From Ligilactobacillus faecis (GTDB lineage Bacteria; Bacillota; Bacilli; Lactobacillales; Lactobacillaceae), in assembly GCF_029889745.1 (NCBI RefSeq), contig NZ_CP123639.1, forward strand, positions 1,717,501 through 1,781,500: a DNA stretch of 64,000 nucleotides, read 5' to 3'. The translations under genes were made by a program, and so were the position numbers. Below the pieces are notes generated by a model. The model saw only the letters and a program-made list of their open reading frames with translations, made no database searches and had not been told where the DNA came from. This document shows, in pieces, positions 1-64,000 of the stretch (within the stretch, counting starts at the first letter, position 1; every line of letters starts with the position of its first letter).

Positions 1-60
1 AGCTTTCTTAGAAAAGATCACAGCTACGATGACGTCGCTACTACCACGCTAAGGGGGTGA
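1..60 (+). CDS. 3' end of an upstream gene, probably the ABC ATPase partner of the next gene (partial)
   Basis: Reading frame 1 is open from the window edge to a TGA at 58-60 and encodes about 19 residues ending TTTLRG. The stop lies only 4 bases before the ATG of the BceB-like permease, and the purine-rich stretch across the stop is that gene's ribosome binding site. In Bce-type transporters the ATPase gene is normally directly upstream of the permease, so this is probably its last codons. The call rests on position only, because the tail has no motif. Confidence 0.5.
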   Translation, partial: SFLRKDHSYDDVATTTLRG

Positions 61-64
61 GAAG

Positions 65-2050
65 ATGTTTTATGTTAAATTAGCCACGCAAAATATCAAA
101 AAGAACCGGCAAGCCTTCATGCCATTTTTACTGTCGATGACCTTTTTAGGGGCGTTGAACACCTTGATGTTGATCTTAGCAAATGATCAAGGGTTGACAA
201 AGATGCATGGGGCCGAAGCTTTACAGCAATTATTTGGATTTGGAGCAGTCGTGATCATCATTTTCTCGGTGATCTTTTCGATCTATACGAGTTCGATCTT
301 AGACAAGCAACGTAAAAAAGAACTGGGACTCTATAATATTTTAGGTCTTGGTAAAAGAGAACTTGCGCGCCTGACTTTAGTCGAGATGTTCTTTAGTTTT
401 TTGATCACCGCTGTTTTAGGGATCTTAAGTGGGATCGTTTTTTCACGGATAGCGTATCTTTGTTTGAAAAAACTTCTTGCTATCGGGACGGAATTCAAAT
501 TTGTGATCCAACCACAAACGCTTTTCTTAGTTTTAGGGATCATCTTTTTACTGTTTGTTTTTATTTATCTATTGAGTTTAGTAAGTATTTTACGCAGTGA
601 TCCGATCAAATTTTTACAAGCTGCTAAAGAAGGTGAACGCGAACCTAAAGCCAAATGGTTCGTAGCTCTACTTGGTTTTGGAGCTTTAGGTTGGGGTTAC
701 TACTTAGCTTTGACGATCGAGTCTCCAGTCTCAGCTGTCATCAAATTTTTCTGGGCTGTTTTACTTGTGATCGTCGGGACATATTTCTTATTTACGGCCG
801 GAAGTATCGTGATTTTGAAATTATTGCGTAAAAATGAACGTTACTACTACAATAACAAACACTTTATCCCGCTTTCAGGGATGATCTATCGTATGAAACA
901 AAATGCTGTTGGTCTAGCAAGTATTTGTATTTTGTCGACGATGGTCTTAGTGACGATCGGAACGACTGCAAGCTTGTATTTTGGCGAACAAGACCGGATC
1001 GAGCAAAACTTTCCGCGTGACGTGATGATCACAGCGGTGGAAAAAACAGATAAGCTCAAACAAGATGCTAAAGCTTACGCAAAAAAGCAAGGCATGACAG
1101 TGACAAATGTGCAACAGCTCAAAGCAAGTGAAGGTCTTCTTTTCTTACGTGAAGGTCAGGGCAAATTAAAGCCGGGCATCCGCGGGAGTTTTTCTCCTAA
1201 CGATGCCGATCGCGCAGTCAATGTCGTGTTAATGGATCTTATTGATTTTAATCAAGTGACTGGAAGTAGTTATCGGTTAGAGAAAGCTTCAGATATCTTA
1301 GTCTATAACAATGATAAATTCAGTGGCAAGACACTTGAGCTTGGGGGCGAAAAACTAAATATCGTCAAGAACTTGCCTCGAGCTGATGAGCTGGGAAATT
1401 TAGGCAACGGTGTCACTCCAGCCTACTTAGTAGTTGTCCGCGATCAAAGTGTCTACGATGCATTAGTCAACAAATGGTACACGACAAAAGATATGGAAAA
1501 TTATAGGACACCGCGTTACTATTTGAACTTTGATATCAAAGGTAGCACTGACAAAGCTAAACGTTTAGCCTTTATCCGTGGTCTGAGTCGTGCACTTGCT
1601 AAAGACAATAGTGGTTACGGTGTTGAGTTTAAAGATAGTTACCGCCAAAGTTTAAAGATCTTTGATGGAGGCTTCTTTTTCATCGGGATCATTTTAGGGA
1701 CAGCCTTTTTACTTGCGACTGCGATGATCATCTACTACAAACAAGTTTCTGAGGGGATGGATGATCATGATCGCTTTGTGATCTTACAAAAAGTCGGCAT
1801 GGATCGAACTGAAGTCAAACGCGTGATCCATAGCCAGATCATGATGGTCTTCATCTTCCCACTAGCGGTTGCGATCATGCACGTTGGTTTTGCTTTTCCA
1901 TTGATCAAAAAGATGCTCATCTTATTTGGTTTGAACAACTGGCATTTATATTTGATCGTGACTTTGATCGTGATCGCGATCTTTACGCTGATCTACTACT
2001 TAGTTTACCAACTGACAGCTCGGGTTTACTATCGACTGATCGAACGCTGA
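65..2050 (+). CDS. BceB-like ABC transporter permease (FtsX domain), antimicrobial peptide sensing or export type
   Basis: A 661-residue polytopic membrane protein of the size of Bce-type permeases. Hydrophobic segments occur near residues 15-35, 55-80, 105-130, 150-170, 195-215, 225-250 and 285-305, followed by a large charged extracellular region (about 310-530) and a final FtsX-like membrane block (about 540-655). This N-terminal membrane block, long extracellular domain and C-terminal membrane block is the BceB arrangement. Family members work with a dedicated ATPase, and often a two-component system, to sense and relieve cell-wall-targeting peptides such as bacitracin. The ATG follows an aagggggtga ribosome binding site that overlaps the stop of the preceding partial gene. 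No regulator is visible in the window and the substrate cannot be told. Confidence 0.85.
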   Translation: MFYVKLATQNIKKNRQAFMPFLLSMTFLGALNTLMLILANDQGLTKMHGAEALQQLFGFGAVVIIIFSVIFSIYTSSILDKQRKKELGLYNILGLGKRELARLTLVEMFFSFLITAVLGILSGIVFSRIAYLCLKKLLAIGTEFKFVIQPQTLFLVLGIIFLLFVFIYLLSLVSILRSDPIKFLQAAKEGEREPKAKWFVALLGFGALGWGYYLALTIESPVSAVIKFFWAVLLVIVGTYFLFTAGSIVILKLLRKNERYYYNNKHFIPLSGMIYRMKQNAVGLASICILSTMVLVTIGTTASLYFGEQDRIEQNFPRDVMITAVEKTDKLKQDAKAYAKKQGMTVTNVQQLKASEGLLFLREGQGKLKPGIRGSFSPNDADRAVNVVLMDLIDFNQVTGSSYRLEKASDILVYNNDKFSGKTLELGGEKLNIVKNLPRADELGNLGNGVTPAYLVVVRDQSVYDALVNKWYTTKDMENYRTPRYYLNFDIKGSTDKAKRLAFIRGLSRALAKDNSGYGVEFKDSYRQSLKIFDGGFFFIGIILGTAFLLATAMIIYYKQVSEGMDDHDRFVILQKVGMDRTEVKRVIHSQIMMVFIFPLAVAIMHVGFAFPLIKKMLILFGLNNWHLYLIVTLIVIAIFTLIYYLVYQLTARVYYRLIER

Positions 2051-2132
2051 TATGGTAAAATAACGACTTGAAGATAGCCATAGTCGATCACTATGACTAT
2101 CTTTGATTTTTATCTAAGGGAAAGGAAAAGAG

Positions 2133-2921
2133 ATGGATTTTTTAAAAAAAGGATTAACAGGGTATCAGATCAAACTGTTAGCGATGATCTTTATGTTAGA
2201 AGATCATTTGAACATTTATTTAGGGGAAGCGTTACACTGGCCTGCGTGGGTGAGCTTTTTAGGGCGGTTTGTCGCGCCAGCTTTTGTTTTTCTCTTAGTT
2301 GAAGGGTATTTTCACACACGCAATAAACGCCTTTACTTAGAACGTTTATTGTTAGGGGCGCTGATCACAGGCGTGGGGAACATCGTCTATAACTTGCTGA
2401 CTAAAGCATACATTGATCCAATTACGCATACACCGGATTATTTTCTCTTTTTAGGGCCACATAATATCTTCTTGACCCTTGCGATGCAACTGCTTGTCAT
2501 GTGGTCGTTAGATAATATTTTACAAAAGAAAAGAGTGGGGCTTTCTGTACTAGGTTTTATCAGCAGCTCACTTTTGATGTTGATGTTTGAAGGTGGTATC
2601 TATTTATACCCACTGGCCTTGATCTTTTTTTTAGGCAGAAAATACCATCAGAAAAAGCCAATGCTCATCGCAGTTACTGTATGGTGCCTCTTTTTATTAG
2701 GAAAAGCGATCTTAAATTATCAAAGTGGGATGACAGGCTCGAGTTCACTTTATGAATATTTGACGTTTGACAGTGAATTTATGATGATCGCAGTCGTACC
2801 GCTGATCTGGCTTTATAACGGACAACGGGGTGGGGAAGGGACAAAAGCTGAGAAGTACTTTTTCTACTACTTCTATCCGATCCATCTCTGGTTGATCTAT
2901 TTAGCCAAAGCGTTTATTTAG
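2133..2921 (+). CDS. TraX-family membrane protein
   Basis: A 262-aa hydrophobic protein with about seven to eight membrane segments. It starts with the TraX-family pattern of a short amphipathic N-terminus followed by IKLLAMIFMLEDHL, where the acidic residue and His lie in the first helix, and it ends with the family-typical YYFYPIHLWLIY segment. TraX of plasmid F N-acetylates pilin; chromosomal Firmicutes homologues are of unknown acyl-transfer function and have no pilus genes next to them, as here. The ATG follows gggaaaggaaaagag. It is followed by a terminator now split by an IS element, so it was probably the last gene of its transcript. Confidence 0.8.
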   Translation: MDFLKKGLTGYQIKLLAMIFMLEDHLNIYLGEALHWPAWVSFLGRFVAPAFVFLLVEGYFHTRNKRLYLERLLLGALITGVGNIVYNLLTKAYIDPITHTPDYFLFLGPHNIFLTLAMQLLVMWSLDNILQKKRVGLSVLGFISSSLLMLMFEGGIYLYPLALIFFLGRKYHQKKPMLIAVTVWCLFLLGKAILNYQSGMTGSSSLYEYLTFDSEFMMIAVVPLIWLYNGQRGGEGTKAEKYFFYYFYPIHLWLIYLAKAFI

Positions 2922-2989
2922 CAAAAGCAAAAGACCATTTCTTTGGGCACTAGGGCCCGTCAAGTATACAGTTTAAATAGAAAAATAGT

Positions 2990-3808
2990 TTATGCGGTTT
3001 GAACGCGGAATTTTTCTGCGGTCAAGCCGTTTTTTGATGTATATGCACGTTGCGTGTTGAAATATTCAATAGATTCTTTTACTGATTCCTCTAATTCTTC
3101 CAACGTCTTAGGTCGAGCGCGTTTTGCTAACCAAATTAGTTTAAAGTCATTCCACCAACGTTCCATCGGTGAGTTTTCCCAAGGATGTCCTGGGTGAGAC
3201 ATACTATGAATACAGTTTCGACTGGCTAAATAGTCGTTAAAATCAATAGAACGGTATGCTGCTCCGCGATCCGTATGGATCATCGGATGTGCATCAGGTT
3301 CTATTTTAAATGCTCGTCTAAATACTTCAATTGCCGAAATTGCAGTTTCTGTAACGGAAATATTGTAACTCAATGCATAACGACCATACAGATCCAGAAC
3401 TATATGCACTCGAGCCTTCTTTAACTTATCTACTCCATACAGAACTTCTGTAGTATCAGTTACCCAAACTTCATTTGGTCTTTGGCGATCAAATTGTCCG
3501 TCGAGTAGGTTATCATTTATATACTCCTCATGGCGTTTAACTCGATTATGTTTCTTTTTACGGATATTTGCTCTAATTCCATGTTTTCGCATACAGTTGG
3601 TTACTCGCTTTAACCCTACTTTAAAATTCAGTTTATTTTCAAAAGCCAGTTGTGTCGTCATACCTAAATAACCCAAAGTCCACTTATGTTTTTCTTCCAA
3701 TTCTAGAATTGAACTAAGTAATTCTGCTTGTTCATTTTCGTGCTTGCTTGGCTTTCTGCGAACCCATTTGTAATAGGCGTCTCTAGTAATACCAGCGATT
3801 TGACACAA
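2990..3808 (-). CDS. IS3-family transposase OrfB (DDE integrase core)
   Basis: A 272-aa catalytic half of an IS150-like transposase, counted from its first internal Met. It has an HTH_21-type segment (RVTNCMRKHGIRANIRKKK) followed by a retroviral-type integrase core with VWVTDTTEV (first Asp), MIHTDRGAAYRS (second Asp) and a SPMERWWNDFK segment carrying the catalytic Glu. The open frame extends upstream of this Met to the A7 slippery tract at 3901-3907 (minus strand), where OrfA is in the other frame. Translation is therefore expected through a programmed -1 frameshift that gives an OrfAB fusion rather than from an independent start, as known for IS3-family elements. Confidence 0.85.
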   Translation of the reverse strand: MCQIAGITRDAYYKWVRRKPSKHENEQAELLSSILELEEKHKWTLGYLGMTTQLAFENKLNFKVGLKRVTNCMRKHGIRANIRKKKHNRVKRHEEYINDNLLDGQFDRQRPNEVWVTDTTEVLYGVDKLKKARVHIVLDLYGRYALSYNISVTETAISAIEVFRRAFKIEPDAHPMIHTDRGAAYRSIDFNDYLASRNCIHSMSHPGHPWENSPMERWWNDFKLIWLAKRARPKTLEELEESVKESIEYFNTQRAYTSKNGLTAEKFRVQTA

Positions 3809-3837
3809 GCTAACGATTGACCAACCATATTCTTTAT

Positions 3838-4551
3838 TTAGTTCTTTGATGGCTTGTTGTTTGAAGAATCGTTCGCCTCCCGATCGCGTATTTCCATCAC
3901 TTTTTTTGCGTATGCTTCCTCCATTTCTTTACGGAGAAGTTGGGCCTTTAATAATCGATTCTCAGCCTTTAGCTGATCAATTTCTGTCCACTCTTTTTGT
4001 GTCTTGGCTTTGCCTCGACGATCACGAAGTGATTGTGGATCATTGCCACTTTTACGATACTTTTGATACCACCCATAAACTTGTTGATAACTAACGTTAT
4101 ATTTTTCTACGGCCCAGTTGTAATTGACATCGTGCTTGATCAACTCTTCGATTATCGATAATCGTTCTTCAAAAGTAGTTTTTCTTCCTAGCATAATTGA
4201 ATCTCGCTTTCTTGGCGTATAAGCCTTTAGTTTTGATTCATTATACTGCATAATCCAATCTAGCAGTTGTGTTTTGGACTTTAGCCCATGCTTGATTGCG
4301 AATATTTCAAGCGACTCATCTGATTTTTGATACTGTTGGACCAAAAATACTTTAAATTCCTTTGAATATCTATGATTATTGTGAGTAGATCGTAAGCCAT
4401 CAATGCCCTGATATTTATATAGATACCCCCAAGTTCTAATAGTTTTCTTGCCCACCGCATACTTTTTAGCTACCTCACTGATACTAGAACGATTTAGTTC
4501 ATTTAGTATAGCTAATTTTTGTTCTGCACTGTATTTTGATTTCCTAGACAT
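3838..4551 (-). CDS. IS3-family transposase OrfA (helix-turn-helix protein)
   Basis: A 237-aa protein beginning MSRKSKYS. The ATG at 4551 is chosen over an in-frame Met 20 codons upstream because it follows a ggaggg ribosome binding site at good distance and the longer start would lie in the IS terminus. It has two to three HTH_28/HTH_29-type repeats (AEQKLAILNEL, TFEERLSIIEEL) and a C-terminal coiled coil (QLKAENRLLKAQLLRKEMEEA), typical of IS150-group OrfA. The A7 tract at 3901-3907 near its 3' end allows a -1 shift into OrfB. It recognises the IS ends as part of the OrfAB transposase. Confidence 0.85.
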   Translation of the reverse strand: MSRKSKYSAEQKLAILNELNRSSISEVAKKYAVGKKTIRTWGYLYKYQGIDGLRSTHNNHRYSKEFKVFLVQQYQKSDESLEIFAIKHGLKSKTQLLDWIMQYNESKLKAYTPRKRDSIMLGRKTTFEERLSIIEELIKHDVNYNWAVEKYNVSYQQVYGWYQKYRKSGNDPQSLRDRRGKAKTQKEWTEIDQLKAENRLLKAQLLRKEMEEAYAKKVMEIRDREANDSSNNKPSKN

Positions 4552-4730
4552 ATAAAATACCCTCCAAATATAAGATGAAATTTCTATTTCATCTGTATAC
4601 TTAGAGGGCATTATAACCTTGTGTCGGCAAAGAGATGGTCTTTTTTGGAGTAGATCATAGTATTTGAACTATTTGTCAAAGAAGATTACGCTTAAAGTAA
4701 GATGATGTTAGATCGAAAGAAAGTGATCTT

Positions 4731-5279
4731 ATGCCAAGACCGACGACAAAGAGTGATCTATTGTTTGCTACTAAGCAAAACTATGAGAAGTTAAATTTGC
4801 TCATCTCAAAGATGACTGAAAAAGAATTGCAGACAGAATTTGATTTTTCAGAAGATAAGAAAAAAGAAGCTCACTGGCAAAGAGATAAAAACTTAAGAGA
4901 TGTTTTGATCCATCTTTATGAAGGGCAACAGTTGCTTTTAAATTGGGTACATACCAATCGAAAGGGGGAGTCTAGAGCGTTTTTGCCGGCTCAATACAAT
5001 TGGAAGTCATATGGTGCTTTAAATGTCGAATTTTGGAAAAAGTACCAAAAGGCGTCGCTTGAAGAGGCGACCGAAATGCTTCAGCGCTCGCACAATGATG
5101 TTTTAGCGCTGATCGAAGGATTTTCAGATAAGGAATTGTTTACTAAAGGTGTTTATAAGTGGACAGCAGGCAGTACGCTAGGGGCTTATTTCATAAGTTC
5201 AACTGCAAGTCATTATGATTGGGCTATAAAAAAATTGAGAGCTCATCAGCATAAGTGTAAGGTAAAGGAAGCGTTATGA
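4731..5279 (+). CDS. ClbS/DfsB-family four-helix bundle protein
   Basis: A 182-aa soluble protein with the hallmarks of the ClbS/DfsB family: MPRPTTKSDLL start, DKNLRDVLIHLYEGQQLLLNW, PAQYNWKSYGALNVEFW, LFTKGVYKWTAGSTLGAYF and SHYDWAIKKLRAH. ClbS is the colibactin self-resistance hydrolase of E. coli, and DinB-like relatives such as this are common in Firmicutes with no assigned substrate. The ATG follows gaaagaaagtgatctt. It is monocistronic, followed at once by a strong hairpin terminator. A specific detoxification role is not shown by context. Confidence 0.85.
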   Translation: MPRPTTKSDLLFATKQNYEKLNLLISKMTEKELQTEFDFSEDKKKEAHWQRDKNLRDVLIHLYEGQQLLLNWVHTNRKGESRAFLPAQYNWKSYGALNVEFWKKYQKASLEEATEMLQRSHNDVLALIEGFSDKELFTKGVYKWTAGSTLGAYFISSTASHYDWAIKKLRAHQHKCKVKEAL

Positions 5280-5285
5280 CACTAG

Positions 5286-5326
5286 AAACCGCGCGCGGTG
5301 TTTTTAAAGGATCGTGCGCGGTTTTT
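5286..5326 (+). terminator. Rho-independent terminator after the DfsB-like gene
   Basis: A GC-rich stem (aaccgcgcgcgg paired with cgtgcgcggtt) is followed by a T run a few bases after the stop codon at 5277-5279. Confidence 0.85.
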
Positions 5327-5460
5327 AGTGTGTCTTTTGAGTAAATTATTTTACTTTATAATTAAAAATATATGAGTTGTATGTAAATTATAAAGGCGTT
5401 TGTAAAGTCTGTGTATATAATATTTAGGGGTGGGGTCAGTAATAATTTTTACGATAATCA

Positions 5461-5489
5461 TTGCAAGTATTATAAAAATAGATTATAAT
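5461..5489 (+). promoter_or_regulatory. Promoter of the OppA-like gene
   Basis: TTGCAA at 5461-5466 and a perfect TATAAT at 5484-5489 are separated by 17 bases. Transcription would start near 5496, leaving an AT-rich leader of about 80 bases before the ATG at 5578. The rest of the 5330-5577 gap is AT-rich and shows no other feature. Confidence 0.7.
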
Positions 5490-5577
5490 ACGTCGAAAGT
5501 AATGTTAATTATTATAATGGTAAATTTTAATAATTAAATAAATTACTTATTTAATAAATCGTAAAAAGGAGAATACC

Positions 5578-7320
5578 ATGGGGAAAAATAAGTTAATTAA
5601 ATATCTATTATCATTTTCGTTGGCTAGCGCTGTTTTTTGGGGGAACATTTTGAGTGAAGTCCAGGCAGATACACTCAAAGTTGAATATGCAAATCCCAAA
5701 CCTGCTAAAAAAGGTGGGACCTTGCATGTCGGTTATGTCAACGAAGGAGCTTTCAAAGGCATCTTTGCGCCAGAATTGATGAATGATGGTGCTACCGCAG
5801 ATGTTGCGGTGTTTGGCTCGATCGGCTTGTTCAAGATCGATAATAACTATAACTTTGTCAAAGGTGGGATCTCTGATATTTCCTTTGATAAAGATAAAAA
5901 ACTAGCTGAGATCGAGATCTCAAAAAAAGCAAGGTGGTCTGACGGGCAACCTGTCGTAGCCCGCGATCTCGTCTATGCCTATGAGATCATTGCTAATAAA
6001 GATAGTGGTTCAGAACGGTATACAGATGGGTTGGCGAATATCGAAGGTCTAGAAGAATATCACACTGGGAAAGCTGAGACTGTTTCAGGTCTGGAGATCA
6101 AAGATGAGCGTCATTTAGTGATCCATTTTAAAAAGATGGTCCCAGCGATGACAGTCTCTGGCTCAGGTTATATTTGGGAATATGCTGAACCATATCATTA
6201 CTTAAAAGATGTGGCATTTAAAGATCTCGCTAAAAGTGATAAAATTCGGAAAAAACCTTTATTTTACGGACCATATACCTTAAGTAAAGTTGTTGACGGC
6301 GAAGCGTTACAATGGGTCCCAAATCGTTACTATTACGGGAAAAAGCCTCAACTTGATAAGATCAGCGTAGAAACAGTTGCAACTGCGCAAGCTGCTACCG
6401 CTACTAGATCAGGTAAATATGAAATCTTACTCAACCAAAACCCAGGAATTTATACTAAAGTCAAAGAAGATAAGAGCTTTGTTCAACTTGGTAAGAAACA
6501 GCTTTACTATACATATCTAGGTTTCCGGGTCGGAAAACTCGGGCAAGATGGTGTAAGTGTGATGGATAAAGACGCTATTGCGAATGACAAAGTTTTGCGC
6601 CAAGCGATGGCTTACGCGATGAATATCGATCAAGTCGACCAAAAGTTTGGCTATGGACTTTCAAAAAGAGCCAATACTGTTGTGCCAGTTGCTTTTGGAA
6701 AATGGAACAATAAGAAAGAAAAAGGCTATAAATTTGATCTGAAAAAAGCCAATGAACTTTTAGACAAAGCTGGCTATAAACGGCAAAAAGACGGTTATCG
6801 TGTACGTCCAGACGGCAAAAAACTGACTTTGACTTTACTAGCAAGTAAGTCGAATAAAAATGTAGAAGCATCGATCACAAATTATATCCAACAATGGAAA
6901 AAGATCGGCGTCAAAGTTAAATTATTCAATGGGCGTTTCCAAGAATTCAATGCAATGATCGAAAAATTGACAGCAGGAAATGCCACCGATTTTGACATGT
7001 GGTTTGCCGCTTGGAGCACTGCTTCAGAGCCGACAAGTGTTGCTAGCATCTATACGGCTTCGTCACCATATAATGTGGGGCATTTTGTCACGAAAGAAAA
7101 CACAGAGTTGATCGCTTCACTTAGTTCAAAAAAAGCTTTTTCTGAAAAATATCGCTTAGAACAGTTCTATAAATGGCAAGCCTATATGAACGAGGAAGCC
7201 TTTATCGTACCAGGATCATTTACAACGCAAACAGTGACTGTCGCTAAAAATGTCAAAGGCATGTCACTTGGAGTCGCCGATAGTTATTCTCTATGGGATA
7301 GCGTGGCTTTGACAAAATAG
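5578..7320 (+). CDS. OppA-like oligopeptide-binding protein, secreted without a lipobox
   Basis: A 580-aa family 5 extracellular solute-binding protein. After a signal peptide (hydrophobic about residues 9-25, likely cleavage after VQA near residue 30) it shows KKGGTLHVGYVNE, ARWSDGQPVVARDLVYAYE, FYGPYTLSKVVDGEALQWVPNRYYYG and LRQAMAYAMNIDQV, all typical of peptide-binding OppA/DppA proteins. Gram-positive OppA proteins are normally lipoproteins, but no Cys is present in the signal region, so this looks like a type I-cleaved protein. No permease or ATPase genes are adjacent, and the gene has its own promoter and terminator. It may serve an Opp permease encoded elsewhere or act as a free peptide scavenger or pheromone carrier (inference). 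Confidence 0.8.
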   Translation: MGKNKLIKYLLSFSLASAVFWGNILSEVQADTLKVEYANPKPAKKGGTLHVGYVNEGAFKGIFAPELMNDGATADVAVFGSIGLFKIDNNYNFVKGGISDISFDKDKKLAEIEISKKARWSDGQPVVARDLVYAYEIIANKDSGSERYTDGLANIEGLEEYHTGKAETVSGLEIKDERHLVIHFKKMVPAMTVSGSGYIWEYAEPYHYLKDVAFKDLAKSDKIRKKPLFYGPYTLSKVVDGEALQWVPNRYYYGKKPQLDKISVETVATAQAATATRSGKYEILLNQNPGIYTKVKEDKSFVQLGKKQLYYTYLGFRVGKLGQDGVSVMDKDAIANDKVLRQAMAYAMNIDQVDQKFGYGLSKRANTVVPVAFGKWNNKKEKGYKFDLKKANELLDKAGYKRQKDGYRVRPDGKKLTLTLLASKSNKNVEASITNYIQQWKKIGVKVKLFNGRFQEFNAMIEKLTAGNATDFDMWFAAWSTASEPTSVASIYTASSPYNVGHFVTKENTELIASLSSKKAFSEKYRLEQFYKWQAYMNEEAFIVPGSFTTQTVTVAKNVKGMSLGVADSYSLWDSVALTK

Positions 7321-7326
7321 ACACTA

Positions 7327-7354
7327 ACGACCTGATACTAGTATCGGGTCGTTT
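7327..7354 (+). terminator. Terminator after the OppA-like gene
   Basis: The sequence acgacctgatac pairs with gtatcgggtcgt across a short loop, with one G-T pair, followed by a short T run 6 bases after the stop codon. Confidence 0.75.
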
Positions 7355-7458
7355 AATTTATTGAAAAATGAGCTTCGAGTGATCGATATGTTTTGTTATT
7401 ATATATTTAGTAGTTTATGAGTAAATAGCATCTTTTTTATGAAAGGAAGATAAGACAG

Positions 7459-7596
7459 ATGAAAGAAAAACTTAGCTGGGCTTGTATCTTTTTGACACTT
7501 TTGCCGGTCTTTTTTACCGAAAACAAGGTCGTCTGGTTCTGTATTTTTGTGGCATTAGCTACTAGTTATCACGGTTACAGTGGAAAACAAAAGTAA
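7459..7596 (+). CDS. Small membrane protein of 45 aa, unknown function
   Basis: A short frame beginning MKEKLSWACIFLTLLPVFF with a gaaaggaag ribosome binding site 9 bases before the ATG. It has two hydrophobic stretches (about residues 7-20 and 25-38) separated by TENK and a Lys/Gln tail, so it is probably a two-helix membrane peptide. It is not similar to anything I recognise. It lies alone between the OppA terminator and a decayed region. Confidence 0.5.
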   Translation: MKEKLSWACIFLTLLPVFFTENKVVWFCIFVALATSYHGYSGKQK

Positions 7597-7634
7597 TTCA
7601 TTTTAAGACATTAAAATATTTTGGCTGAGGCTGA

Positions 7635-7680
7635 GCGCTATTTACGGCGGTCGGTCTTTTTGATCTAGAGGTAATAGGGG
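7635..7680. pseudogene. Relic of a small-RNA/small-peptide module
   Basis: The stretch gagcgctatttacggcggtc followed by a T run matches the shared terminator region of the module at 8411-8445. On the minus strand it still encodes IKKTDRRK then stop, like the IKKANRRK end of the 43-aa peptide there. A stop codon lies just upstream, and the rest of the module is missing. From here to about 8120 I see no coding feature besides the 45-bp repeat. Confidence 0.45.
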
Positions 7681-7690
7681 CTGTAGCTTT

Positions 7691-7735
7691 CCCAGATATG
7701 CCTATTAAACCGTTTGTTTGAAAAATAAATGATTT
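7691..7735 (+). repeat. 45-bp direct repeat, copy 1
   Basis: It begins cccagatatgcctattaaac and ends aaataaatgattt. A second copy at 9296-9340 differs by one base. Copy 2 is the promoter region of an ACT-domain gene fragment, while copy 1 is followed by no recognisable gene, so a former gene copy may have decayed or been deleted here. Confidence 0.8.
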
Positions 7736-8123
7736 AGTGGGTACATTTGTTCCTGTATAATGTAAGGCTTGTAAATAAGCGCTTTTAGCAGATCAGCAAG
7801 AATAAGTAACCAAAAAACGCCTTAAAAGATACCTAAGAGAGACCCGAAAAAGCAAAAGTTAGGCAGTTTAAAATAGTGCATAATATCAAATTTTGGAAAT
7901 ATCCAAGGATTTTTTATTTTACCTGTATTTGATATACTGTGAAGTCAATCAAATAAGGTTAGCCACGCTTTAGATCGTCTACGGGCGCTAAAATTTTTTT
8001 ATTTTTACTAGAGAATGATATATTCTAGTTACTGATTGATCTTAAGATCTTTTTTGAGATTTTGTGCTTGATTAATGCTTTTTCGATAAACATTTTAATC
8101 TCTTTCGACGTTGTATCGATAAG

Positions 8124-8297
8124 CTAGGGCGTTTTTTTAGTGCATCCCTGAGAGGTATCATAATGTTTATGCTGAAAATTTATAGGATTGCTAATGAGTG
8201 CCAGGGATCTCTTAGCAAGATAATTTTTGCGTGCCTTATTTTCCTTATTCCAACGCTTAGAAACGTCAAGTTGTGGTCTAGTAGTTTTCATTGCCAT
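8124..8297 (-). CDS. Small phage/plasmid-like protein, 57 aa, probably truncated
   Basis: A minus-strand frame beginning MAMKTTRPQLDVSKRWNKEN and continuing KARKNYLAKRSLA. The TRPQ...RW..KN....YL..RS pattern resembles a family of small proteins that I recall from Lactobacillus prophages and plasmids, whose C-terminus normally continues as a short helical domain. Here the sequence diverges after the RS motif and stops early, so it looks frameshifted. The ribosome binding site is weak. Treat it as a relic. Confidence 0.35.
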   Translation of the reverse strand: MAMKTTRPQLDVSKRWNKENKARKNYLAKRSLALISNPINFQHKHYDTSQGCTKKTP

Positions 8298-8314
8298 TAG
8301 TGCTAGCCACTTAC

Positions 8315-8343
8315 TTGAAAGTGTTTATTAAATGTAATATACT
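8315..8343 (+). promoter_or_regulatory. Promoter of small RNA in module 1
   Basis: TTGAAA at 8315-8320 and TATACT at 8338-8343 with a 17-base spacer. The same -35/17/-10 arrangement occurs at the equivalent place in the other two modules (9738-9766 and 30747-30775). Confidence 0.65.
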
Positions 8344-8349
8344 TAGATA

Positions 8350-8445
8350 TGAATAAAGGGACTGATAGCCCCACTATCAGCCCCCGAACGTGGATATTGA
8401 AACAGTGTCTTAGCTAGTCGCTATTTACGGCGATTAGCTTTTTTT
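8350..8445 (+). ncRNA. Candidate antisense small RNA, module 1
   Basis: Downstream of the promoter comes a 5' hairpin (gactgatag/ctatcag), a conserved single-stranded element (acgtggat..tgaaa) and an intrinsic terminator (gctagtcgc/gcgattagc plus T7). Two paralogous copies at 9773-9878 and 30782-30884 keep the same order and compensating stem changes although the sequences differ. The RNA overlaps the 3' end of a 43-aa peptide gene on the other strand, so it is probably antisense to that mRNA, as in type I toxin-antitoxin loci. Confidence 0.5.
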
Positions 8446-8552
8446 ATTGCCTTGTATGCTTCGGTACTTGCTAAGATGATCTTATCCAGCTTGTACGCTA
8501 GCACTAAGAGCAACGAAAGCAAAACGCTGTTCCTTTCTGTATTGAATTCCAT
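8421..8552 (-). CDS. Small hydrophobic peptide, candidate type I toxin, module 1 (43 aa)
   Basis: It begins MEFNTERNSVLLSLLLVLAY and ends AYKAIKKANRRK. The ATG at 8552 is preferred over an in-frame Met 21 codons upstream because it follows taggtggtgag at good spacing. There is one hydrophobic segment (about residues 9-18) and a strongly basic C-terminus. The C-terminal AY..IKKAN pattern recurs in the peptides of the other two modules. The last codons lie inside the shared bidirectional terminator with the opposite small RNA, the layout of Fst/TxpA-like type I systems. Toxicity is inferred only. Confidence 0.5.
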   Translation of the reverse strand: MEFNTERNSVLLSLLLVLAYKLDKIILASTEAYKAIKKANRRK

Positions 8553-8728
8553 AAACTCACCACCTAACGTGTATTGATTAGTTGAATAGGCGTGCTTTAT
8601 GTTCCAATACTCCACTAAGTCACGTCAAAGGGTAGCTAGCCCTTATCTGTCGACCTACTTATATTGTGTATGAAATGCAATATAATTACAAGAATTTATA
8701 GCGTTATTTTTGTATTAGTTATTAAGAG

Positions 8729-8866
8729 CTATAAGATTTTAAGCAATAACCAAAATGATAGCCATATCACATCGGTCATGATAAATGGCTCTGTAAAGTC
8801 TAATAGTTTAGTCAATGCTTCGGCTACTTTGTCAAGTAACTGTTCTACTGGTGTCTTATCGTCCAT
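8729..8866 (-). CDS. Small protein with C-terminal membrane segment, 45 aa, unknown
   Basis: A minus-strand frame beginning MDDKTPVEQLLDKVAEALTK, with an amphipathic N-terminal half and a hydrophobic end (VIWLSFWLLLKIL). An aaagga ribosome binding site lies about 9 bases upstream of the ATG. It could be a phage- or plasmid-derived peptide like its neighbours; I do not recognise the family. A further very short hydrophobic frame (LEFIIILVIVTVINIYLKRR, TTG start) lies upstream on the same strand near 8966-9031 and is too short to call. Confidence 0.35.
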   Translation of the reverse strand: MDDKTPVEQLLDKVAEALTKLLDFTEPFIMTDVIWLSFWLLLKIL

Positions 8867-9101
8867 TGTCTAATTCCTTTAGTCTCTGGTGTATCAGCAA
8901 TCCTAAACGCTATAAATCGTACTTATTGTTGATATGTCTGGTGTAAAACTTAGCATATCAATGCCGACGTTTCAAATAAATATTGATCACTGTGACGATT
9001 ACAAGAATGATGATAAATTCTAACAAGTGAGATCATTCCTTATCTTTGTAAGACGTAAGTTTTGTGCCTGTTGTCATGTCCGTGGTCTGAGCAAACAAGG
9101 C

Positions 9102-9293
9102 CTAAGCTTCAGTTACATATACAGAAGTTCGTGCGCTACTTAGTCTGATAAGTTCTTCAATTTGCCACTTCATTAATTTTTGAATAAAGCGCGCTTTAAT
9201 AATTGTCTTGTAGTGATCACCTAAAGTATCAAGAAATGCATCGACGAACTCTAAAACTTGTCTTGTGTTAGATCTGTTGACGTTAATTTCCTC
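9102..9293 (-). pseudogene. Decayed minus-strand open frame
   Basis: An uninterrupted minus-strand frame of about 63 codons with no convincing start. It contains TRQVLEFVDAFLDTLGDHY and FIQKLMKWQIEELIRLSSAR, a helical, protein-like composition. The upstream end runs into the 45-bp repeat copy 2. It looks like a leftover of a mobile-element gene; no family recognised. Confidence 0.25.
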
Positions 9294-9295
9294 CC

Positions 9296-9340
9296 CCCAG
9301 ATATGTCTATTAAACCGTTTGTTTGAAAAATAAATGATTT
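9296..9340 (+). repeat. 45-bp direct repeat, copy 2
   Basis: The same 45 bases as 7691-7735 with one mismatch. It includes a TTGAAA at 9323-9328 followed 15 bases later by TATACT (9344-9349), so it probably supplies the promoter of the ACT-domain fragment that starts at 9384. Confidence 0.75.
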
Positions 9341-9383
9341 TGTTATACTATTGTAAGACTTTTAGAGATAAAGGTGGATCAAA

Positions 9384-9536
9384 ATGGAGTTAAAAAAGAT
9401 CGCAACTATCCTAGCTGAAAATGAGATCGGACTTTTTGCGATCTCGACCTATAATACAGATTACATTTTAACTAAAGAAAAAGACTATTTCCGTGCACTT
9501 GAAGTGTTGAAAGAAGCGGGATATAAGATCGTATAA
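9384..9536 (+). CDS. ACT-domain protein fragment (50 aa)
   Basis: It begins MELKKIATILAENEIGLFAI, continues STYNTDYILTKEKDYFRAL and ends EAGYKIV. This matches the C-terminal part of the small two-ACT-domain proteins of Firmicutes (pattern I..FAISTY.TDYILVKE). Those proteins are usually about 130 aa, so only one ACT half is left, although it has a good aaggtgg ribosome binding site and promoter. It is either a truncated relic or a minimal single-domain version. Confidence 0.55.
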   Translation: MELKKIATILAENEIGLFAISTYNTDYILTKEKDYFRALEVLKEAGYKIV

Positions 9537-9613
9537 GTAAAGTTTGAAAGTTTTGGATACGAGTGTTACGATAGACGATAGCTAATTGGGGTGTACTACT
9601 TCGGTATACACTT

Positions 9614-9645
9614 AGGTGGATCGGATGTTTCTGATCCACTTTTTT
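9614..9645 (+). terminator. Intrinsic terminator after the ACT fragment
   Basis: gtggatc pairs with gatccac across a 10-base loop and is followed by six T residues. Confidence 0.65.
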
Positions 9646-9737
9646 GATTGAAAAAGGATCCATAGGTGCACCCATTATTGATAGATCACTTTTGATGCAA
9701 GTATTTTTGAGTTAATTGTTAAAAAAGACTGAAATCC

Positions 9738-9766
9738 TTGCTAAAAGTAGCTAAAAAATGTAATAT
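9738..9766 (+). promoter_or_regulatory. Promoter of small RNA in module 2
   Basis: TTGCTA at 9738-9743 and TAATAT at 9761-9766 with a 17-base spacer, at the same distance from the downstream hairpin as in modules 1 and 3. Confidence 0.55.
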
Positions 9767-9772
9767 GAATAA

Positions 9773-9878
9773 GTGAAAAAAGGACTAAGTAGTTGCCGCT
9801 ACTTAGTCCCTACGTGGATTATTAAAAGCTTTGGTTAGTTAGCTAATTACGATTTTTAAAGTCGTGATTAGCTTTTTT
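9773..9878 (+). ncRNA. Candidate antisense small RNA, module 2
   Basis: A perfect 11-bp 5' hairpin (ggactaagtag/ctacttagtcc) is followed by the conserved element acgtggattattaaaag and a terminator (gctaattacgat..gtcgtgattagc plus T6). It overlaps the end of a minus-strand hydrophobic peptide gene. A near copy of the conserved element occurs in the leader of that peptide's mRNA (10014-10036), giving the RNA a second place to pair, as direct repeats do in Fst-type loci. Confidence 0.5.
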
Positions 9879-9970
9879 ATTATCACGTAAACCCGTGCCA
9901 CTGTTAGTGTTAATTGAGATACGCTCAATACTAACGTCGGTAAGGCAATGATAATGTAGACGATCAACAA
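9839..9970 (-). CDS. Small hydrophobic peptide, candidate type I toxin, module 2 (43 aa)
   Basis: A TTG start at 9970 lies 9 bases after agagg; the peptide begins MLIVYIIIALPTLVLSVSQL and ends with a basic IIKK-containing tail. Module 3 encodes VYIIIALP.LV followed by a similar segment in the equivalent frame although the DNA has changed, which suggests this frame was selected. An alternative ATG frame gives an unrelated hydrophilic 53-aa protein not conserved in module 3. It overlaps the terminator of the opposite small RNA. Start codon and toxicity are uncertain. Confidence 0.4.
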   Translation of the reverse strand: MLIVYIIIALPTLVLSVSQLTLTVARVYVIIKKLITTLKIVIS

Positions 9971-10029
9971 CCGTCTTAACCTCTGCTCTTATCCTAGTTA
10001 TCATGCCTAGTCACTCCCTCCGTGAATTA

Positions 10030-10659
10030 TTGAAGGTGAAAAGTTTGATAAGATCGATATTTCAGCTGATGCTACAGGTGATATGGTTCGTTACTATATA
10101 GCAAGGACCATTGATGAATATGGTAGGCTTCTATTTTCTCACACGAAATGACACCTAATTTTGACGGTGAGATCTATTTAGATGGACTAGGGCGTCGTCC
10201 TGCTATCGGAGTGGAACTATTGCTGAGGGCTTACTTCAAGCACCTTGAACTAAAACGCCTGGAACCTATACTTTGAATACAGTACTTACGTTTGAGTCAG
10301 ATGAACGGATGACAAACAAGAGACCGGCACGCTTCCAGACACGTGAAGAGCTGCAAGAATACATTCAGGGCTTTTGCAGATGACAATGCCAAATTGGAAA
10401 ACTCACTACATGAGTTTTAGCTGAACAATACATAGAGTAGATTTTAAAGCAAGTGTACGTGATTGAGCTTAATAGTGATCACGAATTAAACTAAAGTAGT
10501 GCTCGAACTGAGGAGAATGATACAGAATTACCACAAACTGGAGATAAAAGTGCCTTTATTGGATCTGTTTTGGTAGCTTTGGGCACTGTGTCTGCTGCAT
10601 TAGGCCTTATCGTTTTTAGAAGAAAAGATAAGGCAAGAGAACGTGATACAAATAAGTAA
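10030..10659 (+). pseudogene. Remnant of an LPXTG cell-wall-anchored surface protein
   Basis: The 3' end encodes a complete sortase sorting signal: TELPQTG (LPQTG at 10528-10542), a hydrophobic segment VLVALGTVSAALGLIVF and a basic tail FRRKDK before TAA at 10657-10659. Upstream are protein-like fragments in different frames (EKFDKIDISADATGDMVRYY; PGTYTLNTVLTFESDERM), interrupted by stops, consistent with a decayed adhesin or mucus-binding type protein. No start or ribosome binding site remains. The former ligand cannot be told. Confidence 0.7.
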
Positions 10660-10670
10660 TTAGAACTTTA

Positions 10671-10708
10671 GATAGCCTGATCCTTGATATTTTTGGGTCA
10701 GGCTATTT
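10671..10708 (+). terminator. Terminator after the LPXTG remnant
   Basis: atagcctga pairs with tcaggctat across an AT-rich loop and is followed by T4. It survives although the gene is broken. Confidence 0.7.
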
Positions 10709-10808
10709 TGATTTTATAGTGAGCCAGGGTAGCTAGAGAAATATCGTTTATATGAAGAAACCGCATTCATGATATAATTAAGATGATTCTGATTTTGAAA
10801 GTGTGTGA

Positions 10809-12623
10809 ATGTTTATGGCGACAACTATTGAAGTTAATAAAAAGAGTGTTAAGCAGCTGCTTGAGACAGGAAAGGAAAAAAAGTTTATTATTCCTGAATA
10901 TCAACGACCATATGCTTGGTCGGATGAACAGATCCAGGTATTATTTGATGACCTAGTTGAATATACTGTTAATAATAATGAAAGTACTTATTTTCTCGGA
11001 ACGATCGTTGCTTATGAAAATGACGATAAAGTTCAAGAAATTATCGATGGACAGCAACGTATAACGACTTTACTTTTACTACTCAGAGCTATTTATTCAA
11101 AGCTCGAACATAGTTCAGAAAAGCAAGCGGTATATTTAAAAAGCCAAATTGAGCCAGCGATTTGGGAACAAGACGATCTTACTGGTGAAGTGAAATTTGA
11201 TAAAATTCTTATCACATCAAGAGTGATGGGAGATGATGGAAACCAGGAATTTGCAGATATACTTGTAACAGGGAAAGCAGATTCTAAATATAACAGTAAT
11301 TATACTAAGAACTATGTGCAACTCCAAAATTTAATAAATGAATATGCTACTAGTGACCCACTATCATTCTATCGATTTATCAGTAATATTTTAAATAAAG
11401 CTATTCTGCTCCCGATCACAGCAGATTCCCAAGATACTGCATTAACTATTTTTTCCACCCTTAATGATCGTGGTCTAGCTTTATCTGATGCCGATATTTT
11501 TAAAGCTAAGATGTATAATCATTTAGATACTCAAAAAAAGAAAGACTTTATTGAAGAATGGCAACGTCTTGATGAAGAAGCTACGAATGTGGGTGAAAGC
11601 ATTCAAAGATTATTTTATTATTATATGTTTTACCTAAGGGCGAGCGAAAATGATCGGAATACTACGACGCCAGGGATCCGTAAATTTTATTCCAAAAATA
11701 ACTTCGAACACCTCTATTCTGATGATGTGATGAAGAATTTAAAAACAATTTTAAATCTTTGGTCTGTGATCAATAACAGAAGTTTGTTAGATGAACCTTG
11801 GTCTGAAAATATTAAGATCCAACAAGTTCTAGATGGACTTACTTCATATCCAAATGAGTTTTGGAAATATCCTGTAGTTATTTATTACTTAAGGTATCAT
11901 TCTCGAGAAGATTTTGAAGTTAAATTCTTAACTTTTTTGCGGAGATTGCTGGCTGTTTTATCCGCTCTCTATATTGTTAAACCAACAATAAATGCAGTTA
12001 AAAGGAATATATTAAATTTAAATGCAGAAATTATCACATCTCCAACGCCTAAATTTGACTTTAATTCTATTGATGAGAAAGAATTAAAGGATAAAATAAA
12101 GCATGCACATAGAAATACAGTAAGAATGATTCTTAAGATGATAGCTTATCAACATCAAGAAGAGCTATTGCCAGAAAAATGGGAAATTGAACATATTTTC
12201 CCGCGAAAATGGCAGTCAAGTTATGTTCAAGTGGCTTCTGATGATGAAGTTAGAGAGCTTGTCGAGCATATTGGGAATAAAATTCCGTTTGAAAAGAAAC
12301 TTAATATCATAGCTAGCAATAATTACTTTGCTAAAAAGAAAGAGAGTTATCAAAAATCAAAAGTAGAAATTTTACGTGAGTTAGCTAAAGAAAATGCGGA
12401 TTGGGGACTCGATGAGATCCGCGAACGTGATATTCGTATTTCAGATGAATTTTTTGCGCTACTAAGTGATTGGGGTTTAAATCGTGTAGATAATCAGACT
12501 AAAGAAGAGTTGACACATATTCCAGCAGAACGAAAAAGTGACTATCAAAATTTTATCAAGATGTTCAAAATGAAAGATTCAAACGAATCCAGAAAGAAAT
12601 TTTTAGAAATAAAACCAAGTTAA
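10809..12623 (+). CDS. GmrSD/BrxU-like type IV restriction protein (DUF262 + DUF1524 HNH)
   Basis: A 604-aa protein with both halves of the GmrSD family. The N-terminal DUF262 domain (about 10-260) has IIPEYQRPYAWSDEQI and the nucleotide-binding DGQQRITTLLLL. The C-terminal DUF1524 domain (about 440-560) has the HNH motif WEIEHIFPRKW with HIGNK and a distal Asn/Lys segment (NNYFAKKKESYQKS). Such enzymes cut DNA carrying modified cytosines, and BrxU, a family member, is found beside BREX systems, as here (BREX starts 0.9 kb downstream). A TATAAT at 10773-10778 is the likely -10. The ATG at 10809 is used, 8 bases after gaaag; ATG 10815 is an alternative. Ile codons are mostly ATT/ATA, unlike the core genes. 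It has its own terminator, so it is a separate defence unit. Confidence 0.8.
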   Translation: MFMATTIEVNKKSVKQLLETGKEKKFIIPEYQRPYAWSDEQIQVLFDDLVEYTVNNNESTYFLGTIVAYENDDKVQEIIDGQQRITTLLLLLRAIYSKLEHSSEKQAVYLKSQIEPAIWEQDDLTGEVKFDKILITSRVMGDDGNQEFADILVTGKADSKYNSNYTKNYVQLQNLINEYATSDPLSFYRFISNILNKAILLPITADSQDTALTIFSTLNDRGLALSDADIFKAKMYNHLDTQKKKDFIEEWQRLDEEATNVGESIQRLFYYYMFYLRASENDRNTTTPGIRKFYSKNNFEHLYSDDVMKNLKTILNLWSVINNRSLLDEPWSENIKIQQVLDGLTSYPNEFWKYPVVIYYLRYHSREDFEVKFLTFLRRLLAVLSALYIVKPTINAVKRNILNLNAEIITSPTPKFDFNSIDEKELKDKIKHAHRNTVRMILKMIAYQHQEELLPEKWEIEHIFPRKWQSSYVQVASDDEVRELVEHIGNKIPFEKKLNIIASNNYFAKKKESYQKSKVEILRELAKENADWGLDEIRERDIRISDEFFALLSDWGLNRVDNQTKEELTHIPAERKSDYQNFIKMFKMKDSNESRKKFLEIKPS

Positions 12624-12707
12624 GCTTTTAAAGGTAAAAGAAAATCGGTATGATTTTTGATAAATCTGGGATGTTTATATTGGAAAGAAAAGATGTGTAG
12701 TTGTATG

Positions 12708-12737
12708 ACCTGATCGGTAATATGATCAGGTTTTTTT
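12708..12737 (+). terminator. Terminator after the GmrSD-like gene
   Basis: acctgatc pairs with gatcaggt across an 8-base loop followed by T7. Confidence 0.8.
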
Positions 12738-12874
12738 ATAAAAATCATAGTTTGTACATCTAGAAAGAAAGTAGTAGTAATATGTATCAAGAATATTTTG
12801 CAATATATTTAAGCCACTGAACAAAAAGTATTTTTTAGGAAAAATATTTAAAAAATCAATGTGAGGTGTTTATC

Positions 12875-13360
12875 ATGGAAAAGAAATTAGATATTGAATT
12901 AGTTAAAGTTCTAACTCAACCGATAGTTCCGCCAGCGCTACACTATGTGACACCACGAAAGATCATGGGCCAAAGTAAGTGGAATAAGTTGAAAAAAGAA
13001 TATCGCTTATTAGCTGATCACCACTGTATGATCTGTCAACGTTACGTTAGCCATACACCGGGAGACTGGCTAGAACTTCACGAGCGTTATGAGTATGATT
13101 TTGAGAACTTAGTCCAAAAGCTAGTGGGTTACGTCTCGATCTGTCACGAATGTCACATGTTTATCCATCAAGGCTTGTTAAGGATCCAGTTGCAAAGTGG
13201 TGAGATCTCAGCAGAAAATTATCAAAAGATCTTAGATAAGGGTAATGGATTATTACGGCAGTTTGGTTTACAGAAAATTACTTATCCAAATGAAGAAGTA
13301 TTTTTGAGCTCAGATTGGAAGCTAGATTTTGACGGAAAGTTATATGGGGAATATTTGTAA
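12875..13360 (+). CDS. Zinc-finger/HNH-like protein, unknown function
   Basis: A 161-aa protein with two CxxC pairs, CMICQRYV and, about 38 residues later, CHECHMFIH, with LELHERY between them. The Cys-Cys ... LHE ... CxxCH arrangement is that of HNH-type zinc-bound folds. The ATG at 12875 is chosen because it lies 7 bases after gaggtg; a GTG three codons upstream overlaps that ribosome binding site. Codon use (many ATC Ile codons, GATC-rich) is host-like, unlike the GmrSD gene before it and the BREX genes after it, so it may be an older resident gene or a nuclease accessory. No function is assigned. Confidence 0.55.
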   Translation: MEKKLDIELVKVLTQPIVPPALHYVTPRKIMGQSKWNKLKKEYRLLADHHCMICQRYVSHTPGDWLELHERYEYDFENLVQKLVGYVSICHECHMFIHQGLLRIQLQSGEISAENYQKILDKGNGLLRQFGLQKITYPNEEVFLSSDWKLDFDGKLYGEYL

Positions 13361-13465
13361 ATCTAGCAATGAAATATGTTAGATATACTAGAAGTTTATA
13401 ATATATTCACTTATAATACATATAGTTTTTAGAATATTGTTACTCTAGAATTTATAAAAATGGTC

Positions 13466-13471
13466 TATAAT
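13466..13471 (+). promoter_or_regulatory. Likely -10 element of the BREX operon
   Basis: A perfect TATAAT lies 44 bases before the brxA ATG; no good -35 lies at 16-18 bases. The 13361-13515 gap is otherwise AT-rich with no visible feature. Confidence 0.4.
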
Positions 13472-13515
13472 TAAGTTTGTCCAAGGTAATATAAAGAACT
13501 GGAGAGAAATTTTAG

Positions 13516-14118
13516 ATGGTTAAAAAAATATATAGTGCCGGTCTAGTTTCACGAAGATTCTGGTTTTATGAATTTAAGCAATATATAAATATGCTTAATG
13601 AAGGAAAAACTGATGTGGAAATTAAACATTTGAATGAAGAAGCTAATATTTTTGGTGCTGTTAGCCAGAATCGAGCAAGGGATATTTATAATACCTGTAA
13701 GAGAAGAACTGAAATTTTAGGGAATGATATGCAAAAATTATTTCCGGAATTGGATATTGATAATCAGAAAATAATACTACTAATAGCAGTATTATTGTTA
13801 GATGACTTATTTCTTGAATTTGTGGGGGAAGTTTATCAAATGCAAGTACAAAAGGGAATTCTGACATTAACTAATACTGACTATAAGGCTTTTTTTTCTG
13901 AAAAGCAAAGAACTAATGATATAGTTTCTACCTGGAAACCATATACATACAGCCGATTAGGTAGTAGCTATCGCACATATTTGCTTGAAGTAGGTCTTAT
14001 TCGTGATAATAAAGTACATGATATTATTACGCCAAAGATTATTGATATTAAAGTGATATCTTGGTTGAGAGATATAAATCGTTGGGATATTGCTAAGGCA
14101 TTGATCGGAGGAAATTAA
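13516..14118 (+). CDS. brxA: BREX protein BrxA
   Basis: A 200-aa protein, the usual BrxA length, first in a type 1 BREX operon. It carries the family pattern YSAGLVSRRFWFYEFKQYI near the N-terminus, SQNRARDIYNTCKRRTEIL, and a C-terminal winged-helix-like part with WKPYTYSRLGSSYRTYLLEVGLI. BrxA is a small NusB-like DNA-binding protein whose exact role in BREX is unsettled. The ATG follows ggagag. The gene is 3 bases from brxB and so translationally linked. AT-rich codon use marks the start of the acquired island. Confidence 0.9.
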   Translation: MVKKIYSAGLVSRRFWFYEFKQYINMLNEGKTDVEIKHLNEEANIFGAVSQNRARDIYNTCKRRTEILGNDMQKLFPELDIDNQKIILLIAVLLLDDLFLEFVGEVYQMQVQKGILTLTNTDYKAFFSEKQRTNDIVSTWKPYTYSRLGSSYRTYLLEVGLIRDNKVHDIITPKIIDIKVISWLRDINRWDIAKALIGGN

Positions 14119-14121
14119 AAG

Positions 14122-14709
14122 TTGAAAAAAACGTTGGAACAGAGTTTTTCTGTGCTTGATAATACGATTAAATCTGATGATTTTCTAACAAATAGAGGAC
14201 TTGGAAATGAGGTGGGATATTATATTTTTGATTATGATCCTAAAGATGAGTTACGAGTTAGAGATCATGTTCGAGAATTAGAAAATAGGAATTTACCATC
14301 AGCTGATGGTTATATTCTTCAAGTATTTAATCTGTATAAGATTATGATGGATCTACTTGAAAGTAAAAAGTACTTAAATATAATTGAGAAGTGGGAAAAA
14401 AAACACGACATTATGTTTATTGCTACTCGAATAAATAGACTGTTGAAAATGGAAGAGTTTGATGATAGTGAAATGTACTTTACAAAGTATATTACAGACA
14501 GAGTGCAGGAAAATTCGGTAGTTATTTTGACTGGTATAGGTGAAATATATCCATTAGTTAGGGCTCATTCTGTTTTAAATAAGATGCATCTAGTTTACAC
14601 TAAGAGACCAGTTATTATGATGTATCCAGGTGAGTATGATCGATTAAGGTTAACTATACTAAATACAAACAGGGATGCTAACTACTATAGAGCTTTTAGA
14701 ATTCATTAG
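14122..14709 (+). CDS. brxB: BREX protein BrxB (DUF1788)
   Basis: A 195-aa protein with DUF1788/BrxB features: NRGLGNEVGYYIFDYDPKDEL, SADGYILQVFNLYKIMMDLL, VVILTGIGEIYPLVRAHSVL and PVIMMYPGEYD. It starts at TTG (14122), 9 bases after ggagga at the end of brxA. BrxB is required for BREX defence in type 1 systems; its biochemical role is unclear. It sits between brxA and brxC in canonical order. Confidence 0.9.
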   Translation: MKKTLEQSFSVLDNTIKSDDFLTNRGLGNEVGYYIFDYDPKDELRVRDHVRELENRNLPSADGYILQVFNLYKIMMDLLESKKYLNIIEKWEKKHDIMFIATRINRLLKMEEFDDSEMYFTKYITDRVQENSVVILTGIGEIYPLVRAHSVLNKMHLVYTKRPVIMMYPGEYDRLRLTILNTNRDANYYRAFRIH

Positions 14710-14721
14710 AAGGGGATTACT

Positions 14722-17700
14722 ATGAAAATAAATGAAATGTTTTTAAAAGATATTCACAGAAATATTGAAGGGGTTATTACAGCATCCAAATCAAGTTCCG
14801 AACAAATCTATCAAGAACTTGACGAATATGTTGTAACAAAAGAATTACAAAGTCATTTTAGAACTTTTTTTGATGCATATAAAAAGGGTATTACTAGCAA
14901 TACAAGCAAAATGGGTGTTTGGATTCAGGGTTTTTTTGGTTCTGGTAAATCACATTTTCTGAAAATCCTATCTTACATACTTGAAAATAAGGAAATAAAT
15001 GGTAAAAAAGCATTAGATTTCTTTGTTGAAGGTGATGAGCAAACACGCAAGATTAAAGATCCTATGACTATTGCTGATATGGAATTGGCAGTAGATGTTC
15101 CTACGAATGTTATTCTCTTTAATGTAGAATCTAAACATCAAACGGGGATTGAAGAAAAAAATAGTCTAGTAAATGTCTTTTTGAAAGTGTTCAATGATAG
15201 CCTAGGATATTCTACCAATCCAAAGGTCGCTGATCTTGAACGAAGACTTGATAAGGCCGGAAAATACGAAGAATTTAAGCAAGCTTTCAAGGATGAACTA
15301 GGCCTAGAGTGGCTTGATGAAAGACACGAAGTGGATTTTATTCAAGATCCAGTTGTAAATTCTTTAGTAAAAATAGGATTTATGTCGGAGGATTCTGCCA
15401 AAACATGGTTTAACAAATTAGAATCTGAGTATATCATCAGTATTGAAGAATTTGCATTAATGGTTGAAGATTATCTTCAAACAAAGGGAAATAATGAACA
15501 TATTGTCTTCCTAGTAGATGAGATTGGGCAGTATATTGGTGGAAATAGTGATTTAACTTTGCAATTACAAACGATTGTCGAAGAATTAGGAAATAAATCG
15601 CAAGGCAAAGCATGGGTGATTGTAACTAGTCAACAAGCGATTGATAAAATTACTGATATTGCCGGTGCTTCAGCTATGGATTTTTCTAAGATTAAAGGTC
15701 GTTTTGAAACGACTTTATCTCTCTCATCTGCAAATGCAGACGAAGTTATTCAAAAACGTATCCTTGCCAAAAGTAATCCAGCTCAGGAATATTTAGAAGC
15801 TTCATACCCTAATTATGAAAATGATATTAAGTCAATGCTAGTGTTTGAAGAAAGTCCTGAGCTTAAGCTCTATAGTGATGCTAAAAATTTTGCGGATGTA
15901 TATCCATTTATACCATATCAATTTAATTTATTAGCTGATATTTTAACGCAAGTCTCAAAACATTCTATTCAGGGAGCAAACCTCTCGCGTGGTGAGCGCT
16001 CGTTGTTGGCATTTTTTAAGGAAACTGCAGAACGAAATGCAAATAATGAAAGTACGGTGTTAGTATCTTTAGATCAATTCTATCCATCGCTTGAGAAATG
16101 GTTGAATGAAACTGATAATGCGAAAGTAATCAAACAAGCAGAGGAAAATTCACGTATTGTTTCAGATAAAGATGATTATTTTAATGTTGATGTGTTAAAA
16201 GTGCTATTTATGATCAAATATGTAGACCGTAGTATTCGACCTACATTAAATAATATTACGAATTTGATGATTCGTAATATTGATGAAGATAAATTGTCAC
16301 TTAAGAAAAAAGTTGAGTCAGCGCTAAAAATTTTGATCAATGAAAATTTAGTACGCCAAAATTTAGATAGTTATATTTTTCAAACAGATGAAGAACAAGA
16401 AGTTACACGTTTGATAAATAATATCGAAATAAGCGAATCTGACGTTAATAATAGAATTGCACGTGATATCTTAGATGACAAGATAGGACGTAATCAATTT
16501 AACTATAAAAATAAAAATGCAGTAGGACGTGCTTTCGAGAATCGTTATAATTTTATGTACAACTTTTATGTTAACGATTTTGCATATAGAAAAAATAGTA
16601 ATCCTAACTTAGAAGTAAAAGTTATAACTCCAGACTATGTAGAAGTATGGAATAATGAAACACAACTCATTTTGAATAGTACGAAGAACCAGATGTTGAT
16701 TAATTTACCAGTTGATCAAGAATTTATGGATTATGTAAAAACATACTTAAAGGTAGAGAAGTATATTACTACTGCAAGTGTCTCCAGTGCGATTAAAAAT
16801 TTTGTGGCAGTAAAAGCCGAAAAAACAGCTGAAAATCAAGCATTAAATAATTCTATTAATAAACAATTAGATGATTATTTAAAAGAAGCAACGTTCTATT
16901 TTAATAACCAAAAATTAGAAGTTTCTGGTTCAGATTTTAAATCGCATTTAAATGATGCGTTGCAACAGATGGCAAAGCTTGTATACCACAAAAATGATCT
17001 TGTAGATTCAGCAATTTCAGAAGCAGATATAAATAGCCTATTAAAAGACAACGATGGTGAAATTTTAGAACATACAGAAGATAAAAATGTTGTAGATGAT
17101 GTGAAAAGATATATTCAATTACAACAGCAGCAACAAAAAACCGTAACAATGAAAACGTTGCGTAATAACTACCTTAGAGAACCGTATGGATTTGTAAACG
17201 AAGATCTAGAATGGGCTATTGCGAGGTTATTTAAGTCAGGTAATATTAGCCTTTTTAAAAATGCAATACCGCTAGATATGAATTCAGACATTAGTGAAGT
17301 TTCCCAAGCTATTTTTGATCGTAAAAAACCTGAGAAAATTCGAATTGAATTTCGTCAAAAAGCTAATGCTAATCAAAAGAAATTAGTTCGTGAATTAGGT
17401 GAAGAATTATTTCAAAGTAGAAATATTGTTGATGATAATAACGATGATAAGACGCGAGCAAATTTTGTAGAAAAAGTAAGATTTATGATTTCCTCGTTAG
17501 AAAATTTCAAAGATACATCAAAATATTATTATCCGCAATCAAGTGATGTTGATAACGCAATTGAGCTTTTATCAAAAATTGTGAATGTTCGTGATACAAA
17601 ATCATTTTTTGAAGTGTTGACTATTAATGAGGATGAACTCTTTGATTGGGCTGAAGATTATGAAGATATTCATAACTTCCATAAGAGCAATCAAAAGAAG

Positions 17701-18372
17701 ATTTGGGAAAAATCTATTGATTATATTGATCGAGTCGAAGGTGGTACTATTCATGCAACGACAGATAGTATTGAATCGATCATCGAAGATATGAAGAAAA
17801 TCATGAATCAAGTAACACCGTATAGAGATATTCCTAGATTAAGTGAATTGAATAATCAATTTGAAAAAGAGTATACAAACTTTATGGATGAACATTCTGA
17901 TAAAGTTGCTAAGGAACTAAGCGATGTTGAACAATCAGTATTAGACGATTTAGCATCTCGTAATTTAGAGGAAACATTCAAGAAAAATGTGATTCAGGAG
18001 TTTGACAAGTTAAAAGCTAACTTAGAATATGCAAAAAATATAGACCAAGTAATATTAATAGAAGCTCAGGCAGAGCCGTTAAAACATAAGTTTCTCCAAT
18101 CATTTACGCTTGAAGAAAATCGACAACGTGAGAAAGCGGCCAAAATGCTAAAGTCGACAGACATTGATACTGAAGTAGAGGAGGATAATATTGCTTCAAA
18201 CAATGCACCTGTCCAACCAATTAAGAAAGTAACAAATGTCTATATGAAAGATTTGATAAAGAGTCGACGTCGGATAAAGAATAGGGAAGATGTGGACGCA
18301 TTTGTAAATGACTTAAAGCAAGAATTACTTGTGAAGTTGAATGATGATAATGAGTTAGATGTTTTGTTGTGA
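14722..18372 (+). CDS. brxC: BREX ATPase BrxC (PglY-like)
   Basis: A 1216-aa P-loop protein, the normal size for BrxC/PglY. Walker A is GFFGSGKSH (about residues 71-79) and Walker B is HIVFLVDEIGQYIGG (about 260-275). IIIIVTSQQ-type sensor residues are represented by WVIVTSQQAID. The C-terminal third is rich in charged helices and coiled coil (for example about 1060-1180). BrxC is the large AAA-like ATPase of the BREX complex, needed for exclusion of phage DNA replication and for methylation. The ATG follows gaagggg 13 bases after the brxB stop. The frame is intact. Confidence 0.92.
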   Translation: MKINEMFLKDIHRNIEGVITASKSSSEQIYQELDEYVVTKELQSHFRTFFDAYKKGITSNTSKMGVWIQGFFGSGKSHFLKILSYILENKEINGKKALDFFVEGDEQTRKIKDPMTIADMELAVDVPTNVILFNVESKHQTGIEEKNSLVNVFLKVFNDSLGYSTNPKVADLERRLDKAGKYEEFKQAFKDELGLEWLDERHEVDFIQDPVVNSLVKIGFMSEDSAKTWFNKLESEYIISIEEFALMVEDYLQTKGNNEHIVFLVDEIGQYIGGNSDLTLQLQTIVEELGNKSQGKAWVIVTSQQAIDKITDIAGASAMDFSKIKGRFETTLSLSSANADEVIQKRILAKSNPAQEYLEASYPNYENDIKSMLVFEESPELKLYSDAKNFADVYPFIPYQFNLLADILTQVSKHSIQGANLSRGERSLLAFFKETAERNANNESTVLVSLDQFYPSLEKWLNETDNAKVIKQAEENSRIVSDKDDYFNVDVLKVLFMIKYVDRSIRPTLNNITNLMIRNIDEDKLSLKKKVESALKILINENLVRQNLDSYIFQTDEEQEVTRLINNIEISESDVNNRIARDILDDKIGRNQFNYKNKNAVGRAFENRYNFMYNFYVNDFAYRKNSNPNLEVKVITPDYVEVWNNETQLILNSTKNQMLINLPVDQEFMDYVKTYLKVEKYITTASVSSAIKNFVAVKAEKTAENQALNNSINKQLDDYLKEATFYFNNQKLEVSGSDFKSHLNDALQQMAKLVYHKNDLVDSAISEADINSLLKDNDGEILEHTEDKNVVDDVKRYIQLQQQQQKTVTMKTLRNNYLREPYGFVNEDLEWAIARLFKSGNISLFKNAIPLDMNSDISEVSQAIFDRKKPEKIRIEFRQKANANQKKLVRELGEELFQSRNIVDDNNDDKTRANFVEKVRFMISSLENFKDTSKYYYPQSSDVDNAIELLSKIVNVRDTKSFFEVLTINEDELFDWAEDYEDIHNFHKSNQKKIWEKSIDYIDRVEGGTIHATTDSIESIIEDMKKIMNQVTPYRDIPRLSELNNQFEKEYTNFMDEHSDKVAKELSDVEQSVLDDLASRNLEETFKKNVIQEFDKLKANLEYAKNIDQVILIEAQAEPLKHKFLQSFTLEENRQREKAAKMLKSTDIDTEVEEDNIASNNAPVQPIKKVTNVYMKDLIKSRRRIKNREDVDAFVNDLKQELLVKLNDDNELDVLL

Positions 18373-18395
18373 TCTGAGTGAATAGGAGTTAATAA

Positions 18396-21146
18396 ATGGA
18401 TAAAAAGGTAATAAAAAAATTTGCTATAGAATCTCGGATAAAACTTCGAGATGGAGTGATCAATAAGCTAGCAAAATTAGGCATTACAGATAAGGGAATT
18501 GAAGAAGTAGTAAAAATTGGAAATGATACTATTGAAATCCCATCAAATGGCGAACGATTTGTAGGAAAAGATGTCGAAAAGCGTGTAAAATTAGTCAAAG
18601 TACTAAAAGAACATGAGGACCAAGTTGATTCAAGAGAAAAGAATAGAGAATCCATAGCTTTTGATAATTTCGTAGAAGAAGTTGCTTATACGTGGTTCAA
18701 TAGATTGATAGCAATTCGCTTTATGGAAGTAAATAACTATTTACCAGGAAAGTTACGGGTTTTATCTAGTGAAACAGGTGTTAGAGAACCAGATATTATT
18801 ACTAATTTATTAAGTTCGGATTTATATTCTGAGATGGATATCAATACTCAAAATAGAGTAGTTGAACTTATGTCAGATAATTCAGCAGATGCAGTCGATG
18901 AATTGTATCAATTAGTATTTATTAAGCAATGTAATAGCTTAAGTAGGCAACTGCCTGATCTGTTTGAACATATTGATGATTATACAGAACTATTATTTAC
19001 AATTTCATATATCGATAATAATGGCGTTATTGCAAATTTATTAAATATTCCCGAATCAGATTTTGATATTCAAAAAGAAGGTCAAGTTGAGATTATTGGC
19101 TGGATGTATCAATACTATAATACTGAGCCAAAAGATAAAGTATTTAGTCGAGGTAGACGCAAGATACGTGCAGATGAGATTCCAGCTGCAACGCAGTTAT
19201 TTACTCCTGATTGGATTGTACGATATATGGTGGAAAATTCTCTTGGACGCTATTATATTGATATGAAATTATCTAATCCAACAGAAACGAGAACAGAAAA
19301 AGAAATTGCAGAAAGTTTTGGTTGGAGGTATTACTTACCTACTGCGGAACAACCTGAAGATGTCCAATTAAAAATTCTAGATGATCGTAAGAATAAAAGT
19401 GATATCGTTCTACAAGAGTTAAAACTCTTAGATAACGCAATGGGATCTGGCCATATTTTAGTTTATGCTTTCGACGTCTTCATGCAATTATACGTTGCAG
19501 AAGGTTTTCGAGAAAGAGATGCAGCATTGTATATTATAGAAAATAATATATACGGGTTGGAAATTGATAAGCGCGCATACCAGTTGGCCTATTTTGCAAT
19601 TATGATGAAGGGTCGAGAATATAATCGTAGAATTTTAAACAAAGATGTAAAATCACATCTTTATCGATTTATTGATTCTGCTAATATTCCAACTGAATAT
19701 TTTGAGCGTTTAGAAGAACTGTCTACACTAAATAATACGGAAACTGCTAAAAATTTATCAGAACTTAAATCACTATTCAATGAGTTTAAATATGCTACTG
19801 AACTTGGATCTGTAATCAAAATTAGCAATATTAATTTTGAACGAGTTAATGAATTAAAAAAATTTATTAATGTATTCAACGAATTTTCAAATATGGATAT
19901 TTTGTACCAAATACCTGAAGCTCACGAGAAAGTAACATTGATCTTAAGTATCGTTGAGTTACTTACATCAAAGTACACAGCGATTGTTACAAATCCTCCA
20001 TATCTAAATAAGATGAGTTCAACTTTGGATAAGTATGTTAAGCAAAACTATCCTGATGTAAAAACTGACTTATTCTCAGTTTTTATTAAAATGAATAGTC
20101 AAATGCTCGTTAAAGATGGCTATGCTGGATTTATGACACCCTTTGTTTGGATGTTTATAAAATCTTATGAGGCACTTCGAACTTTTTTGATAACAAGTAA
20201 AAGTATCTCTAGTTTGATACAATTTGAATATTCTGCTTTTGAAGAAGCAACCGTTCCAATTTGTTGCTTTACCATTAAAAATTCAACATCAGAGCCAGTT
20301 GGTAGCTACTTTAAATTATCTGATTTTCGTGGCGGGATGTCTGTCCAAAACGAGAAAGTATTGGAAGCCATTAAAAATCCAAATGTAGAATATTTTTATA
20401 ATACTAGTCAACAAAATTTTGAAAAGATACCAGGAATTCCAATATCGTTTTGGGTAAGCGAAAATACCATAAGATTATTTCAAAAAGAGACAATTGCAGA
20501 TTATGGATTTGCTGGAATAGGTATGAGGACCGGGGATAACGAGAGATTTCTTAGACGTTGGTTTGAAGTGTCATCAATTAATTTCAACTCTAATTTAACT
20601 GATATAGACAATCAAGAAAATTGTGATAAATGGTTACCCTATAATAAGGGCGGAGAATTCAAACGTTTTTACGGAAACAATGAATACGTCGTTAATTGGC
20701 AAAATAACGGATATGAAATAAAGAAAGCCACAAGAGAAAAATATCCACAATTAGGTAAGAATTTGGGTTGGAAAATAAGTAATGAACATTACTATTTAAA
20801 ATCTGGAATTACATGGACTGGAGTTTCTACGGGAAAATTTAATGCGCGTAAATATCCTATAGGATTTTTATTTGATTCTGGAGCAAATGGTTTGTTCTGC
20901 TATGATAAATCTAAAGAAAACTATATTTTAGGATTACTAAACACAAAAACGACTAACTGGCTATTACAATTAATAAATCCAACTATTAACTATGGAGCAG
21001 GTACAATAAGAAAGATACCTGTAATTTATAAACCAGAAATTAAACCTAGGGTTGATTATTTAGTCAATTCACTATATATAAATACTATCGTAGATTGGGA
21101 TAGCAGTGAAATATCATGGAATTTTAAATTACACCCATTAGTCTGA
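18396..21146 (+). CDS. pglX: PglX DNA methyltransferase, expressed variant: constant N-terminus plus variable cassette
   Basis: A 916-aa BREX adenine-specific methyltransferase lacking the usual C-terminal domain. The N-terminal part (1-340) includes the PglX helicase-like/entry region and RRKIRADEIPAATQLFTPDWIVRYMVEN. SAM motif I is LLDNAMGSGHI (about 345-355), the catalytic motif NPPY is at about 532-535, and a target-recognition region follows (about 690-915). It ends WDSSEISWNFKLHPLV, exactly where complete PglX proteins continue with another roughly 300 residues; that missing part is the separate gene at 24667-25602. A 27-bp inverted repeat (19400-19426) lies just before motif I, so everything after residue 343 is in the invertible block. 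The ATG follows aggag. Motif I reads DNA rather than the DPA/DPS of most relatives. Confidence 0.9.
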   Translation: MDKKVIKKFAIESRIKLRDGVINKLAKLGITDKGIEEVVKIGNDTIEIPSNGERFVGKDVEKRVKLVKVLKEHEDQVDSREKNRESIAFDNFVEEVAYTWFNRLIAIRFMEVNNYLPGKLRVLSSETGVREPDIITNLLSSDLYSEMDINTQNRVVELMSDNSADAVDELYQLVFIKQCNSLSRQLPDLFEHIDDYTELLFTISYIDNNGVIANLLNIPESDFDIQKEGQVEIIGWMYQYYNTEPKDKVFSRGRRKIRADEIPAATQLFTPDWIVRYMVENSLGRYYIDMKLSNPTETRTEKEIAESFGWRYYLPTAEQPEDVQLKILDDRKNKSDIVLQELKLLDNAMGSGHILVYAFDVFMQLYVAEGFRERDAALYIIENNIYGLEIDKRAYQLAYFAIMMKGREYNRRILNKDVKSHLYRFIDSANIPTEYFERLEELSTLNNTETAKNLSELKSLFNEFKYATELGSVIKISNINFERVNELKKFINVFNEFSNMDILYQIPEAHEKVTLILSIVELLTSKYTAIVTNPPYLNKMSSTLDKYVKQNYPDVKTDLFSVFIKMNSQMLVKDGYAGFMTPFVWMFIKSYEALRTFLITSKSISSLIQFEYSAFEEATVPICCFTIKNSTSEPVGSYFKLSDFRGGMSVQNEKVLEAIKNPNVEYFYNTSQQNFEKIPGIPISFWVSENTIRLFQKETIADYGFAGIGMRTGDNERFLRRWFEVSSINFNSNLTDIDNQENCDKWLPYNKGGEFKRFYGNNEYVVNWQNNGYEIKKATREKYPQLGKNLGWKISNEHYYLKSGITWTGVSTGKFNARKYPIGFLFDSGANGLFCYDKSKENYILGLLNTKTTNWLLQLINPTINYGAGTIRKIPVIYKPEIKPRVDYLVNSLYINTIVDWDSSEISWNFKLHPLV
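19400..19426 (+). repeat. Inverted repeat A, left copy (inversion site in pglX)
   Basis: 27 bases, beginning tgatatcgttctacaagag, identical to the reverse complement of 23534-23560. It encodes DIVLQELKL directly upstream of SAM motif I in both orientations and in the same frame. The flanks diverge at the DNA level at once (cttagataac versus tattgatcct), so the exact identity ends where the recombination site would. Confidence 0.9.
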
Positions 21147-21151
21147 TTTAG

Positions 21152-21496
21152 TTTCGTTGTAGGGAAACGAATGGATGAATTGGTAACTCCAAAACAAGGA
21201 CTTGCAACTGCTGATAATAATAGATTTCTACGTGAATGGTGGGAAGTTGATTTAAATAATATTAAATTTGATGCGACCTCTACGGTAGAGGCTGTAGCTT
21301 CTGGTAAAAAATGGTTTCCATATAATAAGGGAGGCTCATTCCGTCGTTGGTATGGTAACTATGATTATGTTGTTAACTGGGAAAATGACGGCTATGAAAT
21401 AAAACATTTCGTTGATGATAAAGGAAAACAGCGGAGCGTTGTTCGAAATCCCAGTTATTACTTCAAAGAAGCGATAACATGGTCAGATGTAACTAG
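21152..21496 (+). repeat. Inverted repeat B, left copy (nested, imperfect)
   Basis: 345 bases that align without gaps to the reverse complement of 22175-22519. Identity is perfect over 89 bases (21231-21319) and high over most of the rest. It encodes part of the target-recognition region (YNKGGSFRRWYGNYDYVVNW). Recombination here would exchange the last roughly 105 codons between the partial cassette on this strand and the silent cassette on the other. Confidence 0.8.
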
Positions 21497-21806
21497 CTCT
21501 AATTTTTCATTACGATATAGATCTTTAGGTAGTATACATGATGTAAAAGGAATGGAAGCATTTGAAGAAGCAGGGAAAAATTTGTATTATATTTTGGGCG
21601 TTCTTAATACTAAAATAGGTAATTATATTTTTAAATTATTAAATCCAACAATTAGCTTACAAATCGGTAATTTTCAATCTTTTCCAATGATCATTCACAA
21701 TAAAAAACAAACAGAAACTATAGCTAGAAAAAATGTTCTTTTATCAAAATGTGATTGGGATTCGTCGGAAAAATCTTGGGAATACAAGCGTTCACCACTA
21801 ATTTAA
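21171..21806 (+). pseudogene. Silent partial pglX cassette (target-recognition tail)
   Basis: A 211-codon open frame beginning MDELVTPKQGLATADNNRFL and ending WDSSEKSWEYKRSPLI, homologous to the C-terminal part of the minus-strand silent PglX cassette and more distantly to the expressed one. It lacks SAM and NPPY motifs and has no convincing ribosome binding site (only tagggaaacga before ATG), so it is probably not a protein on its own but a spare recognition tail that can be moved by recombination at repeat B. It begins 24 bases after the expressed pglX stop and ends at the shared terminator. Confidence 0.75.
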
Positions 21807-21853
21807 AGAAAATGCGGACAAAGGTTCAATTGGCCCTTATCCGCATTTTCTTT
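21805..21853. terminator. Bidirectional terminator between the two silent pglX tails
   Basis: A perfect 14-bp stem (aaagaaaatgcgga with tccgcattttcttt) is extended inside by aagg/ccctt. It has A and T tracts on both sides. It lies within a few bases of the symmetry centre of inverted repeat B, so it terminates whichever pglX cassette points at it in either orientation. Confidence 0.85.
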
Positions 21854-21855
21854 AA

Positions 21856-23533
21856 TTATATTAGTGGATGCTTTTTTGCGTTTATCCAACCTGTTTCCTG
21901 GCATAGCCAGTCATGTTTGCTTATAGCTATACATTCTTCGGTTTTATTTATTATATTATCCATTGTAATGTTATCAAGTAGTGTTGGAAAAAGTGAAACG
22001 TAACCTATATGCATATGAATTGTTGGATTAAGAATTTTAAATATATAATTTCCAACTGGTGTATTTAATAACCCTAATAAATATAACTTGTCTTCAAAAG
22101 AATTACTAAATGCTGAATGACCAGTTGAATCAAAAATACTTCCACTTTCACGATAGCGCATTGAAAAATTTCCACTAGTTACATCTGACCATGTTATCGC
22201 TTCTTTGAAGTAATAATCCGTATTTTGAGGCCTCGATCGAAGTTTTCCCTTATCATCAACGAAATGTTTTATTTCATAGCCGTCATTTTTCCAGTTAACA
22301 ACATAATCATAGTTACCATACCAACGGCGGAATGAGCCTCCCTTATTATAAGGAAACCATTTTTTACCAGAAGCTACAGCCTCTACCGTAGAGGTCGCAT
22401 CAAATTTAATATTATTTAAATCAACTTCCCACCATTCACGAAGGAATTGCTCATTATCTCCAGTTTGTAATCCAACCTTTGGAGTTACCAATTCGTCCAT
22501 TCGTTTCCCTACAACGAAATCATGAATTAAGTTTTCGCTTACCCAATACGAAATCGGCGAACCAGGAATTTTGGCAAAGTTATCTTGAGACGTATGGTAT
22601 AAATAATCTACACAAGGATTTTTTATGGCTTCAACTGTCTGAGTTTCTTTAAGAGCCGGATTGTTGAAATCTACTAATCTTAAATAGTTACAAGTATATT
22701 TCTCGTAATTAGTAGGCGATACCACAAAGGCAGTAGTCTGGACCACCTCACCGTTTATTTCTTCAAATGCATTAGTTCCTAAATGAAGCATATTAATAAT
22801 ATTTTGAGAGTTCATCTTAAAACGTAATTTTTCAAAACTAGATAGAAACATCCAGGAATGTTGAGTTATTAGTGAATAATATCCTGTTGTTCCATCAACC
22901 ATTTGACTAATGCGTTCTATAAAGACATTACATAAATCATTCTTACTGTCTGCATAGTGTTTTGACACAAATTTTTTTAGTGTAGCATTCATTCCCTTAC
23001 TTCCCATATAAGGAGGGTTAGTAATTGCCACATTATATTGTTGTTGTAATAACTCGCCAACATATACCATATCTTTAATTATCGGATCGTATAGTGATAA
23101 AGTTTCCGAGTTTAAACCTTTTTTCAAGTTTTTAAAGTCAATTCCATCGAATTGTATTAATGAGCCTAGATCTGCACCATACTTAAAACTGTCAGCTAGT
23201 GTCAATAAATCTTTTTCTGCTTTTTTTCTATCTGGAAAAGTTATCGGTAATAATTGAAAGTCCGCTTCATCAATATTCAAATTTCCTGGTACTGCGTAAA
23301 TATTTAGGCTAATATTCCTAGATAAAATTCGTCGAGAATATTGTCGACCTTTCATCATTAGCGCAAAATAAGTTAACTGAAAAGCACGTTTATCAATATC
23401 TAAACCGTAAAGATTTTTCGTAAGGATAAATTCAACGGCATCACGTTCACGAAAACCTTCTGCTACATAGAGTTGAATAAACAGATCAAATGCATAAACT
23501 AAAATATGACCTGAACCCATCGAAGGATCAATA
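21856..23533 (-). pseudogene. Silent pglX cassette in reverse orientation (catalytic domain plus recognition tail)
   Basis: An open frame of about 558 codons starting inside inverted repeat A and reading LKLIDPSMGSGHILVYAF (motif I with canonical DPS), then NPPYMGSKGMNATLKKF (motif IV), a recognition region with YNKGGSFRRWYGNYDYVVNW, and ending CQETGWINAKKHPLI. It has no start codon with a ribosome binding site and lacks the PglX N-terminus. Inversion between the two repeat A copies would fuse bases 18396-19426 in frame to this cassette, giving a 902-aa PglX. About 70 percent of the motif I-TRD region differs from the expressed version, so specificity would change (inference). Confidence 0.85.
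22175..22519 (-). repeat. Inverted repeat B, right copy
   Basis: The partner of 21152-21496; the 89-base perfect core is 22352-22440. A further 15-bp perfect match to the expressed pglX (20450-20464 against 22532-22546, ttgggtaagcgaaaa) lies just outside it and could be a minor third crossover point. Confidence 0.8.
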
Positions 23534-23560
23534 AGTTTTAACTCTTGTAGAACGATATCA
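23534..23560 (-). repeat. Inverted repeat A, right copy (overlaps recombinase stop codon)
   Basis: A perfect 27-bp reverse complement of 19400-19426. Its outermost three bases are the TGA stop codon of the recombinase gene, so inversion leaves the recombinase intact in both orientations and always just outside the inverted block. Confidence 0.9.
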
Positions 23561-24493
23561 TTTTAAGAAGGCTTGAGTCATAATTTTCATGATCAGTTTT
23601 GTTTCTCGTTCTTCCATTTCTTTAATGATGTGAAGATAAACACTCTGAGTTGTCGTTACATCTTTATGACCAAGACGTTTGCTAACACTTAGAATATTAA
23701 CTCCTTTAAATAATAAAATAGATGCGTGTGTATGTCGTAATCCATGGAATGAAACTGGAGTGATCCCAAGTTCATAGCATAGATTTTCAAGATAACGGTT
23801 AATAGTTGCGCTAACAGGGAGTTTTCCGTTGTTGTCAATACAAATTTTTTGATCGGGATGATTAAATTTATTTAGGCGAAGTCTTAACTTTATAACTCGA
23901 AGTGTTGTTAAATCAACGTCAATAGTTCGGATGGAACTCGAATTTTTAGTAGGTTTGAATCCAGTATGATATTTGTAATCCCACGTTTTATTAACTGTAA
24001 GAAGCTTATTTTTAAAATCAATGTCCTTGACTGTTAAACCAAGAACTTCAGAAAATCTTAGTCCAGTCATTGCAGAAAGATAGATGATGAAGTCATAGGA
24101 ATTAGAAGAGCTTTTTGTAGCATTGATCAGCACTTGCCATTCGTGATAAGAAAGAAACATAGCTTTTTGATTATTTTTTTCTCTACCAGATATAATTGCT
24201 TTGCGAGTAAAGTCAGATGATATGAGTCCTTCTTCAAGGGCGTCAATAACAGCAGCACGAACCTGCTTATGAAAACCAGCAGTTGTTCGTTTAGCATGTG
24301 TTTTTGCAAAATTATTGAGTACAGCTTGGTATTTTTGACGAGAAACTTGAGAGATCTCAAGTGATCCAAAATTATTTTTGATATGCTGATGTGTATTTTG
24401 ATATTTTACATAAGTTACAGGAGAGACTGCAGGTTTTTTGAATGTTTCCATCCACTGATAGAAATATTCTGCTAATGTTAATTTTGTCGTCAT
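23558..24493 (-). CDS. Tyrosine recombinase, probable pglX invertase
   Basis: A 311-aa phage-integrase-type recombinase. The N-terminal SAM-like core-binding domain spans about 1-110 and the catalytic domain follows with Arg in TGLRFSEVLGL, Lys in the beta-hairpin region, HGLRHTHAS, GHKDVTTTQ and the nucleophile Tyr in VYLH. The ATG at 24493 (MTTKLTLAEYF) is chosen because aaagga lies 8-9 bases upstream; an in-frame ATG three codons earlier abuts that site. Its position at the edge of the invertible block, with its stop codon inside repeat A, argues that it catalyses the inversion. Similar recombinases beside duplicated pglX genes have been reported in other lactobacilli. It is unlike a prophage integrase in having no phage genes or tRNA site nearby. 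Confidence 0.88.
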   Translation of the reverse strand: MTTKLTLAEYFYQWMETFKKPAVSPVTYVKYQNTHQHIKNNFGSLEISQVSRQKYQAVLNNFAKTHAKRTTAGFHKQVRAAVIDALEEGLISSDFTRKAIISGREKNNQKAMFLSYHEWQVLINATKSSSNSYDFIIYLSAMTGLRFSEVLGLTVKDIDFKNKLLTVNKTWDYKYHTGFKPTKNSSSIRTIDVDLTTLRVIKLRLRLNKFNHPDQKICIDNNGKLPVSATINRYLENLCYELGITPVSFHGLRHTHASILLFKGVNILSVSKRLGHKDVTTTQSVYLHIIKEMEERETKLIMKIMTQAFLK

Positions 24494-24603
24494 AAAAATC
24501 ATTCCTTTCTTTTGAAGACCAAAGTAACTGTGATTGAAAAAAGAGTACCACTAAGTACAAAATAGTTCTCGAAAATTGTCTTCATAATAAGCAATAATGA
24601 GTA

Positions 24604-24632
24604 ATGCAACTAAATTTAAAAAACGCTATAAT
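24604..24632 (+). promoter_or_regulatory. Promoter of the separate PglX C-terminal gene
   Basis: A perfect TATAAT at 24627-24632, preceded 17 bases earlier by a weak -35 (ATGCAA, 24604-24609), lies in the divergent gap between the recombinase and the PglX C-terminal gene. It would make expression of that gene, pglZ and brxL independent of the state of the invertible block. Confidence 0.5.
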
Positions 24633-24666
24633 GTTAAAGAAGATAGAATACTGGAGGAATTAACTG

Positions 24667-25602
24667 TTGGCTATATTGATCAAAGATAAGTTTGAAGCAT
24701 GGGAAAAGGAAGCTCGTGCAAGATTTGAACAACTTAAAGCAAATGAAGAAGAATTAAATAAAATTTTTATTGAACTTTATGGATTACAAGATGAGTTAGA
24801 TTATCATGTCGACGATAAAGATGTATCAGTTTCTTTAGCCAATCGTGAGCGGGATATCAAATCACTTATCAGTTATGCAGTAGGTTGTATGTTTGGACGC
24901 TATTCTTTAGATGAAGAAGGGCTTGTTTTTGCAGGTGGTAAATTTGATATGTCACGATATCATAAATTTAAGCCAGATAAAGATAACATTTTATTGATTA
25001 CAGATGATGAATACTTTCAAGATGATGAAAGCGATATCGTAAACAAGTTTGTAGAGTTTATTTCGGTTGTTTATGGAAAAGAAACGCTTGAAGAGAATTT
25101 GGATTATATTGCAGAAGTTCTTCCTGGAAGTGGTACAAGTCGTGAAATAATCAGAAAATACTTTGTCTCTAAATTTTATAAGGAGCATCTTACGACATAT
25201 AAAAAACGCCCGATATATTGGCAGTTTGAATCTGGGAAAGCTAATGGTGCTAAAGCATTAATGTATTTACATCGCTATGATGAACATTTACTTGGAAATT
25301 TACGCACAGTATATTTAAATAAGTTACGTGAAGCGTATAATTCTCGTATTGAGTTACGAGAAAGTCAAAAATTAGCTACTTCTAATGCTGGCGAAGTTTC
25401 TCGGTATGAAAAAGAAATTGCAAAAATAAGAAAACAGCTAAAAGAGTTACACGAATTTGACGAAAAAGTAGGACACTTAGCTTTACAAAAAATAAACTTG
25501 GATCTAGATGATGGTGTGATAGTAAATTATGATAAATTACAACGTGATCCAACAACAGGCGAAAAATTTACTATTTTGTCCAAGGGAGTAAAAGAACCTT
25601 AA
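24667..25602 (+). CDS. Separate C-terminal domain of PglX
   Basis: A 311-aa protein that matches the C-terminal region of full-length PglX: EEELNKIFIELYGLQDEL, LISYAVGCMFGRYSLDEEGL, FVSKFYKEHLTTYKKRPIYWQF, a coiled coil (YEKEIAKIRKQLKELHEFDE) and LALQKINLDLDDGVIVNYDKL. In ordinary PglX these follow directly after the DWDSxETSW...PL segment at which all three pglX cassettes here end. It starts at TTG (24667) 8 bases after ggagga, with its own TATAAT. The product presumably assembles with whichever PglX cassette is expressed to rebuild the roughly 1200-aa enzyme (inference). It is 10 bases from pglZ and likely co-transcribed with it. Confidence 0.85.
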   Translation: MAILIKDKFEAWEKEARARFEQLKANEEELNKIFIELYGLQDELDYHVDDKDVSVSLANRERDIKSLISYAVGCMFGRYSLDEEGLVFAGGKFDMSRYHKFKPDKDNILLITDDEYFQDDESDIVNKFVEFISVVYGKETLEENLDYIAEVLPGSGTSREIIRKYFVSKFYKEHLTTYKKRPIYWQFESGKANGAKALMYLHRYDEHLLGNLRTVYLNKLREAYNSRIELRESQKLATSNAGEVSRYEKEIAKIRKQLKELHEFDEKVGHLALQKINLDLDDGVIVNYDKLQRDPTTGEKFTILSKGVKEP

Positions 25603-25612
25603 GGAGGAGACT

Positions 25613-28156
25613 ATGTCAGACTTAAATTTAAGTCAGATCCAAAAGAGATTAAATGAGCTTTTTGTAACTTATGGAGAACGAAAGCTCATATTTTGGTTTG
25701 ATCCTAAAAAAGAATTTGAAGAAGAAATTGATAGTGAACAAATTAAGTTGGATGATGCGAAAGTGTATAAGCTTGAAGAGCATTGCCAATTCATGGCTAA
25801 ACGCTTTTTTGAAATTGAAGATACGAAGAATAATTACCTTATTTATGCTCCATTTGAAAAAATTGGAAATGATGATGAAAATAATCATCTTCTAAGTGTT
25901 TTGAAGTATTCTGAACAATTTAGTGCAGATCGCATTTCGATGGTTATGAATCAGCTTGAAATTTCAACAGATTTACGCGATGTTATGGAACAATATTCTA
26001 AATTTTTTGAAGCCAAAGTACGTATTTCTGCTTTTGAAAAATTAGCTCCATCAAAAATAAATTCAAAAGAAGAACTAGAGATGACGATACTAGCTGTTTT
26101 AACTAAATCTAATACAACACAATTTTATAGTATTGTTCAAGCACTAATTGTAGAATATGCTCGGGGATCTAGCGAATTTTATGAGCAACTAACAAAATTT
26201 AATTTGCAGGAGGTATTTTGGAATTATATTGATAGATATTATGGATATGTTTCAGATAAACCGACAATTCAAAAATTAATAATAGCATTTTACGTCAATG
26301 CTTTTTATGGGCAGTTAGGCTATCAAGAATTACCACAGAGTCTAAAGGAATATGAAGTCTTAGATCAAACTACTGCGATTGTGTCATTTATGGATAGTAT
26401 GATGAATGATTCGCGTTATTTGACAGAATTTAATAAATTAAGCGAAAATGTCTATCTCTTAATTGGCGGAGATCGAGTGATAGATAAGATCCCTGTTGAA
26501 AAACTTCTTGTGGCAGATATCTTCGAGGCAACGCATACCAAAATCATACAATATAGCATAGGTCAATTGTTGAGTGGAGATAAAACACCAAGCATCAATG
26601 ATAGATCTTTAGCAGATATAGTTAAAGATAGAGAAAGGTTACATTTTGGTGAACAGTATGTTCATCACTATGAATCTATCTCAAACGCACAGCGGCTATT
26701 GAGTAGTGTAACCAATATTATTACTGATAACTTTTCGATTTTTGTTAAAGAATATGAAGAATCAATCTATCTAATAGATCAGTATTATCGGAATTTTATA
26801 TGGCATTTAGACAGTATTACTGACGATAGAGATTTTGCAAAACTTCAAGAAGTAATTGAGAATACTTACAGTCAATTTTTGGATGAAAGTGCAGATCAGT
26901 GGAATGAGTCCTTGTCACTTAACGAAAGACTATCTGTATTAGATTTCTATGATAACTTTGCTAGAAGTAAAACAAAAACGGTAGTAATTATATCTGATGC
27001 ACTTCGGTATGAAGCAGCTAAAGAACTCCAAGAAAAATTACAAAGTCAAAAGAAACTATTGACAGATATGAAAACTGTATTTTCTGTAATACCATCAGTA
27101 ACGGAATTTGGAAAGGCTGCATCTATACGGAGTGGAAGCGAAACATATGAATATATCGATGGAATAGATGTTCGAGTCAATGGACTAAAAACACAAGGAA
27201 CAAAAGCGCGCGATAAAATATTGAAAGAGAAAAATCAAAATAATTTGGCAATAGCTTATTCTGATGTTGTTGCTAAAAAAAATGCTAAAGAACTCCGAGA
27301 AATATTTAATGGGAAAGAACTAATTTATCTGTATCATGACCAGATAGATAAGACTGGTGATCATGGCCAGGAGGCACAAGTTTTTGATGCTACTAAAAAA
27401 GCAATCGATGAAATAAAAGCATTAATAACATTTATTTCAAATGGAGCTAATGTTTCACGATTTATAGTTACAAGTGATCATGGTTTTATTTATAAGCGCT
27501 CTAGTGTTAAAGAATATGAGAAAATAGAAAATCCGTCTAAATTAAAATCTGATAGGGTGGAGAGACGTTTTATTATTAGTGAAAATCGTTATACTGAACT
27601 GGGAATTGAGTCTATGAGTTTGGGTGATACACTGAAAAATAATGATGAACGTTATATTCATTTTCCTAAAACTGCAGCTATATTTAAAAAGGCTGGTGGA
27701 GGGCAAAACTATATTCATGGTGGTTCCTCACCTCAAGAAATGTTAATTCCCGTATTAGAGGTCAATGTTGCCCGTGGTTCTTCTCAGAAAGAAGCTGTTA
27801 CTGTACGCTTAACAAGAGCTCCAGAAAATCATAGAATTACAGGTTTATCTGTTACATTAGAGTTTTATCAAACTGAAGAAATTAGTGACTCAGTTGATAA
27901 AATGCAGTATTTACTTTATTTTGAGGATGCACAGGGAAATTTAATAACTAATCAAAATAGTTATTATGCTGATTCAACATCTAAACAGTCGAGTGATAGA
28001 TTTACCAAATTTACATTTGATTTTATAAATCGTAATTATGAGCAAAATGAAAAAGTTTATTTAGTAATGAAGGACAATGAGACAAAAATAGAATCGAATC
28101 GCATAGAATTTTTCATTGATAATCCATTTGCTGGTGGTTTTGGTTTTGATATTTAG
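25613..28156 (+). CDS. pglZ: BREX protein PglZ (alkaline phosphatase superfamily)
   Basis: An 847-aa protein with a PglZ alkaline-phosphatase-like domain: metal-site segments VVIISDALRYEAAKEL (about 457-472) and FIVTSDHGFIYKR (about 620-632), plus YHDQIDKTGDHG between them. The N-terminal half is a helical BREX-specific region. PglZ is essential for BREX; it is a predicted phosphodiesterase/nuclease acting on nucleic acid or nucleotides. The ATG follows aaggagga. The stop is 10 bases before the brxL GTG. Confidence 0.92.
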   Translation: MSDLNLSQIQKRLNELFVTYGERKLIFWFDPKKEFEEEIDSEQIKLDDAKVYKLEEHCQFMAKRFFEIEDTKNNYLIYAPFEKIGNDDENNHLLSVLKYSEQFSADRISMVMNQLEISTDLRDVMEQYSKFFEAKVRISAFEKLAPSKINSKEELEMTILAVLTKSNTTQFYSIVQALIVEYARGSSEFYEQLTKFNLQEVFWNYIDRYYGYVSDKPTIQKLIIAFYVNAFYGQLGYQELPQSLKEYEVLDQTTAIVSFMDSMMNDSRYLTEFNKLSENVYLLIGGDRVIDKIPVEKLLVADIFEATHTKIIQYSIGQLLSGDKTPSINDRSLADIVKDRERLHFGEQYVHHYESISNAQRLLSSVTNIITDNFSIFVKEYEESIYLIDQYYRNFIWHLDSITDDRDFAKLQEVIENTYSQFLDESADQWNESLSLNERLSVLDFYDNFARSKTKTVVIISDALRYEAAKELQEKLQSQKKLLTDMKTVFSVIPSVTEFGKAASIRSGSETYEYIDGIDVRVNGLKTQGTKARDKILKEKNQNNLAIAYSDVVAKKNAKELREIFNGKELIYLYHDQIDKTGDHGQEAQVFDATKKAIDEIKALITFISNGANVSRFIVTSDHGFIYKRSSVKEYEKIENPSKLKSDRVERRFIISENRYTELGIESMSLGDTLKNNDERYIHFPKTAAIFKKAGGGQNYIHGGSSPQEMLIPVLEVNVARGSSQKEAVTVRLTRAPENHRITGLSVTLEFYQTEEISDSVDKMQYLLYFEDAQGNLITNQNSYYADSTSKQSSDRFTKFTFDFINRNYEQNEKVYLVMKDNETKIESNRIEFFIDNPFAGGFGFDI

Positions 28157-28166
28157 GAGGACTTCA

Positions 28167-30197
28167 GTGGATCAATTTATTCTAGATAAGTTAGTAGAGA
28201 ACTTCCCAGGGAAAATAGTTCGTAAAGACTTAACAAAAAAGATCAAAGAAGGAGCCAATGTTCCAGTTTATGTATTAGAGTATTTGCTTGGAATGTACGC
28301 TTCTTCATTAGATGAAGCACTGGTAGAAAAGGGAGTCGAAAATGTAAAAAATATTTTGTCCCGCAATTATGTTCGACCAGATGAGGCTGAGAAAATAAAA
28401 GCAAAAATTCGTGAAAATGGTAGCTATACAGTTATTGATAAAGTCAGTGTCTCACTAAATGAATGGCAGGATCAGTATGAAGCGGAGTTTTCTAATTTAG
28501 GTTTACGTGGTGTTCGTATTAGCAACGAATATCTTCAGAAATATGATCGTTTATTAGGAGGCGGGATTTGGTGTATCATTCAAATGGAATATCAATTTGA
28601 TGAAAATGATCCAGTAAATTCTCCATTTATTGTTAAGAAAATAGATCCTATCCAAATGCCAAAATTAGATATCGCAGAATTTAAAAAAAGCCGTGAATCT
28701 TTTACAGAAGAAGAATGGATTACTGTTCTTCTGCGTTCTATCGGTATGGAACCAACTGAATTTGATGAACGAGTTAAGTGGTTGCATTTAGCTAGATTAG
28801 TTCCATTAGTTGAGAATAACTTTAATTTATGTGAGTTGGGTCCACGAGGTACTGGAAAATCACATGTCTATAAAGAAATATCTCCCAATTCTATTTTAGT
28901 GTCTGGAGGGCAAACTACAGTAGCTAATCTATTTTATAACATGGCACGACGAACGATGGGATTGGTTGGCCTGTGGGATACAGTTGCATTTGATGAAGTT
29001 GCGGGTATAAATGTAAAGGATGGAGATTTAGTTCAAATAATGAAAGACTATATGGCTTCAGGATCATTTGCTCGTGGAAAAGAGGAAAAAAATGCTTCTG
29101 CCTCAATGGTATTTGTTGGGAATATTAATCAAAGTGTAGATGCTTTGTTAAAAACTTCAAATTTGTTTGAACCATTTCCAGAAAAAATGGGGATGGACTC
29201 GGCATTTCTCGATAGAATTCACTGCTATCTTCCGGGATGGGAAATCCCTAAGTATCGTCCTAATTTCTTTACAAACGATTATGGCTTGATTACTGATTAT
29301 TTTTCAGAAGTAATGAGGGAGTTACGTAAAACAACATACAGTGACGCCATTGAAAAGTATTTTAGATTTGGATCTCAGCTAAACCAAAGAGATACAATAG
29401 CTGTTAAAAAAATGGTATCAGGATTGATAAAATTAGTATACCCACATGGTGTTTTTGGAAAAGAAGAAGTTGAAAAATGTCTAAAATTTTCGTTGGAGAT
29501 GCGACGAAGGGTTAAAGAGCAACTTAAAAAAATTGGTGGAATGGAATTCTTTGATGTAAATTTATCCTATATTGATCTAAAAGATAATCGTGAAGAGTAT
29601 GTCTCTGTCCCCGAACAAGATAATGAAAATTTGATTCCAGAAGGAATTGGAAAACCTGGTCATGTATATTCTATTTCAACTGGTAATGGGGGAAGAGTTG
29701 GAACGTTTAAGCTTGAAACTCAAATTGTCACAGGAAATGGAAAGTTCAAGGCGATAGGTTTGGGAAGCGATATGACCGCTAAGGAAAAAGCGTATTCGGC
29801 ATATAAGTATTTAAATGCAAATGCTGGAGCGATTAGTTCGCAAATAACGACAACTAAACATGATTTTGTGGTTAATGTGCAAGATTTAAATGGCATAGGC
29901 AATCCGAAAGCTTTAACTTTATCGACAACGATAGCATTGTGTTCAGCAATCTTAAAAAGACCTGTTATCTCAAGTGTAGTTATTTTAGGTGATATTACAA
30001 TTGGGGGAACACTTATAAAAGTAACTAACTTTGCGGATATGATGCAAGTTGCACATGATGTTGGTGCTAAGAAAATTCTTGTACCTACATTAAACAAAGG
30101 TGATCTAGCCGATGTTCCAACAGAGATAATGGCAACTAATATTATCTTTTATGATACGCCAGAGAGTGCAGTGTTTAAGGCATTGGGTGTAGAGTAA
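28167..30197 (+). CDS. brxL: BREX protein BrxL (Lon-like AAA+ protein)
   Basis: A 676-aa protein beginning (GTG) MDQFILDKLVENFPGK. The GTG at 28167 is chosen because it is 6 bases after aggagg; the frame stays open a further 17 codons upstream inside pglZ but without a ribosome binding site. Walker A GPRGTGKSH is at about 226-234 and Walker B VAFDEVAGI at about 272-280. A C-terminal Lon-protease-like domain (about 520-676) includes the DLNGIGNPKALTLST and VVILGDITIGGTL segments. BrxL forms a ring-shaped DNA-binding AAA+ assembly and is the last gene of type 1 BREX operons. The type 1 assignment rests on brxA, brxB, brxC, pglX, pglZ and brxL all being present. Confidence 0.92.
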   Translation: MDQFILDKLVENFPGKIVRKDLTKKIKEGANVPVYVLEYLLGMYASSLDEALVEKGVENVKNILSRNYVRPDEAEKIKAKIRENGSYTVIDKVSVSLNEWQDQYEAEFSNLGLRGVRISNEYLQKYDRLLGGGIWCIIQMEYQFDENDPVNSPFIVKKIDPIQMPKLDIAEFKKSRESFTEEEWITVLLRSIGMEPTEFDERVKWLHLARLVPLVENNFNLCELGPRGTGKSHVYKEISPNSILVSGGQTTVANLFYNMARRTMGLVGLWDTVAFDEVAGINVKDGDLVQIMKDYMASGSFARGKEEKNASASMVFVGNINQSVDALLKTSNLFEPFPEKMGMDSAFLDRIHCYLPGWEIPKYRPNFFTNDYGLITDYFSEVMRELRKTTYSDAIEKYFRFGSQLNQRDTIAVKKMVSGLIKLVYPHGVFGKEEVEKCLKFSLEMRRRVKEQLKKIGGMEFFDVNLSYIDLKDNREEYVSVPEQDNENLIPEGIGKPGHVYSISTGNGGRVGTFKLETQIVTGNGKFKAIGLGSDMTAKEKAYSAYKYLNANAGAISSQITTTKHDFVVNVQDLNGIGNPKALTLSTTIALCSAILKRPVISSVVILGDITIGGTLIKVTNFADMMQVAHDVGAKKILVPTLNKGDLADVPTEIMATNIIFYDTPESAVFKALGVE

Positions 30198-30218
30198 ATC
30201 TTATTACTGATATGAAAC

Positions 30219-30256
30219 TAGTACTAGATAAGTTATTAATGTCTAGTACTATTTCT
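30219..30256 (+). terminator. Probable terminator of the BREX operon
   Basis: tagtactaga pairs with tctagtacta across a 13-base AT-rich loop and is followed by a short T run. AT-rich stem, moderate strength. Confidence 0.55.
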
Positions 30257-30378
30257 AGTATATTTAAATAGTAAGGTATAGACACTTAATTAATTTTTAG
30301 ATACTAATTTCAATTAAAACATGCTATCTTGTAAGTGAAAGTAATCCCTAAGAGCTAGATAAAGAAAGTGTGATTGCT

Positions 30379-30642
30379 ATGAGTAAAAATCGTTATTTGC
30401 ATAAATACTATTTGACGATCACTTTTACGTTGTTGGCCTTGCTCTTTTCATGGCCATTGATCAATGATCTACCGAAATACCTCTTTTTTGTTGCTTTTAA
30501 TTTTGGCATTGCTTTGAGTAGTGAGACTCTAGTCGCTCGTGCGTATCCTGTTGATTCAAGGACTTATGATCTTACTAAAGGGATCTTAGCACTTTTGCAG
30601 TTGATATTTGCAAGTACGTTTCTTTACTTTTGGATGATTTAA
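30379..30642 (+). CDS. Small membrane protein, 87 aa, unknown function
   Basis: It begins MSKNRYLHKYYLTITFTLLA. Three hydrophobic segments (about 11-29, 35-52 and 67-85) are joined by short loops. The ATG at 30379 is used; a GTG three codons upstream is possible, but neither has a strong ribosome binding site. GATC-rich codons are host-like, so the acquired BREX segment ends before this gene. A small hairpin terminator follows. Confidence 0.5.
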   Translation: MSKNRYLHKYYLTITFTLLALLFSWPLINDLPKYLFFVAFNFGIALSSETLVARAYPVDSRTYDLTKGILALLQLIFASTFLYFWMI

Positions 30643-30659
30643 ATCAATATGGAAAGGGG

Positions 30660-30686
30660 CTAGTTGTGATCGTAACTAGTCTTTTT
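30660..30686 (+). terminator. Terminator after the 87-aa membrane protein gene
   Basis: ctagtt pairs with aactag across an 8-base loop and is followed by CT5. Confidence 0.6.
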
Positions 30687-30746
30687 CTAAATGTCATCTA
30701 GAGCCTGAAAAAAGTAACAGCAGATTTAGGAGTCAATAAATTTTAA

Positions 30747-30775
30747 TTGAAAAAAATATTACACAATGTTATCAT
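30747..30775 (+). promoter_or_regulatory. Promoter of small RNA in module 3
   Basis: TTGAAA at 30747-30752, a 17-base spacer and TATCAT at 30770-30775. Confidence 0.6.
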
Positions 30776-30781
30776 TACATA

Positions 30782-30884
30782 TGAAAAAGGAGCTAGTAGC
30801 TGCAACTACTAACTCCGGACGTGGATTATTAAAAGTATTGGTTGAGGCTAATCATGATTGTTATAATCGTGATTGGCTTTTTTT
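30782..30884 (+). ncRNA. Candidate antisense small RNA, module 3
   Basis: A 5' hairpin (ggagctagtag/actactaactcc), the element acgtggattattaaaag shared with module 2, and a terminator (ggctaatcatgatt/aatcgtgattggc plus T7). Stem sequences differ from modules 1 and 2 while pairing is kept. A near copy of the shared element occurs at 31022-31038 in the leader of the opposite peptide mRNA. Confidence 0.5.
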
Positions 30885-30976
30885 ATTATCATATAAGCAT
30901 GAGCGATACTTAGTGACAGCTCTGAAAAGCTGTGCACTAGTCTTGGCAATGCTATGATAATATAGACGACAAGCAA
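30848..30976 (-). CDS. Small hydrophobic peptide, candidate type I toxin, module 3 (42 aa)
   Basis: A TTG start at 30976 lies 7 bases after agagg. The peptide begins MLVVYIIIALPRLVHSFSEL and ends AYMIIKKANHDYNNHD. The hydrophobic VYIIIALP segment is shared with module 2 and the AY..IKKAN end with module 1, so the three peptides are paralogues. The 3' end overlaps the small RNA terminator on the other strand. No longer start with a good ribosome binding site exists. The 31051-31238 stretch behind it holds only inverted-repeat-like AT-rich sequence. Confidence 0.4.
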   Translation of the reverse strand: MLVVYIIIALPRLVHSFSELSLSIAHAYMIIKKANHDYNNHD

Positions 30977-31238
30977 ATCCCAACCTCTACTCTTATCCTA
31001 GTTATCAATCTAGTCACTCCCTCCATGGATTATTAAAGGCGAAAAAGGATGACTATACTTCTAACTAGTCCACTAAATCAACTATAAGGGGAGCGACCCC
31101 TTGTACATTGATCTACAATGATTATGATAGAAAAAGTTAGTTAATGCAAGGGTGGTAGTTATTTTTTTATTTGATGATTTTTGTTGATTTTCATCAAATA
31201 ACATGAAAATCTGATCACAATTGGTATATACGGCGTGA

Positions 31239-31688
31239 TTTTTTATTTTAGCAAATTGGAACCCGATTTTTGCGTGGATCCCGATCGAAACAATGATCTA
31301 TGAAAATCAAGAAGAATATTATAAAGTTTTAGCGATCGCTGATTTTCAAAATGATTCGGATGTATTTATCGATTTTATGTTAGATATGATCCTTAAAACA
31401 CTTATCGCTTATAAAATGAGCGATAAATTCGAAGTTAAACTCCCACCAGAACTTACGGGAACTGAAACTCAAGTTTATCTGTTGCTCAGAAAATATCTAT
31501 TGACGCATAAAGAAATAACAACAGCTATTGCTACAAAATTAGTGAAAAAGTCGGCCTCTACTGTTAGAAAACATATGGCAACCTTAGTAGTACTGGGATT
31601 ATTAGAGGCCCATGGAAGTAATCGCAATCGAGTTTATTCTTTAAAAAATAAAGAGAGATCCTGCTATATAAAGTATGAACAAATGTAA
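31239..31688 (+). pseudogene. C-terminal fragment of a Fic-family protein
   Basis: The open frame after a TGA reads LANWNPIFAWIPIETMIYEN, then YYKVLAIADFQNDSDVFIDFML and a C-terminal winged helix (KSASTVRKHMATLVVLGLLE). This is the normal end of a bacterial Fic protein (FAWIPIE followed by the helical linker and wHTH). The Fic catalytic core with HPFxDGNGR is missing. A Met at 31293 would start a 131-aa protein but without a ribosome binding site, so I call it a remnant. Confidence 0.7.
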
Positions 31689-31729
31689 TCAAACGTGTCG
31701 AATGATTACATTTGAGAAAGAAATATAGC

Positions 31730-31860
31730 TTTTCCTTTCCTAATTTTATTTACTACCGTCAATGCTAGTATTCCCATATCCTAACTAGAGGGTAATGACA
31801 TTGACTAGCTCTGATAGCTTTAGGGTGTAGCCCACCCCGTTATCTTTTTTAGTTTAATAA
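31730..31860 (-). ncRNA. Candidate omega RNA (TnpB guide RNA scaffold)
   Basis: In IS605-type elements the guide RNA comes from the 3' end of tnpB and the right end. Here, on the minus strand, the sequence after the tnpB stop contains a GC-rich patch (ggggtgggctacaccc) that folds on itself and a long-range stem gtcaatg/cattgac, ending near 31750. The guide would be the bases just beyond the right end. Ends are uncertain. Confidence 0.35.
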
Positions 31861-33003
31861 AGCTAAAAGATTAGCTACTGCATTTTCATCTCGATCCATG
31901 ATCGCACCACATTCATAACAAATATATTCGTTATGCTTAGTTCTATGCTTTTGATTACCATTGAGACCGACTTTATCTTCACCAGCCTTAATGAAGCCAC
32001 ACTTAGAACAACATTGCGTGCTCGGATAGTATTTATCGGCTAAGACTACTTTTTTACCATACCAGTTGCACTTATAAGTTAATGCTTGTCTAAAGTAGCC
32101 AAATAATGAACGTTGAAGTCCTTTAGAGGCAACATGTGTCATTTGCATTTTTTTGACATCTAGATCTTCTATTATGATCTGGTCGTAATTAGTGACTAAC
32201 TCAGTGGTGAATTTTTGGATGATATCATGTTGAATGTTAGCCACTTTACGATAATCACGTTGTAACTTGGCTCTCGTCTTAACGTAATTATTTGTTTTAG
32301 TAGCTTTATTCCCATTAACCACACGTTTTTTAGCTAATTTTCTTTGATAATACTTGATACGTTTATAAAGTCGTTTCAAATTACTTGGCAAAGTATTGAT
32401 CTTACCGTCTGTGTAGTTTAAATGTCCGACATTGACGTCAACGGCTGAGTTCTTACCAGTCTTGATCTTCTTTTTTATCTCGACTTCAAAAGGCAAACTC
32501 GCCCAGTACTTACCATTTTCACGATAAATTGAAACAACTTTTAATTCACCTTCTAAGTTCTTAGCACCTTTGAATCTAATATCATACCAAATTTTGATCC
32601 CTCGAGGTTTATCTAGACGTAACTTTCCCGCAACGATCTTAGCCCGATCAGTTTTAAAACCTTGTCTAGGAGCTTTCTTGGACTTAAATTTTGGCTTGCC
32701 CCAATCAGGTTGGGATCTATCAAAGAAACTTTTCCAAGCCTTACCTAGATCAGAGATCGCTAATTGTAAACAACGAGCTGACAACAAATATTGCCAATCT
32801 TCTTTATTGGCTACTAATTCATCACGAACTTTGCGTTCACTAGGTCTAGCTTTCTTGTCGTCTAAAATCAACGAGCTATCGTACATATCATTCCATAGAG
32901 CTAGACCTTGATTCCAACAGTATCTACGATAGTCACATAAGTCATCGAGAACTTTTCTCATGGCTTGATTTGGATAAAGTCTTACTTTTTGAGTTCTTAT
33001 CAT
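31849..33003 (-). CDS. tnpB: RNA-guided nuclease TnpB (OrfB-type transposon protein)
   Basis: A 384-aa protein beginning MIRTQKVRLYPN, the standard TnpB start; the ATG at 33003 is chosen over an upstream TTG because aaggtgg lies 8 bases before it. The RuvC-like nuclease residues are Asp in AVDVNVGH (about 190), Glu in IIIEDLDVKKM (about 286) and Asp in MDRDENAVANL near the end. A zinc finger (CSKCG ... CYECG) lies between the last two. TnpB is guided by omega RNA to cut DNA and maintain its element. All catalytic residues are present. No tnpA is nearby, so mobilisation would need one in trans. Confidence 0.88.
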   Translation of the reverse strand: MIRTQKVRLYPNQAMRKVLDDLCDYRRYCWNQGLALWNDMYDSSLILDDKKARPSERKVRDELVANKEDWQYLLSARCLQLAISDLGKAWKSFFDRSQPDWGKPKFKSKKAPRQGFKTDRAKIVAGKLRLDKPRGIKIWYDIRFKGAKNLEGELKVVSIYRENGKYWASLPFEVEIKKKIKTGKNSAVDVNVGHLNYTDGKINTLPSNLKRLYKRIKYYQRKLAKKRVVNGNKATKTNNYVKTRAKLQRDYRKVANIQHDIIQKFTTELVTNYDQIIIEDLDVKKMQMTHVASKGLQRSLFGYFRQALTYKCNWYGKKVVLADKYYPSTQCCSKCGFIKAGEDKVGLNGNQKHRTKHNEYICYECGAIMDRDENAVANLLALLN

Positions 33004-33257
33004 CACCTTCACCACCTTCAAAGACTTGTCATTTTTTAATTTACTTTTTTACATAAGTCATATAAGCGACAAGAAAAGTCATGTACAATGCTTACTAAAT
33101 CATTTTTCTGACTATGTGTTGATATTCTAGCATATTACTTGTCGATTAGCAGGAGTAATGAACTTTTAAAGTTCTAAGATATAATACTTATCACACATTT
33201 TATTTTTTCTATAGGTGCTATATCATATTTGAATATGTTTTAATACGTTTTTAGCAA

Positions 33258-34255
33258 CACCATTCGATCGTAAATTTGCAATTAGTTCAAGCTTTAGCAT
33301 TAAATGAATCAGTACAATCAACACGTATTGAAGGTACTCAAGTAACATTTGCCGATATGATCGATGATGTTGCCAAAAGAAACAAACGATCTGAAGTGTT
33401 AGAAGTTACAAACTATCAAAAAGCGTTAGAATTAGGTATAGATTTGATCCAAGCTAATAATCCAATCACTTCTAGAATGATTCGCCGCTTGCATTCAGAG
33501 TTGATGTCAAATAACGCAAGAGGAACAACCTCATCAGCTGGTGAATTTAGAAAAGTGCCTAATTTTATTGGACCAACAAATAAAATCGAAGATGCCGTAT
33601 ATATTCCGATCGATGCTAATCTAATACCTGAATATATAACTAATCTAGAGTATTATATCAATGGTGAAAGCCATCGTACTTTGAAACGCTCTATAAGTAG
33701 CAATGAAACATTGTTAGATAGTACCACTAATCCTTTATTAAAAATTGGTATTATTCATGCTCAATTTGAATCGATACATCCGTTTTTAGACGGTAATGGT
33801 CGTATGGGGCGAATTTTGATCGTTTTAGCAGCTATGCTTTTTGGCGTAACTGATTATCCGATTTTCTTTGTAAGTGAGCAGTTGGAGAAACAACGAATCA
33901 GATATTACAATGCGTTAAATGGTGTTAGGGGAGCTGATCCAGATTGGTATACGTGGCTTGATTTCTTTATTTCAGCTGTTGACTTAATGACAGATGAGCT
34001 TTTGTCTAAGTTAAAGAGAATAGATGATTTAGCTCGAAAGGGAATGCAGTTGATCGGAGATAAATCAACGATCAAGAGAATTTGGCTTGCAATGAACCAT
34101 ATGCTACCGTTCAAGAAATAGCTCAGCAGTTAAATATAGCAACCTCAACTGCAAGAATAAATCTCAATAAGTTAGTTGATTTACATCTAATAGATGTTGA
34201 TCGCGCTAAGAAAAAAATAAAGTGTACGTCAATTACGACCTACTCTCGATATTAA
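33258..34255 (+). pseudogene. Broken Fic-family AMP transferase gene
   Basis: The main frame (33276-34121) has the inhibitory motif STRIEG near its N-terminus, then LLKIGIIHAQFESIHPFLDGNGRMGRIL, the intact Fic active site HPFxDGNGRxxR. The usual N-terminal roughly 60 residues and start codon are missing: the frame is closed by TAG at 33252-33254. At about 34085-34120 a frameshift cuts off the C-terminal winged helix, which continues in another frame (VQEIAQQLNIATSTARINL) to TAA at 34253-34255. Full-length relatives are about 340-380 aa. Fic proteins modify targets with AMP; this copy is probably inactive, although the core could be made from the TTG at 33276. Confidence 0.75.
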
Positions 34256-34341
34256 ATTAAAAAATTCCAATATTGAAATATACATCCATAACTAAAAATT
34301 TCTTTTTATCGCTCGCTTTTTGCGCGATAAACTTTCCACAC

Positions 34342-34385
34342 AAAAACCGGCTAGTCTGAAAGTTATTTTCGACTAGCCGGTTTTT
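34342..34385. terminator. Strong bidirectional terminator between the fic remnant and pepN
   Basis: A perfect 15-bp stem, aaaaaccggctagtc with gactagccggttttt, with a 14-base loop. Confidence 0.9.
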
Positions 34386-34386
34386 A

Positions 34387-36903
34387 CTATACGTATTGTT
34401 GTAAAAATTTGGATACTTTATCTTTTTGAGTGTTGATCAAGCTGATCCGAGCTTTGATCGCATTTTGGTCCATCTTGATCTCACGCGCTAAGTCAGGGCG
34501 TTCTGCCATCGGAGCAAAGAAGGCAGTGAATTCACTGAGATCTTTATCTGAAGCAAAAGTCCGTCCGATCACAGTGAGATAACTTGCAAATTCCATATCG
34601 CCTCCGACAGTTTCTTCGAGCCACGGCCACTCGGTCTTGAACCATGTCCACGCAAGTTCTTTTCCAACTGGGTTAGCTAGCACACCGGCAAACCACATCC
34701 GGAGATCTTGCGGTTTGATGAGTTCGGCATTTTTGAAGTTTTGAATAAGTCTGCTCAATTCTTCTTTTGTCGTAAATGCAACTAACGCTCGTTGCAAGTC
34801 AGTTTTGTAACTACCATCAGTAGCTGTTTGATACTCTTTGAGTAGAGTCGTTAAAAGCTCTGGTGTCCCGAAGTTTACGACTTCATTTTTCAAAACGACA
34901 GCGCGGATATCTGCAGCAAGTTTTTGCCAAGCATCAGTATTTTGCTTAAAGAGTTCGTGTAAAGCTTCGACTGTCTGGTGATCTTTAGCAAAGACGGCTG
35001 TTTGTAAGATAAGTGGACGCAGTAAAGTATCATCAGTTGGTTCACCTGCTTTTTTCGTTAAGCCTAACCGCTTCAAATGAGGAGCACATAATGCAACGCC
35101 AAAGTTTTTCAAGGCTTTTGCATCAGGATCGACAAAGCGTTTTAAGCTAAAGAAGATCTCGTATAAAACGTCATTGACGATAAAGGCTTTTCGTGCTTTA
35201 AAGCTTGGTAAGAGTTCAAGCAACGCATCATAGTCGAGCTGTTGGCCTTTTGCTAGTAAGAAGTTATCTTGCAGAAGCTGAAAGGCTGTGATCGCATCTA
35301 ATTGTTCAACGTGTTCTAAAAGTTCATGGCGTAGCGTCTCATCGTATTTAACGATGTAATGAGCCTCATTTTTTAAGTTGAGTAAAAATGGGCTTGGCAT
35401 GTTAGGATCTTGTTTGGCATCAGCGACGACGAGTGTTTTTTCTGACATCAAAGCCGGTAAGGCGGCGTAGTTGCTCTTTAGTGGGATCTGCCAAAGTTTT
35501 TTTGAAGAGTGCGTTTTGTCATTGAAAAATTGTTGTTGCTCTAAGCGTAAAGCACCGTCAGTAAGCTTGGCCGATACGACCGGATAGCCAGCTTGCTCGA
35601 GCCAAGGGCGCATGATCTGACCGATCGCTTTTCCTGAAGCTTCTTCGAGCGCCTCCCACAGATCAGCCCCCGTAGCATTAGCATATCGGAATTTAGCAAA
35701 ATAGTTTTTCAAGCCGACGCGTAAAGCCTCATCCCCGATCAAAGCCCGGACCATGACTAATAAACGTGAACCTTTAGCGTACACGATCGCCCCGTCAAAG
35801 AGAGAATCGATCTCAGCTGGATCTGCGACCTCAACGTGAACTGGTTGGACGCCTGCTGTAGCATCGCGTTCAAGTGCTAGAGGTGTTTCTGAGATCTGGA
35901 ATGTCTCCCAAATATGCCATTCTGGGAAGAGCGCATCAAGTGCAACGTACATCATCATATTGGCAAAACTTTCATTCAACCAAAGATCATCCCACCACTG
36001 CATCGTGACGAGATCACCGAACCATTGGTGGGCTAACTCGTGTGCGATCACTAAAGCAACCCGTTGTTTGACGGGTAAAGTCGTATTATCGGGATCAACT
36101 AAGAGCAAAGCTTCGCGATATGTCACAAGCCCCCAGTTTTCCATCGCTCCGGCTGAAAAATCAGGCAGAGCGAGTTGATACGAATGAGGGAGCGGATAAG
36201 GAGTTTCATAGTAAGCTTCAAAGAATTCGATCGAGCGTTTCGCCACATCTAAAGCAAAATCGAGTTCTTTTGGTGCATGAGCTTTAGTTGAGAAAGCTCC
36301 GATCGTCACTCCAGAGCTTGTTTTAGTCGTTTTAGCATTCAATTCCCCAAACGCAAAGGCGACAAGATAAGTCGACATCTTTTTAGTTGTTTCAAAATGA
36401 TGGACGCCTGCAACACAGCTAGTCTCGGGCATATTGCTCAAGATGGTTTCTCCTGGGTGTTCATCAAACTTCAATGAAAGAGAAAACGTCGCTTTAGCAG
36501 CGGGTTCATCGACACAGACAAATGCTTGGCGGGCTGCATCTGTTTCAAATTGCGTGCCGATCAGTTGCTTTGTTTCACCGTCAAGTTCATAGTAGGACGG
36601 ATAGATCCCCATCATCGTATCTGTCAGCTTAGCCGAGTAAGTGACTTCGATCACATGCTGTCCTAGCTCTGTATGTAAGATCAAGGCGTCTAAAGCTTCG
36701 TCCAGTTCAAAGAAAGTTGGTTTATTATCGATCAAAACTTCGGTGATCGCTAGATCTTTTTGGTGTAAAGCGATCGTCTGGGCGTTAGCTTCACCAGTCA
36801 CTGTTGTTTTACCGTGAAAAATTTTCTTTTTGCGGTCGATATCTAAAAAGATCTCGTAGTTTGTAGGTTTGAATAGCTCGTAAAAACGGGTAGTTTTATC
36901 CAT
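34387..36903 (-). CDS. pepN: Aminopeptidase N (M1 family)
   Basis: An 838-aa cytosolic zinc aminopeptidase. It has the substrate-binding GAMENWG (about 255-261), zinc motif HELAHQWFGD (about 287-296) with the second zinc Glu in WLNESFANMM 18 residues later, and a C-terminal ERAP1-like helical domain (about 530-838). The length matches lactic acid bacterial PepN (about 840). It releases N-terminal residues from peptides taken up by Opp systems, the last steps of peptide use. The ATG follows gaaggtga. It has its own terminators on both sides. Core-type codon use. Confidence 0.95.
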   Translation of the reverse strand: MDKTTRFYELFKPTNYEIFLDIDRKKKIFHGKTTVTGEANAQTIALHQKDLAITEVLIDNKPTFFELDEALDALILHTELGQHVIEVTYSAKLTDTMMGIYPSYYELDGETKQLIGTQFETDAARQAFVCVDEPAAKATFSLSLKFDEHPGETILSNMPETSCVAGVHHFETTKKMSTYLVAFAFGELNAKTTKTSSGVTIGAFSTKAHAPKELDFALDVAKRSIEFFEAYYETPYPLPHSYQLALPDFSAGAMENWGLVTYREALLLVDPDNTTLPVKQRVALVIAHELAHQWFGDLVTMQWWDDLWLNESFANMMMYVALDALFPEWHIWETFQISETPLALERDATAGVQPVHVEVADPAEIDSLFDGAIVYAKGSRLLVMVRALIGDEALRVGLKNYFAKFRYANATGADLWEALEEASGKAIGQIMRPWLEQAGYPVVSAKLTDGALRLEQQQFFNDKTHSSKKLWQIPLKSNYAALPALMSEKTLVVADAKQDPNMPSPFLLNLKNEAHYIVKYDETLRHELLEHVEQLDAITAFQLLQDNFLLAKGQQLDYDALLELLPSFKARKAFIVNDVLYEIFFSLKRFVDPDAKALKNFGVALCAPHLKRLGLTKKAGEPTDDTLLRPLILQTAVFAKDHQTVEALHELFKQNTDAWQKLAADIRAVVLKNEVVNFGTPELLTTLLKEYQTATDGSYKTDLQRALVAFTTKEELSRLIQNFKNAELIKPQDLRMWFAGVLANPVGKELAWTWFKTEWPWLEETVGGDMEFASYLTVIGRTFASDKDLSEFTAFFAPMAERPDLAREIKMDQNAIKARISLINTQKDKVSKFLQQYV

Positions 36904-36965
36904 CGTGTCACCTTCTTCATTTAGATACGGATATTATAAGCTTTTTTTTAAGAAATTGTAAACAA

Positions 36966-36996
36966 AAAGGCTAGTCCTCACTTAGAAACTAGCCTT
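36966..36996 (-). terminator. Terminator of the mevalonate operon
   Basis: aaggctagt pairs with actagcctt; read on the minus strand it is followed by a T5 tract just after the fni stop. Confidence 0.75.
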
Positions 36997-37000
36997 AATG

Positions 37001-38038
37001 TTAGTAATATTTTTTTAGTTGTGCTTCAAAGCTCAAAAGCTCAGGGGATAAAAGGTAAGGCGCTTGTTGTAATTCGACGATCGAACGACAACCAACTAGC
37101 GCCATCACACTTTTGAGCTCAGCTTTTAAGTTTTCGATCCGTTTGATCAAGCCACCGACATCTTCTTTAAGTAGGATATGCAAAAATTCACCTGAGATCC
37201 CAACGTTATCTGCGCCTAAAGCCAGACATTTGGCGATATCGAGCGCATTTCTGATCCCACCAGAAGCAGTCAAAGAAAAATCAGCGTGGTAAGGTTTAGC
37301 ACCGAGTAAAGTTTCTGCTGTCGTCAAACCAAATCCGGCTAAAAACATATGATCTTTTTCTTTGCGGCGCTCATTTTCGATCGTGATAAAATTTGTTCCA
37401 CCTTTGCCCGAAAGGTCTAAATATTTGACGCCGGCCGCCTTTAATTTAGGTAAAGCTAAAGGCGAGATCCCACCACCGACTTCTTTGACTAAAAGAGGCT
37501 GGGGAAGTTTTGCTTGGACTTCTTTGATATTGTCTAAAGCATAAAAACTCCGATCTCCTTCAGGCATCGTCAGCTCTTGGGCCACATTGACATGGAGTTC
37601 TAAAGCATCAGCTTCTAACATCTCTAAGGCACGTAAACAATTTTCCAAAGAATGTTCTGCGCCTAAATTACTTAAAAGTAACGTCTTAGGACCAGCCAGT
37701 TTGCGCATCTTTTTAAAGCCAGCTTCCGCTTCTGGAAAACGTAAAGCAATACTTTGAGAACCAACTGCTAAAGGTAAGCCAGTTTCTTTTGCGACTTTAG
37801 CTAATTTAAAATTGAGTTTATCTGTTTCTTTACTTCCACCTGTCATCGCATTGATAAAGAAAGGGGCTTCGATCTTTTGACCAAGGAAAGTCGTTGAGAT
37901 ATCGATCTCGTTTAAAGCGATCTCAGGCAATGTTTGGGGGAGCAGACGGACTTGTTCTAGACCATTAGTTGCATTTATTTGATATTGTTTTTCAGCGATA
38001 AAAACATGTTCATCTTTACGATGGGCGTGCTTATCCAT
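37001..38038 (-). CDS. fni: Type 2 isopentenyl-diphosphate delta-isomerase (FMN-dependent)
   Basis: A 345-aa FMN enzyme that interconverts IPP and DMAPP. Seen: RKDEHVFIAEKQ at the N-terminus, FFINAMTGGSKETDKLN, VGSQSIALRFPEAEAGF, LHVNVAQELTMPEGDR and LVKEVGGGISP, plus the phosphate-binding TASGGIRNALDIAKCLALGADNVG. The ATG at 38038 is used: it follows a perfect aaaggaggtgg, whereas the frame open upstream lies inside mvaK2. It overlaps mvaK2 by 8 bases and is the last gene of the mevalonate operon. Confidence 0.95.
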   Translation of the reverse strand: MDKHAHRKDEHVFIAEKQYQINATNGLEQVRLLPQTLPEIALNEIDISTTFLGQKIEAPFFINAMTGGSKETDKLNFKLAKVAKETGLPLAVGSQSIALRFPEAEAGFKKMRKLAGPKTLLLSNLGAEHSLENCLRALEMLEADALELHVNVAQELTMPEGDRSFYALDNIKEVQAKLPQPLLVKEVGGGISPLALPKLKAAGVKYLDLSGKGGTNFITIENERRKEKDHMFLAGFGLTTAETLLGAKPYHADFSLTASGGIRNALDIAKCLALGADNVGISGEFLHILLKEDVGGLIKRIENLKAELKSVMALVGCRSIVELQQAPYLLSPELLSFEAQLKKYY

Positions 38039-39119
38039 TGGCTCCACCTCCTTTAGCAGTATAGACATTGATCAAAAGTGGGGTGATATCGAGTTTTTTC
38101 CATGTTTGATAAAGCTCTTTATAAGGTAGACTTTTATCGACTATTGCGATCCCACAATCGCCACCACCAGCGCCCGAAGTTTTAGCTTGACCGCCAAAAG
38201 TTTGAGTACTTGTGATCAAAGCTCGTAATACAGGCGTTTCGATCGGAGTTTGTGTCAACTGAGCTAGACCTTGTAAAAGTTGGCGGTTATGTGCGATCTC
38301 AGCTTGAAAGGCCTCCAAAGAATCAGTCTCACATGCGTGGATCATCTTTTCGACACACTCTTTACTAGCTTGCAAAAATTGGGCATACGTCAAGGATGAA
38401 TTTTTCTTTGAGTGGTCGACTTGATCGACTAATTTAGCAGTCGACGCTGGCGTTTTTGTCCAACCGATCAATAACCGCAAAGCACTTGGAGGTGTTAAAC
38501 GCTTGATCTTTAGTTTCGGCCAGGGACGGTGCAAAAGTTCATTTAAAGAATATTGTTCTAAAGCTTTTAAAAGCCAGGAGCGATCGCAAGAATAGTAGGC
38601 GAGCCAACCGGTGAAACTACTGGCGGCAATATCCCCAAGTGAACCATTTTTTTGGACTGAGTAATGCGCTAAGGCTGCTAATTTAAAAGTTTCAAGTGCA
38701 GTGAGCGTGACTCCATAAAAGGCAGCGATAGCTTTGACGGTTGCCACCGTCACTGCCGCTGAAGAACCAAGACCGTACTTTTTGCCGTCTGGGCTATCAA
38801 GATCGCTGTCAAAATGTAATGTGAAATGTTTTAATGTGATACCTTGTTCAGAGAGGTAACGTTCAGTAAAGTCTAAGGCAGTCGTCACATAGGCAAATTC
38901 TTTTGTATCACCTAGAAAATGAGCTTGACCGTCAACATGGTGCCACGTCACTTTTTTAGTGGGGAGTTGCCTAGAAGTGATCTCGCCACCTTGCTCAGCT
39001 TCTTTGATCTTGGCATAGACGAACTGATCGACTGCAATTAAAAGGGCAGGGTGACCTGATTTGACTACAGCATATTCACCTGCGATATAAAGTTTTCCAG
39101 GAGCTTTGACAGTAAGCAA
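38031..39119 (-). CDS. mvaK2: Phosphomevalonate kinase (GHMP family)
   Basis: A 362-aa GHMP kinase: APGKLYIAGEYAVV at the N-terminus, the ATP loop GKKYGLGSSAAVTVATV (about 105-121) and the C-terminal motif KTSGAGGGDCGIAIV. It phosphorylates mevalonate 5-phosphate to the diphosphate. The start is TTG, 9 bases after aaagga in the 3' end of mvaD. It lies 4 bases from mvaD and overlaps fni, so the four genes form one translationally coupled operon. Confidence 0.93.
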   Translation of the reverse strand: MLTVKAPGKLYIAGEYAVVKSGHPALLIAVDQFVYAKIKEAEQGGEITSRQLPTKKVTWHHVDGQAHFLGDTKEFAYVTTALDFTERYLSEQGITLKHFTLHFDSDLDSPDGKKYGLGSSAAVTVATVKAIAAFYGVTLTALETFKLAALAHYSVQKNGSLGDIAASSFTGWLAYYSCDRSWLLKALEQYSLNELLHRPWPKLKIKRLTPPSALRLLIGWTKTPASTAKLVDQVDHSKKNSSLTYAQFLQASKECVEKMIHACETDSLEAFQAEIAHNRQLLQGLAQLTQTPIETPVLRALITSTQTFGGQAKTSGAGGGDCGIAIVDKSLPYKELYQTWKKLDITPLLINVYTAKGGGANG

Positions 39120-39123
39120 AAGA

Positions 39124-40101
39124 TCAATTCCTTTCTAAGAGCGTTGCTCCAGGGCCTGGAGCGGAGACTAAAAGTTGCTCTGCTCTAAAATGTTGTTTTA
39201 ATTTAGCTAAGATCGTCTCGAGATCTTGACCTTGACAGATAACTTTGACGTTTGGACCAGCATCCATCGTATAGTAACAAGCGATCCCATCTGCGCGTAA
39301 TTGTTCGACAGCTTGCATCGCTTCTAAGCTTTCTGGTTCAAAGTAGTTGAAATGCGGATCAGCACTGAGATTTAGGGCGTGCATCTTCATCGCACTTTTC
39401 TCAGCTAAAGTTCCCATTTTGACAAAATCTTCTTGCAAGATCGCATCTTTGATCAAAGCGAGATCTTGTTCGGTACTTTCGACCCAAGCTGGGTAATATG
39501 GAGAAGTTTGGACGACATGTTGCATCCCAAAACGCGAGGAGATCTTCTTTTTAGCAGCGTTGATCACGATCGCGATCATTTTGATATCCCAAGTCGGCGC
39601 TTCGATAAAAGGTTTAGCAAAAGAACTCTGATCATCATCGCCTTTTTGCCATTCGACAAAACCACCATAGATCGAACGACAGGCTGAACCCGATCCACGT
39701 CGTGCTAAACGTGAAAGTTCAGTCTTATTTAATTTAAGCCCGGCAGCTGTGCTAGCAGCTAACGCTAAAGCAGCATAAGCTGAAGCAGAAGAGGCTAGTC
39801 CAGCCATCGTTGGGACATGGTTGACTGAAATGACTCGGGCGGGCAGATCTAAGCCACTTTTTTGGCGGACTAGATCAAGAAAGGCACTGACTTTTGTCGC
39901 TTCACAGGCTTTACCATTCAAAGAAAAGTGATCTTTTGTCAAATTCTCATCAAATTGGACTGTCGTATCGGTATAAAAGTGATCAAGTGTCAAAGAAAGT
40001 GAACTATTTTGGGGAATGATCAATTTTTCGTCTTTTTTGCCCCAATATTTGATGAGCGCGATATTTGTATGAGCGCGCGCTGTTATTTTAGCAGTTTGCA
40101 T
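39124..40101 (-). CDS. mvaD: Diphosphomevalonate decarboxylase
   Basis: A 325-aa GHMP-superfamily enzyme converting mevalonate diphosphate to IPP with ATP. Seen: ARAHTNIALIKYWGKKDEKL, PQNSSLSLTLD, MAGLASSASAYAALALA and ARRGSGSACRSIYGGFVEW, with the family's MDAGPNVKVICQ near the C-terminus. The ATG at 40101 (MQTAKITARA) is preferred over the longer open frame because it follows gaaagga and the extension lies in mvaK1. It overlaps mvaK1 by 14 bases. Confidence 0.95.
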   Translation of the reverse strand: MQTAKITARAHTNIALIKYWGKKDEKLIIPQNSSLSLTLDHFYTDTTVQFDENLTKDHFSLNGKACEATKVSAFLDLVRQKSGLDLPARVISVNHVPTMAGLASSASAYAALALAASTAAGLKLNKTELSRLARRGSGSACRSIYGGFVEWQKGDDDQSSFAKPFIEAPTWDIKMIAIVINAAKKKISSRFGMQHVVQTSPYYPAWVESTEQDLALIKDAILQEDFVKMGTLAEKSAMKMHALNLSADPHFNYFEPESLEAMQAVEQLRADGIACYYTMDAGPNVKVICQGQDLETILAKLKQHFRAEQLLVSAPGPGATLLERN

Positions 40102-41059
40102 AGTCAGTTCCTTTCTCTTGTGACAAAGGTTCGATCCACGCTGAGATCGCACCATTTTCAAGTAAAATTTGGGCTAAATGTTTAGCTTCGGCTTGATCAG
40201 AGACTAAGCAGATAAAGCAGCCTCCACGACCGCCCCCAGTCAATTTTGCGCCTAAAGCACCACTTTCTTTAGCAAGGGCGATCAGTTCGTCAAGTTTAGC
40301 GTTACTTACACCAAGTGCTTTCAAATGGCTTTGTGCCTGATCTAACAGTTGACCAAGTCCGATGACGTCATTTGTGGCTAAGGCTACTTTAGCTTTATGA
40401 GCTAAGGCGCCTAACGCATCTAAATGAGCGGCCGTTTTTTCATGATCATTTTGGAGCGCTTCTTTGACAGCTAAGATCGCTTCAGAAGTCTGACCTTTGA
40501 TCCCGCTATCGCAGATCACAAGGTAAGCATCCATTGCGATCGGGATCGAGGTGATCTCTTGGTCACGGATCAGCCAGATCGGTGTTTCAGAGGCACTTGT
40601 CGCTGCATCGAGACCACTTGGATTTTTATGGGTTTCTTTTTCAGCGATATTAGCTAGACTAAGGAGCTTTGTATGCTCAAGGGGAAAGTTGAGTAGTTGG
40701 GCTAAAGCCCGGACGATCGCGATCGCAACTGAAGCAGACGAACCCATCCCGCGTTCGATCGGAAGCTCACTTTCAACTTTTAAAGTTAGACCTTGAGTAC
40801 TGTTATTTTGCACTAAAATGTATTCGACTAAACGTTTGATCCCGTTCATAAATGGTGGGACTTGTGCGAGTGGTCCCGTATAATAACGACTTTCTAAGAT
40901 CAGTTGATCATCATTTCGAAAACTTGCTTGGACTGTTGTTTTTAAAGTTTTTAAAGGTAAAGCGATCGCTGGATGTCCGTAAACAACAGAATGTTCACCA
41001 AGCAAAATGATCTTTGCATGACTAGTCCCAAGACCAAGTTTTTTTCTAGTATCGATCAA
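40088..41059 (-). CDS. mvaK1: Mevalonate kinase
   Basis: A 323-aa GHMP kinase, first gene of the mevalonate operon. Seen: HAKIILLGEHSVVYGHPAIALPL (about 14-36), the ATP loop PIERGMGSSASVAIAIVRAL and KLTGGGRGGCFICLV near the C-terminus. It phosphorylates mevalonate. The start is TTG at 41059, 9 bases after aaagga; no better ATG exists in frame. The promoter lies about 90 bases upstream. Confidence 0.93.
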   Translation of the reverse strand: MIDTRKKLGLGTSHAKIILLGEHSVVYGHPAIALPLKTLKTTVQASFRNDDQLILESRYYTGPLAQVPPFMNGIKRLVEYILVQNNSTQGLTLKVESELPIERGMGSSASVAIAIVRALAQLLNFPLEHTKLLSLANIAEKETHKNPSGLDAATSASETPIWLIRDQEITSIPIAMDAYLVICDSGIKGQTSEAILAVKEALQNDHEKTAAHLDALGALAHKAKVALATNDVIGLGQLLDQAQSHLKALGVSNAKLDELIALAKESGALGAKLTGGGRGGCFICLVSDQAEAKHLAQILLENGAISAWIEPLSQEKGTDYANC

Positions 41060-41148
41060 AGGAGAGCATCCTTTCTAATATTTATCTTTACGTAAAAATA
41101 CCATGAAGGTACGTCCAACTTAAATAATAGTTGAAACGGTCAAACTAA

Positions 41149-41177
41149 ATTATACCTGTTTCGTGGCTTGGCTACAA
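41149..41177 (-). promoter_or_regulatory. Promoter of the mevalonate operon
   Basis: On the minus strand TTGTAG (41177-41172), a 17-base spacer and TATAAT (41154-41149), with a leader of about 85 bases before the mvaK1 TTG. The divergent dinG gene starts 90 bases away. Confidence 0.7.
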
Positions 41178-41266
41178 GGGAACTTCTTCTTAGAACATCC
41201 CGCCAAAAACATGTGAGAGTGTGGTAAAATTGTTTTCAGAAACGATTTATTTAAAGCGGTGATGAT

Positions 41267-44071
41267 ATGACTAAGTCAAAAACTTATGCAGTAGTCGATC
41301 TGGAGATGACAAACCCAACTTTAGATGGTAGTGGTCGGATCATCCAGTTTAGCTGCACTTTTATTGAAAAGGGACAGATCACAGATACATTTAGTACTTT
41401 GATCGATCCTCAATTACCGATCCCACCTGAAGTTCAAAAACTTACAGGGATCAATAATAATGATGTTCGCAAAGCACCGTTATTTATCGATGTTGCTGAA
41501 ACGATCTATGCGTTATTACAAGATACAGTTTTTGTAGCGCATAATATCATGCAAGATTATCGCTTTTTAAATGCCGAACTAGAACGTGCAGGTTTTCCGC
41601 CTTTAGAGTTAAAAGGGATCGATACTGTCCAATTAGCGCAGATCTTATTGCCAACACTCCCGTCCTATCGGTTAGTCGATCTAGGTAAGTATCTCGGGAT
41701 CGAACATGATCGGCCTCATCAAGCAGATAGTGATACATATGTGACAGCCGAGCTCTTCTTACTTTTACAAAAACGCGCCCAAAAATTACCGGTCGAAACT
41801 TTAGCTAAGCTCTGTCAGCTGAGCAGTGCTTTGATCTATGATACGGCTGATTTCTTCAAAGAAGCGTATCGAATCAAGAAAAAAAGTGGAAGTCCACTCT
41901 CGCATGAGTTGATGCAAGTTGAAGAGCTGATCATCAGGCGTCCTAGCTTTGTAGCGAAAAGTGAACGCCCCTTAGCGTTTCCTAAAACAAAAGCAGAACA
42001 AAAAGAACTTTTTTCAGGGGTGATCGAATGGCGCAAAGAACAAGTCAACTTGATGGAAACGATCGCGACCTTTTTAGATTCTAAAGAAGAAAAGCAATTA
42101 TTGATCGAAGCACCAACGGGGATGGGCAAAACTTTAGGCTATTTGATCCCAGCTGCTTATACAGCGACTAAAAACAAACGTATCGTGCTCAGTACAGCAA
42201 CGACTGCTTTACAAATGCAGTTAGCCGATGAGATCAAACAAACACTGACGACGTTGTTGCCTTTTGAAGTCGAGACTGTCATTTTAAAAGGTAATCAACA
42301 TTACCTAGACCTTGATAAATTTTGGCGTTCTCTCAGTCAACCATATAACAATAATTCGCGTTTATTGCAAATGAAGATCTTAGTGTGGCTTTTGCAGACA
42401 AAGACCGGTGATCTAGATGAATTACGCTTGACGACCCAGCAAGATCCGCTTTTTGAAAATGTTGCTCATACTGGTGTCTTAGGGCTCGATAAAGCCAGTT
42501 CCTTTTACAGTGTCGATTATTTGCGCTTACGAGCGATCGCACAAAAAAATGCGACGTTTTTAGTTACAAATCATGCTTATCTGTTGAACCACGCGTCTGA
42601 ATTGGAGACAGATGAATTTGAGTTGATCGTAGACGAAGCTCAAAATCTCCCGCAAGCAGTCATCAAAAATGTGCAGCAAGTACTTGATTTTGATGAGATC
42701 AAGATCTTGAGCGATAGTTTGTTAGTCAAGATGGAATCTAAAGTTTCCTTTTCCTTTGCACAACTCATCGAGCAAAAATTTGTGACACAAGAGCAATACC
42801 GGCGATTCCAAAAAAATGTGCAGGTCTTGGATCACGTCACTTGGGAGTTGAGACAGCGCTTTATCGAACGCTTTTTACGTTTGAGAAGTGCTGGGATCAT
42901 AGAATGCCCCCTTTCAAAGAAACGTTTTTTAGGGTTTCTCAAAGAAAATATCGGACTGATCACTAAGATCACTAAAGCGCACATGGCGTTTTTACAAGAT
43001 ATCGTAGCGTTCAAACAACTATTTTTTACTGCTACTAGAACAAAACAACTCGCACAAACGGCAGAGCTATATCTTTTAGATTTTTTTAAACTAGCCGATC
43101 AACTAGCCACAAGTTTTTTGGCTTGGGCCAATCTTTCCTTTGAAAAACTTGAGACAAGTACAGATCAACAACTTATTTGGCTCAGTTTGGCATCACAAGA
43201 GACTGCCCACTTACGCCTTCATTTTAGCTATTTGGAAGGAGGCGACTTTTTAAAGCAAAATATTTATCGTAAGTTCCAGCATACGATCTTTTTAGGGGCT
43301 GGTCTCTTTACAAAAGAGACGCGCGCCTATACGTTACGGCAGCTAGATCTGCCAAAAGAGACGCGTTTACTGAATTTCAAGAGTTCCTTTGACTATGAAA
43401 AGCAAGCTACGGCCTTTCTGGTAAAAGATGCGCCTAATGTCTTGCAAACACCTCCTGATCTTTATTTAGACTATTTGGCTCAGACATTGGCAGAATTGAC
43501 AACGACAAATAAATGTCAAACGATGATCTTATTTAATTCGTTAGATGAGATCACTAAAGTCTATGACCGCTTAGCCACATTGGGTCTGACAAAAGAAAGA
43601 GAAATCTTAGCTCAAGGTGTGAATGGTAGTCCTGAAAAGCTCAAGAAACGGTTTGTATTAGACCAAGATAAAAAGGCGATCTTACTTGCAACAGGAACAT
43701 TTTTTGAAGGAGTCGATCTGCCTGAAAAGTTGTTAGAGTTACTAGTGATCGTACGTTTACCTTTCCAAGCACCAAACACTTTGTTTAATCAAGTGCGCTA
43801 TGAAAGGGCAAAAGAAAAAGGCTTAGATCCATTTTGGAATATCACAGTCCCAGAAGCTGTTTTACGCTTGAAACAAGGCTTTGGCCGTTTGATCCGAACG
43901 CCAAATGATAAAGGCGCGTTTGTTTTATTGGATGAACGGATCTTATCTAAAAGTTATGGTAGCGAATTTATGCAGGTCTTTCCTGAAAAATTACCAATCA
44001 AAGTTGTTTTAACAAAAGAGCTAAGTGCACAAGTCAAGGACTTTTTAGCGCTAGCAAAAGAAAATTTTTAA
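41267..44071 (+). CDS. dinG: DinG-family helicase with N-terminal DEDDh exonuclease domain
   Basis: A 934-aa protein. The N-terminal DnaQ-like 3'-5' exonuclease domain (about 1-170) has VVDLEMTNP, HNIMQDYRFLNAEL and PHQADSDT. An XPD-like superfamily 2 helicase follows: Walker A APTGMGKT (about 281-288), ELIVDEAQNLP (about 452-462, DEAQ in place of DEAH) and C-terminal GTFFEGVDLPEKLL and RLKQGFGRLIRT. No Cys cluster for an Fe-S site is evident, as in Firmicutes DinG, where the exonuclease domain is characteristic. It takes part in DNA repair/recombination. It leads the dinG-tseB-aspB-asnS cluster conserved in Bacilli. Confidence 0.93.
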   Translation: MTKSKTYAVVDLEMTNPTLDGSGRIIQFSCTFIEKGQITDTFSTLIDPQLPIPPEVQKLTGINNNDVRKAPLFIDVAETIYALLQDTVFVAHNIMQDYRFLNAELERAGFPPLELKGIDTVQLAQILLPTLPSYRLVDLGKYLGIEHDRPHQADSDTYVTAELFLLLQKRAQKLPVETLAKLCQLSSALIYDTADFFKEAYRIKKKSGSPLSHELMQVEELIIRRPSFVAKSERPLAFPKTKAEQKELFSGVIEWRKEQVNLMETIATFLDSKEEKQLLIEAPTGMGKTLGYLIPAAYTATKNKRIVLSTATTALQMQLADEIKQTLTTLLPFEVETVILKGNQHYLDLDKFWRSLSQPYNNNSRLLQMKILVWLLQTKTGDLDELRLTTQQDPLFENVAHTGVLGLDKASSFYSVDYLRLRAIAQKNATFLVTNHAYLLNHASELETDEFELIVDEAQNLPQAVIKNVQQVLDFDEIKILSDSLLVKMESKVSFSFAQLIEQKFVTQEQYRRFQKNVQVLDHVTWELRQRFIERFLRLRSAGIIECPLSKKRFLGFLKENIGLITKITKAHMAFLQDIVAFKQLFFTATRTKQLAQTAELYLLDFFKLADQLATSFLAWANLSFEKLETSTDQQLIWLSLASQETAHLRLHFSYLEGGDFLKQNIYRKFQHTIFLGAGLFTKETRAYTLRQLDLPKETRLLNFKSSFDYEKQATAFLVKDAPNVLQTPPDLYLDYLAQTLAELTTTNKCQTMILFNSLDEITKVYDRLATLGLTKEREILAQGVNGSPEKLKKRFVLDQDKKAILLATGTFFEGVDLPEKLLELLVIVRLPFQAPNTLFNQVRYERAKEKGLDPFWNITVPEAVLRLKQGFGRLIRTPNDKGAFVLLDERILSKSYGSEFMQVFPEKLPIKVVLTKELSAQVKDFLALAKENF

Positions 44072-44146
44072 AATAGGTGGTAAACTTGGTATAATTGAAA
44101 TTAGCTAGGTAATTTTATTAAGTATATAAGGGTGAAAGATATATCA

Positions 44147-44644
44147 ATGGAAAGAAAAATGCGAAGTAGGAAACGTTCCAAGCGGTTACGCATAGTTGGC
44201 GGGATCAGCGCTGTTTTATGTGTGATCTTTGTACTTTACAGCCTGGCAGTCTCACCAATGAGAAGAGCTCATGACCAAGCTTTTGAGCTTGCGCAAAAAT
44301 ACGCGTCGTTAAAAGATGATGAAAAATTCTATCACTACAACCGAACGCAAACGTACTATACACTTTTAGGAACAAACAAAAAAGGCCAAAAGATCTATGT
44401 GATCGTGGCGCAAAACGGTAAGAAGATCAATATTTACCAAAAAAATGAAGGAGTCAGTGAAGCTAAAGCAAAAGAGGTGGTCAAAAGTTCAGATAAAGTC
44501 AAAAAGATCACGCATGTGGCGCTAGGACTTCACAAAAATAAACCTACTTGGGAAGTCAGTTATTTAAATCAATATGGAAATTTATGTTATGACTTGCTTG
44601 ATTTCAAATCGGGTAAGATCATCAAAACGATCCAAAACATTTAA
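44147..44644 (+). CDS. TseB/YpmB-like protein (DUF5590), cell-wall elongation regulator type
   Basis: A 165-aa membrane-anchored protein: basic N-terminus (MRSRKRSKRLR), one transmembrane helix (about 19-39) and an extracytoplasmic domain with HYNRTQTYYTLLGTNKKGQK and PTWEVSYLNQYGNLCYDLLDF. The gene order dinG-ypmB-aspB-asnS is that of Bacillus, where YpmB/TseB is a cofactor of the class A/B penicillin-binding protein system. The ATG at 44147 is favoured over a GTG five codons upstream, which lies in the purine-rich ribosome binding region (aagggtgaaag). Confidence 0.8.
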   Translation: MERKMRSRKRSKRLRIVGGISAVLCVIFVLYSLAVSPMRRAHDQAFELAQKYASLKDDEKFYHYNRTQTYYTLLGTNKKGQKIYVIVAQNGKKINIYQKNEGVSEAKAKEVVKSSDKVKKITHVALGLHKNKPTWEVSYLNQYGNLCYDLLDFKSGKIIKTIQNI

Positions 44645-44666
44645 CGATCAAGGGGGATTTTTATAG

Positions 44667-45854
44667 ATGGAATTATCAAAAAGAGTGCAGGCAGTAGTCC
44701 CTTCAGCAACGTTAGCTCTCTCAACTAAAGCAAAACAGTTAAAAAAAGAAGGTCTTGATGTCGTCAATTTGACTGCTGGTGAACCTAATTTTCAAACGCC
44801 ACAACATATCAAAAAAGCAGCGATCAAAGCGATCGAAGAAGGGCGTTCTGATTTTTATACCCCAGCGTTAGGGATCACAGAATTGCGTCAAAAGATCGCT
44901 GAGTACACAAATGAACAATACGGGACTCACTATGGGATCAAAAATACAGCTGTTACTGTAGGGGGGAAATTCTCACTTTATGCGATCGCCCAAACGATCT
45001 TAGATCCAGGTGATGAAGTTTTGATCCCGTTACCTTATTGGGTCAGTTACAGCGAACAAGTTAAGTTAGCTGGAGGCAAAGCAGTTTTTGTCTTACCAAA
45101 AGAAGGGCATTTGAAGATCACCCCAGCTCAGCTCGAACAAGCAAGAACAGACAAAACTAAAGCCGTGATCATCAATTCACCGCAAAATCCTTCAGGTGTG
45201 ATCTATTCGCGTGCAGAATTAGAAGCACTTGGAAATTGGGCTGTGGAAAATAATATCTGGTTAATTGCTGATGACATGTATAATAAGTTAGTTTATAATG
45301 GAAACAGCTTTGTTTCTTTGGTCCAACTTTCAGATGCGATCAGAGAACAAACGATTTTGGTCAACGGTTTTTCCAAGACGTATTCGATGACAGGGTGGCG
45401 TGTTGGTTATACTTTAGCGCCTGAACCAGTGATCGCAAAACTCAAAGCTGTAGTCGGGCATGCGACAGGCAATCTAGCGGCTGTCAGTCAGTATGCAGCT
45501 TTAGAAGCGATCACAGGTGATCAAACTTGTGTCGAAGAGATGCGGGCTGAATACGAAGAGCGTTTAAATACTTTTTATCCGCTTATAAATGAGATCCCAG
45601 GCTTTTCGATGAAGGGTAAACCAGCAGGGGCTTTTTATCTTTTCCCAGATATTCGCGAAGCTTTAGAAAAAACAGGTTTTACTGATGCAGATCAATTTGC
45701 CCAAGCTTTACTAGGTGAAGCTTTTGTGGCAGTCGTACCAGGCGAAGCTTTTGGGATGCCAGGACATATTCGCTTGAGTTATGCAACTTCGATGCTAGAT
45801 CTGGAAAAGGCTGCCCGTCGGATCAAAAAATTCGTTGAGCAACATAGTAAATAA
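44667..45854 (+). CDS. aspB: Pyridoxal-phosphate aminotransferase, aspartate type (class I)
   Basis: A 395-aa fold type I aminotransferase. Seen: LTAGEPNFQTP, YTPALGITELRQKIA, INSPQNPSGVIYS, IADDMYNKLVY and the PLP lysine in NGFSKTYSMTGWRVGY (Lys near 236), with the substrate-carboxylate Arg in HIRLSYATS. It transfers amino groups between aspartate and 2-oxoglutarate or related acids, here supplying aspartate next to asparaginyl-tRNA synthetase. It is 17 bases upstream of asnS with a ribosome binding site in the gap (ttaggagg), so co-transcribed. Confidence 0.93.
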   Translation: MELSKRVQAVVPSATLALSTKAKQLKKEGLDVVNLTAGEPNFQTPQHIKKAAIKAIEEGRSDFYTPALGITELRQKIAEYTNEQYGTHYGIKNTAVTVGGKFSLYAIAQTILDPGDEVLIPLPYWVSYSEQVKLAGGKAVFVLPKEGHLKITPAQLEQARTDKTKAVIINSPQNPSGVIYSRAELEALGNWAVENNIWLIADDMYNKLVYNGNSFVSLVQLSDAIREQTILVNGFSKTYSMTGWRVGYTLAPEPVIAKLKAVVGHATGNLAAVSQYAALEAITGDQTCVEEMRAEYEERLNTFYPLINEIPGFSMKGKPAGAFYLFPDIREALEKTGFTDADQFAQALLGEAFVAVVPGEAFGMPGHIRLSYATSMLDLEKAARRIKKFVEQHSK

Positions 45855-45870
45855 TTTAGGAGGTTTTTAA

Positions 45871-47172
45871 GTGGAAACTATCAGCATTATCAACGCTAAA
45901 GATCATGTCGACCAAAAAGTAAAGATCGGAGTTTGGTTGACAAATAAGCGTTCGAGCGGTAAGATCGCTTTCTTACAATTACGCGACGGAACAGCTTATT
46001 TTCAAGGAGTCGTTGTTAAAAATAATGTTTCTGAAGAAGTCTTCAAACTAGCTAAAGAAGTCAGACAAGAAGCAAGTATGTATGTTATCGGTACGATCCA
46101 CGAAGATAAGCGGTCTCACTTTGGTTATGAGATCGAGATCGAAGATATTGAATTGGTAGGAGAAAGTGAAGACTACCCGATCACTCCTAAAGAACACGGG
46201 ACAGACTTTTTGATGGATAACCGGCACTTATGGTTGCGATCTAAACGCCAATTTGCGATCATGCAGATCCGTAATGAAATGATCCGTGCAACATATGAAT
46301 TTTTCAATAAGGAAGGTTTTATCAAGCTTGATTCCCCGATCTTAACGGGAAGTGCGCCAGAAGGGACGACAGAATTGTTCCACACTGAATATTTTGAAAA
46401 AGATGCTTATCTTTCTCAATCAGGTCAGCTTTATGCTGAAGCAGGGGCTATGGCATATGGCAAAGTCTTTACTTTTGGGCCAACTTTTAGAGCTGAAAAA
46501 TCTAAAACAAGACGCCATTTGATCGAGTTTTGGATGATCGAACCAGAAATGGCTTTTATGCACCAAGAAGAAAGCTTAGAGATCCAAGAACGTTATATCG
46601 CTTATTTAGTTGAAAAAGTTCTAGAAAACTGCGATTATGAATTAGATATTTTAGGACGCGATAAAGAGGTGCTCAAACGTTATACTGAGCTACCTTACCC
46701 ACGGATCTCTTATGATGAAGCGATCAAATTATTGCAAGACTCAGGCAAATTCCCAGACGTAAAATGGGGTGAAGACTTTGGTTCACCAGAAGAGACTTAT
46801 TTAGCTGAACATTTCAGTAAGCCAGTCTTTGTCTTGAACTATCCAAAAGCGATCAAACCATTTTACATGAAACCTCACCCAACACGTGAAGATCTGGTGA
46901 TCTGTGCTGACCTTTTAGCACCAGAAGGCTATGGTGAGATCATCGGCGGTTCAGAACGGGCGACAGATCCAGAATACTTAGCAGAACAGATCGAAAAAGC
47001 CGGTCTTAATAAAGCTGACTATGAATGGTATTTAGATCTTCGGCGTTACGGTAGTGTACCACACTCTGGTTTTGGTCTTGGATTAGAACGTGCAGTAACT
47101 TGGATCACGGGTGAAGATCATATTCGTGAGGCGATCCCATTCCCACGTTTATTGAATCGGATCTACCCATGA
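45871..47172 (+). CDS. asnS: Asparaginyl-tRNA synthetase
   Basis: A 433-aa class IIb synthetase. It has an N-terminal OB anticodon-binding domain (about 15-105, [20 protein letters not shown]), motif 2 [20 protein letters not shown], and motif 3 [39 protein letters not shown] separates it from AspRS. The GTG/ATG context shows ggaggtttttaagtg, so translation starts at GTG. It is the last gene before a strong terminator. Confidence 0.95.
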
Positions 47173-47178
47173 TCGCTC

Positions 47179-47221
47179 AAAAAAAGCGGGACATGACATT
47201 TGTTATGTCCTGCTTTTTTGC
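47179..47221 (+). terminator. Terminator after asnS
   Basis: aaaaaagcgggacatgaca pairs with ttatgtcctgctttttt across a short loop; long stem with T tract. Confidence 0.88.
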
Positions 47222-47236
47222 CACTGAAAGGGAAAA

Positions 47237-47944
47237 ATGATGGATGAAATATTGATGAGATATTTAGATGCTGGACAGGTGGTCGTGTCCAATCTATTAT
47301 TACACAACTACCGCGATCTCGGTTTAGATGAGAGCGAATTTATTTTGATCTTACAGCTTTTAAGTCGCGACCAACAAGGAAAGACAGTCGACTTAAATGA
47401 GATCTCACAAGCGATGCATTTACAAGACAGCCAACTAGGTGAGGTCTTGCGCGGACTTTTAGAAAAGAAGATCTTACGTTTAGTGACAAAAACAGATGCT
47501 GCTGGGAAAAAATATGATAAGTATGACTTATCTCTTTTATATGCGAAGTTATTTAAATTCCAAAATGAGTTGCAAGAGAAACAAGTTGCAAAACAGACGC
47601 AAGCAGATGCTAAAAGTGTCTACCAAGGGATCGAAGTCGAATTTGGACGACCGCTTTCGCCAATGGAGCTTCAGACGATCGATCTTTGGTTAAATACGGA
47701 AAAATATCCACCCGAGTTGATCTTGCTCGCACTCAAAGAAGCAGTCTTGAACCAAGTTTATAATTTGAAATATATCGATCGGATCTTACTTAGCTGGGAA
47801 AAGCAAAATATCAAAACGAGTGCAGATGTCTTGCGTAATCAACAAAAAAGGCGTCATGCTTTTGAAAATACAGAAAGACCTAAGGAACGCGGAAATAGAG
47901 CTAAGCCAAGTATTCCAATGTATGATTGGTCAAAAGATGATTAA
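47237..47944 (+). CDS. dnaD: DnaD-family replication initiation protein
   Basis: A 235-aa protein with the two DnaD domains: an N-terminal winged helix (about 10-95, ISQAMHLQDSQLGEVLRGLLEKK) and the C-terminal DnaB/DnaD-like domain (about 125-200) ending YNLKYIDRILLSWEKQN, the YxxxIxxxW motif. DnaD helps load the replicative helicase at the origin and at restart forks. The start lies 9 bases after gaaaggg; a second Met follows at once. It is 26 bases before nth in the usual Bacilli order. Confidence 0.9.
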   Translation: MMDEILMRYLDAGQVVVSNLLLHNYRDLGLDESEFILILQLLSRDQQGKTVDLNEISQAMHLQDSQLGEVLRGLLEKKILRLVTKTDAAGKKYDKYDLSLLYAKLFKFQNELQEKQVAKQTQADAKSVYQGIEVEFGRPLSPMELQTIDLWLNTEKYPPELILLALKEAVLNQVYNLKYIDRILLSWEKQNIKTSADVLRNQQKRRHAFENTERPKERGNRAKPSIPMYDWSKDD

Positions 47945-47970
47945 GATCAAGCGTTGAAAGGAATAAGAAA

Positions 47971-48615
47971 ATGTTGAATAGTGAAGAAACAGTCAAAGCA
48001 TTGAATGTGATGGGAGAAGTTTTTCCAAATGCAACGACCTCTTTGACAAAGACCGATCCTTTTCATTTTATGTTGTCAGTTATCTTAAGTGCCCAAGCGA
48101 CTGATAAAGCCGTTAATTTAGTGACGCCAGCGTTATTTGAACGTTATAAGACGCCAGTTGACTTGGCAAATGCGAGTCTGCCAGAAGTTGAGAGTTACAT
48201 CAAAACACTAGGACTTTACCGGAATAAAGCCCGTTTTCTAGTCAAATGTTCCCAAGAATTATTAGAACGTTTCAATGGTGTCGTACCGAAAACGCGTAAA
48301 GAATTGATGAGTTTGACTGGTGTCGGGCGTAAAACGGCCGATGTCGTTTTAGCTGAATGTTTTGGGATCCCAGCTTTTGCAGTTGATACACATGTGAGTC
48401 GGGTAGCGAAACGTTTGGCGATCGTGCCACCTGAAAGCGACGTTTTGACGATCGAGAAGATCTTGATGCAAAAAGTTCCTAAAGATCTATGGATCAAAGG
48501 TCATCATCGTATGATCTTTTGGGGACGTTATCAATGTATGGCCCGTAATCCTAAATGTGAAACTTGTCCTTTACTGGATATTTGTCAAGAGGGGCAGATT
48601 CGGGTGATGCGGTAA
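47971..48615 (+). CDS. nth: Endonuclease III (DNA glycosylase/AP lyase)
   Basis: A 214-aa HhH-GPD enzyme: LSVILSAQATDKAVN, helix-hairpin-helix SLTGVGRKTADVVLAE with the catalytic Lys, catalytic Asp in AVDTHVSRVAKRL, and a complete 4Fe-4S cluster motif C-x6-C-x2-C-x5-C near the C-terminus (CMARNPKCETCPLLDIC). It removes oxidised pyrimidines. The ATG follows gaaagga. Core gene, paired with dnaD. Confidence 0.95.
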   Translation: MLNSEETVKALNVMGEVFPNATTSLTKTDPFHFMLSVILSAQATDKAVNLVTPALFERYKTPVDLANASLPEVESYIKTLGLYRNKARFLVKCSQELLERFNGVVPKTRKELMSLTGVGRKTADVVLAECFGIPAFAVDTHVSRVAKRLAIVPPESDVLTIEKILMQKVPKDLWIKGHHRMIFWGRYQCMARNPKCETCPLLDICQEGQIRVMR

Positions 48616-48741
48616 AAAACGAACAAAATATTTCATATGGTTAGAAAATAAACAAAAATACAAACAAAGTAATGAACTTTTAGTTGATCTATGATAAATT
48701 AATAGATGGCATAAAAATTATGAAGTGAGTTGAGAATTATT

Positions 48742-50019
48742 ATGAAGAAACTAAAGGTCTATCGCCTGTCTTTAGGGTGGCAGATCATTATTGGTCTTTT
48801 ATTAGGGATCGGTTTAGGTGTTGTTTTTACAGAAAATAAGAAATTTATTGCCTTTGCAAATGGTTTAGGCTCAACATTTATCAACATGATCTCGATGATC
48901 GTTTTACCGATCGTCTTTGCAAGCTTAGTTGTTGGGATCGCTAATATGGGTGATATCAAGAAACTAGGACGGATCGGCTTGAAAACATTGATCTATTTTG
49001 AAGTCCTTTCAACGATCGCCTTTATTACAGGCATGTTAGTTTCAAACTTTGCTAAGCTTGGGTATATGCTTGATCTAAGTAAGTTATCACAAGTTGATAT
49101 TTCGACTTACGTCAAGACAGCTAAGCAAGCTTCGCATAGCGGGTTAGGTTCGATCTTGATGTCGATCGTTCCATCAAATTTCTTTGATGCATTGGCAACA
49201 GGACAAATGCTACCTGTGATCTTTTTCTCCTGTCTCTTTGGTCTAGGGATCGCAGCGATCGGAGAAAAAGGTAAGATCTTGTTACAGTTCTTCCAAGCTG
49301 TAGCTGAAGTCATGTTCAAGATAACTGGTTGGATCATGCATTTTGCTCCATTTGGGGTCGCAGGGTTGATCGGGGCCACTGTTGCTCAGTTAGGGCTAGA
49401 ATCTTTACGACCATTAGGTTTATTTATTTTGATGTCTTATATCACGATGATCTTCTTTATCTTAGTTGTTTTAGGGATCACTTCACGTCTCTTTGGCTTT
49501 AGGATCATGGATCAATTACGCGTCGTTAAAGATGAATTAGTGCTAGCTTTCACAACGGCAAGTTCAGAAGTTACTTTGCCTCGTTTGATGGAAAAAACGC
49601 AAAAACTAGGGGTCGATCAAGCGATCAGTTCGTTTGTGATCCCAACAGGATATACGTTTAATTTAGACGGTTCGGCGATCTATCAATCATTAGCAGCGAT
49701 CTTTTTAGTGCAAGCTTACCATATCAATTTATCTTTCTCACAGCAAGTAACGTTATTACTAGTATTGATGGTCACTTCAAAAGGAATGGCAGGGGTCCCA
49801 GGGGCGTCTTTTGTCGTCTTATTAGCTACGATCTCAACGGTCGGAGTTCCTGTCTCAGGACTGGCTTTGATCGCTGGTATCGATCGGTTAGTCGATATGG
49901 GCCGGACTGTTGTCAATGTTGCTGGTAATGTTACAGCTACATTGATCATAGGTAAGTCAGAAAAAGAATTTGATCAAGCAAAACATGATCGTTATGTCGC
50001 AACTTTTTATAAAAAGTAG
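48742..50019 (+). CDS. Sodium/proton-dicarboxylate (glutamate/aspartate) symporter, DAACS family
   Basis: A 425-aa membrane transporter of the GltP/GltT type. It has eight membrane helices plus two hairpin loops; the signature segments include FTTASSEVTLPRLMEK (HP1 serine-rich), FVIPTGYTFNLDGSAIYQS, MVTSKGMAGVPGASFVVLLATI (HP2) and the helix 8 Asp/Asn-containing DRLVDMGRTVVNVAGNVTAT. These identify an acidic amino acid or dicarboxylate carrier. The ATG at 48742 is preferred over a TTG four codons earlier. Downstream comes an IS1182-like element. Confidence 0.9.
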   Translation: MKKLKVYRLSLGWQIIIGLLLGIGLGVVFTENKKFIAFANGLGSTFINMISMIVLPIVFASLVVGIANMGDIKKLGRIGLKTLIYFEVLSTIAFITGMLVSNFAKLGYMLDLSKLSQVDISTYVKTAKQASHSGLGSILMSIVPSNFFDALATGQMLPVIFFSCLFGLGIAAIGEKGKILLQFFQAVAEVMFKITGWIMHFAPFGVAGLIGATVAQLGLESLRPLGLFILMSYITMIFFILVVLGITSRLFGFRIMDQLRVVKDELVLAFTTASSEVTLPRLMEKTQKLGVDQAISSFVIPTGYTFNLDGSAIYQSLAAIFLVQAYHINLSFSQQVTLLLVLMVTSKGMAGVPGASFVVLLATISTVGVPVSGLALIAGIDRLVDMGRTVVNVAGNVTATLIIGKSEKEFDQAKHDRYVATFYKK

Positions 50020-50026
50020 ATGAACT

Positions 50027-51867
50027 AAAAAACGGGGCTGGGAAAAAACTACTAGCCTGAACTAAAAATACCTGATCAAATCTCGTTTTTGAGAAATTTG
50101 ATCAGGTATTTTTCTTTTATGCTTGTTTTCGGATCGTTTTTTCAAAAATCCTCCCCCTATTTCTTTGAATAGGTGCCATAATTTTGATATATTGATCGTC
50201 AAAAGTATCAGTCCGATCTCATTTCGAACTGCTTTCTCTCCTCTAACATGTACTCGGCGTACGCCAAAATTACCCTTCATATCTCCGAAAATGGTTTCAA
50301 CATCTGTACGTCTTCTCGCGTAGATCTTTGAACCCTTTTCACTTGAAAGGTCTTCTGTGGCACTATTTTTAAAAAATTCCCAGTTATAATTTATGGCTTT
50401 AGTTCGCTGATAGCCTTTAGGCGTCTTAGCTAAGTTTTCAAGTTCTTTAGTAGCCTGGAAAATATCAGCTACATAAACTTTAAAGTTTCTTTTGAATCCA
50501 TATTTGTCCACACTTGAACTGTATCTTTGAAACTTAAATACTACACCGTCAGGATCTATATAATAATCATCTTCTGCATGATATGTCCAATTTTTGATAT
50601 TGCGTGGATCTTTTTTGTATTTACGACTCTGTTCTTTTTGATACATTGGATAGGGCATCAATGGGATCTTTTCAAACATATCAGTAACAGCCTGATAGTT
50701 AGCTTCATTCCCATATCCAGCGTCCGCCACTATATATTTGAATAGTTCTAAGTTAGTAAAAGATTTTAAAAATGGCACTAATGTCCGTGTGTCCGTTGGG
50801 TTAGGAAATATATCATAATGTAGGACAAAGCGACCGCTAGTCGCGATCTGTAAATTGTAAGCAGGCTTTAGTTGCCCATTTTTCATATGATCTTCCTTTA
50901 AACGCATAAAAGTAGCGTCATTATCTGTTTTTGAGAAGCTATTTCGTCCCTGAAAGATCTTCCTATTACGTTCGTATCTTTCTTTTCTTGGCAGAAGATC
51001 AGTTTGGAGTTTGCGTTTGATGCTTTTTAGTCTTCGACGAGCTCGCTTATTTTTTGAACCACCTTTTATGACTTTAGGTTCAGTAGCGATATCTTCTTCA
51101 ATCGCATCTAATTTAAGATCGGTCCCCTTAATAAGCTCCTTTATCGCATCACTGGACCCCAGCATATCTTTTGAAATAGCGATATCAACTTGGTGTTGGA
51201 TCAGCTCGTCATAGGTCTTAGCTACTCTTTCATCAAGCGACTTTTCAAACTTATCAGAAGCATTTTTCCAGGTAAAACTATAGCGATTAGCATCAGCTTC
51301 TAATTTAGTACCATCAATAAATAAAGCTTCATCGGCATCTAACATACCATTTTTAGATAGAAGCAAAGTAAACAGCACAAAGGTTTTTTCGATGATCTTT
51401 TTAGCATGATCACTTGACCGAAAGTTATTGATAGTCTTATAACTAACAGAAGTATTTCCACTTAACCACATCATTGGAAGATAGTATTGATTCAATTTAG
51501 CGATCTTTCTACCAGAAAAGACGGATTCAAGATAAGCAAATAAAGTCATTTTTAAAAGCATAGCTGGATGAAAAGCTGGACGACCGGTATGTGAAGTGTC
51601 CTCTAAAAGAATATCTTGGGGGATCGAATCAACAAAGCGACTGATCAAAACAGCAATATGATCATCAGGTAATTTCATTGAATAAGTGATATCTAATTCC
51701 AGCTCAGATGTGTTATAATTTTTATACATGGTAGGTCTCTCCTTTATTGGTTTTGGTCAACTTAATATTAGCAAGAGATCGATCATATGAAAAGGCTCAC
51801 GTTGAAAAAAATTCGACGTGAGCCTCTTTCTTTATTAGAACTGAGTTTTTTCCCAGCCCCGTTTTTT
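50027..51867 (-). mobile_element. IS1182-like insertion sequence
   Basis: One 555-aa transposase gene flanked by a perfect 24-bp inverted repeat (50027-50050 and 51844-51867), whose core ggggctgggaaaaa resembles ends of IS1182-family elements. The repeat also has A6 and T6 edges, so it may partly be the arms of a host terminator in whose loop the element sits. It lies between the convergent symporter and pbp1A genes, and its right end is 1 base from the pbp1A stop codon. A target duplication is not evident. Confidence 0.75.
50062..51729 (-). CDS. IS1182-family transposase (DDE)
   Basis: A 555-aa intact transposase. Seen: GRPAFHPAMLLKMTLFAYLESVFSGR at the N-terminus, ALFIDGTKLEADANRYSF (first Asp), IVADAGYGNEANY (second Asp) and RRTDVETIFGDMKGNFGVRR (Glu), the DDE arrangement of the IS1182/IS1478 group. 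It starts at ATG 51729 after ggagagacc. Its product cuts and joins the ends of the surrounding element. Confidence 0.9.
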   Translation of the reverse strand: MYKNYNTSELELDITYSMKLPDDHIAVLISRFVDSIPQDILLEDTSHTGRPAFHPAMLLKMTLFAYLESVFSGRKIAKLNQYYLPMMWLSGNTSVSYKTINNFRSSDHAKKIIEKTFVLFTLLLSKNGMLDADEALFIDGTKLEADANRYSFTWKNASDKFEKSLDERVAKTYDELIQHQVDIAISKDMLGSSDAIKELIKGTDLKLDAIEEDIATEPKVIKGGSKNKRARRRLKSIKRKLQTDLLPRKERYERNRKIFQGRNSFSKTDNDATFMRLKEDHMKNGQLKPAYNLQIATSGRFVLHYDIFPNPTDTRTLVPFLKSFTNLELFKYIVADAGYGNEANYQAVTDMFEKIPLMPYPMYQKEQSRKYKKDPRNIKNWTYHAEDDYYIDPDGVVFKFQRYSSSVDKYGFKRNFKVYVADIFQATKELENLAKTPKGYQRTKAINYNWEFFKNSATEDLSSEKGSKIYARRRTDVETIFGDMKGNFGVRRVHVRGEKAVRNEIGLILLTINISKLWHLFKEIGGGFLKKRSENKHKRKIPDQISQKRDLIRYF

Positions 51868-51868
51868 G

Positions 51869-54238
51869 TTATGGATTGGCTGGTGGAGTTTGATTTTGCG
51901 GTTGCTCATTGCCACCGTTATTTTGGTTTTGAGCTGATTGATTCGACTGTGCACTAGAACTCGAGGACGGTTCCACTGAACTAGTCGAGCTAGCCGAACT
52001 TGATTCATTTGAACTTTGCGAAGAAGTCGACGATTGATTTTCACTTTCGTTTGAAGTAGAACTTGAGGAGGTCTCAGACGAGCGCGTAGAACTTTCGCTT
52101 GTGGATGAAGAAGTTTGACTTGTCTCAGAACTTGAAGCAGAGCTTGTCGAAGATCTTGAAGTAGAACTTGCTTTATCGACTAAGGAAGAACTTGGCGCTG
52201 CTGAACCAGCAAGATAAAGTTCACGAACTCCATTGATATAACGCGTATAGACATTACTTGGACGCTTCCAATCGGTATTTGATCTACCTTGGGAAACATA
52301 AGTCATAATGTCTTTATAAAGTAGAGAGGCTAAAGCGATCGAATTACTGTCGAGGTAATTTCCAGCTTCGTATTGATGGTCATAACCGACCCAGACTGAG
52401 ATCGAATAGTTTTTAGTGTAACCATTGAACCAAGAATCCATGGCAGCGTTTGAAGGAAACTTATCTGCGATATCAGATGGATAAGCGTTCGTCCCAGTTT
52501 TACCAGCTTGGTAAAGACCGGCGATATTTGCCTTTGTTCCTGTTCCTTCAGGAGAGGTAAGCACGCCTTTTAGCATATCAGTGATCATGTAAGCTGTCGA
52601 AGACTGCATAACTTGTTTGCCAGTACTTGAAAATTCTTTTCGTTCACCATCACCAGTGACGATCTCCTTGATATATTGTGGTTCGTAATATGTCCCACCG
52701 TTGGCAAAGGAAGCGTAGGCTGCGGCATTTTGTAGGGTTGATGATGGTAAGCCGATCCCATTTTGATATTCAAGCGTCTTTTTATAATCAAAGCCCATTT
52801 TTGAAATGAAGTTTTGAGCCTTAGTGATCCCGACCGCTGAAAGAGCTCGGATCGCAGGAACATTTCGTGATTCGACCAATGCTTGGCGCATCGTCATGTT
52901 GCCTTTATATTGATGATCGAAGTCGTATAATTGGATATTTGTGCCTGGATAGACATAACTAGTATCTTTCAACATGTGATACGTAGCCCAATCTAGATAT
53001 TCGATCGCAGGAGCATAGTCGAGTAACGGTTTAGCTGTCGAACCATTTGTACGATCAGTTTGGACAGCCCGGTTCAGACCAAAAGTAACATCGCCTGTTT
53101 TGCGTCCTCCCAGCATGGCGACCACGTTTCCGTTGTTGGGATCGATCACTGTTGTTGCGACTTGAAGTTGGTCGTCTGGGAAGTTGAGATATTCATCGGT
53201 ATTTGCGATCTCGTAAAGGCGTTTTTGAACAGACATATCTAAGTTTGTGTAGATCTGTAAGCTATCTTTATATGGATCGTACCCTTTTTGACGTGCTTCT
53301 TGGATAACTTGTTTGATATACGGATCAGCGATCTTTTCAGTCGTAGTTGCTGTTTTCGTTGAAGATTTTTCAACTAGACCAGTTGTGACATTTTCGTTTT
53401 TAGCTTCATTTGCTTGAGTTTGACTGATCTTTTTATTAGCGACCATAGCATCTAAGACTTCGTTGCGTCGTTTTGTTGCAAGCTCAGGACTTGAATACGG
53501 ATTATAAGATGAAGGTGCATTTGGGATCCCAGCGATCAAAGCTGTTTGAGCAAGATCGAGCTGATCAAGGGTCTTGCCAAAGTAATATTTAGCAGCTGTT
53601 TGCATCCCGTAGCAACCATCGCCCATAAAGACTTTATTGACATAAAATGTCAAGATCTGATCTTTGCTATATTGGCGATCGAGTTGTAAGGCTAGCCAAG
53701 CTTCTTGAGCTTTTCTTTTGAGAGTTTGATCAGAACGTTTAGTCGAGAAATAAGAAAGTTTGATCAACTGTTGGTCAAGCGTACTACCACCTTGAAGCCC
53801 CGCTGAAGAGCTTGAAGCATTTGACATGGCTGCTGCAACGATCCGCCACGGGTCGACACCATGATGTTGATAGAAACGACGGTCTTCGATCGAAACGACT
53901 GCATCTTTGAGTTGAGTCGGGATATTTTTTTCTGAGACATAAGTACGGTTCTCAGTTCCTAATGACATCAATTTTTTACCATTTGAGTCATAAATGACAG
54001 TCGAACCAGCACTTTCAAGCTGTTGTTCACTGAGCTTAGGTGCACTCCGCGCATAAGCAAAGAAAGTTAAGGCGCCGACTGTTATCGCTAAAACAAGAGC
54101 GGCGATCAAGGATAAAAGGATCTTTGACCACAGTGATCGTTTGCTTTTAGAAGATGATTGACTTTGTTTATTGCGTTTTAAACGACCATTTTTCTTCGGA
54201 CCGTTTGTCCGTGAGTATTTAGGATTATTATTATCCAT
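51869..54238 (-). CDS. pbp1A: Class A penicillin-binding protein (PBP1A)
   Basis: A 789-aa bifunctional peptidoglycan synthase. It has a basic cytoplasmic tail (1-35), one transmembrane helix (about 38-62), a GT51 glycosyltransferase domain (EDRRFYQHHGVDPW near 115; GGSTLDQQLIKLSYF) and a transpeptidase domain with STAKPLLDYAP (Ser near 401), SRN (near 458) and KTGTNAYP (near 580). The last roughly 110 residues are a Ser/Thr/Asn/Gln-rich low-complexity tail, probably extended outside. It follows recU with a 67-base gap that contains a hairpin between a good ribosome binding site and the start codon. Confidence 0.93.
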   Translation of the reverse strand: MDNNNPKYSRTNGPKKNGRLKRNKQSQSSSKSKRSLWSKILLSLIAALVLAITVGALTFFAYARSAPKLSEQQLESAGSTVIYDSNGKKLMSLGTENRTYVSEKNIPTQLKDAVVSIEDRRFYQHHGVDPWRIVAAAMSNASSSSAGLQGGSTLDQQLIKLSYFSTKRSDQTLKRKAQEAWLALQLDRQYSKDQILTFYVNKVFMGDGCYGMQTAAKYYFGKTLDQLDLAQTALIAGIPNAPSSYNPYSSPELATKRRNEVLDAMVANKKISQTQANEAKNENVTTGLVEKSSTKTATTTEKIADPYIKQVIQEARQKGYDPYKDSLQIYTNLDMSVQKRLYEIANTDEYLNFPDDQLQVATTVIDPNNGNVVAMLGGRKTGDVTFGLNRAVQTDRTNGSTAKPLLDYAPAIEYLDWATYHMLKDTSYVYPGTNIQLYDFDHQYKGNMTMRQALVESRNVPAIRALSAVGITKAQNFISKMGFDYKKTLEYQNGIGLPSSTLQNAAAYASFANGGTYYEPQYIKEIVTGDGERKEFSSTGKQVMQSSTAYMITDMLKGVLTSPEGTGTKANIAGLYQAGKTGTNAYPSDIADKFPSNAAMDSWFNGYTKNYSISVWVGYDHQYEAGNYLDSNSIALASLLYKDIMTYVSQGRSNTDWKRPSNVYTRYINGVRELYLAGSAAPSSSLVDKASSTSRSSTSSASSSETSQTSSSTSESSTRSSETSSSSTSNESENQSSTSSQSSNESSSASSTSSVEPSSSSSAQSNQSAQNQNNGGNEQPQNQTPPANP

Positions 54239-54248
54239 AAGATTACTG

Positions 54249-54280
54249 CTATGTCTTTACAAAAGACATAGTTTTCCTTT
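54249..54280 (-). promoter_or_regulatory. Leader hairpin and mini-ORF upstream of pbp1A
   Basis: In the minus-strand leader aaagga (54280-54275) is followed by a perfect 9-bp hairpin (ctatgtctt/aagacatag, 54271-54263 with 54257-54249), then 10 bases to the pbp1A ATG. A six-codon reading frame (MSFVKT, stop) begins at the ATG inside the hairpin at normal distance from the site. The hairpin could bring the distant ribosome binding site near the true start, or the mini-ORF could modulate translation. Confidence 0.45.
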
Positions 54281-54305
54281 CATAAGATTTTTGGAGTTTG
54301 ACTTT

Positions 54306-54914
54306 TTAAGGTTCATGCTCGAGTAAGTGATCAACATATTTTAAATAGGGGATCCGCGGATGGAGTCCATACTGGATCTCAAACCCTTCACTTGCGATCA
54401 CGCTTTTAGGGATCGATTTAGAGCCAGTAAGGCGTTCGTCCCAGTAGCGAAAAAGAGTTTTAGCTGGAAGGAGAAATAGTTGATCGTGTTTAACGAACTT
54501 GATGATCGTAAAGCAGATCCCGGCTTGAGCTTGACAAGCTCGCATATGTTCAACTTGATGCTCATGGAAATTACTTAATGGAAAAGACGTTTTATTTTTA
54601 GTTTCTTTTGCCTCAAAATCTAAGTATTTTCCGTTATAGACTCCATTATAATCAGTCGTTGATGCCTGTTTGAAGTAGGCTTTTTGGATCACAGCAGCGC
54701 TACGCTTAGGATAATAGACATCTACGATCTGAACAGGAGTAGGTTTTTTATGAACAACAGCGATCCCAGTCTGAAGATAGAATTTATTGCTTTCGTTTAT
54801 CTCGTCTTCTAGTGACATCCCTCGTTTACTATAGATAATATTTTTATGTCTGATCCTTTTAGCGGGATAGTCATTTTGCGTATAGGGATCGCCATTTGGA
54901 TAATGAAAGACCAT
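54306..54914 (-). CDS. recU: Holliday junction resolvase RecU
   Basis: A 202-aa protein, the length of Bacilli RecU. Seen: RGMSLEDEINESNKFYLQTG, AVVHKKPTPVQIVDVYYP, the catalytic GVYNGKYLDFEAKETKNKTSFPL (Asp, Glu, Lys of the PD-ExK-like site), NFHEHQVEHMRACQAQAGI and FRYWDERLTGSKSIPKS. It resolves recombination junctions and is coupled to PBP1 in gram-positives. It starts at ATG 54914 and is the first gene of the recU-pbp1A pair. Confidence 0.95.
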   Translation of the reverse strand: MVFHYPNGDPYTQNDYPAKRIRHKNIIYSKRGMSLEDEINESNKFYLQTGIAVVHKKPTPVQIVDVYYPKRSAAVIQKAYFKQASTTDYNGVYNGKYLDFEAKETKNKTSFPLSNFHEHQVEHMRACQAQAGICFTIIKFVKHDQLFLLPAKTLFRYWDERLTGSKSIPKSVIASEGFEIQYGLHPRIPYLKYVDHLLEHEP

Positions 54915-55398
54915 TAGCCATCACGCTACTATATAAAACGTTATCAAATATGTTCGTAAACTAGCGCGACCACATTTGAAAAAGAATCATATATTCCTTT
55001 CTTGAGTTTATTTGCTATCGGCAACACAAGCTAGTTTTAAGGTGCTTGGGCTGATAGTTTTTGGGTGGAGCACACTTTGTTCTTATACTGTGGCTGATAA
55101 ATTTGAACTTATCTTTTGATTTATCAGCGATAAAGATCGGTCACAACGACATTACAAAACTAAAAAAGCATGTTTGTATATATCTCGATCAGCAGTTGTT
55201 AACTCCTATCCGATTTATTATAACATATTCATTGATAATTGGGCGAGAAGCCAATGGTTTTGACCACAGGAAGATAGCATGACTTCTCGTTATATATTGA
55301 AAGTTGAGCAGAATCTGCAAGAAGTGCTTTTGCATGCTATAAAACTGGTGTTACAAGCATCAGTTGATAGCTTGAGATGATTGGCGAGCCTCAGTTTC
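54915..55398. other. Intergenic stretch without a recognised gene
   Basis: About 480 bases between the divergent recU and ypsA. It contains a small inverted repeat (ctgataaat..atttatcag near 55093-55128) and short AT-rich fragments with no ribosome binding sites. I see no gene. Confidence 0.4.
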
Positions 55399-55426
55399 TT
55401 TTGTAAGCCACATATATGCTATTATA
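55399..55426 (+). promoter_or_regulatory. Promoter of ypsA
   Basis: TTGTAA (55399-55404), a 16-base spacer and a perfect TATAAT (55421-55426), about 30 bases before the ATG. Confidence 0.65.
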
Positions 55427-55455
55427 ATAGCTAAAAATAGAGAAGAGGTGTAAAA

Positions 55456-56004
55456 ATGCGTTTGTGGGTCACAGGCTATCGTAGCTACGAACTTGGGATC
55501 TTTAAAACAGATGATAAAAAGATCGAAGTTATCAAATATGCTTTGCGCCAATTATTTGAACGCAAATTAGACGAGGAACTAGAGTGGATCATTTCTGGGG
55601 GGCAGCTAGGAGTAGAACAGTGGGCTTTAGAAGCTGCACTAGATTTTACTAAAGAAAACATCAATGTAAAAACAGCTTTGATGTATCCTTACGCCGAATT
55701 TTCTAAAAATTGGAAAGAAGATAAGCAACTCAAATTATACGAATTAGAGCAGACTGTTGATTTTTCGGCCAGTGTCAGTGACAAACCCTACACTTCACCC
55801 GTTCAATTACGAAATTACCAACGATTTATGGTAGAACATACAGATCAAGCGGTCTTGCTTTATGATCCGGAATATCCAGGCAAAGCTAAATATGACCACG
55901 AATTTCTTCAAAAGACCGCCCATCCTTTTGAATTGATCGATATGTATCAATTACAAGATGCAGCAGAACAATATGCAGAACAACAAAGGATCGACTATGA
56001 GTAA
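55456..56004 (+). CDS. ypsA: YpsA-family protein (DUF1273)
   Basis: A 182-aa SLOG-superfamily protein: MRLWVTGYRSYELGIF, then EWIISGGQLGVEQWALEAAL (nucleotide-binding Rossmann loop), ALMYPYAEFSKNW and RNYQRFMVEHTDQAVLLYDPEYPGKAKY. In Bacillus/Staphylococcus YpsA is a cell division-associated protein, and its gene is next to gpsB, as here. The ATG follows agaagaggtg. Separate promoter; gpsB follows after 124 bases. Confidence 0.9.
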   Translation: MRLWVTGYRSYELGIFKTDDKKIEVIKYALRQLFERKLDEELEWIISGGQLGVEQWALEAALDFTKENINVKTALMYPYAEFSKNWKEDKQLKLYELEQTVDFSASVSDKPYTSPVQLRNYQRFMVEHTDQAVLLYDPEYPGKAKYDHEFLQKTAHPFELIDMYQLQDAAEQYAEQQRIDYE

Positions 56005-56128
56005 TAATTGTTGAGGATTGAAATTACTATACAAACAAATAAATATACTTTACAATAAAGGATATTTTTGATACACTAAGTAGTGTTATGAGTTAAGCTC
56101 CTAATATATAAATTGAGGTGTAGTTTCG

Positions 56129-56470
56129 ATGGAAAATGTAAATCTTACGCCTAAGGACATCGTAAATAAACATTTTACTAAGGGCTTACGTGGGTATGAC
56201 CAAAATGAAGTCGATGAATATCTTGATGCTGTTATTCAAGATTATGAAACTTATGCAAAAGAAGTGCAACGTCTTCAAATGGAAAATGACCGTTTAGTAA
56301 GTAAGGTCGATGAATTAACAAAACAAGTCGCTGTAGGTAACTCAGGTCAGACAACACGGCCAACAACAAATGTGGCGAATATGGATGTATTGAAACGTTT
56401 GTCCAATTTGGAACGGCACGTATTCGGTGCGCAACTCGATGATGAGAGTGACCGTAGTAATCGCTTTTAA
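56129..56470 (+). CDS. gpsB: Cell division and peptidoglycan synthesis coordinator GpsB
   Basis: A 113-aa DivIVA-like protein with the membrane-binding N-terminus [28 protein letters not shown] followed by a coiled coil (about 35-68), a variable linker and a C-terminal trimerising helix ([16 protein letters not shown]). GpsB links penicillin-binding proteins to the divisome; pbp1A of this window is a plausible partner. The ATG follows ttgaggtgtag. rnpB follows directly. Confidence 0.95.
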
Positions 56471-56490
56471 ATTAAGTTATTAATATAATG

Positions 56491-56876
56491 TGTAGTTTTC
56501 TGGTAATCGCGGTCTATTTGATATAGGCTGAGGAAAGTCCAAGCTTGCACAGGCTGAGATGCCTGTAGTGATCGTGCTTGCTGAAAAAATAAGGCAAGGT
56601 ATCGTTTAGGCGGTAACGGCAGATAAAAGGGCTAAAGTCTTTGACCATGTCCGAGTAGTCTTGAAAAGTGCCACAGTGACGAAGCAATAGTGGAAACATT
56701 ATTGGTGGAACGAGGTAAACCCCGCGAGCAGGTAACCCAAACTTTGGTAGGGGCGCTTCATGACGGAAATGAACTAATCATGGGGGTAAGTCGTATGACT
56801 TACAGATAGATGATTACCACCGATTCTAGCTCCCTGGGCTAGATGACGTACAGAACGTGGCTTATAGAGGACTACA
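56491..56876 (+). rRNA. rnpB: RNase P RNA gene rnpB (type B) - placed here as structural RNA, not ribosomal
   Basis: The RNA component of ribonuclease P, which matures tRNA 5' ends; it is a non-coding RNA and not a ribosomal RNA. Conserved parts: ggtaatcgcgg, gaggaaagtcc near 56531, gagatgcc, ggcggtaacggcag, gaaagtgccacagtgacgaag, the J-type gaggtaaaccccgcgagca, aacccaaa..ttggtaggggcgc, agatagatgattaccaccg and the 3' acagaacgtggcttatag. The outer ends tgtagttt and ggactaca pair as helix P1. The order of helices follows the Bacillus type B RNA. A TATAAT lies immediately upstream (56484-56489). The position after gpsB is typical of Bacilli. Confidence 0.6.
56491..56876 (+). ncRNA. rnpB: RNase P RNA (type B)
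   Basis: This is the intended class for the RNA described in the preceding entry: a type B RNase P RNA of about 385 bases, with P1 closed by tgtagttt/ggactaca, the universally conserved gaggaaagtcc and acagaacgtggcttatag segments, and a gpsB-rnpB-ypsC context. The exact 5' end is uncertain by about 5 bases because the upstream TATAAT lies very close. Confidence 0.95.
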
Positions 56877-56885
56877 TATCAGGAT

Positions 56886-56923
56886 AGCTAGGATAGAAGG
56901 TAACTTTTATCCTAGCTTTTTTA
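56886..56923 (+). terminator. Terminator of rnpB
   Basis: agctaggata pairs with tatcctagct across a 12-base loop and is followed by T6. Confidence 0.88.
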
Positions 56924-56980
56924 ATATGAATATAATGAAAGGGGCTCCTAGTCAAAGATAAGCTAGGACAAATTAAAGTT

Positions 56981-58117
56981 ATGAAACAATATGATTTGAT
57001 CGCAACTTGTGCGGCAGGGATCGAAGCCGTTACGGGTAATGAATTGCGCCATCTAGGCTATGATGTAAAAGTTGAAAATGGGCGTGTCCGCTTTAAAGGA
57101 ACGATCGCAGATATTTTAAAAACGAATCTTTGGTTACGAACAGCTGACCGTGTCAAAGTCATTGTCGGTGAATTTCGGGCGACGACATTTGACGAACTCT
57201 TTGAACGGACAAAAGCCCTTGCTTGGGAAGAGTATTTACCGTTAGATGCTAATTTTCCGGTAGCTGGAAAATCGCAAAAGTCGAAACTTCATAATGTTCC
57301 AAGTGTGCAAGCGATCGTGAAAAAAGCGATCGTTGAGAAATTATCCTTGATCTATCATCGACGTTCTTTTTTACCAGAAACAGGGGCTAAATACCCATTG
57401 GAAGTAGCTTTGAATAAGGACCGCGCTTTATTGACGTTGGATACAACGGGAAGTAGCTTATTCAAACGAGGCTACCGTCTTGAAAAAGGTGGCGCGCCAT
57501 TGAAAGAAAATATGGCTGCCGCTCTTGTGTTGCTAGCTCGGTGGTATCCTGAAAAAACATTTGTCGATCCTGTATGTGGTTCTGGAACACTTCCGATCGA
57601 AGCGGCCATGATCGGACATAATATCGCACCAGGGATCAAACGTAATTTTGTTTGTGAAACATGGGACTGGATCCCTGATGAACTTGTTGAAGTACTGCGA
57701 CAAGATGCGCAGGCACAAGTCAAATTCGATCAAGAACTCGATATTTGTGGTTACGATATTGACGGACGGATGATCGAGATCGCTCAAAAAAATGCTATTG
57801 CAGCAGGTGTTGACAAAAGTATCACTTTCAAACAGCTAGCAGTCAAAGACTTTAAAACAACTAAAGAATATGGTGTGATCGTTGCTAATCCACCATATGG
57901 TGAACGTTTGAGCGATGCTGCAGGAGTCCACCGTTTGTATCGTGAAATGGGTGATGTTTATCGTCCGTTAGAAACTTGGAGCAAATACATTTTGACAAGT
58001 GATCTAGAGTTTGAAAAATATTACGGACAAAAGGCTACCAAAAGACGTAAATTATACAATGGAACTTTGCGAACCGATCTTTTCCAATATTGGGGAAGAC
58101 GTAAACCACGTGCTTAA
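56981..58117 (+). CDS. ypsC: THUMP-domain class I RNA methyltransferase (YpsC/RlmL-like)
   Basis: A 378-aa protein: an N-terminal THUMP/ferredoxin-like domain (about 1-155, LIATCAAGIEAVTGNELRHLG), then a Rossmann methyltransferase with TFVDPVCGSGTLPIEAAMIG (SAM motif I) and IVANPPYGERL (NPPY, N6/N2-type methylation). Family members methylate G2445-type positions of 23S rRNA; the exact site here is unknown. The ATG follows a weak site. Its TAA at 58115-58117 overlaps the stop codon of the convergent RNase HI-like gene. Confidence 0.9.
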   Translation: MKQYDLIATCAAGIEAVTGNELRHLGYDVKVENGRVRFKGTIADILKTNLWLRTADRVKVIVGEFRATTFDELFERTKALAWEEYLPLDANFPVAGKSQKSKLHNVPSVQAIVKKAIVEKLSLIYHRRSFLPETGAKYPLEVALNKDRALLTLDTTGSSLFKRGYRLEKGGAPLKENMAAALVLLARWYPEKTFVDPVCGSGTLPIEAAMIGHNIAPGIKRNFVCETWDWIPDELVEVLRQDAQAQVKFDQELDICGYDIDGRMIEIAQKNAIAAGVDKSITFKQLAVKDFKTTKEYGVIVANPPYGERLSDAAGVHRLYREMGDVYRPLETWSKYILTSDLEFEKYYGQKATKRRKLYNGTLRTDLFQYWGRRKPRA

Positions 58118-58488
58118 GCATGGAGTGCTTGGAGGGCGAGATTGTGTGCGCCTTTATTTTGAGTATCGGGGATCCATTGATCGATGATCAAGGGAAGTTC
58201 AGCCCGCAATGCATTTAATTGAGTTAATTCCTCGGCAAAAGAGCGACTATAATTTTTTTCGAGGCTATCGATCACGATCTTACTATCGCTATAAAAAAGG
58301 AGCGTTTCAGCCGGAAAGTGTTTGCTTACTTCTGAAAAGCCGGCGATCGCAGCTTTAAACTCTGCTTGGTGATTGTTTTTGGCTGTTGTTTTTTGTTTGA
58401 GTTGATATTGATGTTCGTTGTGAACGATCAAGATCCCTAGACCGACCTGATCGTTTTTGATGGCTGCGTCAGTATATAATTTGATCAT
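58114..58488 (-). CDS. RNase HI-like protein, fourth acidic residue replaced
   Basis: A 124-aa RNase H fold protein: LYTDAAIKNDQVGLG (first Asp), NHQAEFKAAIAGF (Glu), LLFYSDSKIVIDSL (Asp) and a C-terminal NKGAHNLALQAL, where the family's NxxAD would put the fourth catalytic Asp; here that position is His. Bacillus YpeP/YpdQ-type RNase HI paralogues also have weak or no activity. It starts at ATG 58488. Convergent with ypsC: the two stops share the palindrome gcttaagc. It may be non-catalytic or use altered metal binding. Confidence 0.8.
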   Translation of the reverse strand: MIKLYTDAAIKNDQVGLGILIVHNEHQYQLKQKTTAKNNHQAEFKAAIAGFSEVSKHFPAETLLFYSDSKIVIDSLEKNYSRSFAEELTQLNALRAELPLIIDQWIPDTQNKGAHNLALQALHA

Positions 58489-58567
58489 GATAAAACTCCC
58501 TTTAAATTTAGACTGTCTTCATTCTAAATTTTTATTAGATCTTGAGCAAGAGAAAGGTGTTTTGTAA

Positions 58568-58951
58568 TTGAAACAAAAATTTTATTGTCAACCTGATATC
58601 CCTACGGCAGTCACTTGTTGGTCGTATACTTTGATGATATTTTTAACAAGTCTATTTTTATGGTTAGAGATCACAGTTTTTCAGATCTGGACGGCGATCA
58701 GCTTCGGTGTTTTTTTGCTAGTCGTAGTTCTCCAAGTCTTGAGGCGGAAATTGATCTTGACTGAAGATGAGATCGTGCTAAAAAATGTTTTAGCCCTTAA
58801 TAATAAAACAATCAAATTTAAAGATATCAAACAAGTGTCACATACAAAATATCGGTTACAGATCAGTGATCGATTTCGAACTTATGAAGTTTTGATGCTA
58901 CCTAAAAGTGTGACAAAAGCTTACGACGAACTTAAAAAGTTCGGTTTTTAA
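58568..58951 (+). CDS. ebsA: EbsA-family membrane protein
   Basis: A 127-aa protein beginning (TTG) MKQKFYCQPDIPTAVTCWSY, with two hydrophobic segments (about 18-35 and 40-58), a basic turn (RRK) and a C-terminal soluble part with LTEDEIVLKNVLALNN and YEVLMLPKSVTKAYDELKKFGF. This is the pattern of EbsA, named in Enterococcus (surface/aggregation-related) where it lies next to an RNase H gene, as here. The start is TTG, about 9 bases after gaaaggtg. Function uncertain. Confidence 0.75.
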   Translation: MKQKFYCQPDIPTAVTCWSYTLMIFLTSLFLWLEITVFQIWTAISFGVFLLVVVLQVLRRKLILTEDEIVLKNVLALNNKTIKFKDIKQVSHTKYRLQISDRFRTYEVLMLPKSVTKAYDELKKFGF

Positions 58952-59055
58952 GTAGTCTTAAATGTTTATTGAAGGTATGATCCACTATTTTGGTGACAAA
59001 AGACGGATAATACTTTATACTGGAGATAAATCAATCAAAGGAAGGTCCTCATATA

Positions 59056-60714
59056 GTGAAAGATATTGAAATTGCACAACAAAGTGAGATGTTACCGATC
59101 GTTGAGGTCGCTAAAAAAGCTGGGTTAACTGAAGATGAGATCGAACAATACGGTCCGTATAAGGCGAAGATCAAATTACCGTTAGTACAAAAAGAAAAAA
59201 CAAAACAAAAATTGATCTTAATGACAGCTGTCAATCCAACACCGGCTGGGGAAGGAAAGTCAACAGTAACGGTTGGTTTAGGTGATGCGCTTAGTTTATT
59301 AGGTAAAAAAACAATGATCGCTCTACGTGAACCGTCTTTAGGACCGGTAATGGGGATGAAAGGTGGTGCAACTGGAGGGGGCTATTCTCAAGTTGTACCA
59401 ATGGAAGATATCAATCTTCATTTCACAGGCGATATGCATGCATTGACAACTGCTAATAATACGTTAGCTGCTTTAGTCGATAATCATATTTATCAAGGAA
59501 ATAAATTGAATATCGATCAGCGGCGTGTTATTTGGAAACGTGTTTTAGATATCAATGATCGAGCTTTACGAAATATCGTGATCGGTCTTGGGGGGATCAC
59601 CCAAGGTATTCCTCGTGAAGATGGATTTGATATCACAGTAGCTTCAGAAATGATGGCGATCTTATGTTTAGCTAAAGATATCGAGGATCTTAAAAAACGG
59701 ATCGGAGCGATCGTAGTTGGCTATACATTTGACCGCAAACCAGTGACTGTTGATGAATTAGGTGTGACTGGGGCGATCGCACTCTTATTGAAGGATGCGT
59801 TGAAACCTAATTTAGTCCAAACGCTAGCTCATACACCAGCGATCGTTCATGGAGGACCATTTGCTAATATCGCACATGGATGTAACAGTGTTTTGGCAAC
59901 AAGAACTGCACTTGAATTAGCTGATTATACGGTAACTGAGGCTGGCTTTGGAGCTGACCTTGGTGCAGAAAAGTTTTTAGATATCAAAGCGCCACAGTTA
60001 GGTAAATATCCAGATACGATCGTGATCGTTGCAACTGTTCGAGCCCTTAAGATGAACGGGGGGATCGCTAAAGATCAGCTTGATAAAGAAGATGTTGAAG
60101 CTTTGCAAAGAGGTTCTGAAAACTTAAAACGGCATATCAAGAGCATGAAACGCTATGGGATCCCGGTAGTTGTGGCGATCAACCAATTCACAGCTGATAC
60201 AAAAGTTGAATTAGAGACATTAAAAGCGATCTGTGCGACTGTAGATACACCAGCAGTCGTAGCAGATGTTTGGGGTCAAGGTGGCAAAGGAGCATTGGAA
60301 CTAGCTGAAGTTGTCGCAAAAACTTGTGAAAAACCTGTGCAAGTCCAAAAACTGTACGCTAGAGAAGACAGTTTAGAAGAAAAGATCACCAAGATCGTGA
60401 CTGAGATCTATGGTGGAAAAGATGTTCAGTTGAGTCCGAAAGCTTTGCGACAACTAGCACAATTTAAAGAGCTTGGTTGGGATAAATTACCTGTCTGCAT
60501 GGCCAAAACGCAATACTCACTATCAGATGATCCAAAAGCATTAGGTGCGCCGGTTGATTTTACGATCCATGTACGCGAATTTGTTCCTAAGTTAGGCGCT
60601 GGATTTATCGTAGCTTTGACAGGTAACGTTTTGACGATGCCAGGTCTACCTAAAGTTCCAGCGGCGATGGGAATGGATCTAGCTTCAGACGGTACAGTCA
60701 CAGGACTTTACTAG
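59056..60714 (+). CDS. fhs: Formate-tetrahydrofolate ligase
   Basis: A 552-aa enzyme making 10-formyl-THF from formate, ATP and THF. Seen: [21 protein letters not shown] (P-loop, about 57-77), [36 protein letters not shown], and [26 protein letters not shown]. Length is normal (about 555). It starts at GTG 59056 after aaaggaagg. Monocistronic with its own terminator; feeds one-carbon units to purines and fMet-tRNA. Confidence 0.95.
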
Positions 60715-60726
60715 GTCAAATGAGAT

Positions 60727-60755
60727 AGGCTGTAGTTTAGACTACAGCTTTTTTG
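60727..60755 (+). terminator. Terminator after fhs
   Basis: gctgtagt pairs with actacagc across a short loop and is followed by T6. Confidence 0.85.
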
Positions 60756-60793
60756 CTGATAAATATTGATGATTCAAAAGAAGGTTAGAAAAG

Positions 60794-61246
60794 ATGCCAC
60801 TATATATTTTGCTGATCGGGATGATAGTTTTACTTGATCAACTGATGAAATACTTTATTCAAGCAAATATTCCGTTAAATGTCAGTTATGAAGTTATTCC
60901 TGGAGTACTTTCGATCGGACATGTGCGTAATTATGGTGCTGCCTGGAGCATGATGTTAGGGCAACGCTGGTTTTTTATCGTGATCGGCTTGCTTGCGCTA
61001 GTTGTTTTAAGTTATTATTTGAAAAAATTGTATCAAAATTGGCTTTATGCTTTAGGGTTTGCATTTTTGATCAGTGGAACACTTGGAAATTTGCTCGACC
61101 GTTTACTAACGGGGTATGTTGTCGATATGTTCGAATTGGATTTTATCAATTTTCCCGTCTTTAATATTGCTGATTGTGCCTTGACGTTAGGAGTGATCGT
61201 TGTTTTGATCGCGATGATGCGAGATAAAGAAGGTCTATTTGTATAA
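60794..61246 (+). CDS. lspA: Lipoprotein signal peptidase (signal peptidase II)
   Basis: A 150-aa inner-membrane aspartyl protease with four membrane helices: LLIGMIVLLDQLMKYFI, the conserved VRNYGAAWSMM (usual N-x-GAAF), GTLGNLLDRLLTGYVVDMFEL with the first catalytic Asp and FPVFNIADCALTLG with the second. It removes signal peptides from prolipoproteins at the lipobox. The ATG follows aagaaggttag. Usually it precedes rluD; here a relic and a glycosidase follow. Confidence 0.92.
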   Translation: MPLYILLIGMIVLLDQLMKYFIQANIPLNVSYEVIPGVLSIGHVRNYGAAWSMMLGQRWFFIVIGLLALVVLSYYLKKLYQNWLYALGFAFLISGTLGNLLDRLLTGYVVDMFELDFINFPVFNIADCALTLGVIVVLIAMMRDKEGLFV

Positions 61247-61339
61247 GATAAAAGCATCATTCAAAAAAGGGCACATATTGTTTCGTTTAAACCTAAGGAG
61301 CGATAATTATGGATCTAACTAGATGCTAGAATACATTAT

Positions 61340-61462
61340 TTTTGTTAGAACAGTAACTCTGATGATAATTGTTATGAAATTGACCTTGTTAGTACAAAGC
61401 AATACGGTGACGAATATGAAATAAAAGAGATGTCAGATACAGGGACGTTATTCTTACAGTAG
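61340..61462 (+). pseudogene. Short remnant of an unknown protein
   Basis: An open stretch in one frame reading SDDNCYEIDLVSTKQYGDEY and then KEMSDTGTLFLQ, stop at 61460-61462, with no start codon or ribosome binding site. It looks like the end of a decayed gene just before the glycosidase. Not recognised. Confidence 0.3.
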
Positions 61463-61471
61463 GGTGATCAC

Positions 61472-62629
61472 ATGACAAAACTAAAAGATAAACTTGGTTT
61501 TAACCTCTTTTATTGGGACCGACACTTTAGCGAAGCGCTTGATCTGATGCAACAAAAAGGCGTGAAATATGCGCGTTTATATTGGGACTTTCAGAGTTAC
61601 GAAATCAAAGATGATGCACTTGCTTGGCACTGGCGTGATGATGCGATCAAACAAGTCGTAGATCGAGGGATGATCCCAGTATTGCCATTTTCAGCTGGGG
61701 AGATCACAGGTGAGCGTACCTGGGTCGATGAGACTAGATCTTATTTTACGGTCGATGAGATCGCTAAGTTCAAAAAATTTATTACGCAAATAGTAGAGCG
61801 TTATAAGCAGTACAATATTATCTATGAGGCCTGGAACGAAGCCACCGGATCTTTTTGGGTCTGGTCGTGGCATGATGCGCAAAATGATCCTACGGTGATA
61901 CGATCATACATGAACATGAATAGGTATATTGCACAACAAGTCAAAAAGATCGCACCTGATTCTTGGTTTTGCGATTTAAGTAGTGTGTACTATCCTAACG
62001 TACATGAACCCTTTGGAAACAATAAACTAGCTAAGGTCATCGAAGAGCTAAAAAAGGATGTCAAACAAACGGACTATATATCTTTTCATCCATATCCGTT
62101 GCAAAGTATAAATAACGGCATGCCAGAAACTCTGATACGTGATGGAAAGATCGACGATTTAGATATCCCGTTGATGTATACTGAGTTAGGCTATCCACTT
62201 GAAAAAAGTTGGCAAGGTGAATGGAATGTAGCTCAATCTGCCGATAAGCTCGTTAGGTTGTTATTGATATCTGATGCTATCGGTATCGATGCGATGATCC
62301 CGTATACTTTGCGTACTGGTCAGGACTATTCTTTAGCCAACAGTCGCAACAAACAACTAGAGCTAAATTATATCGGGCAAGCTGTTTTTGACTTGCTTGA
62401 TGAACTAGGCGATCATACATTTATCCGACAAATAGACACAGGATCACACGTAGATTTTAGCGATGATCTATATGTACTCGAGTACCACAAGGGCGCTCAG
62501 TTAAAGATCGCGTATTGGACTCCAAAAGAGACGATCAGGCAACAAGTCACTTGGCAAGACTATAGACCAGAGCTAGTTTTTGAGACAAAAGTTAAATTTT
62601 TAAATTATAGCGATCTAGCTAAACAATAG
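61472..62629 (+). CDS. Clan-A (TIM barrel) glycoside hydrolase, GH39-like
   Basis: A 385-aa cytoplasmic protein (no signal peptide) with clan-A features: RLYWDFQSYEI, the acid/base Glu in IIYEAWNEATGSF (about 124), YISFHPYP and the nucleophile Glu in PLMYTELGYPLEKS (about 239). That spacing and FHPY suggest a GH39- or GH5-like enzyme acting on short oligosaccharides or glycosides. Substrate unknown. The ATG follows agggtgatc. Monocistronic; no sugar transporter or regulator is adjacent. Confidence 0.75.
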   Translation: MTKLKDKLGFNLFYWDRHFSEALDLMQQKGVKYARLYWDFQSYEIKDDALAWHWRDDAIKQVVDRGMIPVLPFSAGEITGERTWVDETRSYFTVDEIAKFKKFITQIVERYKQYNIIYEAWNEATGSFWVWSWHDAQNDPTVIRSYMNMNRYIAQQVKKIAPDSWFCDLSSVYYPNVHEPFGNNKLAKVIEELKKDVKQTDYISFHPYPLQSINNGMPETLIRDGKIDDLDIPLMYTELGYPLEKSWQGEWNVAQSADKLVRLLLISDAIGIDAMIPYTLRTGQDYSLANSRNKQLELNYIGQAVFDLLDELGDHTFIRQIDTGSHVDFSDDLYVLEYHKGAQLKIAYWTPKETIRQQVTWQDYRPELVFETKVKFLNYSDLAKQ

Positions 62630-62817
62630 TAGTAAAGAAGAGATGTAGCGCAATTGGCCGCAGTTGTAGAGCTTCATGTGGTCTTTTTAGAACAGGTTTT
62701 CTTGACTGAGTGGATAAGGATACGGTATGCGCGACAAATTGTACAAAACAACAAACGAGATCAGAAATACAAATCTGATTTATTCGGACAAACATTACGA
62801 TACTAGAATAGACACGA
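62630..62817. other. Intergenic stretch without a recognised gene
   Basis: About 190 bases. A frame starting ATG near 62737 runs through the terminator into the IS end, so it is not a real gene. No other feature is seen. Confidence 0.4.
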
Positions 62818-62857
62818 AAAGCGCCACACTCCAAAAATATCGAGTGTGGCGCTTTTT
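62818..62857 (+). terminator. Strong terminator before the ISL3-like element
   Basis: aagcgccacact pairs with agtgtggcgctt across an AT-rich loop and is followed by T6. Confidence 0.88.
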
Positions 62858-62873
62858 TGTTGCAAAAAAATTA

Positions 62874-64000
62874 GGCTCTTTGTCAACCACTGTGTAAAGT
62901 TAAATTTTTTTAGAAGTTCCAAGATAGGTTTGAAGGTAAATGCGTGCTTTTAAATGATCAAAGTTTCTATATCCATAGGCAGTACGTTGTATCTGTTTGA
63001 TCTTCCGATTGATCCCTTCCAAAGGACCGTTTGTGTAACGTGAATACATTGGATCTAAAGCAGATATGATCGCGTCTAAATTGTCAAAGAACGATAAAAG
63101 AACTTTTTCAGATTTAGTAGCTAAGGTACGCTTAATAAGGTACTTTTGATGAACTTCGTGAATACGTTGTTTAAAGATGTCTATTTTGTTTTTAGTTGGA
63201 GCGACGATGATCTCTAATAAACGTTGATAGTCCCAGTAAGCTTCATTAAAGGTTTGATCACCAACTTTAAGTCCCGAATTTACTAAGCGCTCTGAAGTAG
63301 TCCAAATTTTTAGTGAACGTTCATAAAATTGATGGGTACAATCTAGGTCGTCATAGCGTTTTAAGAATAATTTCCAATTCCGCTTAAATAGTTTGTAGTT
63401 TTTAGAGCTGCGTTCAAAGCTATTCATCAAATCAGTTCGCATAGAGTTAAGTGCTCGGTTAAGCATTTGAACTATATGAAAACGATCAATGATGATCTTA
63501 GCATTAGGGAATAGAGTTTTAGCAATATCAACGTAGTAAGAGTTTAGATCACAACTGACGGTGCGCACTAACTGTCTGACGGATTCCGGGAATTTCATAA
63601 AATACTTGATGATAGTATCTTTAAACCTATTAGGTAAGATAGTTTGGATAACATGATTATCCGAATCAAGGCAAATAAAATGATAGCCATTGTGAGTACC
63701 TCTAAATTCATCAAAGCAAAGATGGAGCGGTAAGAAATTGAAGTTATTCCGAAATTCAGAACGAGTATGAGATAACATACGGTTAACTGTTGAAGCAGAA
63801 ACACCTTCTTCATAAGCGATCGTTTTAGCGGAAATGTCATGTCTTAGTTTAGTGGCAATCTTAGCTCTAAGTGAATAAGAGATCTGACAATTTGGAGGTA
63901 GGAGCGTAGTTTTGGCAGAAATAGTTGAATTACAATTGCGACAACGGATACGAGCTGAACGAGCTTGGATAGTAGTTTGATGAGTGGCGTTGACAGCTGG
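62874..64000 (-). mobile_element. ISL3-family insertion sequence, cut by the window edge
   Basis: The terminal sequence ggctctttgtcaaccactg at 62874-62892 is the typical ISL3 end, followed inward by a transposase gene running off the window. The other end and the 8-bp target duplication lie outside. Confidence 0.75.
62900..64000 (-). CDS. ISL3-family transposase (N-terminus outside the window)
   Basis: At least 366 residues, open to the window edge. The visible part has a CRNCN zinc-finger half, an HTH segment (ISAKTIAYEEGVSASTVNRML) and the DDE_Tnp_ISL3 core: LCFDEFRGTHNGYHFICLD (Asp), VSCDLNSYYVDIAKTLFPNAKIIIDRFHIVQ (second Asp with the DRFHIV signature) and YTNGPLEGINRKIKQIQRTAYGYRNF (Glu). 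The start codon is beyond base 64000. The frame is intact as far as seen. Confidence 0.9.
   Translation of the reverse strand, partial: PAVNATHQTTIQARSARIRCRNCNSTISAKTTLLPPNCQISYSLRAKIATKLRHDISAKTIAYEEGVSASTVNRMLSHTRSEFRNNFNFLPLHLCFDEFRGTHNGYHFICLDSDNHVIQTILPNRFKDTIIKYFMKFPESVRQLVRTVSCDLNSYYVDIAKTLFPNAKIIIDRFHIVQMLNRALNSMRTDLMNSFERSSKNYKLFKRNWKLFLKRYDDLDCTHQFYERSLKIWTTSERLVNSGLKVGDQTFNEAYWDYQRLLEIIVAPTKNKIDIFKQRIHEVHQKYLIKRTLATKSEKVLLSFFDNLDAIISALDPMYSRYTNGPLEGINRKIKQIQRTAYGYRNFDHLKARIYLQTYLGTSKKI

Follow-up and report, generated by a model that had tools for sequence, protein, structure and literature searches.

A proposed site-specific switch rebuilding a split BREX-1 PglX in Ligilactobacillus faecis

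We conclude, with a probability of roughly 0.8, that the type 1 BREX locus of Ligilactobacillus faecis contains a site-specific switch that rebuilds PglX, the core of which is completed in trans by a constant C-terminal subunit. In the proposed mechanism, a tyrosine recombinase would flip the segment bounded by inverted repeat 1, so that either of two MTase-TRD cassettes could follow a constant N-terminus, and inverted repeat 2 at the MTase/TRD hinge would allow one cassette to take up a spare TRD in place of its own. Three readable PglX cores of 916, 902 and 899 aa may result, each ending after the TRD and presumably completed in trans by the constant C-terminal subunit encoded with pglZ. Docking would probably occur through the spacer helices between which PglX is divided. 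The members of a population would thus differ in their self-marking and phage-exclusion specificities.

Organization of the BREX-1 locus and its inverted repeats

The window, by which we mean the whole stretch of 64,000 nucleotides analyzed (NZ_CP123639.1, positions 1,717,501 to 1,781,500), contains brxA, brxB, brxC, pglX, pglZ and brxL in a single cluster (Table 1). Matches to Pfam and PADLOC confirmed the type 1 BREX assignment made in the first-pass annotation. All parts of PglX are present, namely the N-terminal domain, the MTase with GxG and NPPY, the TRD and the C-terminal domain, and they are spread over two genes. No tRNAs were found in the window. A promoter scan yielded 49 promoter-like and 4 terminator-like sites; the corresponding values for shuffled sequence were 36.3 (sd 6.2) and 2.8.

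Table 1. Features of the BREX-1 locus in the window, with coordinates, strand and supporting matches.
Feature	Position	Strand	Evidence
brxA	13516..14118	+	Pfam PF08849 E 3.4e-46; PADLOC BrxA
brxB	14122..14709	+	Pfam PF08747 E 5.4e-32; PADLOC BrxB
brxC	14722..18372	+	PADLOC BrxC, residues 1-1212
pglX constant N-terminal part, 343 codons: N-terminal helical domain and start of MTase domain, inverted repeat 1 included	18396..19426	+	
Inverted repeat 1, left copy	19400..19426	+	27-bp perfect match to 23534-23560
Expressed variable core: alpha-lineage MTase half (GSGH, NPPY) and TRD; ends after TRD	19427..21146	+	tree
Inverted repeat 2, left copy; matches MTase/TRD hinge of silent cassette	21152..21175	+	24-bp perfect match to 22496-22519
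Spare C-terminal piece, TRD only, 211 aa	21171..21806	+	PADLOC PDLC02521 659-869 of 1174, E 3e-76
Possible two-way terminator: 22-nt stem (91% complementary), 9-nt loop, between two converging stop codons	21803..21855	.	
Silent reversed cassette: non-alpha MTase half (GSGH, NPPY) and TRD	21856..23560	-	PADLOC PDLC02521 316-869; tree
Inverted repeat 2, right copy	22496..22519	-	
Inverted repeat 1, right copy; contains recombinase stop codon	23534..23560	-	
Tyrosine recombinase, 314 aa, presumed invertase	23558..24502	-	Pfam PF00589 E 4.3e-26
Free-standing PglX C-terminal domain, 311 aa	24667..25602	+	PADLOC PDLC02521 878-1165 of 1174, E 3.1e-120
pglZ	25613..28156	+	Pfam PF08665 E 6.1e-44
brxL	28116..30197	+	PADLOC BrxL, residues 22-693

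The perfect inverted repeat 1 described in the first-pass annotation was found again, and it directly precedes motif I in both copies of pglX (LDNAMGSGH and IDPSMGSGH). The whole expressed gene corresponds to positions 1-869 of 1174 in PADLOC PDLC02521, and the silent cassette holds an ORF of 554 aa (21856-23520) with neither an N-terminus nor a C-terminal domain. The two copies are unrelated upstream of repeat 1 and homologous downstream of it, with 127 nt at 80% identity including the repeat. The identity within repeat 1 is more than expected by chance: all 8 full codons are identical, versus 17 of the 36 same-amino-acid codons that follow (M and W excluded), and eight identical codons in a row at that rate correspond to p ~0.0025 if codons are treated as independent. 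The counterparts in three relatives are perfect within each genome (24, 22 and 50 bp) and different between genomes. Inversion in silico between the two copies reproduced the predicted in-frame joining of the N-terminus to the silent cassette, giving an open frame of 902 aa versus 916 aa. The recombinase remains 314 aa; its stop codon (TGA, 23558-23560) lies inside repeat 1 and therefore survives the inversion. Both features looked for in an invertible lactobacillar pglX, a second reversed pglX without an N-terminus and in-frame inverted repeats, were thus observed.

The tyrosine recombinase previously placed at the edge was confirmed, and it adjoins the silent cassette. It contains R149, H253, R256, H279 and Y289, which we take to be the catalytic residues, in the R-H-R-H-Y pattern of a tyrosine-type invertase, and is 45-50% identical to the recombinases of eight fused loci with a silent cassette. 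Its position suggests that it would act on the repeats. By eye, an ATWTCGYT-like half-site can be discerned in repeat 1, repeat 2 and the C-terminal-domain site of fused relatives; we do not claim it as a common recombination core.

A second switch, overlooked in the first-pass annotation, is formed by inverted repeat 2 and the spare TRD. The 24-bp perfect repeat opens a 278-nt inverted repeat at 92% identity, and together with the spare TRD it permits a third product of 899 aa, with frames and recombinase intact in all three states. The ORF at 21171-21806 was rejected as an independent gene, being matched only to the TRD stretch of PglX and starting inside inverted repeat 2. A weak AGGG precedes its ATG, and separate translation is possible. 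The corresponding ORF in the relative G062 opens upstream of the repeat.

Cassette exchange among relatives

A scan retained the loci of 80 out of 158 relatives, several of which are cut by contig ends in addition to those named below. Eight of the 80 carry a fused pglX with a recombinase and a silent cassette, four a separate C-terminal gene with a recombinase (two cut by contig ends), and six a separate C-terminal gene without a recombinase in the stretch (all MAGs, with one stretch of 4.4 kb). Loci with interrupted or short frames (L037, L041, L055, L057, L063, L076 and L091) were excluded from the split count, and L089, with two weak recombinase matches distant from pglX, was left out of the count. 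Among a further 40 stretches of relatives, 11 contained a recombinase; four of the 40 appear to duplicate loci of Leuconostoc inhae, Levilactobacillus hammesii, Lacticaseibacillus hegangensis and Enterococcus lemanii.

Both cassette positions occur in nature, across species and in split and fused loci. Of the four complete split loci, two express the alpha MTase half and two hold it as the silent copy. One alpha and one other MTase half were resolved in 15 of 23 recombinase-bearing loci, with alpha expressed in eight and silent in seven. Eight of the 23 were set aside, since they had two non-alpha halves (Lacabsia, G058, G021), two alpha halves (G115), one half extracted (G047, G198b) or none (G156, G193); L028 and L031, which are split, carry a recombinase and are cut by contig ends, lie outside the 23. 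On the tree of the 15 loci, the expressed or silent label of alpha changes 6 times (shuffled mean 5.28, sd 1.00). The non-alpha halves do not form a single clade: the one in G062 clusters with fused relatives and is separate from the ones in the window, Lactobacillus sp. UCMA15818 (G122) and E. lemanii. In the four split loci, the silent MTase halves are stop-free, and pN among them falls within the range of the expressed ones.

The exchange was also seen between similar loci. G058 and G089, from one genus, and G200, from another genus in the same family, are of the fused type. Over 2,077 bp, the expressed core of G058 matches the silent cassette of G200 in inverted orientation at 96.9% identity, but no reciprocal cassette match exists. 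The junction in G058 reads as a fusion of the two sides of G200, that of the cassette and that of the C-terminal domain, with the crossover inside 13 bp common to both. Between G200 and G089, a 2,236-bp segment with the C-terminal domain and the recombinase is inverted (90.8%). Four of five plasmid stretches were compared, the fifth being that of L. plantarum M8, which holds one pglX with no recombinase next to it. The plasmids of L. plantarum K25 and L. brevis TMW 1.2108 have flanks that are 99.0 and 99.5% identical, and their MTase halves are exchanged in both directions, matching at 98.1 and 90.9% in opposite positions. For both G058/G200 and K25/TMW 1.2108, the net change requires two flips or another route, because the segment with the C-terminal domain and recombinase keeps its direction. 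The invertible pglX switch put forward in the first-pass annotation is well supported by these comparisons of relatives, though not for this strain, in which inversion may be ongoing.

An alternative that we consider unlikely is that the repeats exchange cassettes through homologous recombination or through gene conversion, with the recombinase as a bystander integrase. Several loci have long hinge repeats (up to 251 bp perfect, in L087), and homologous recombination could exchange TRDs in the window because repeat 2 sits in 278 nt of 92% identity. A flip is not needed for every TRD change, since the L. plantarum K25 and SRCM103426 stretches are collinear (97.0, 94.6 and 97.6%) and unmatched over both TRDs. 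However, three of the four complete split loci have a repeat 1 of just 22-27 bp, a junction between similar loci is confined to 13 bp, and a related recombinase lies beside the cassettes in split and fused loci alike.

We regard as quite improbable an on/off phase variation without a change of specificity, in which the silent cassette would yield no working enzyme and each inversion would simply turn BREX off or on. Published work does describe phase variation of pglX (PMC9122589, PMC11341690). In the fused relatives G089 and G047, the C-terminal domain is parted from the N-terminus, leaving an expressed core without it, and the silent-cassette frames end early in L. hammesii, G071 and G115. 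In the window, however, both flips in silico leave a full frame with motifs and TRD, the C-terminal gene lies outside the inverting segment, and both cassettes are open in all four split loci.

A specificity switch can be soundly inferred, because the TRD is exchanged and PglX is described as the specificity factor (PMC11341690, PMC11842806); methylation motifs would change with the cassette. In fused relatives with a full silent cassette, the cassette spans motif I to the TRD plus part of the N-terminal region. Thus, the joint swap of catalytic motifs and recognition region, initially described as unusual, is common to them and the window. The silent cassettes of G198 and G156 were found only in part.

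A separate gene for the C-terminal domain

The 916-aa gene had been taken as the whole of PglX, but it is without the C-terminal domain, which is the separate gene at 24667-25602. This gene has a TTG start preceded by GGAGG and lies 10 bp ahead of pglZ. The expressed gene, the silent cassette and the spare piece all end at PDLC02521 profile position 869, after the TRD, and every full cassette in the window and in three relatives, whether expressed or silent, ends at the corresponding place. The model of the C-terminal protein gave a Foldseek TM of 0.79 (by query length) to E. coli BrxX 9ewz, and the core model a TM of 0.77 (by query length) to Salmonella PglX 8c45; five BrxX metal-site positions are kept. 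Domain order and fold are as in these two proteins, which are single chains of 1,205 and 1,225 aa, whereas the window has two genes, with the break in the spacer-helix region that follows the TRD.

A separate C-terminal gene next to a recombinase occurs in at least five species, and was found in Lactobacillus sp. UCMA15818, G062, Enterococcus lemanii, a Streptococcaceae MAG and another MAG contig. The synonymous sites are saturated (pS 0.69-0.79) and dN/dS ratios are therefore unusable; pN and intact frames were used instead. A decayed gene, consisting of a truncated core and a remnant C-terminus in an inactive BREX, is very improbable. At 916 aa, the core is indeed short of the mostly 1,160-1,220 codons of fused relatives and of the solved structures, but the same split recurs in other species at 66-86% identity, the C-terminal gene has a pN of 0.10-0.19 at saturated pS, the cassettes share their end point, and the six recombinase-less loci likewise have a separate C-terminal gene.

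The core and the C-terminal piece would assemble into one enzyme. No published test of split-PglX assembly was found in the portions of the literature consulted; the authors of PMC11341690 could not express the C-terminal part of their own PglX, including the TRD, alone. We lean slightly towards one constant C-terminal subunit serving all interchangeable cores, with each of at least three shuffled states active, whereas in fused relatives, reasoning from their two sites, half of the flip combinations would yield a PglX lacking this domain.

Relation to known systems and significance

Invertible pglX in lactobacilli is already known; no description of a free-standing C-terminal subunit was found in the portions of the BREX literature consulted. 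An invertible or duplicated pglX with a recombinase was reportedly described for the BREX-1 locus of L. rhamnosus GG by Goldfarb in 2015. In L. rhamnosus LRHMDP2/3, a site-specific integrase separates a full from a partial PglX (PMC7513527). These loci share the recombinase class and the cassette arrangement with the window; however, the full PglX is 1,198 aa there, with room for the C-terminal domain, whereas the window encodes this domain in a gene of its own, has its recombinase on the far side of the silent cassette, and carries a spare TRD with a dedicated inverted repeat. The BREX of L. casei Zhang (Hui 2019, 2022; PMC12707154) is, to judge by title, another lactobacillar BREX-1 with a second methyltransferase gene.

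The genes of the window are those of BREX rather than hsdS, hsdM and hsdR, and the locus only works like an hsdS inversion. In such systems, for example the pneumococcal cod locus with PsrA (PMC11709252), a recombinase likewise moves recognition segments from a silent gene into the expressed one and back. In contrast to hsdS inverting systems, the window moves the catalytic MTase half along with the recognition domain, and belongs to BREX and not to Type I R-M.

Type 1 BREX is characterized by N6-adenine methylation of a 6-bp site together with phage exclusion. BREX marks self DNA with PglX, and a change of PglX alters both the protected and the excluded DNA. The plasmids of K25 and TMW 1.2108, with 99% identical flanks and opposite MTase halves, represent a ready pair for methylome comparison. 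The natural split offers a handle on the role of the C-terminal domain, because deletion, replacement or titration of this domain would leave the catalytic gene intact. The locus suggests that PglX is able to work as two polypeptides, and that a population may hold several BREX specificities at once through two nested flips. If true, the split would free the switch of its off states, so that it shuffles specificity alone.

A probably invertible PglX core and a separate C-terminal gene

The first-pass annotation described an invertible pglX in a type 1 BREX locus, interpreted as a specificity switch. This reading is mostly correct; the locus is real, and it is richer than first described. All six genes of type 1 BREX are present in the cluster. 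The 27-bp perfect inverted repeat (repeat 1) is also present, and its end lies directly 5' of motif I in both the expressed pglX and the reversed copy that lacks an N-terminus (the silent cassette). In-silico inversion between the two copies of repeat 1 replaced the 916-aa product with one of 902 aa, as had been proposed, and left the recombinase gene whole because its stop codon is located inside the repeat. Within repeat 1, 8 of 8 codons were identical between the copies, as compared to 17 of 36 same-residue codons past the repeat.

The expressed pglX is probably invertible but does not encode the whole enzyme, since the C-terminal domain is on a separate gene. The match of the expressed gene to the PglX profile (1,174 positions) extended only up to position 869. 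The silent cassette corresponded to positions 316–869 and a third piece to positions 659–869, and positions 878–1165 were found in a gene of their own (311 aa). E. coli BrxX is composed of NTD 1–210, MTD 211–650, TRD 651–837 and CTD 838–1205 (PMC11842806), and Salmonella PglX has two spacer helices at residues 850–960 (PMC11341690). The alignment of the window core (N-terminal part, MTase and TRD) reaches residue 885 of the Salmonella protein and residue 869 of the E. coli one, and PglX is therefore divided approximately 30–40 residues past the TRD, in the spacer-helix region. By manual reading, the BrxX metal-site residues D997, D999, I1001, D1012 and Y1113 correspond to D104, D106, I108, D119 and Y216 in the separate ORF. 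Its predicted structure had a mean pLDDT of 85 (residues 25–55 below 50) and a TM score, by query length, of 0.79 against the C-terminal part of BrxX. The core model had a pLDDT of 79.8 and a TM score of 0.77 against PglX, its final long helix spanning residues 883–899.

Features of the BREX locus and its surroundings (window coordinates)
Feature	Position	Strand	Remarks
Paired direct repeats	9777-10042 / 30784-31045		60 nt at 80%, 36 nt at 89%, 26 nt at 96%
GmrSD-type (DUF262) type IV restriction gene	10809-12623	+	5' of brxA; Pfam GmrSD_N, GmrSD_C
164-aa ORF	12866-13360	+	between GmrSD gene and brxA
Expressed pglX	18396-21146	+	
Repeat 1	19400-19426 / 23534-23560		
Repeat 2	21152-21175 / 22496-22519		
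Third piece (spare TRD)	21171-21806		
Silent cassette ORF	21856-23520	-	reversed, without N-terminus
Recombinase	23558-24502		
Separate PglX C-terminal gene	24667-25602	+	TTG start with GGAGG ahead; pglZ 10 bp downstream
TnpB-family RNA-guided nuclease gene	31759-33021	-	near BREX cluster end
Two ORFs matching different Fic (SoFic) protein parts	31293-31688, 33276-34121	+	flank TnpB gene

The L. plantarum and L. brevis plasmids have an annotated DUF262 gene 3' of brxL, not 5' of brxA as in the window. The 164-aa ORF had no Pfam, PADLOC or NCBIfam match at E 0.001. The paired direct repeats bracket the BREX cluster at a distance of about 21 kb from each other and may represent the ends of a mobile island. 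An Rfam Transposase-1 RNA (RF03014) lies just 3' of the TnpB gene, and of the two Fic ORFs the one for the C-terminal part comes first.

Repeat 2 and the exchange of cassettes

Repeat 2, also inverted (24 bp perfect, the beginning of 278 nt at 92%), has one copy where the spare TRD starts and the other within the silent cassette, at its MTase/TRD hinge. Inversion in silico at repeat 2, then at repeat 1, yielded a third frame of 899 aa, which has the MTase half of the 902-aa form and a different TRD. Genome G062 displayed this arrangement as well, likewise with a 24-bp repeat; there, however, the repeat-2 site lies within the expressed gene, faced by the spare TRD, which would be the state expected following a repeat-1 flip. 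Lactobacillus sp. UCMA15818 (G122) has retained the spare TRD in a shortened form without the repeat, and neither was found in the Enterococcus lemanii locus.

Across the four complete split loci, the MTase halves form two sets. The alpha set (window expressed, G122 expressed, G062 silent, E. lemanii silent) showed 64–71% mutual identity and the other set (window silent, G122 silent, G062 expressed, E. lemanii expressed) 53–68%, as compared to 38–47% between the sets. The alpha halves form a clade (support 0.977); the others do not, because the G062 half groups with fused relatives, in which the C-terminal domain is within pglX. In G122 the expressed alpha half carries a TRD sharing 74% identity with the silent TRD of the window, and so TRDs move as well. 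Among 23 recombinase-bearing loci, fused relatives included, 15 had a single alpha half paired with a single half of another kind; the alpha half was the expressed one in 8 of these and the silent one in 7. The expressed/silent label changed 6 times on the tree of these 15 loci, similar to shuffled labels (5.28, sd 1.00).

Split and fused loci in related genomes

Sequence comparison indicates that the split of PglX is not a local accident. The C-terminal domain was identified in 27 of 201 genomes in the family sample, standing alone in an intact frame of 312–318 codons in three (the window, G122 and G062) and broken or truncated by a contig end in three others. In the order sample it was identified in 35 of 395 genomes and was stand-alone in three (the window, G062 and E. 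lemanii). A scan of named genomes, for which the best 80 of 158 relatives were kept, contained four loci with a separate gene adjoining the recombinase (a MAG contig, Lactobacillus sp. UCMA15818, E. lemanii and a Streptococcaceae MAG). Another six of the 80, all MAG records (L042, L044, L048, L069, L073 and L107), had a separate C-terminal gene and no recombinase within the available stretch; in these, other small ORFs separate the core from the C-terminal gene. The recombinase-linked C-terminal copies were 66–86% identical to the window copy. Split PglX may have multiple origins.

Rearrangements were observed in close pairs, all of the fused type. Genomes G058 and G200 come from separate genera of one family. 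They share 97.9% identity as far as the N-terminal part, after which 2,077 bp of the G058 expressed core matches the silent cassette of G200 in inverted orientation (96.9%). The segment with the C-terminal domain and recombinase is collinear, and the reciprocal cassette is unmatched. At its junction, G058 reads like a fusion of two sides of G200, that of the cassette and that of the C-terminal domain, which meet in a common stretch of 13 bp. Between G200 and G089, a 2,236-bp segment (90.8%) with the C-terminal domain and recombinase is inverted, flanked by collinear stretches of 3,843 bp (91.9%) and 3,817 bp (95.9%); the adjoining TRDs are unmatched. G058 and G089, from one genus, differ in both changes.

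L. plantarum K25 and L. brevis TMW 1.2108 carry plasmids whose flanks are 99.0 and 99.5% identical but whose MTase halves have traded places: what is expressed in one corresponds, inverted, to the silent half of the other (1,362 bp, 98.1%; reciprocal 1,823 bp, 90.9%). As the middle segment is collinear (94.3%), the change would take two flips or some other route. Over the compared stretch, two L. brevis plasmids were identical, and L. plantarum SRCM103426 had the same order as K25 with unmatched TRDs. These two L. plantarum BREX plasmids (L151 and L152) are collinear at 95–98%, with both TRDs unmatched (L151 about 5675–6411 and 8627–9075); the alignment points to TRD replacement without a flip.

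Proposed mechanism

An inverted pglX was reportedly described in L. rhamnosus GG by Goldfarb in 2015. A pglX switch as such has precedents; what appears to be new here is the stand-alone C-terminal subunit together with a second, nested switch. PMC7513527 likens the BREX arrangement in L. rhamnosus to that of L. rhamnosus GG, and PMC11842806 and PMC11341690 mention pglX duplication or phase variation. The main text of a 2026 BREX survey of 8,475 taxa (PMC12839542) does not contain recombinase, invert, split, integrase or Lactobac, and no split PglX was described in the titles or abstract openings among the matches listed outside the subscription literature.

The recombinase, a predicted invertase, most likely flips the segment between the repeat-1 copies. 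The TRD would be renewed by inversion at repeat 2, catalysed by the same enzyme or resulting from homologous recombination, and the constant C-terminal subunit, encoded just 5' of pglZ and brxL, would complete any core produced. Fused relatives have repeats in the N-terminal part and at the hinge; several also have them between the TRD and the C-terminal domain. In the fused-type loci of G089 (L120, 2731–9636) and G047 (L025, 1–5004), the reversed cassette is the one that carries the C-terminal domain, and the expressed gene stops after the TRD. A flip at the TRD/C-terminal-domain repeat alone would part the C-terminal domain from the N-terminus in this way, and the arrangement is possibly an off or intermediate state. 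By contrast, we infer that the split form would be free of such an off state.
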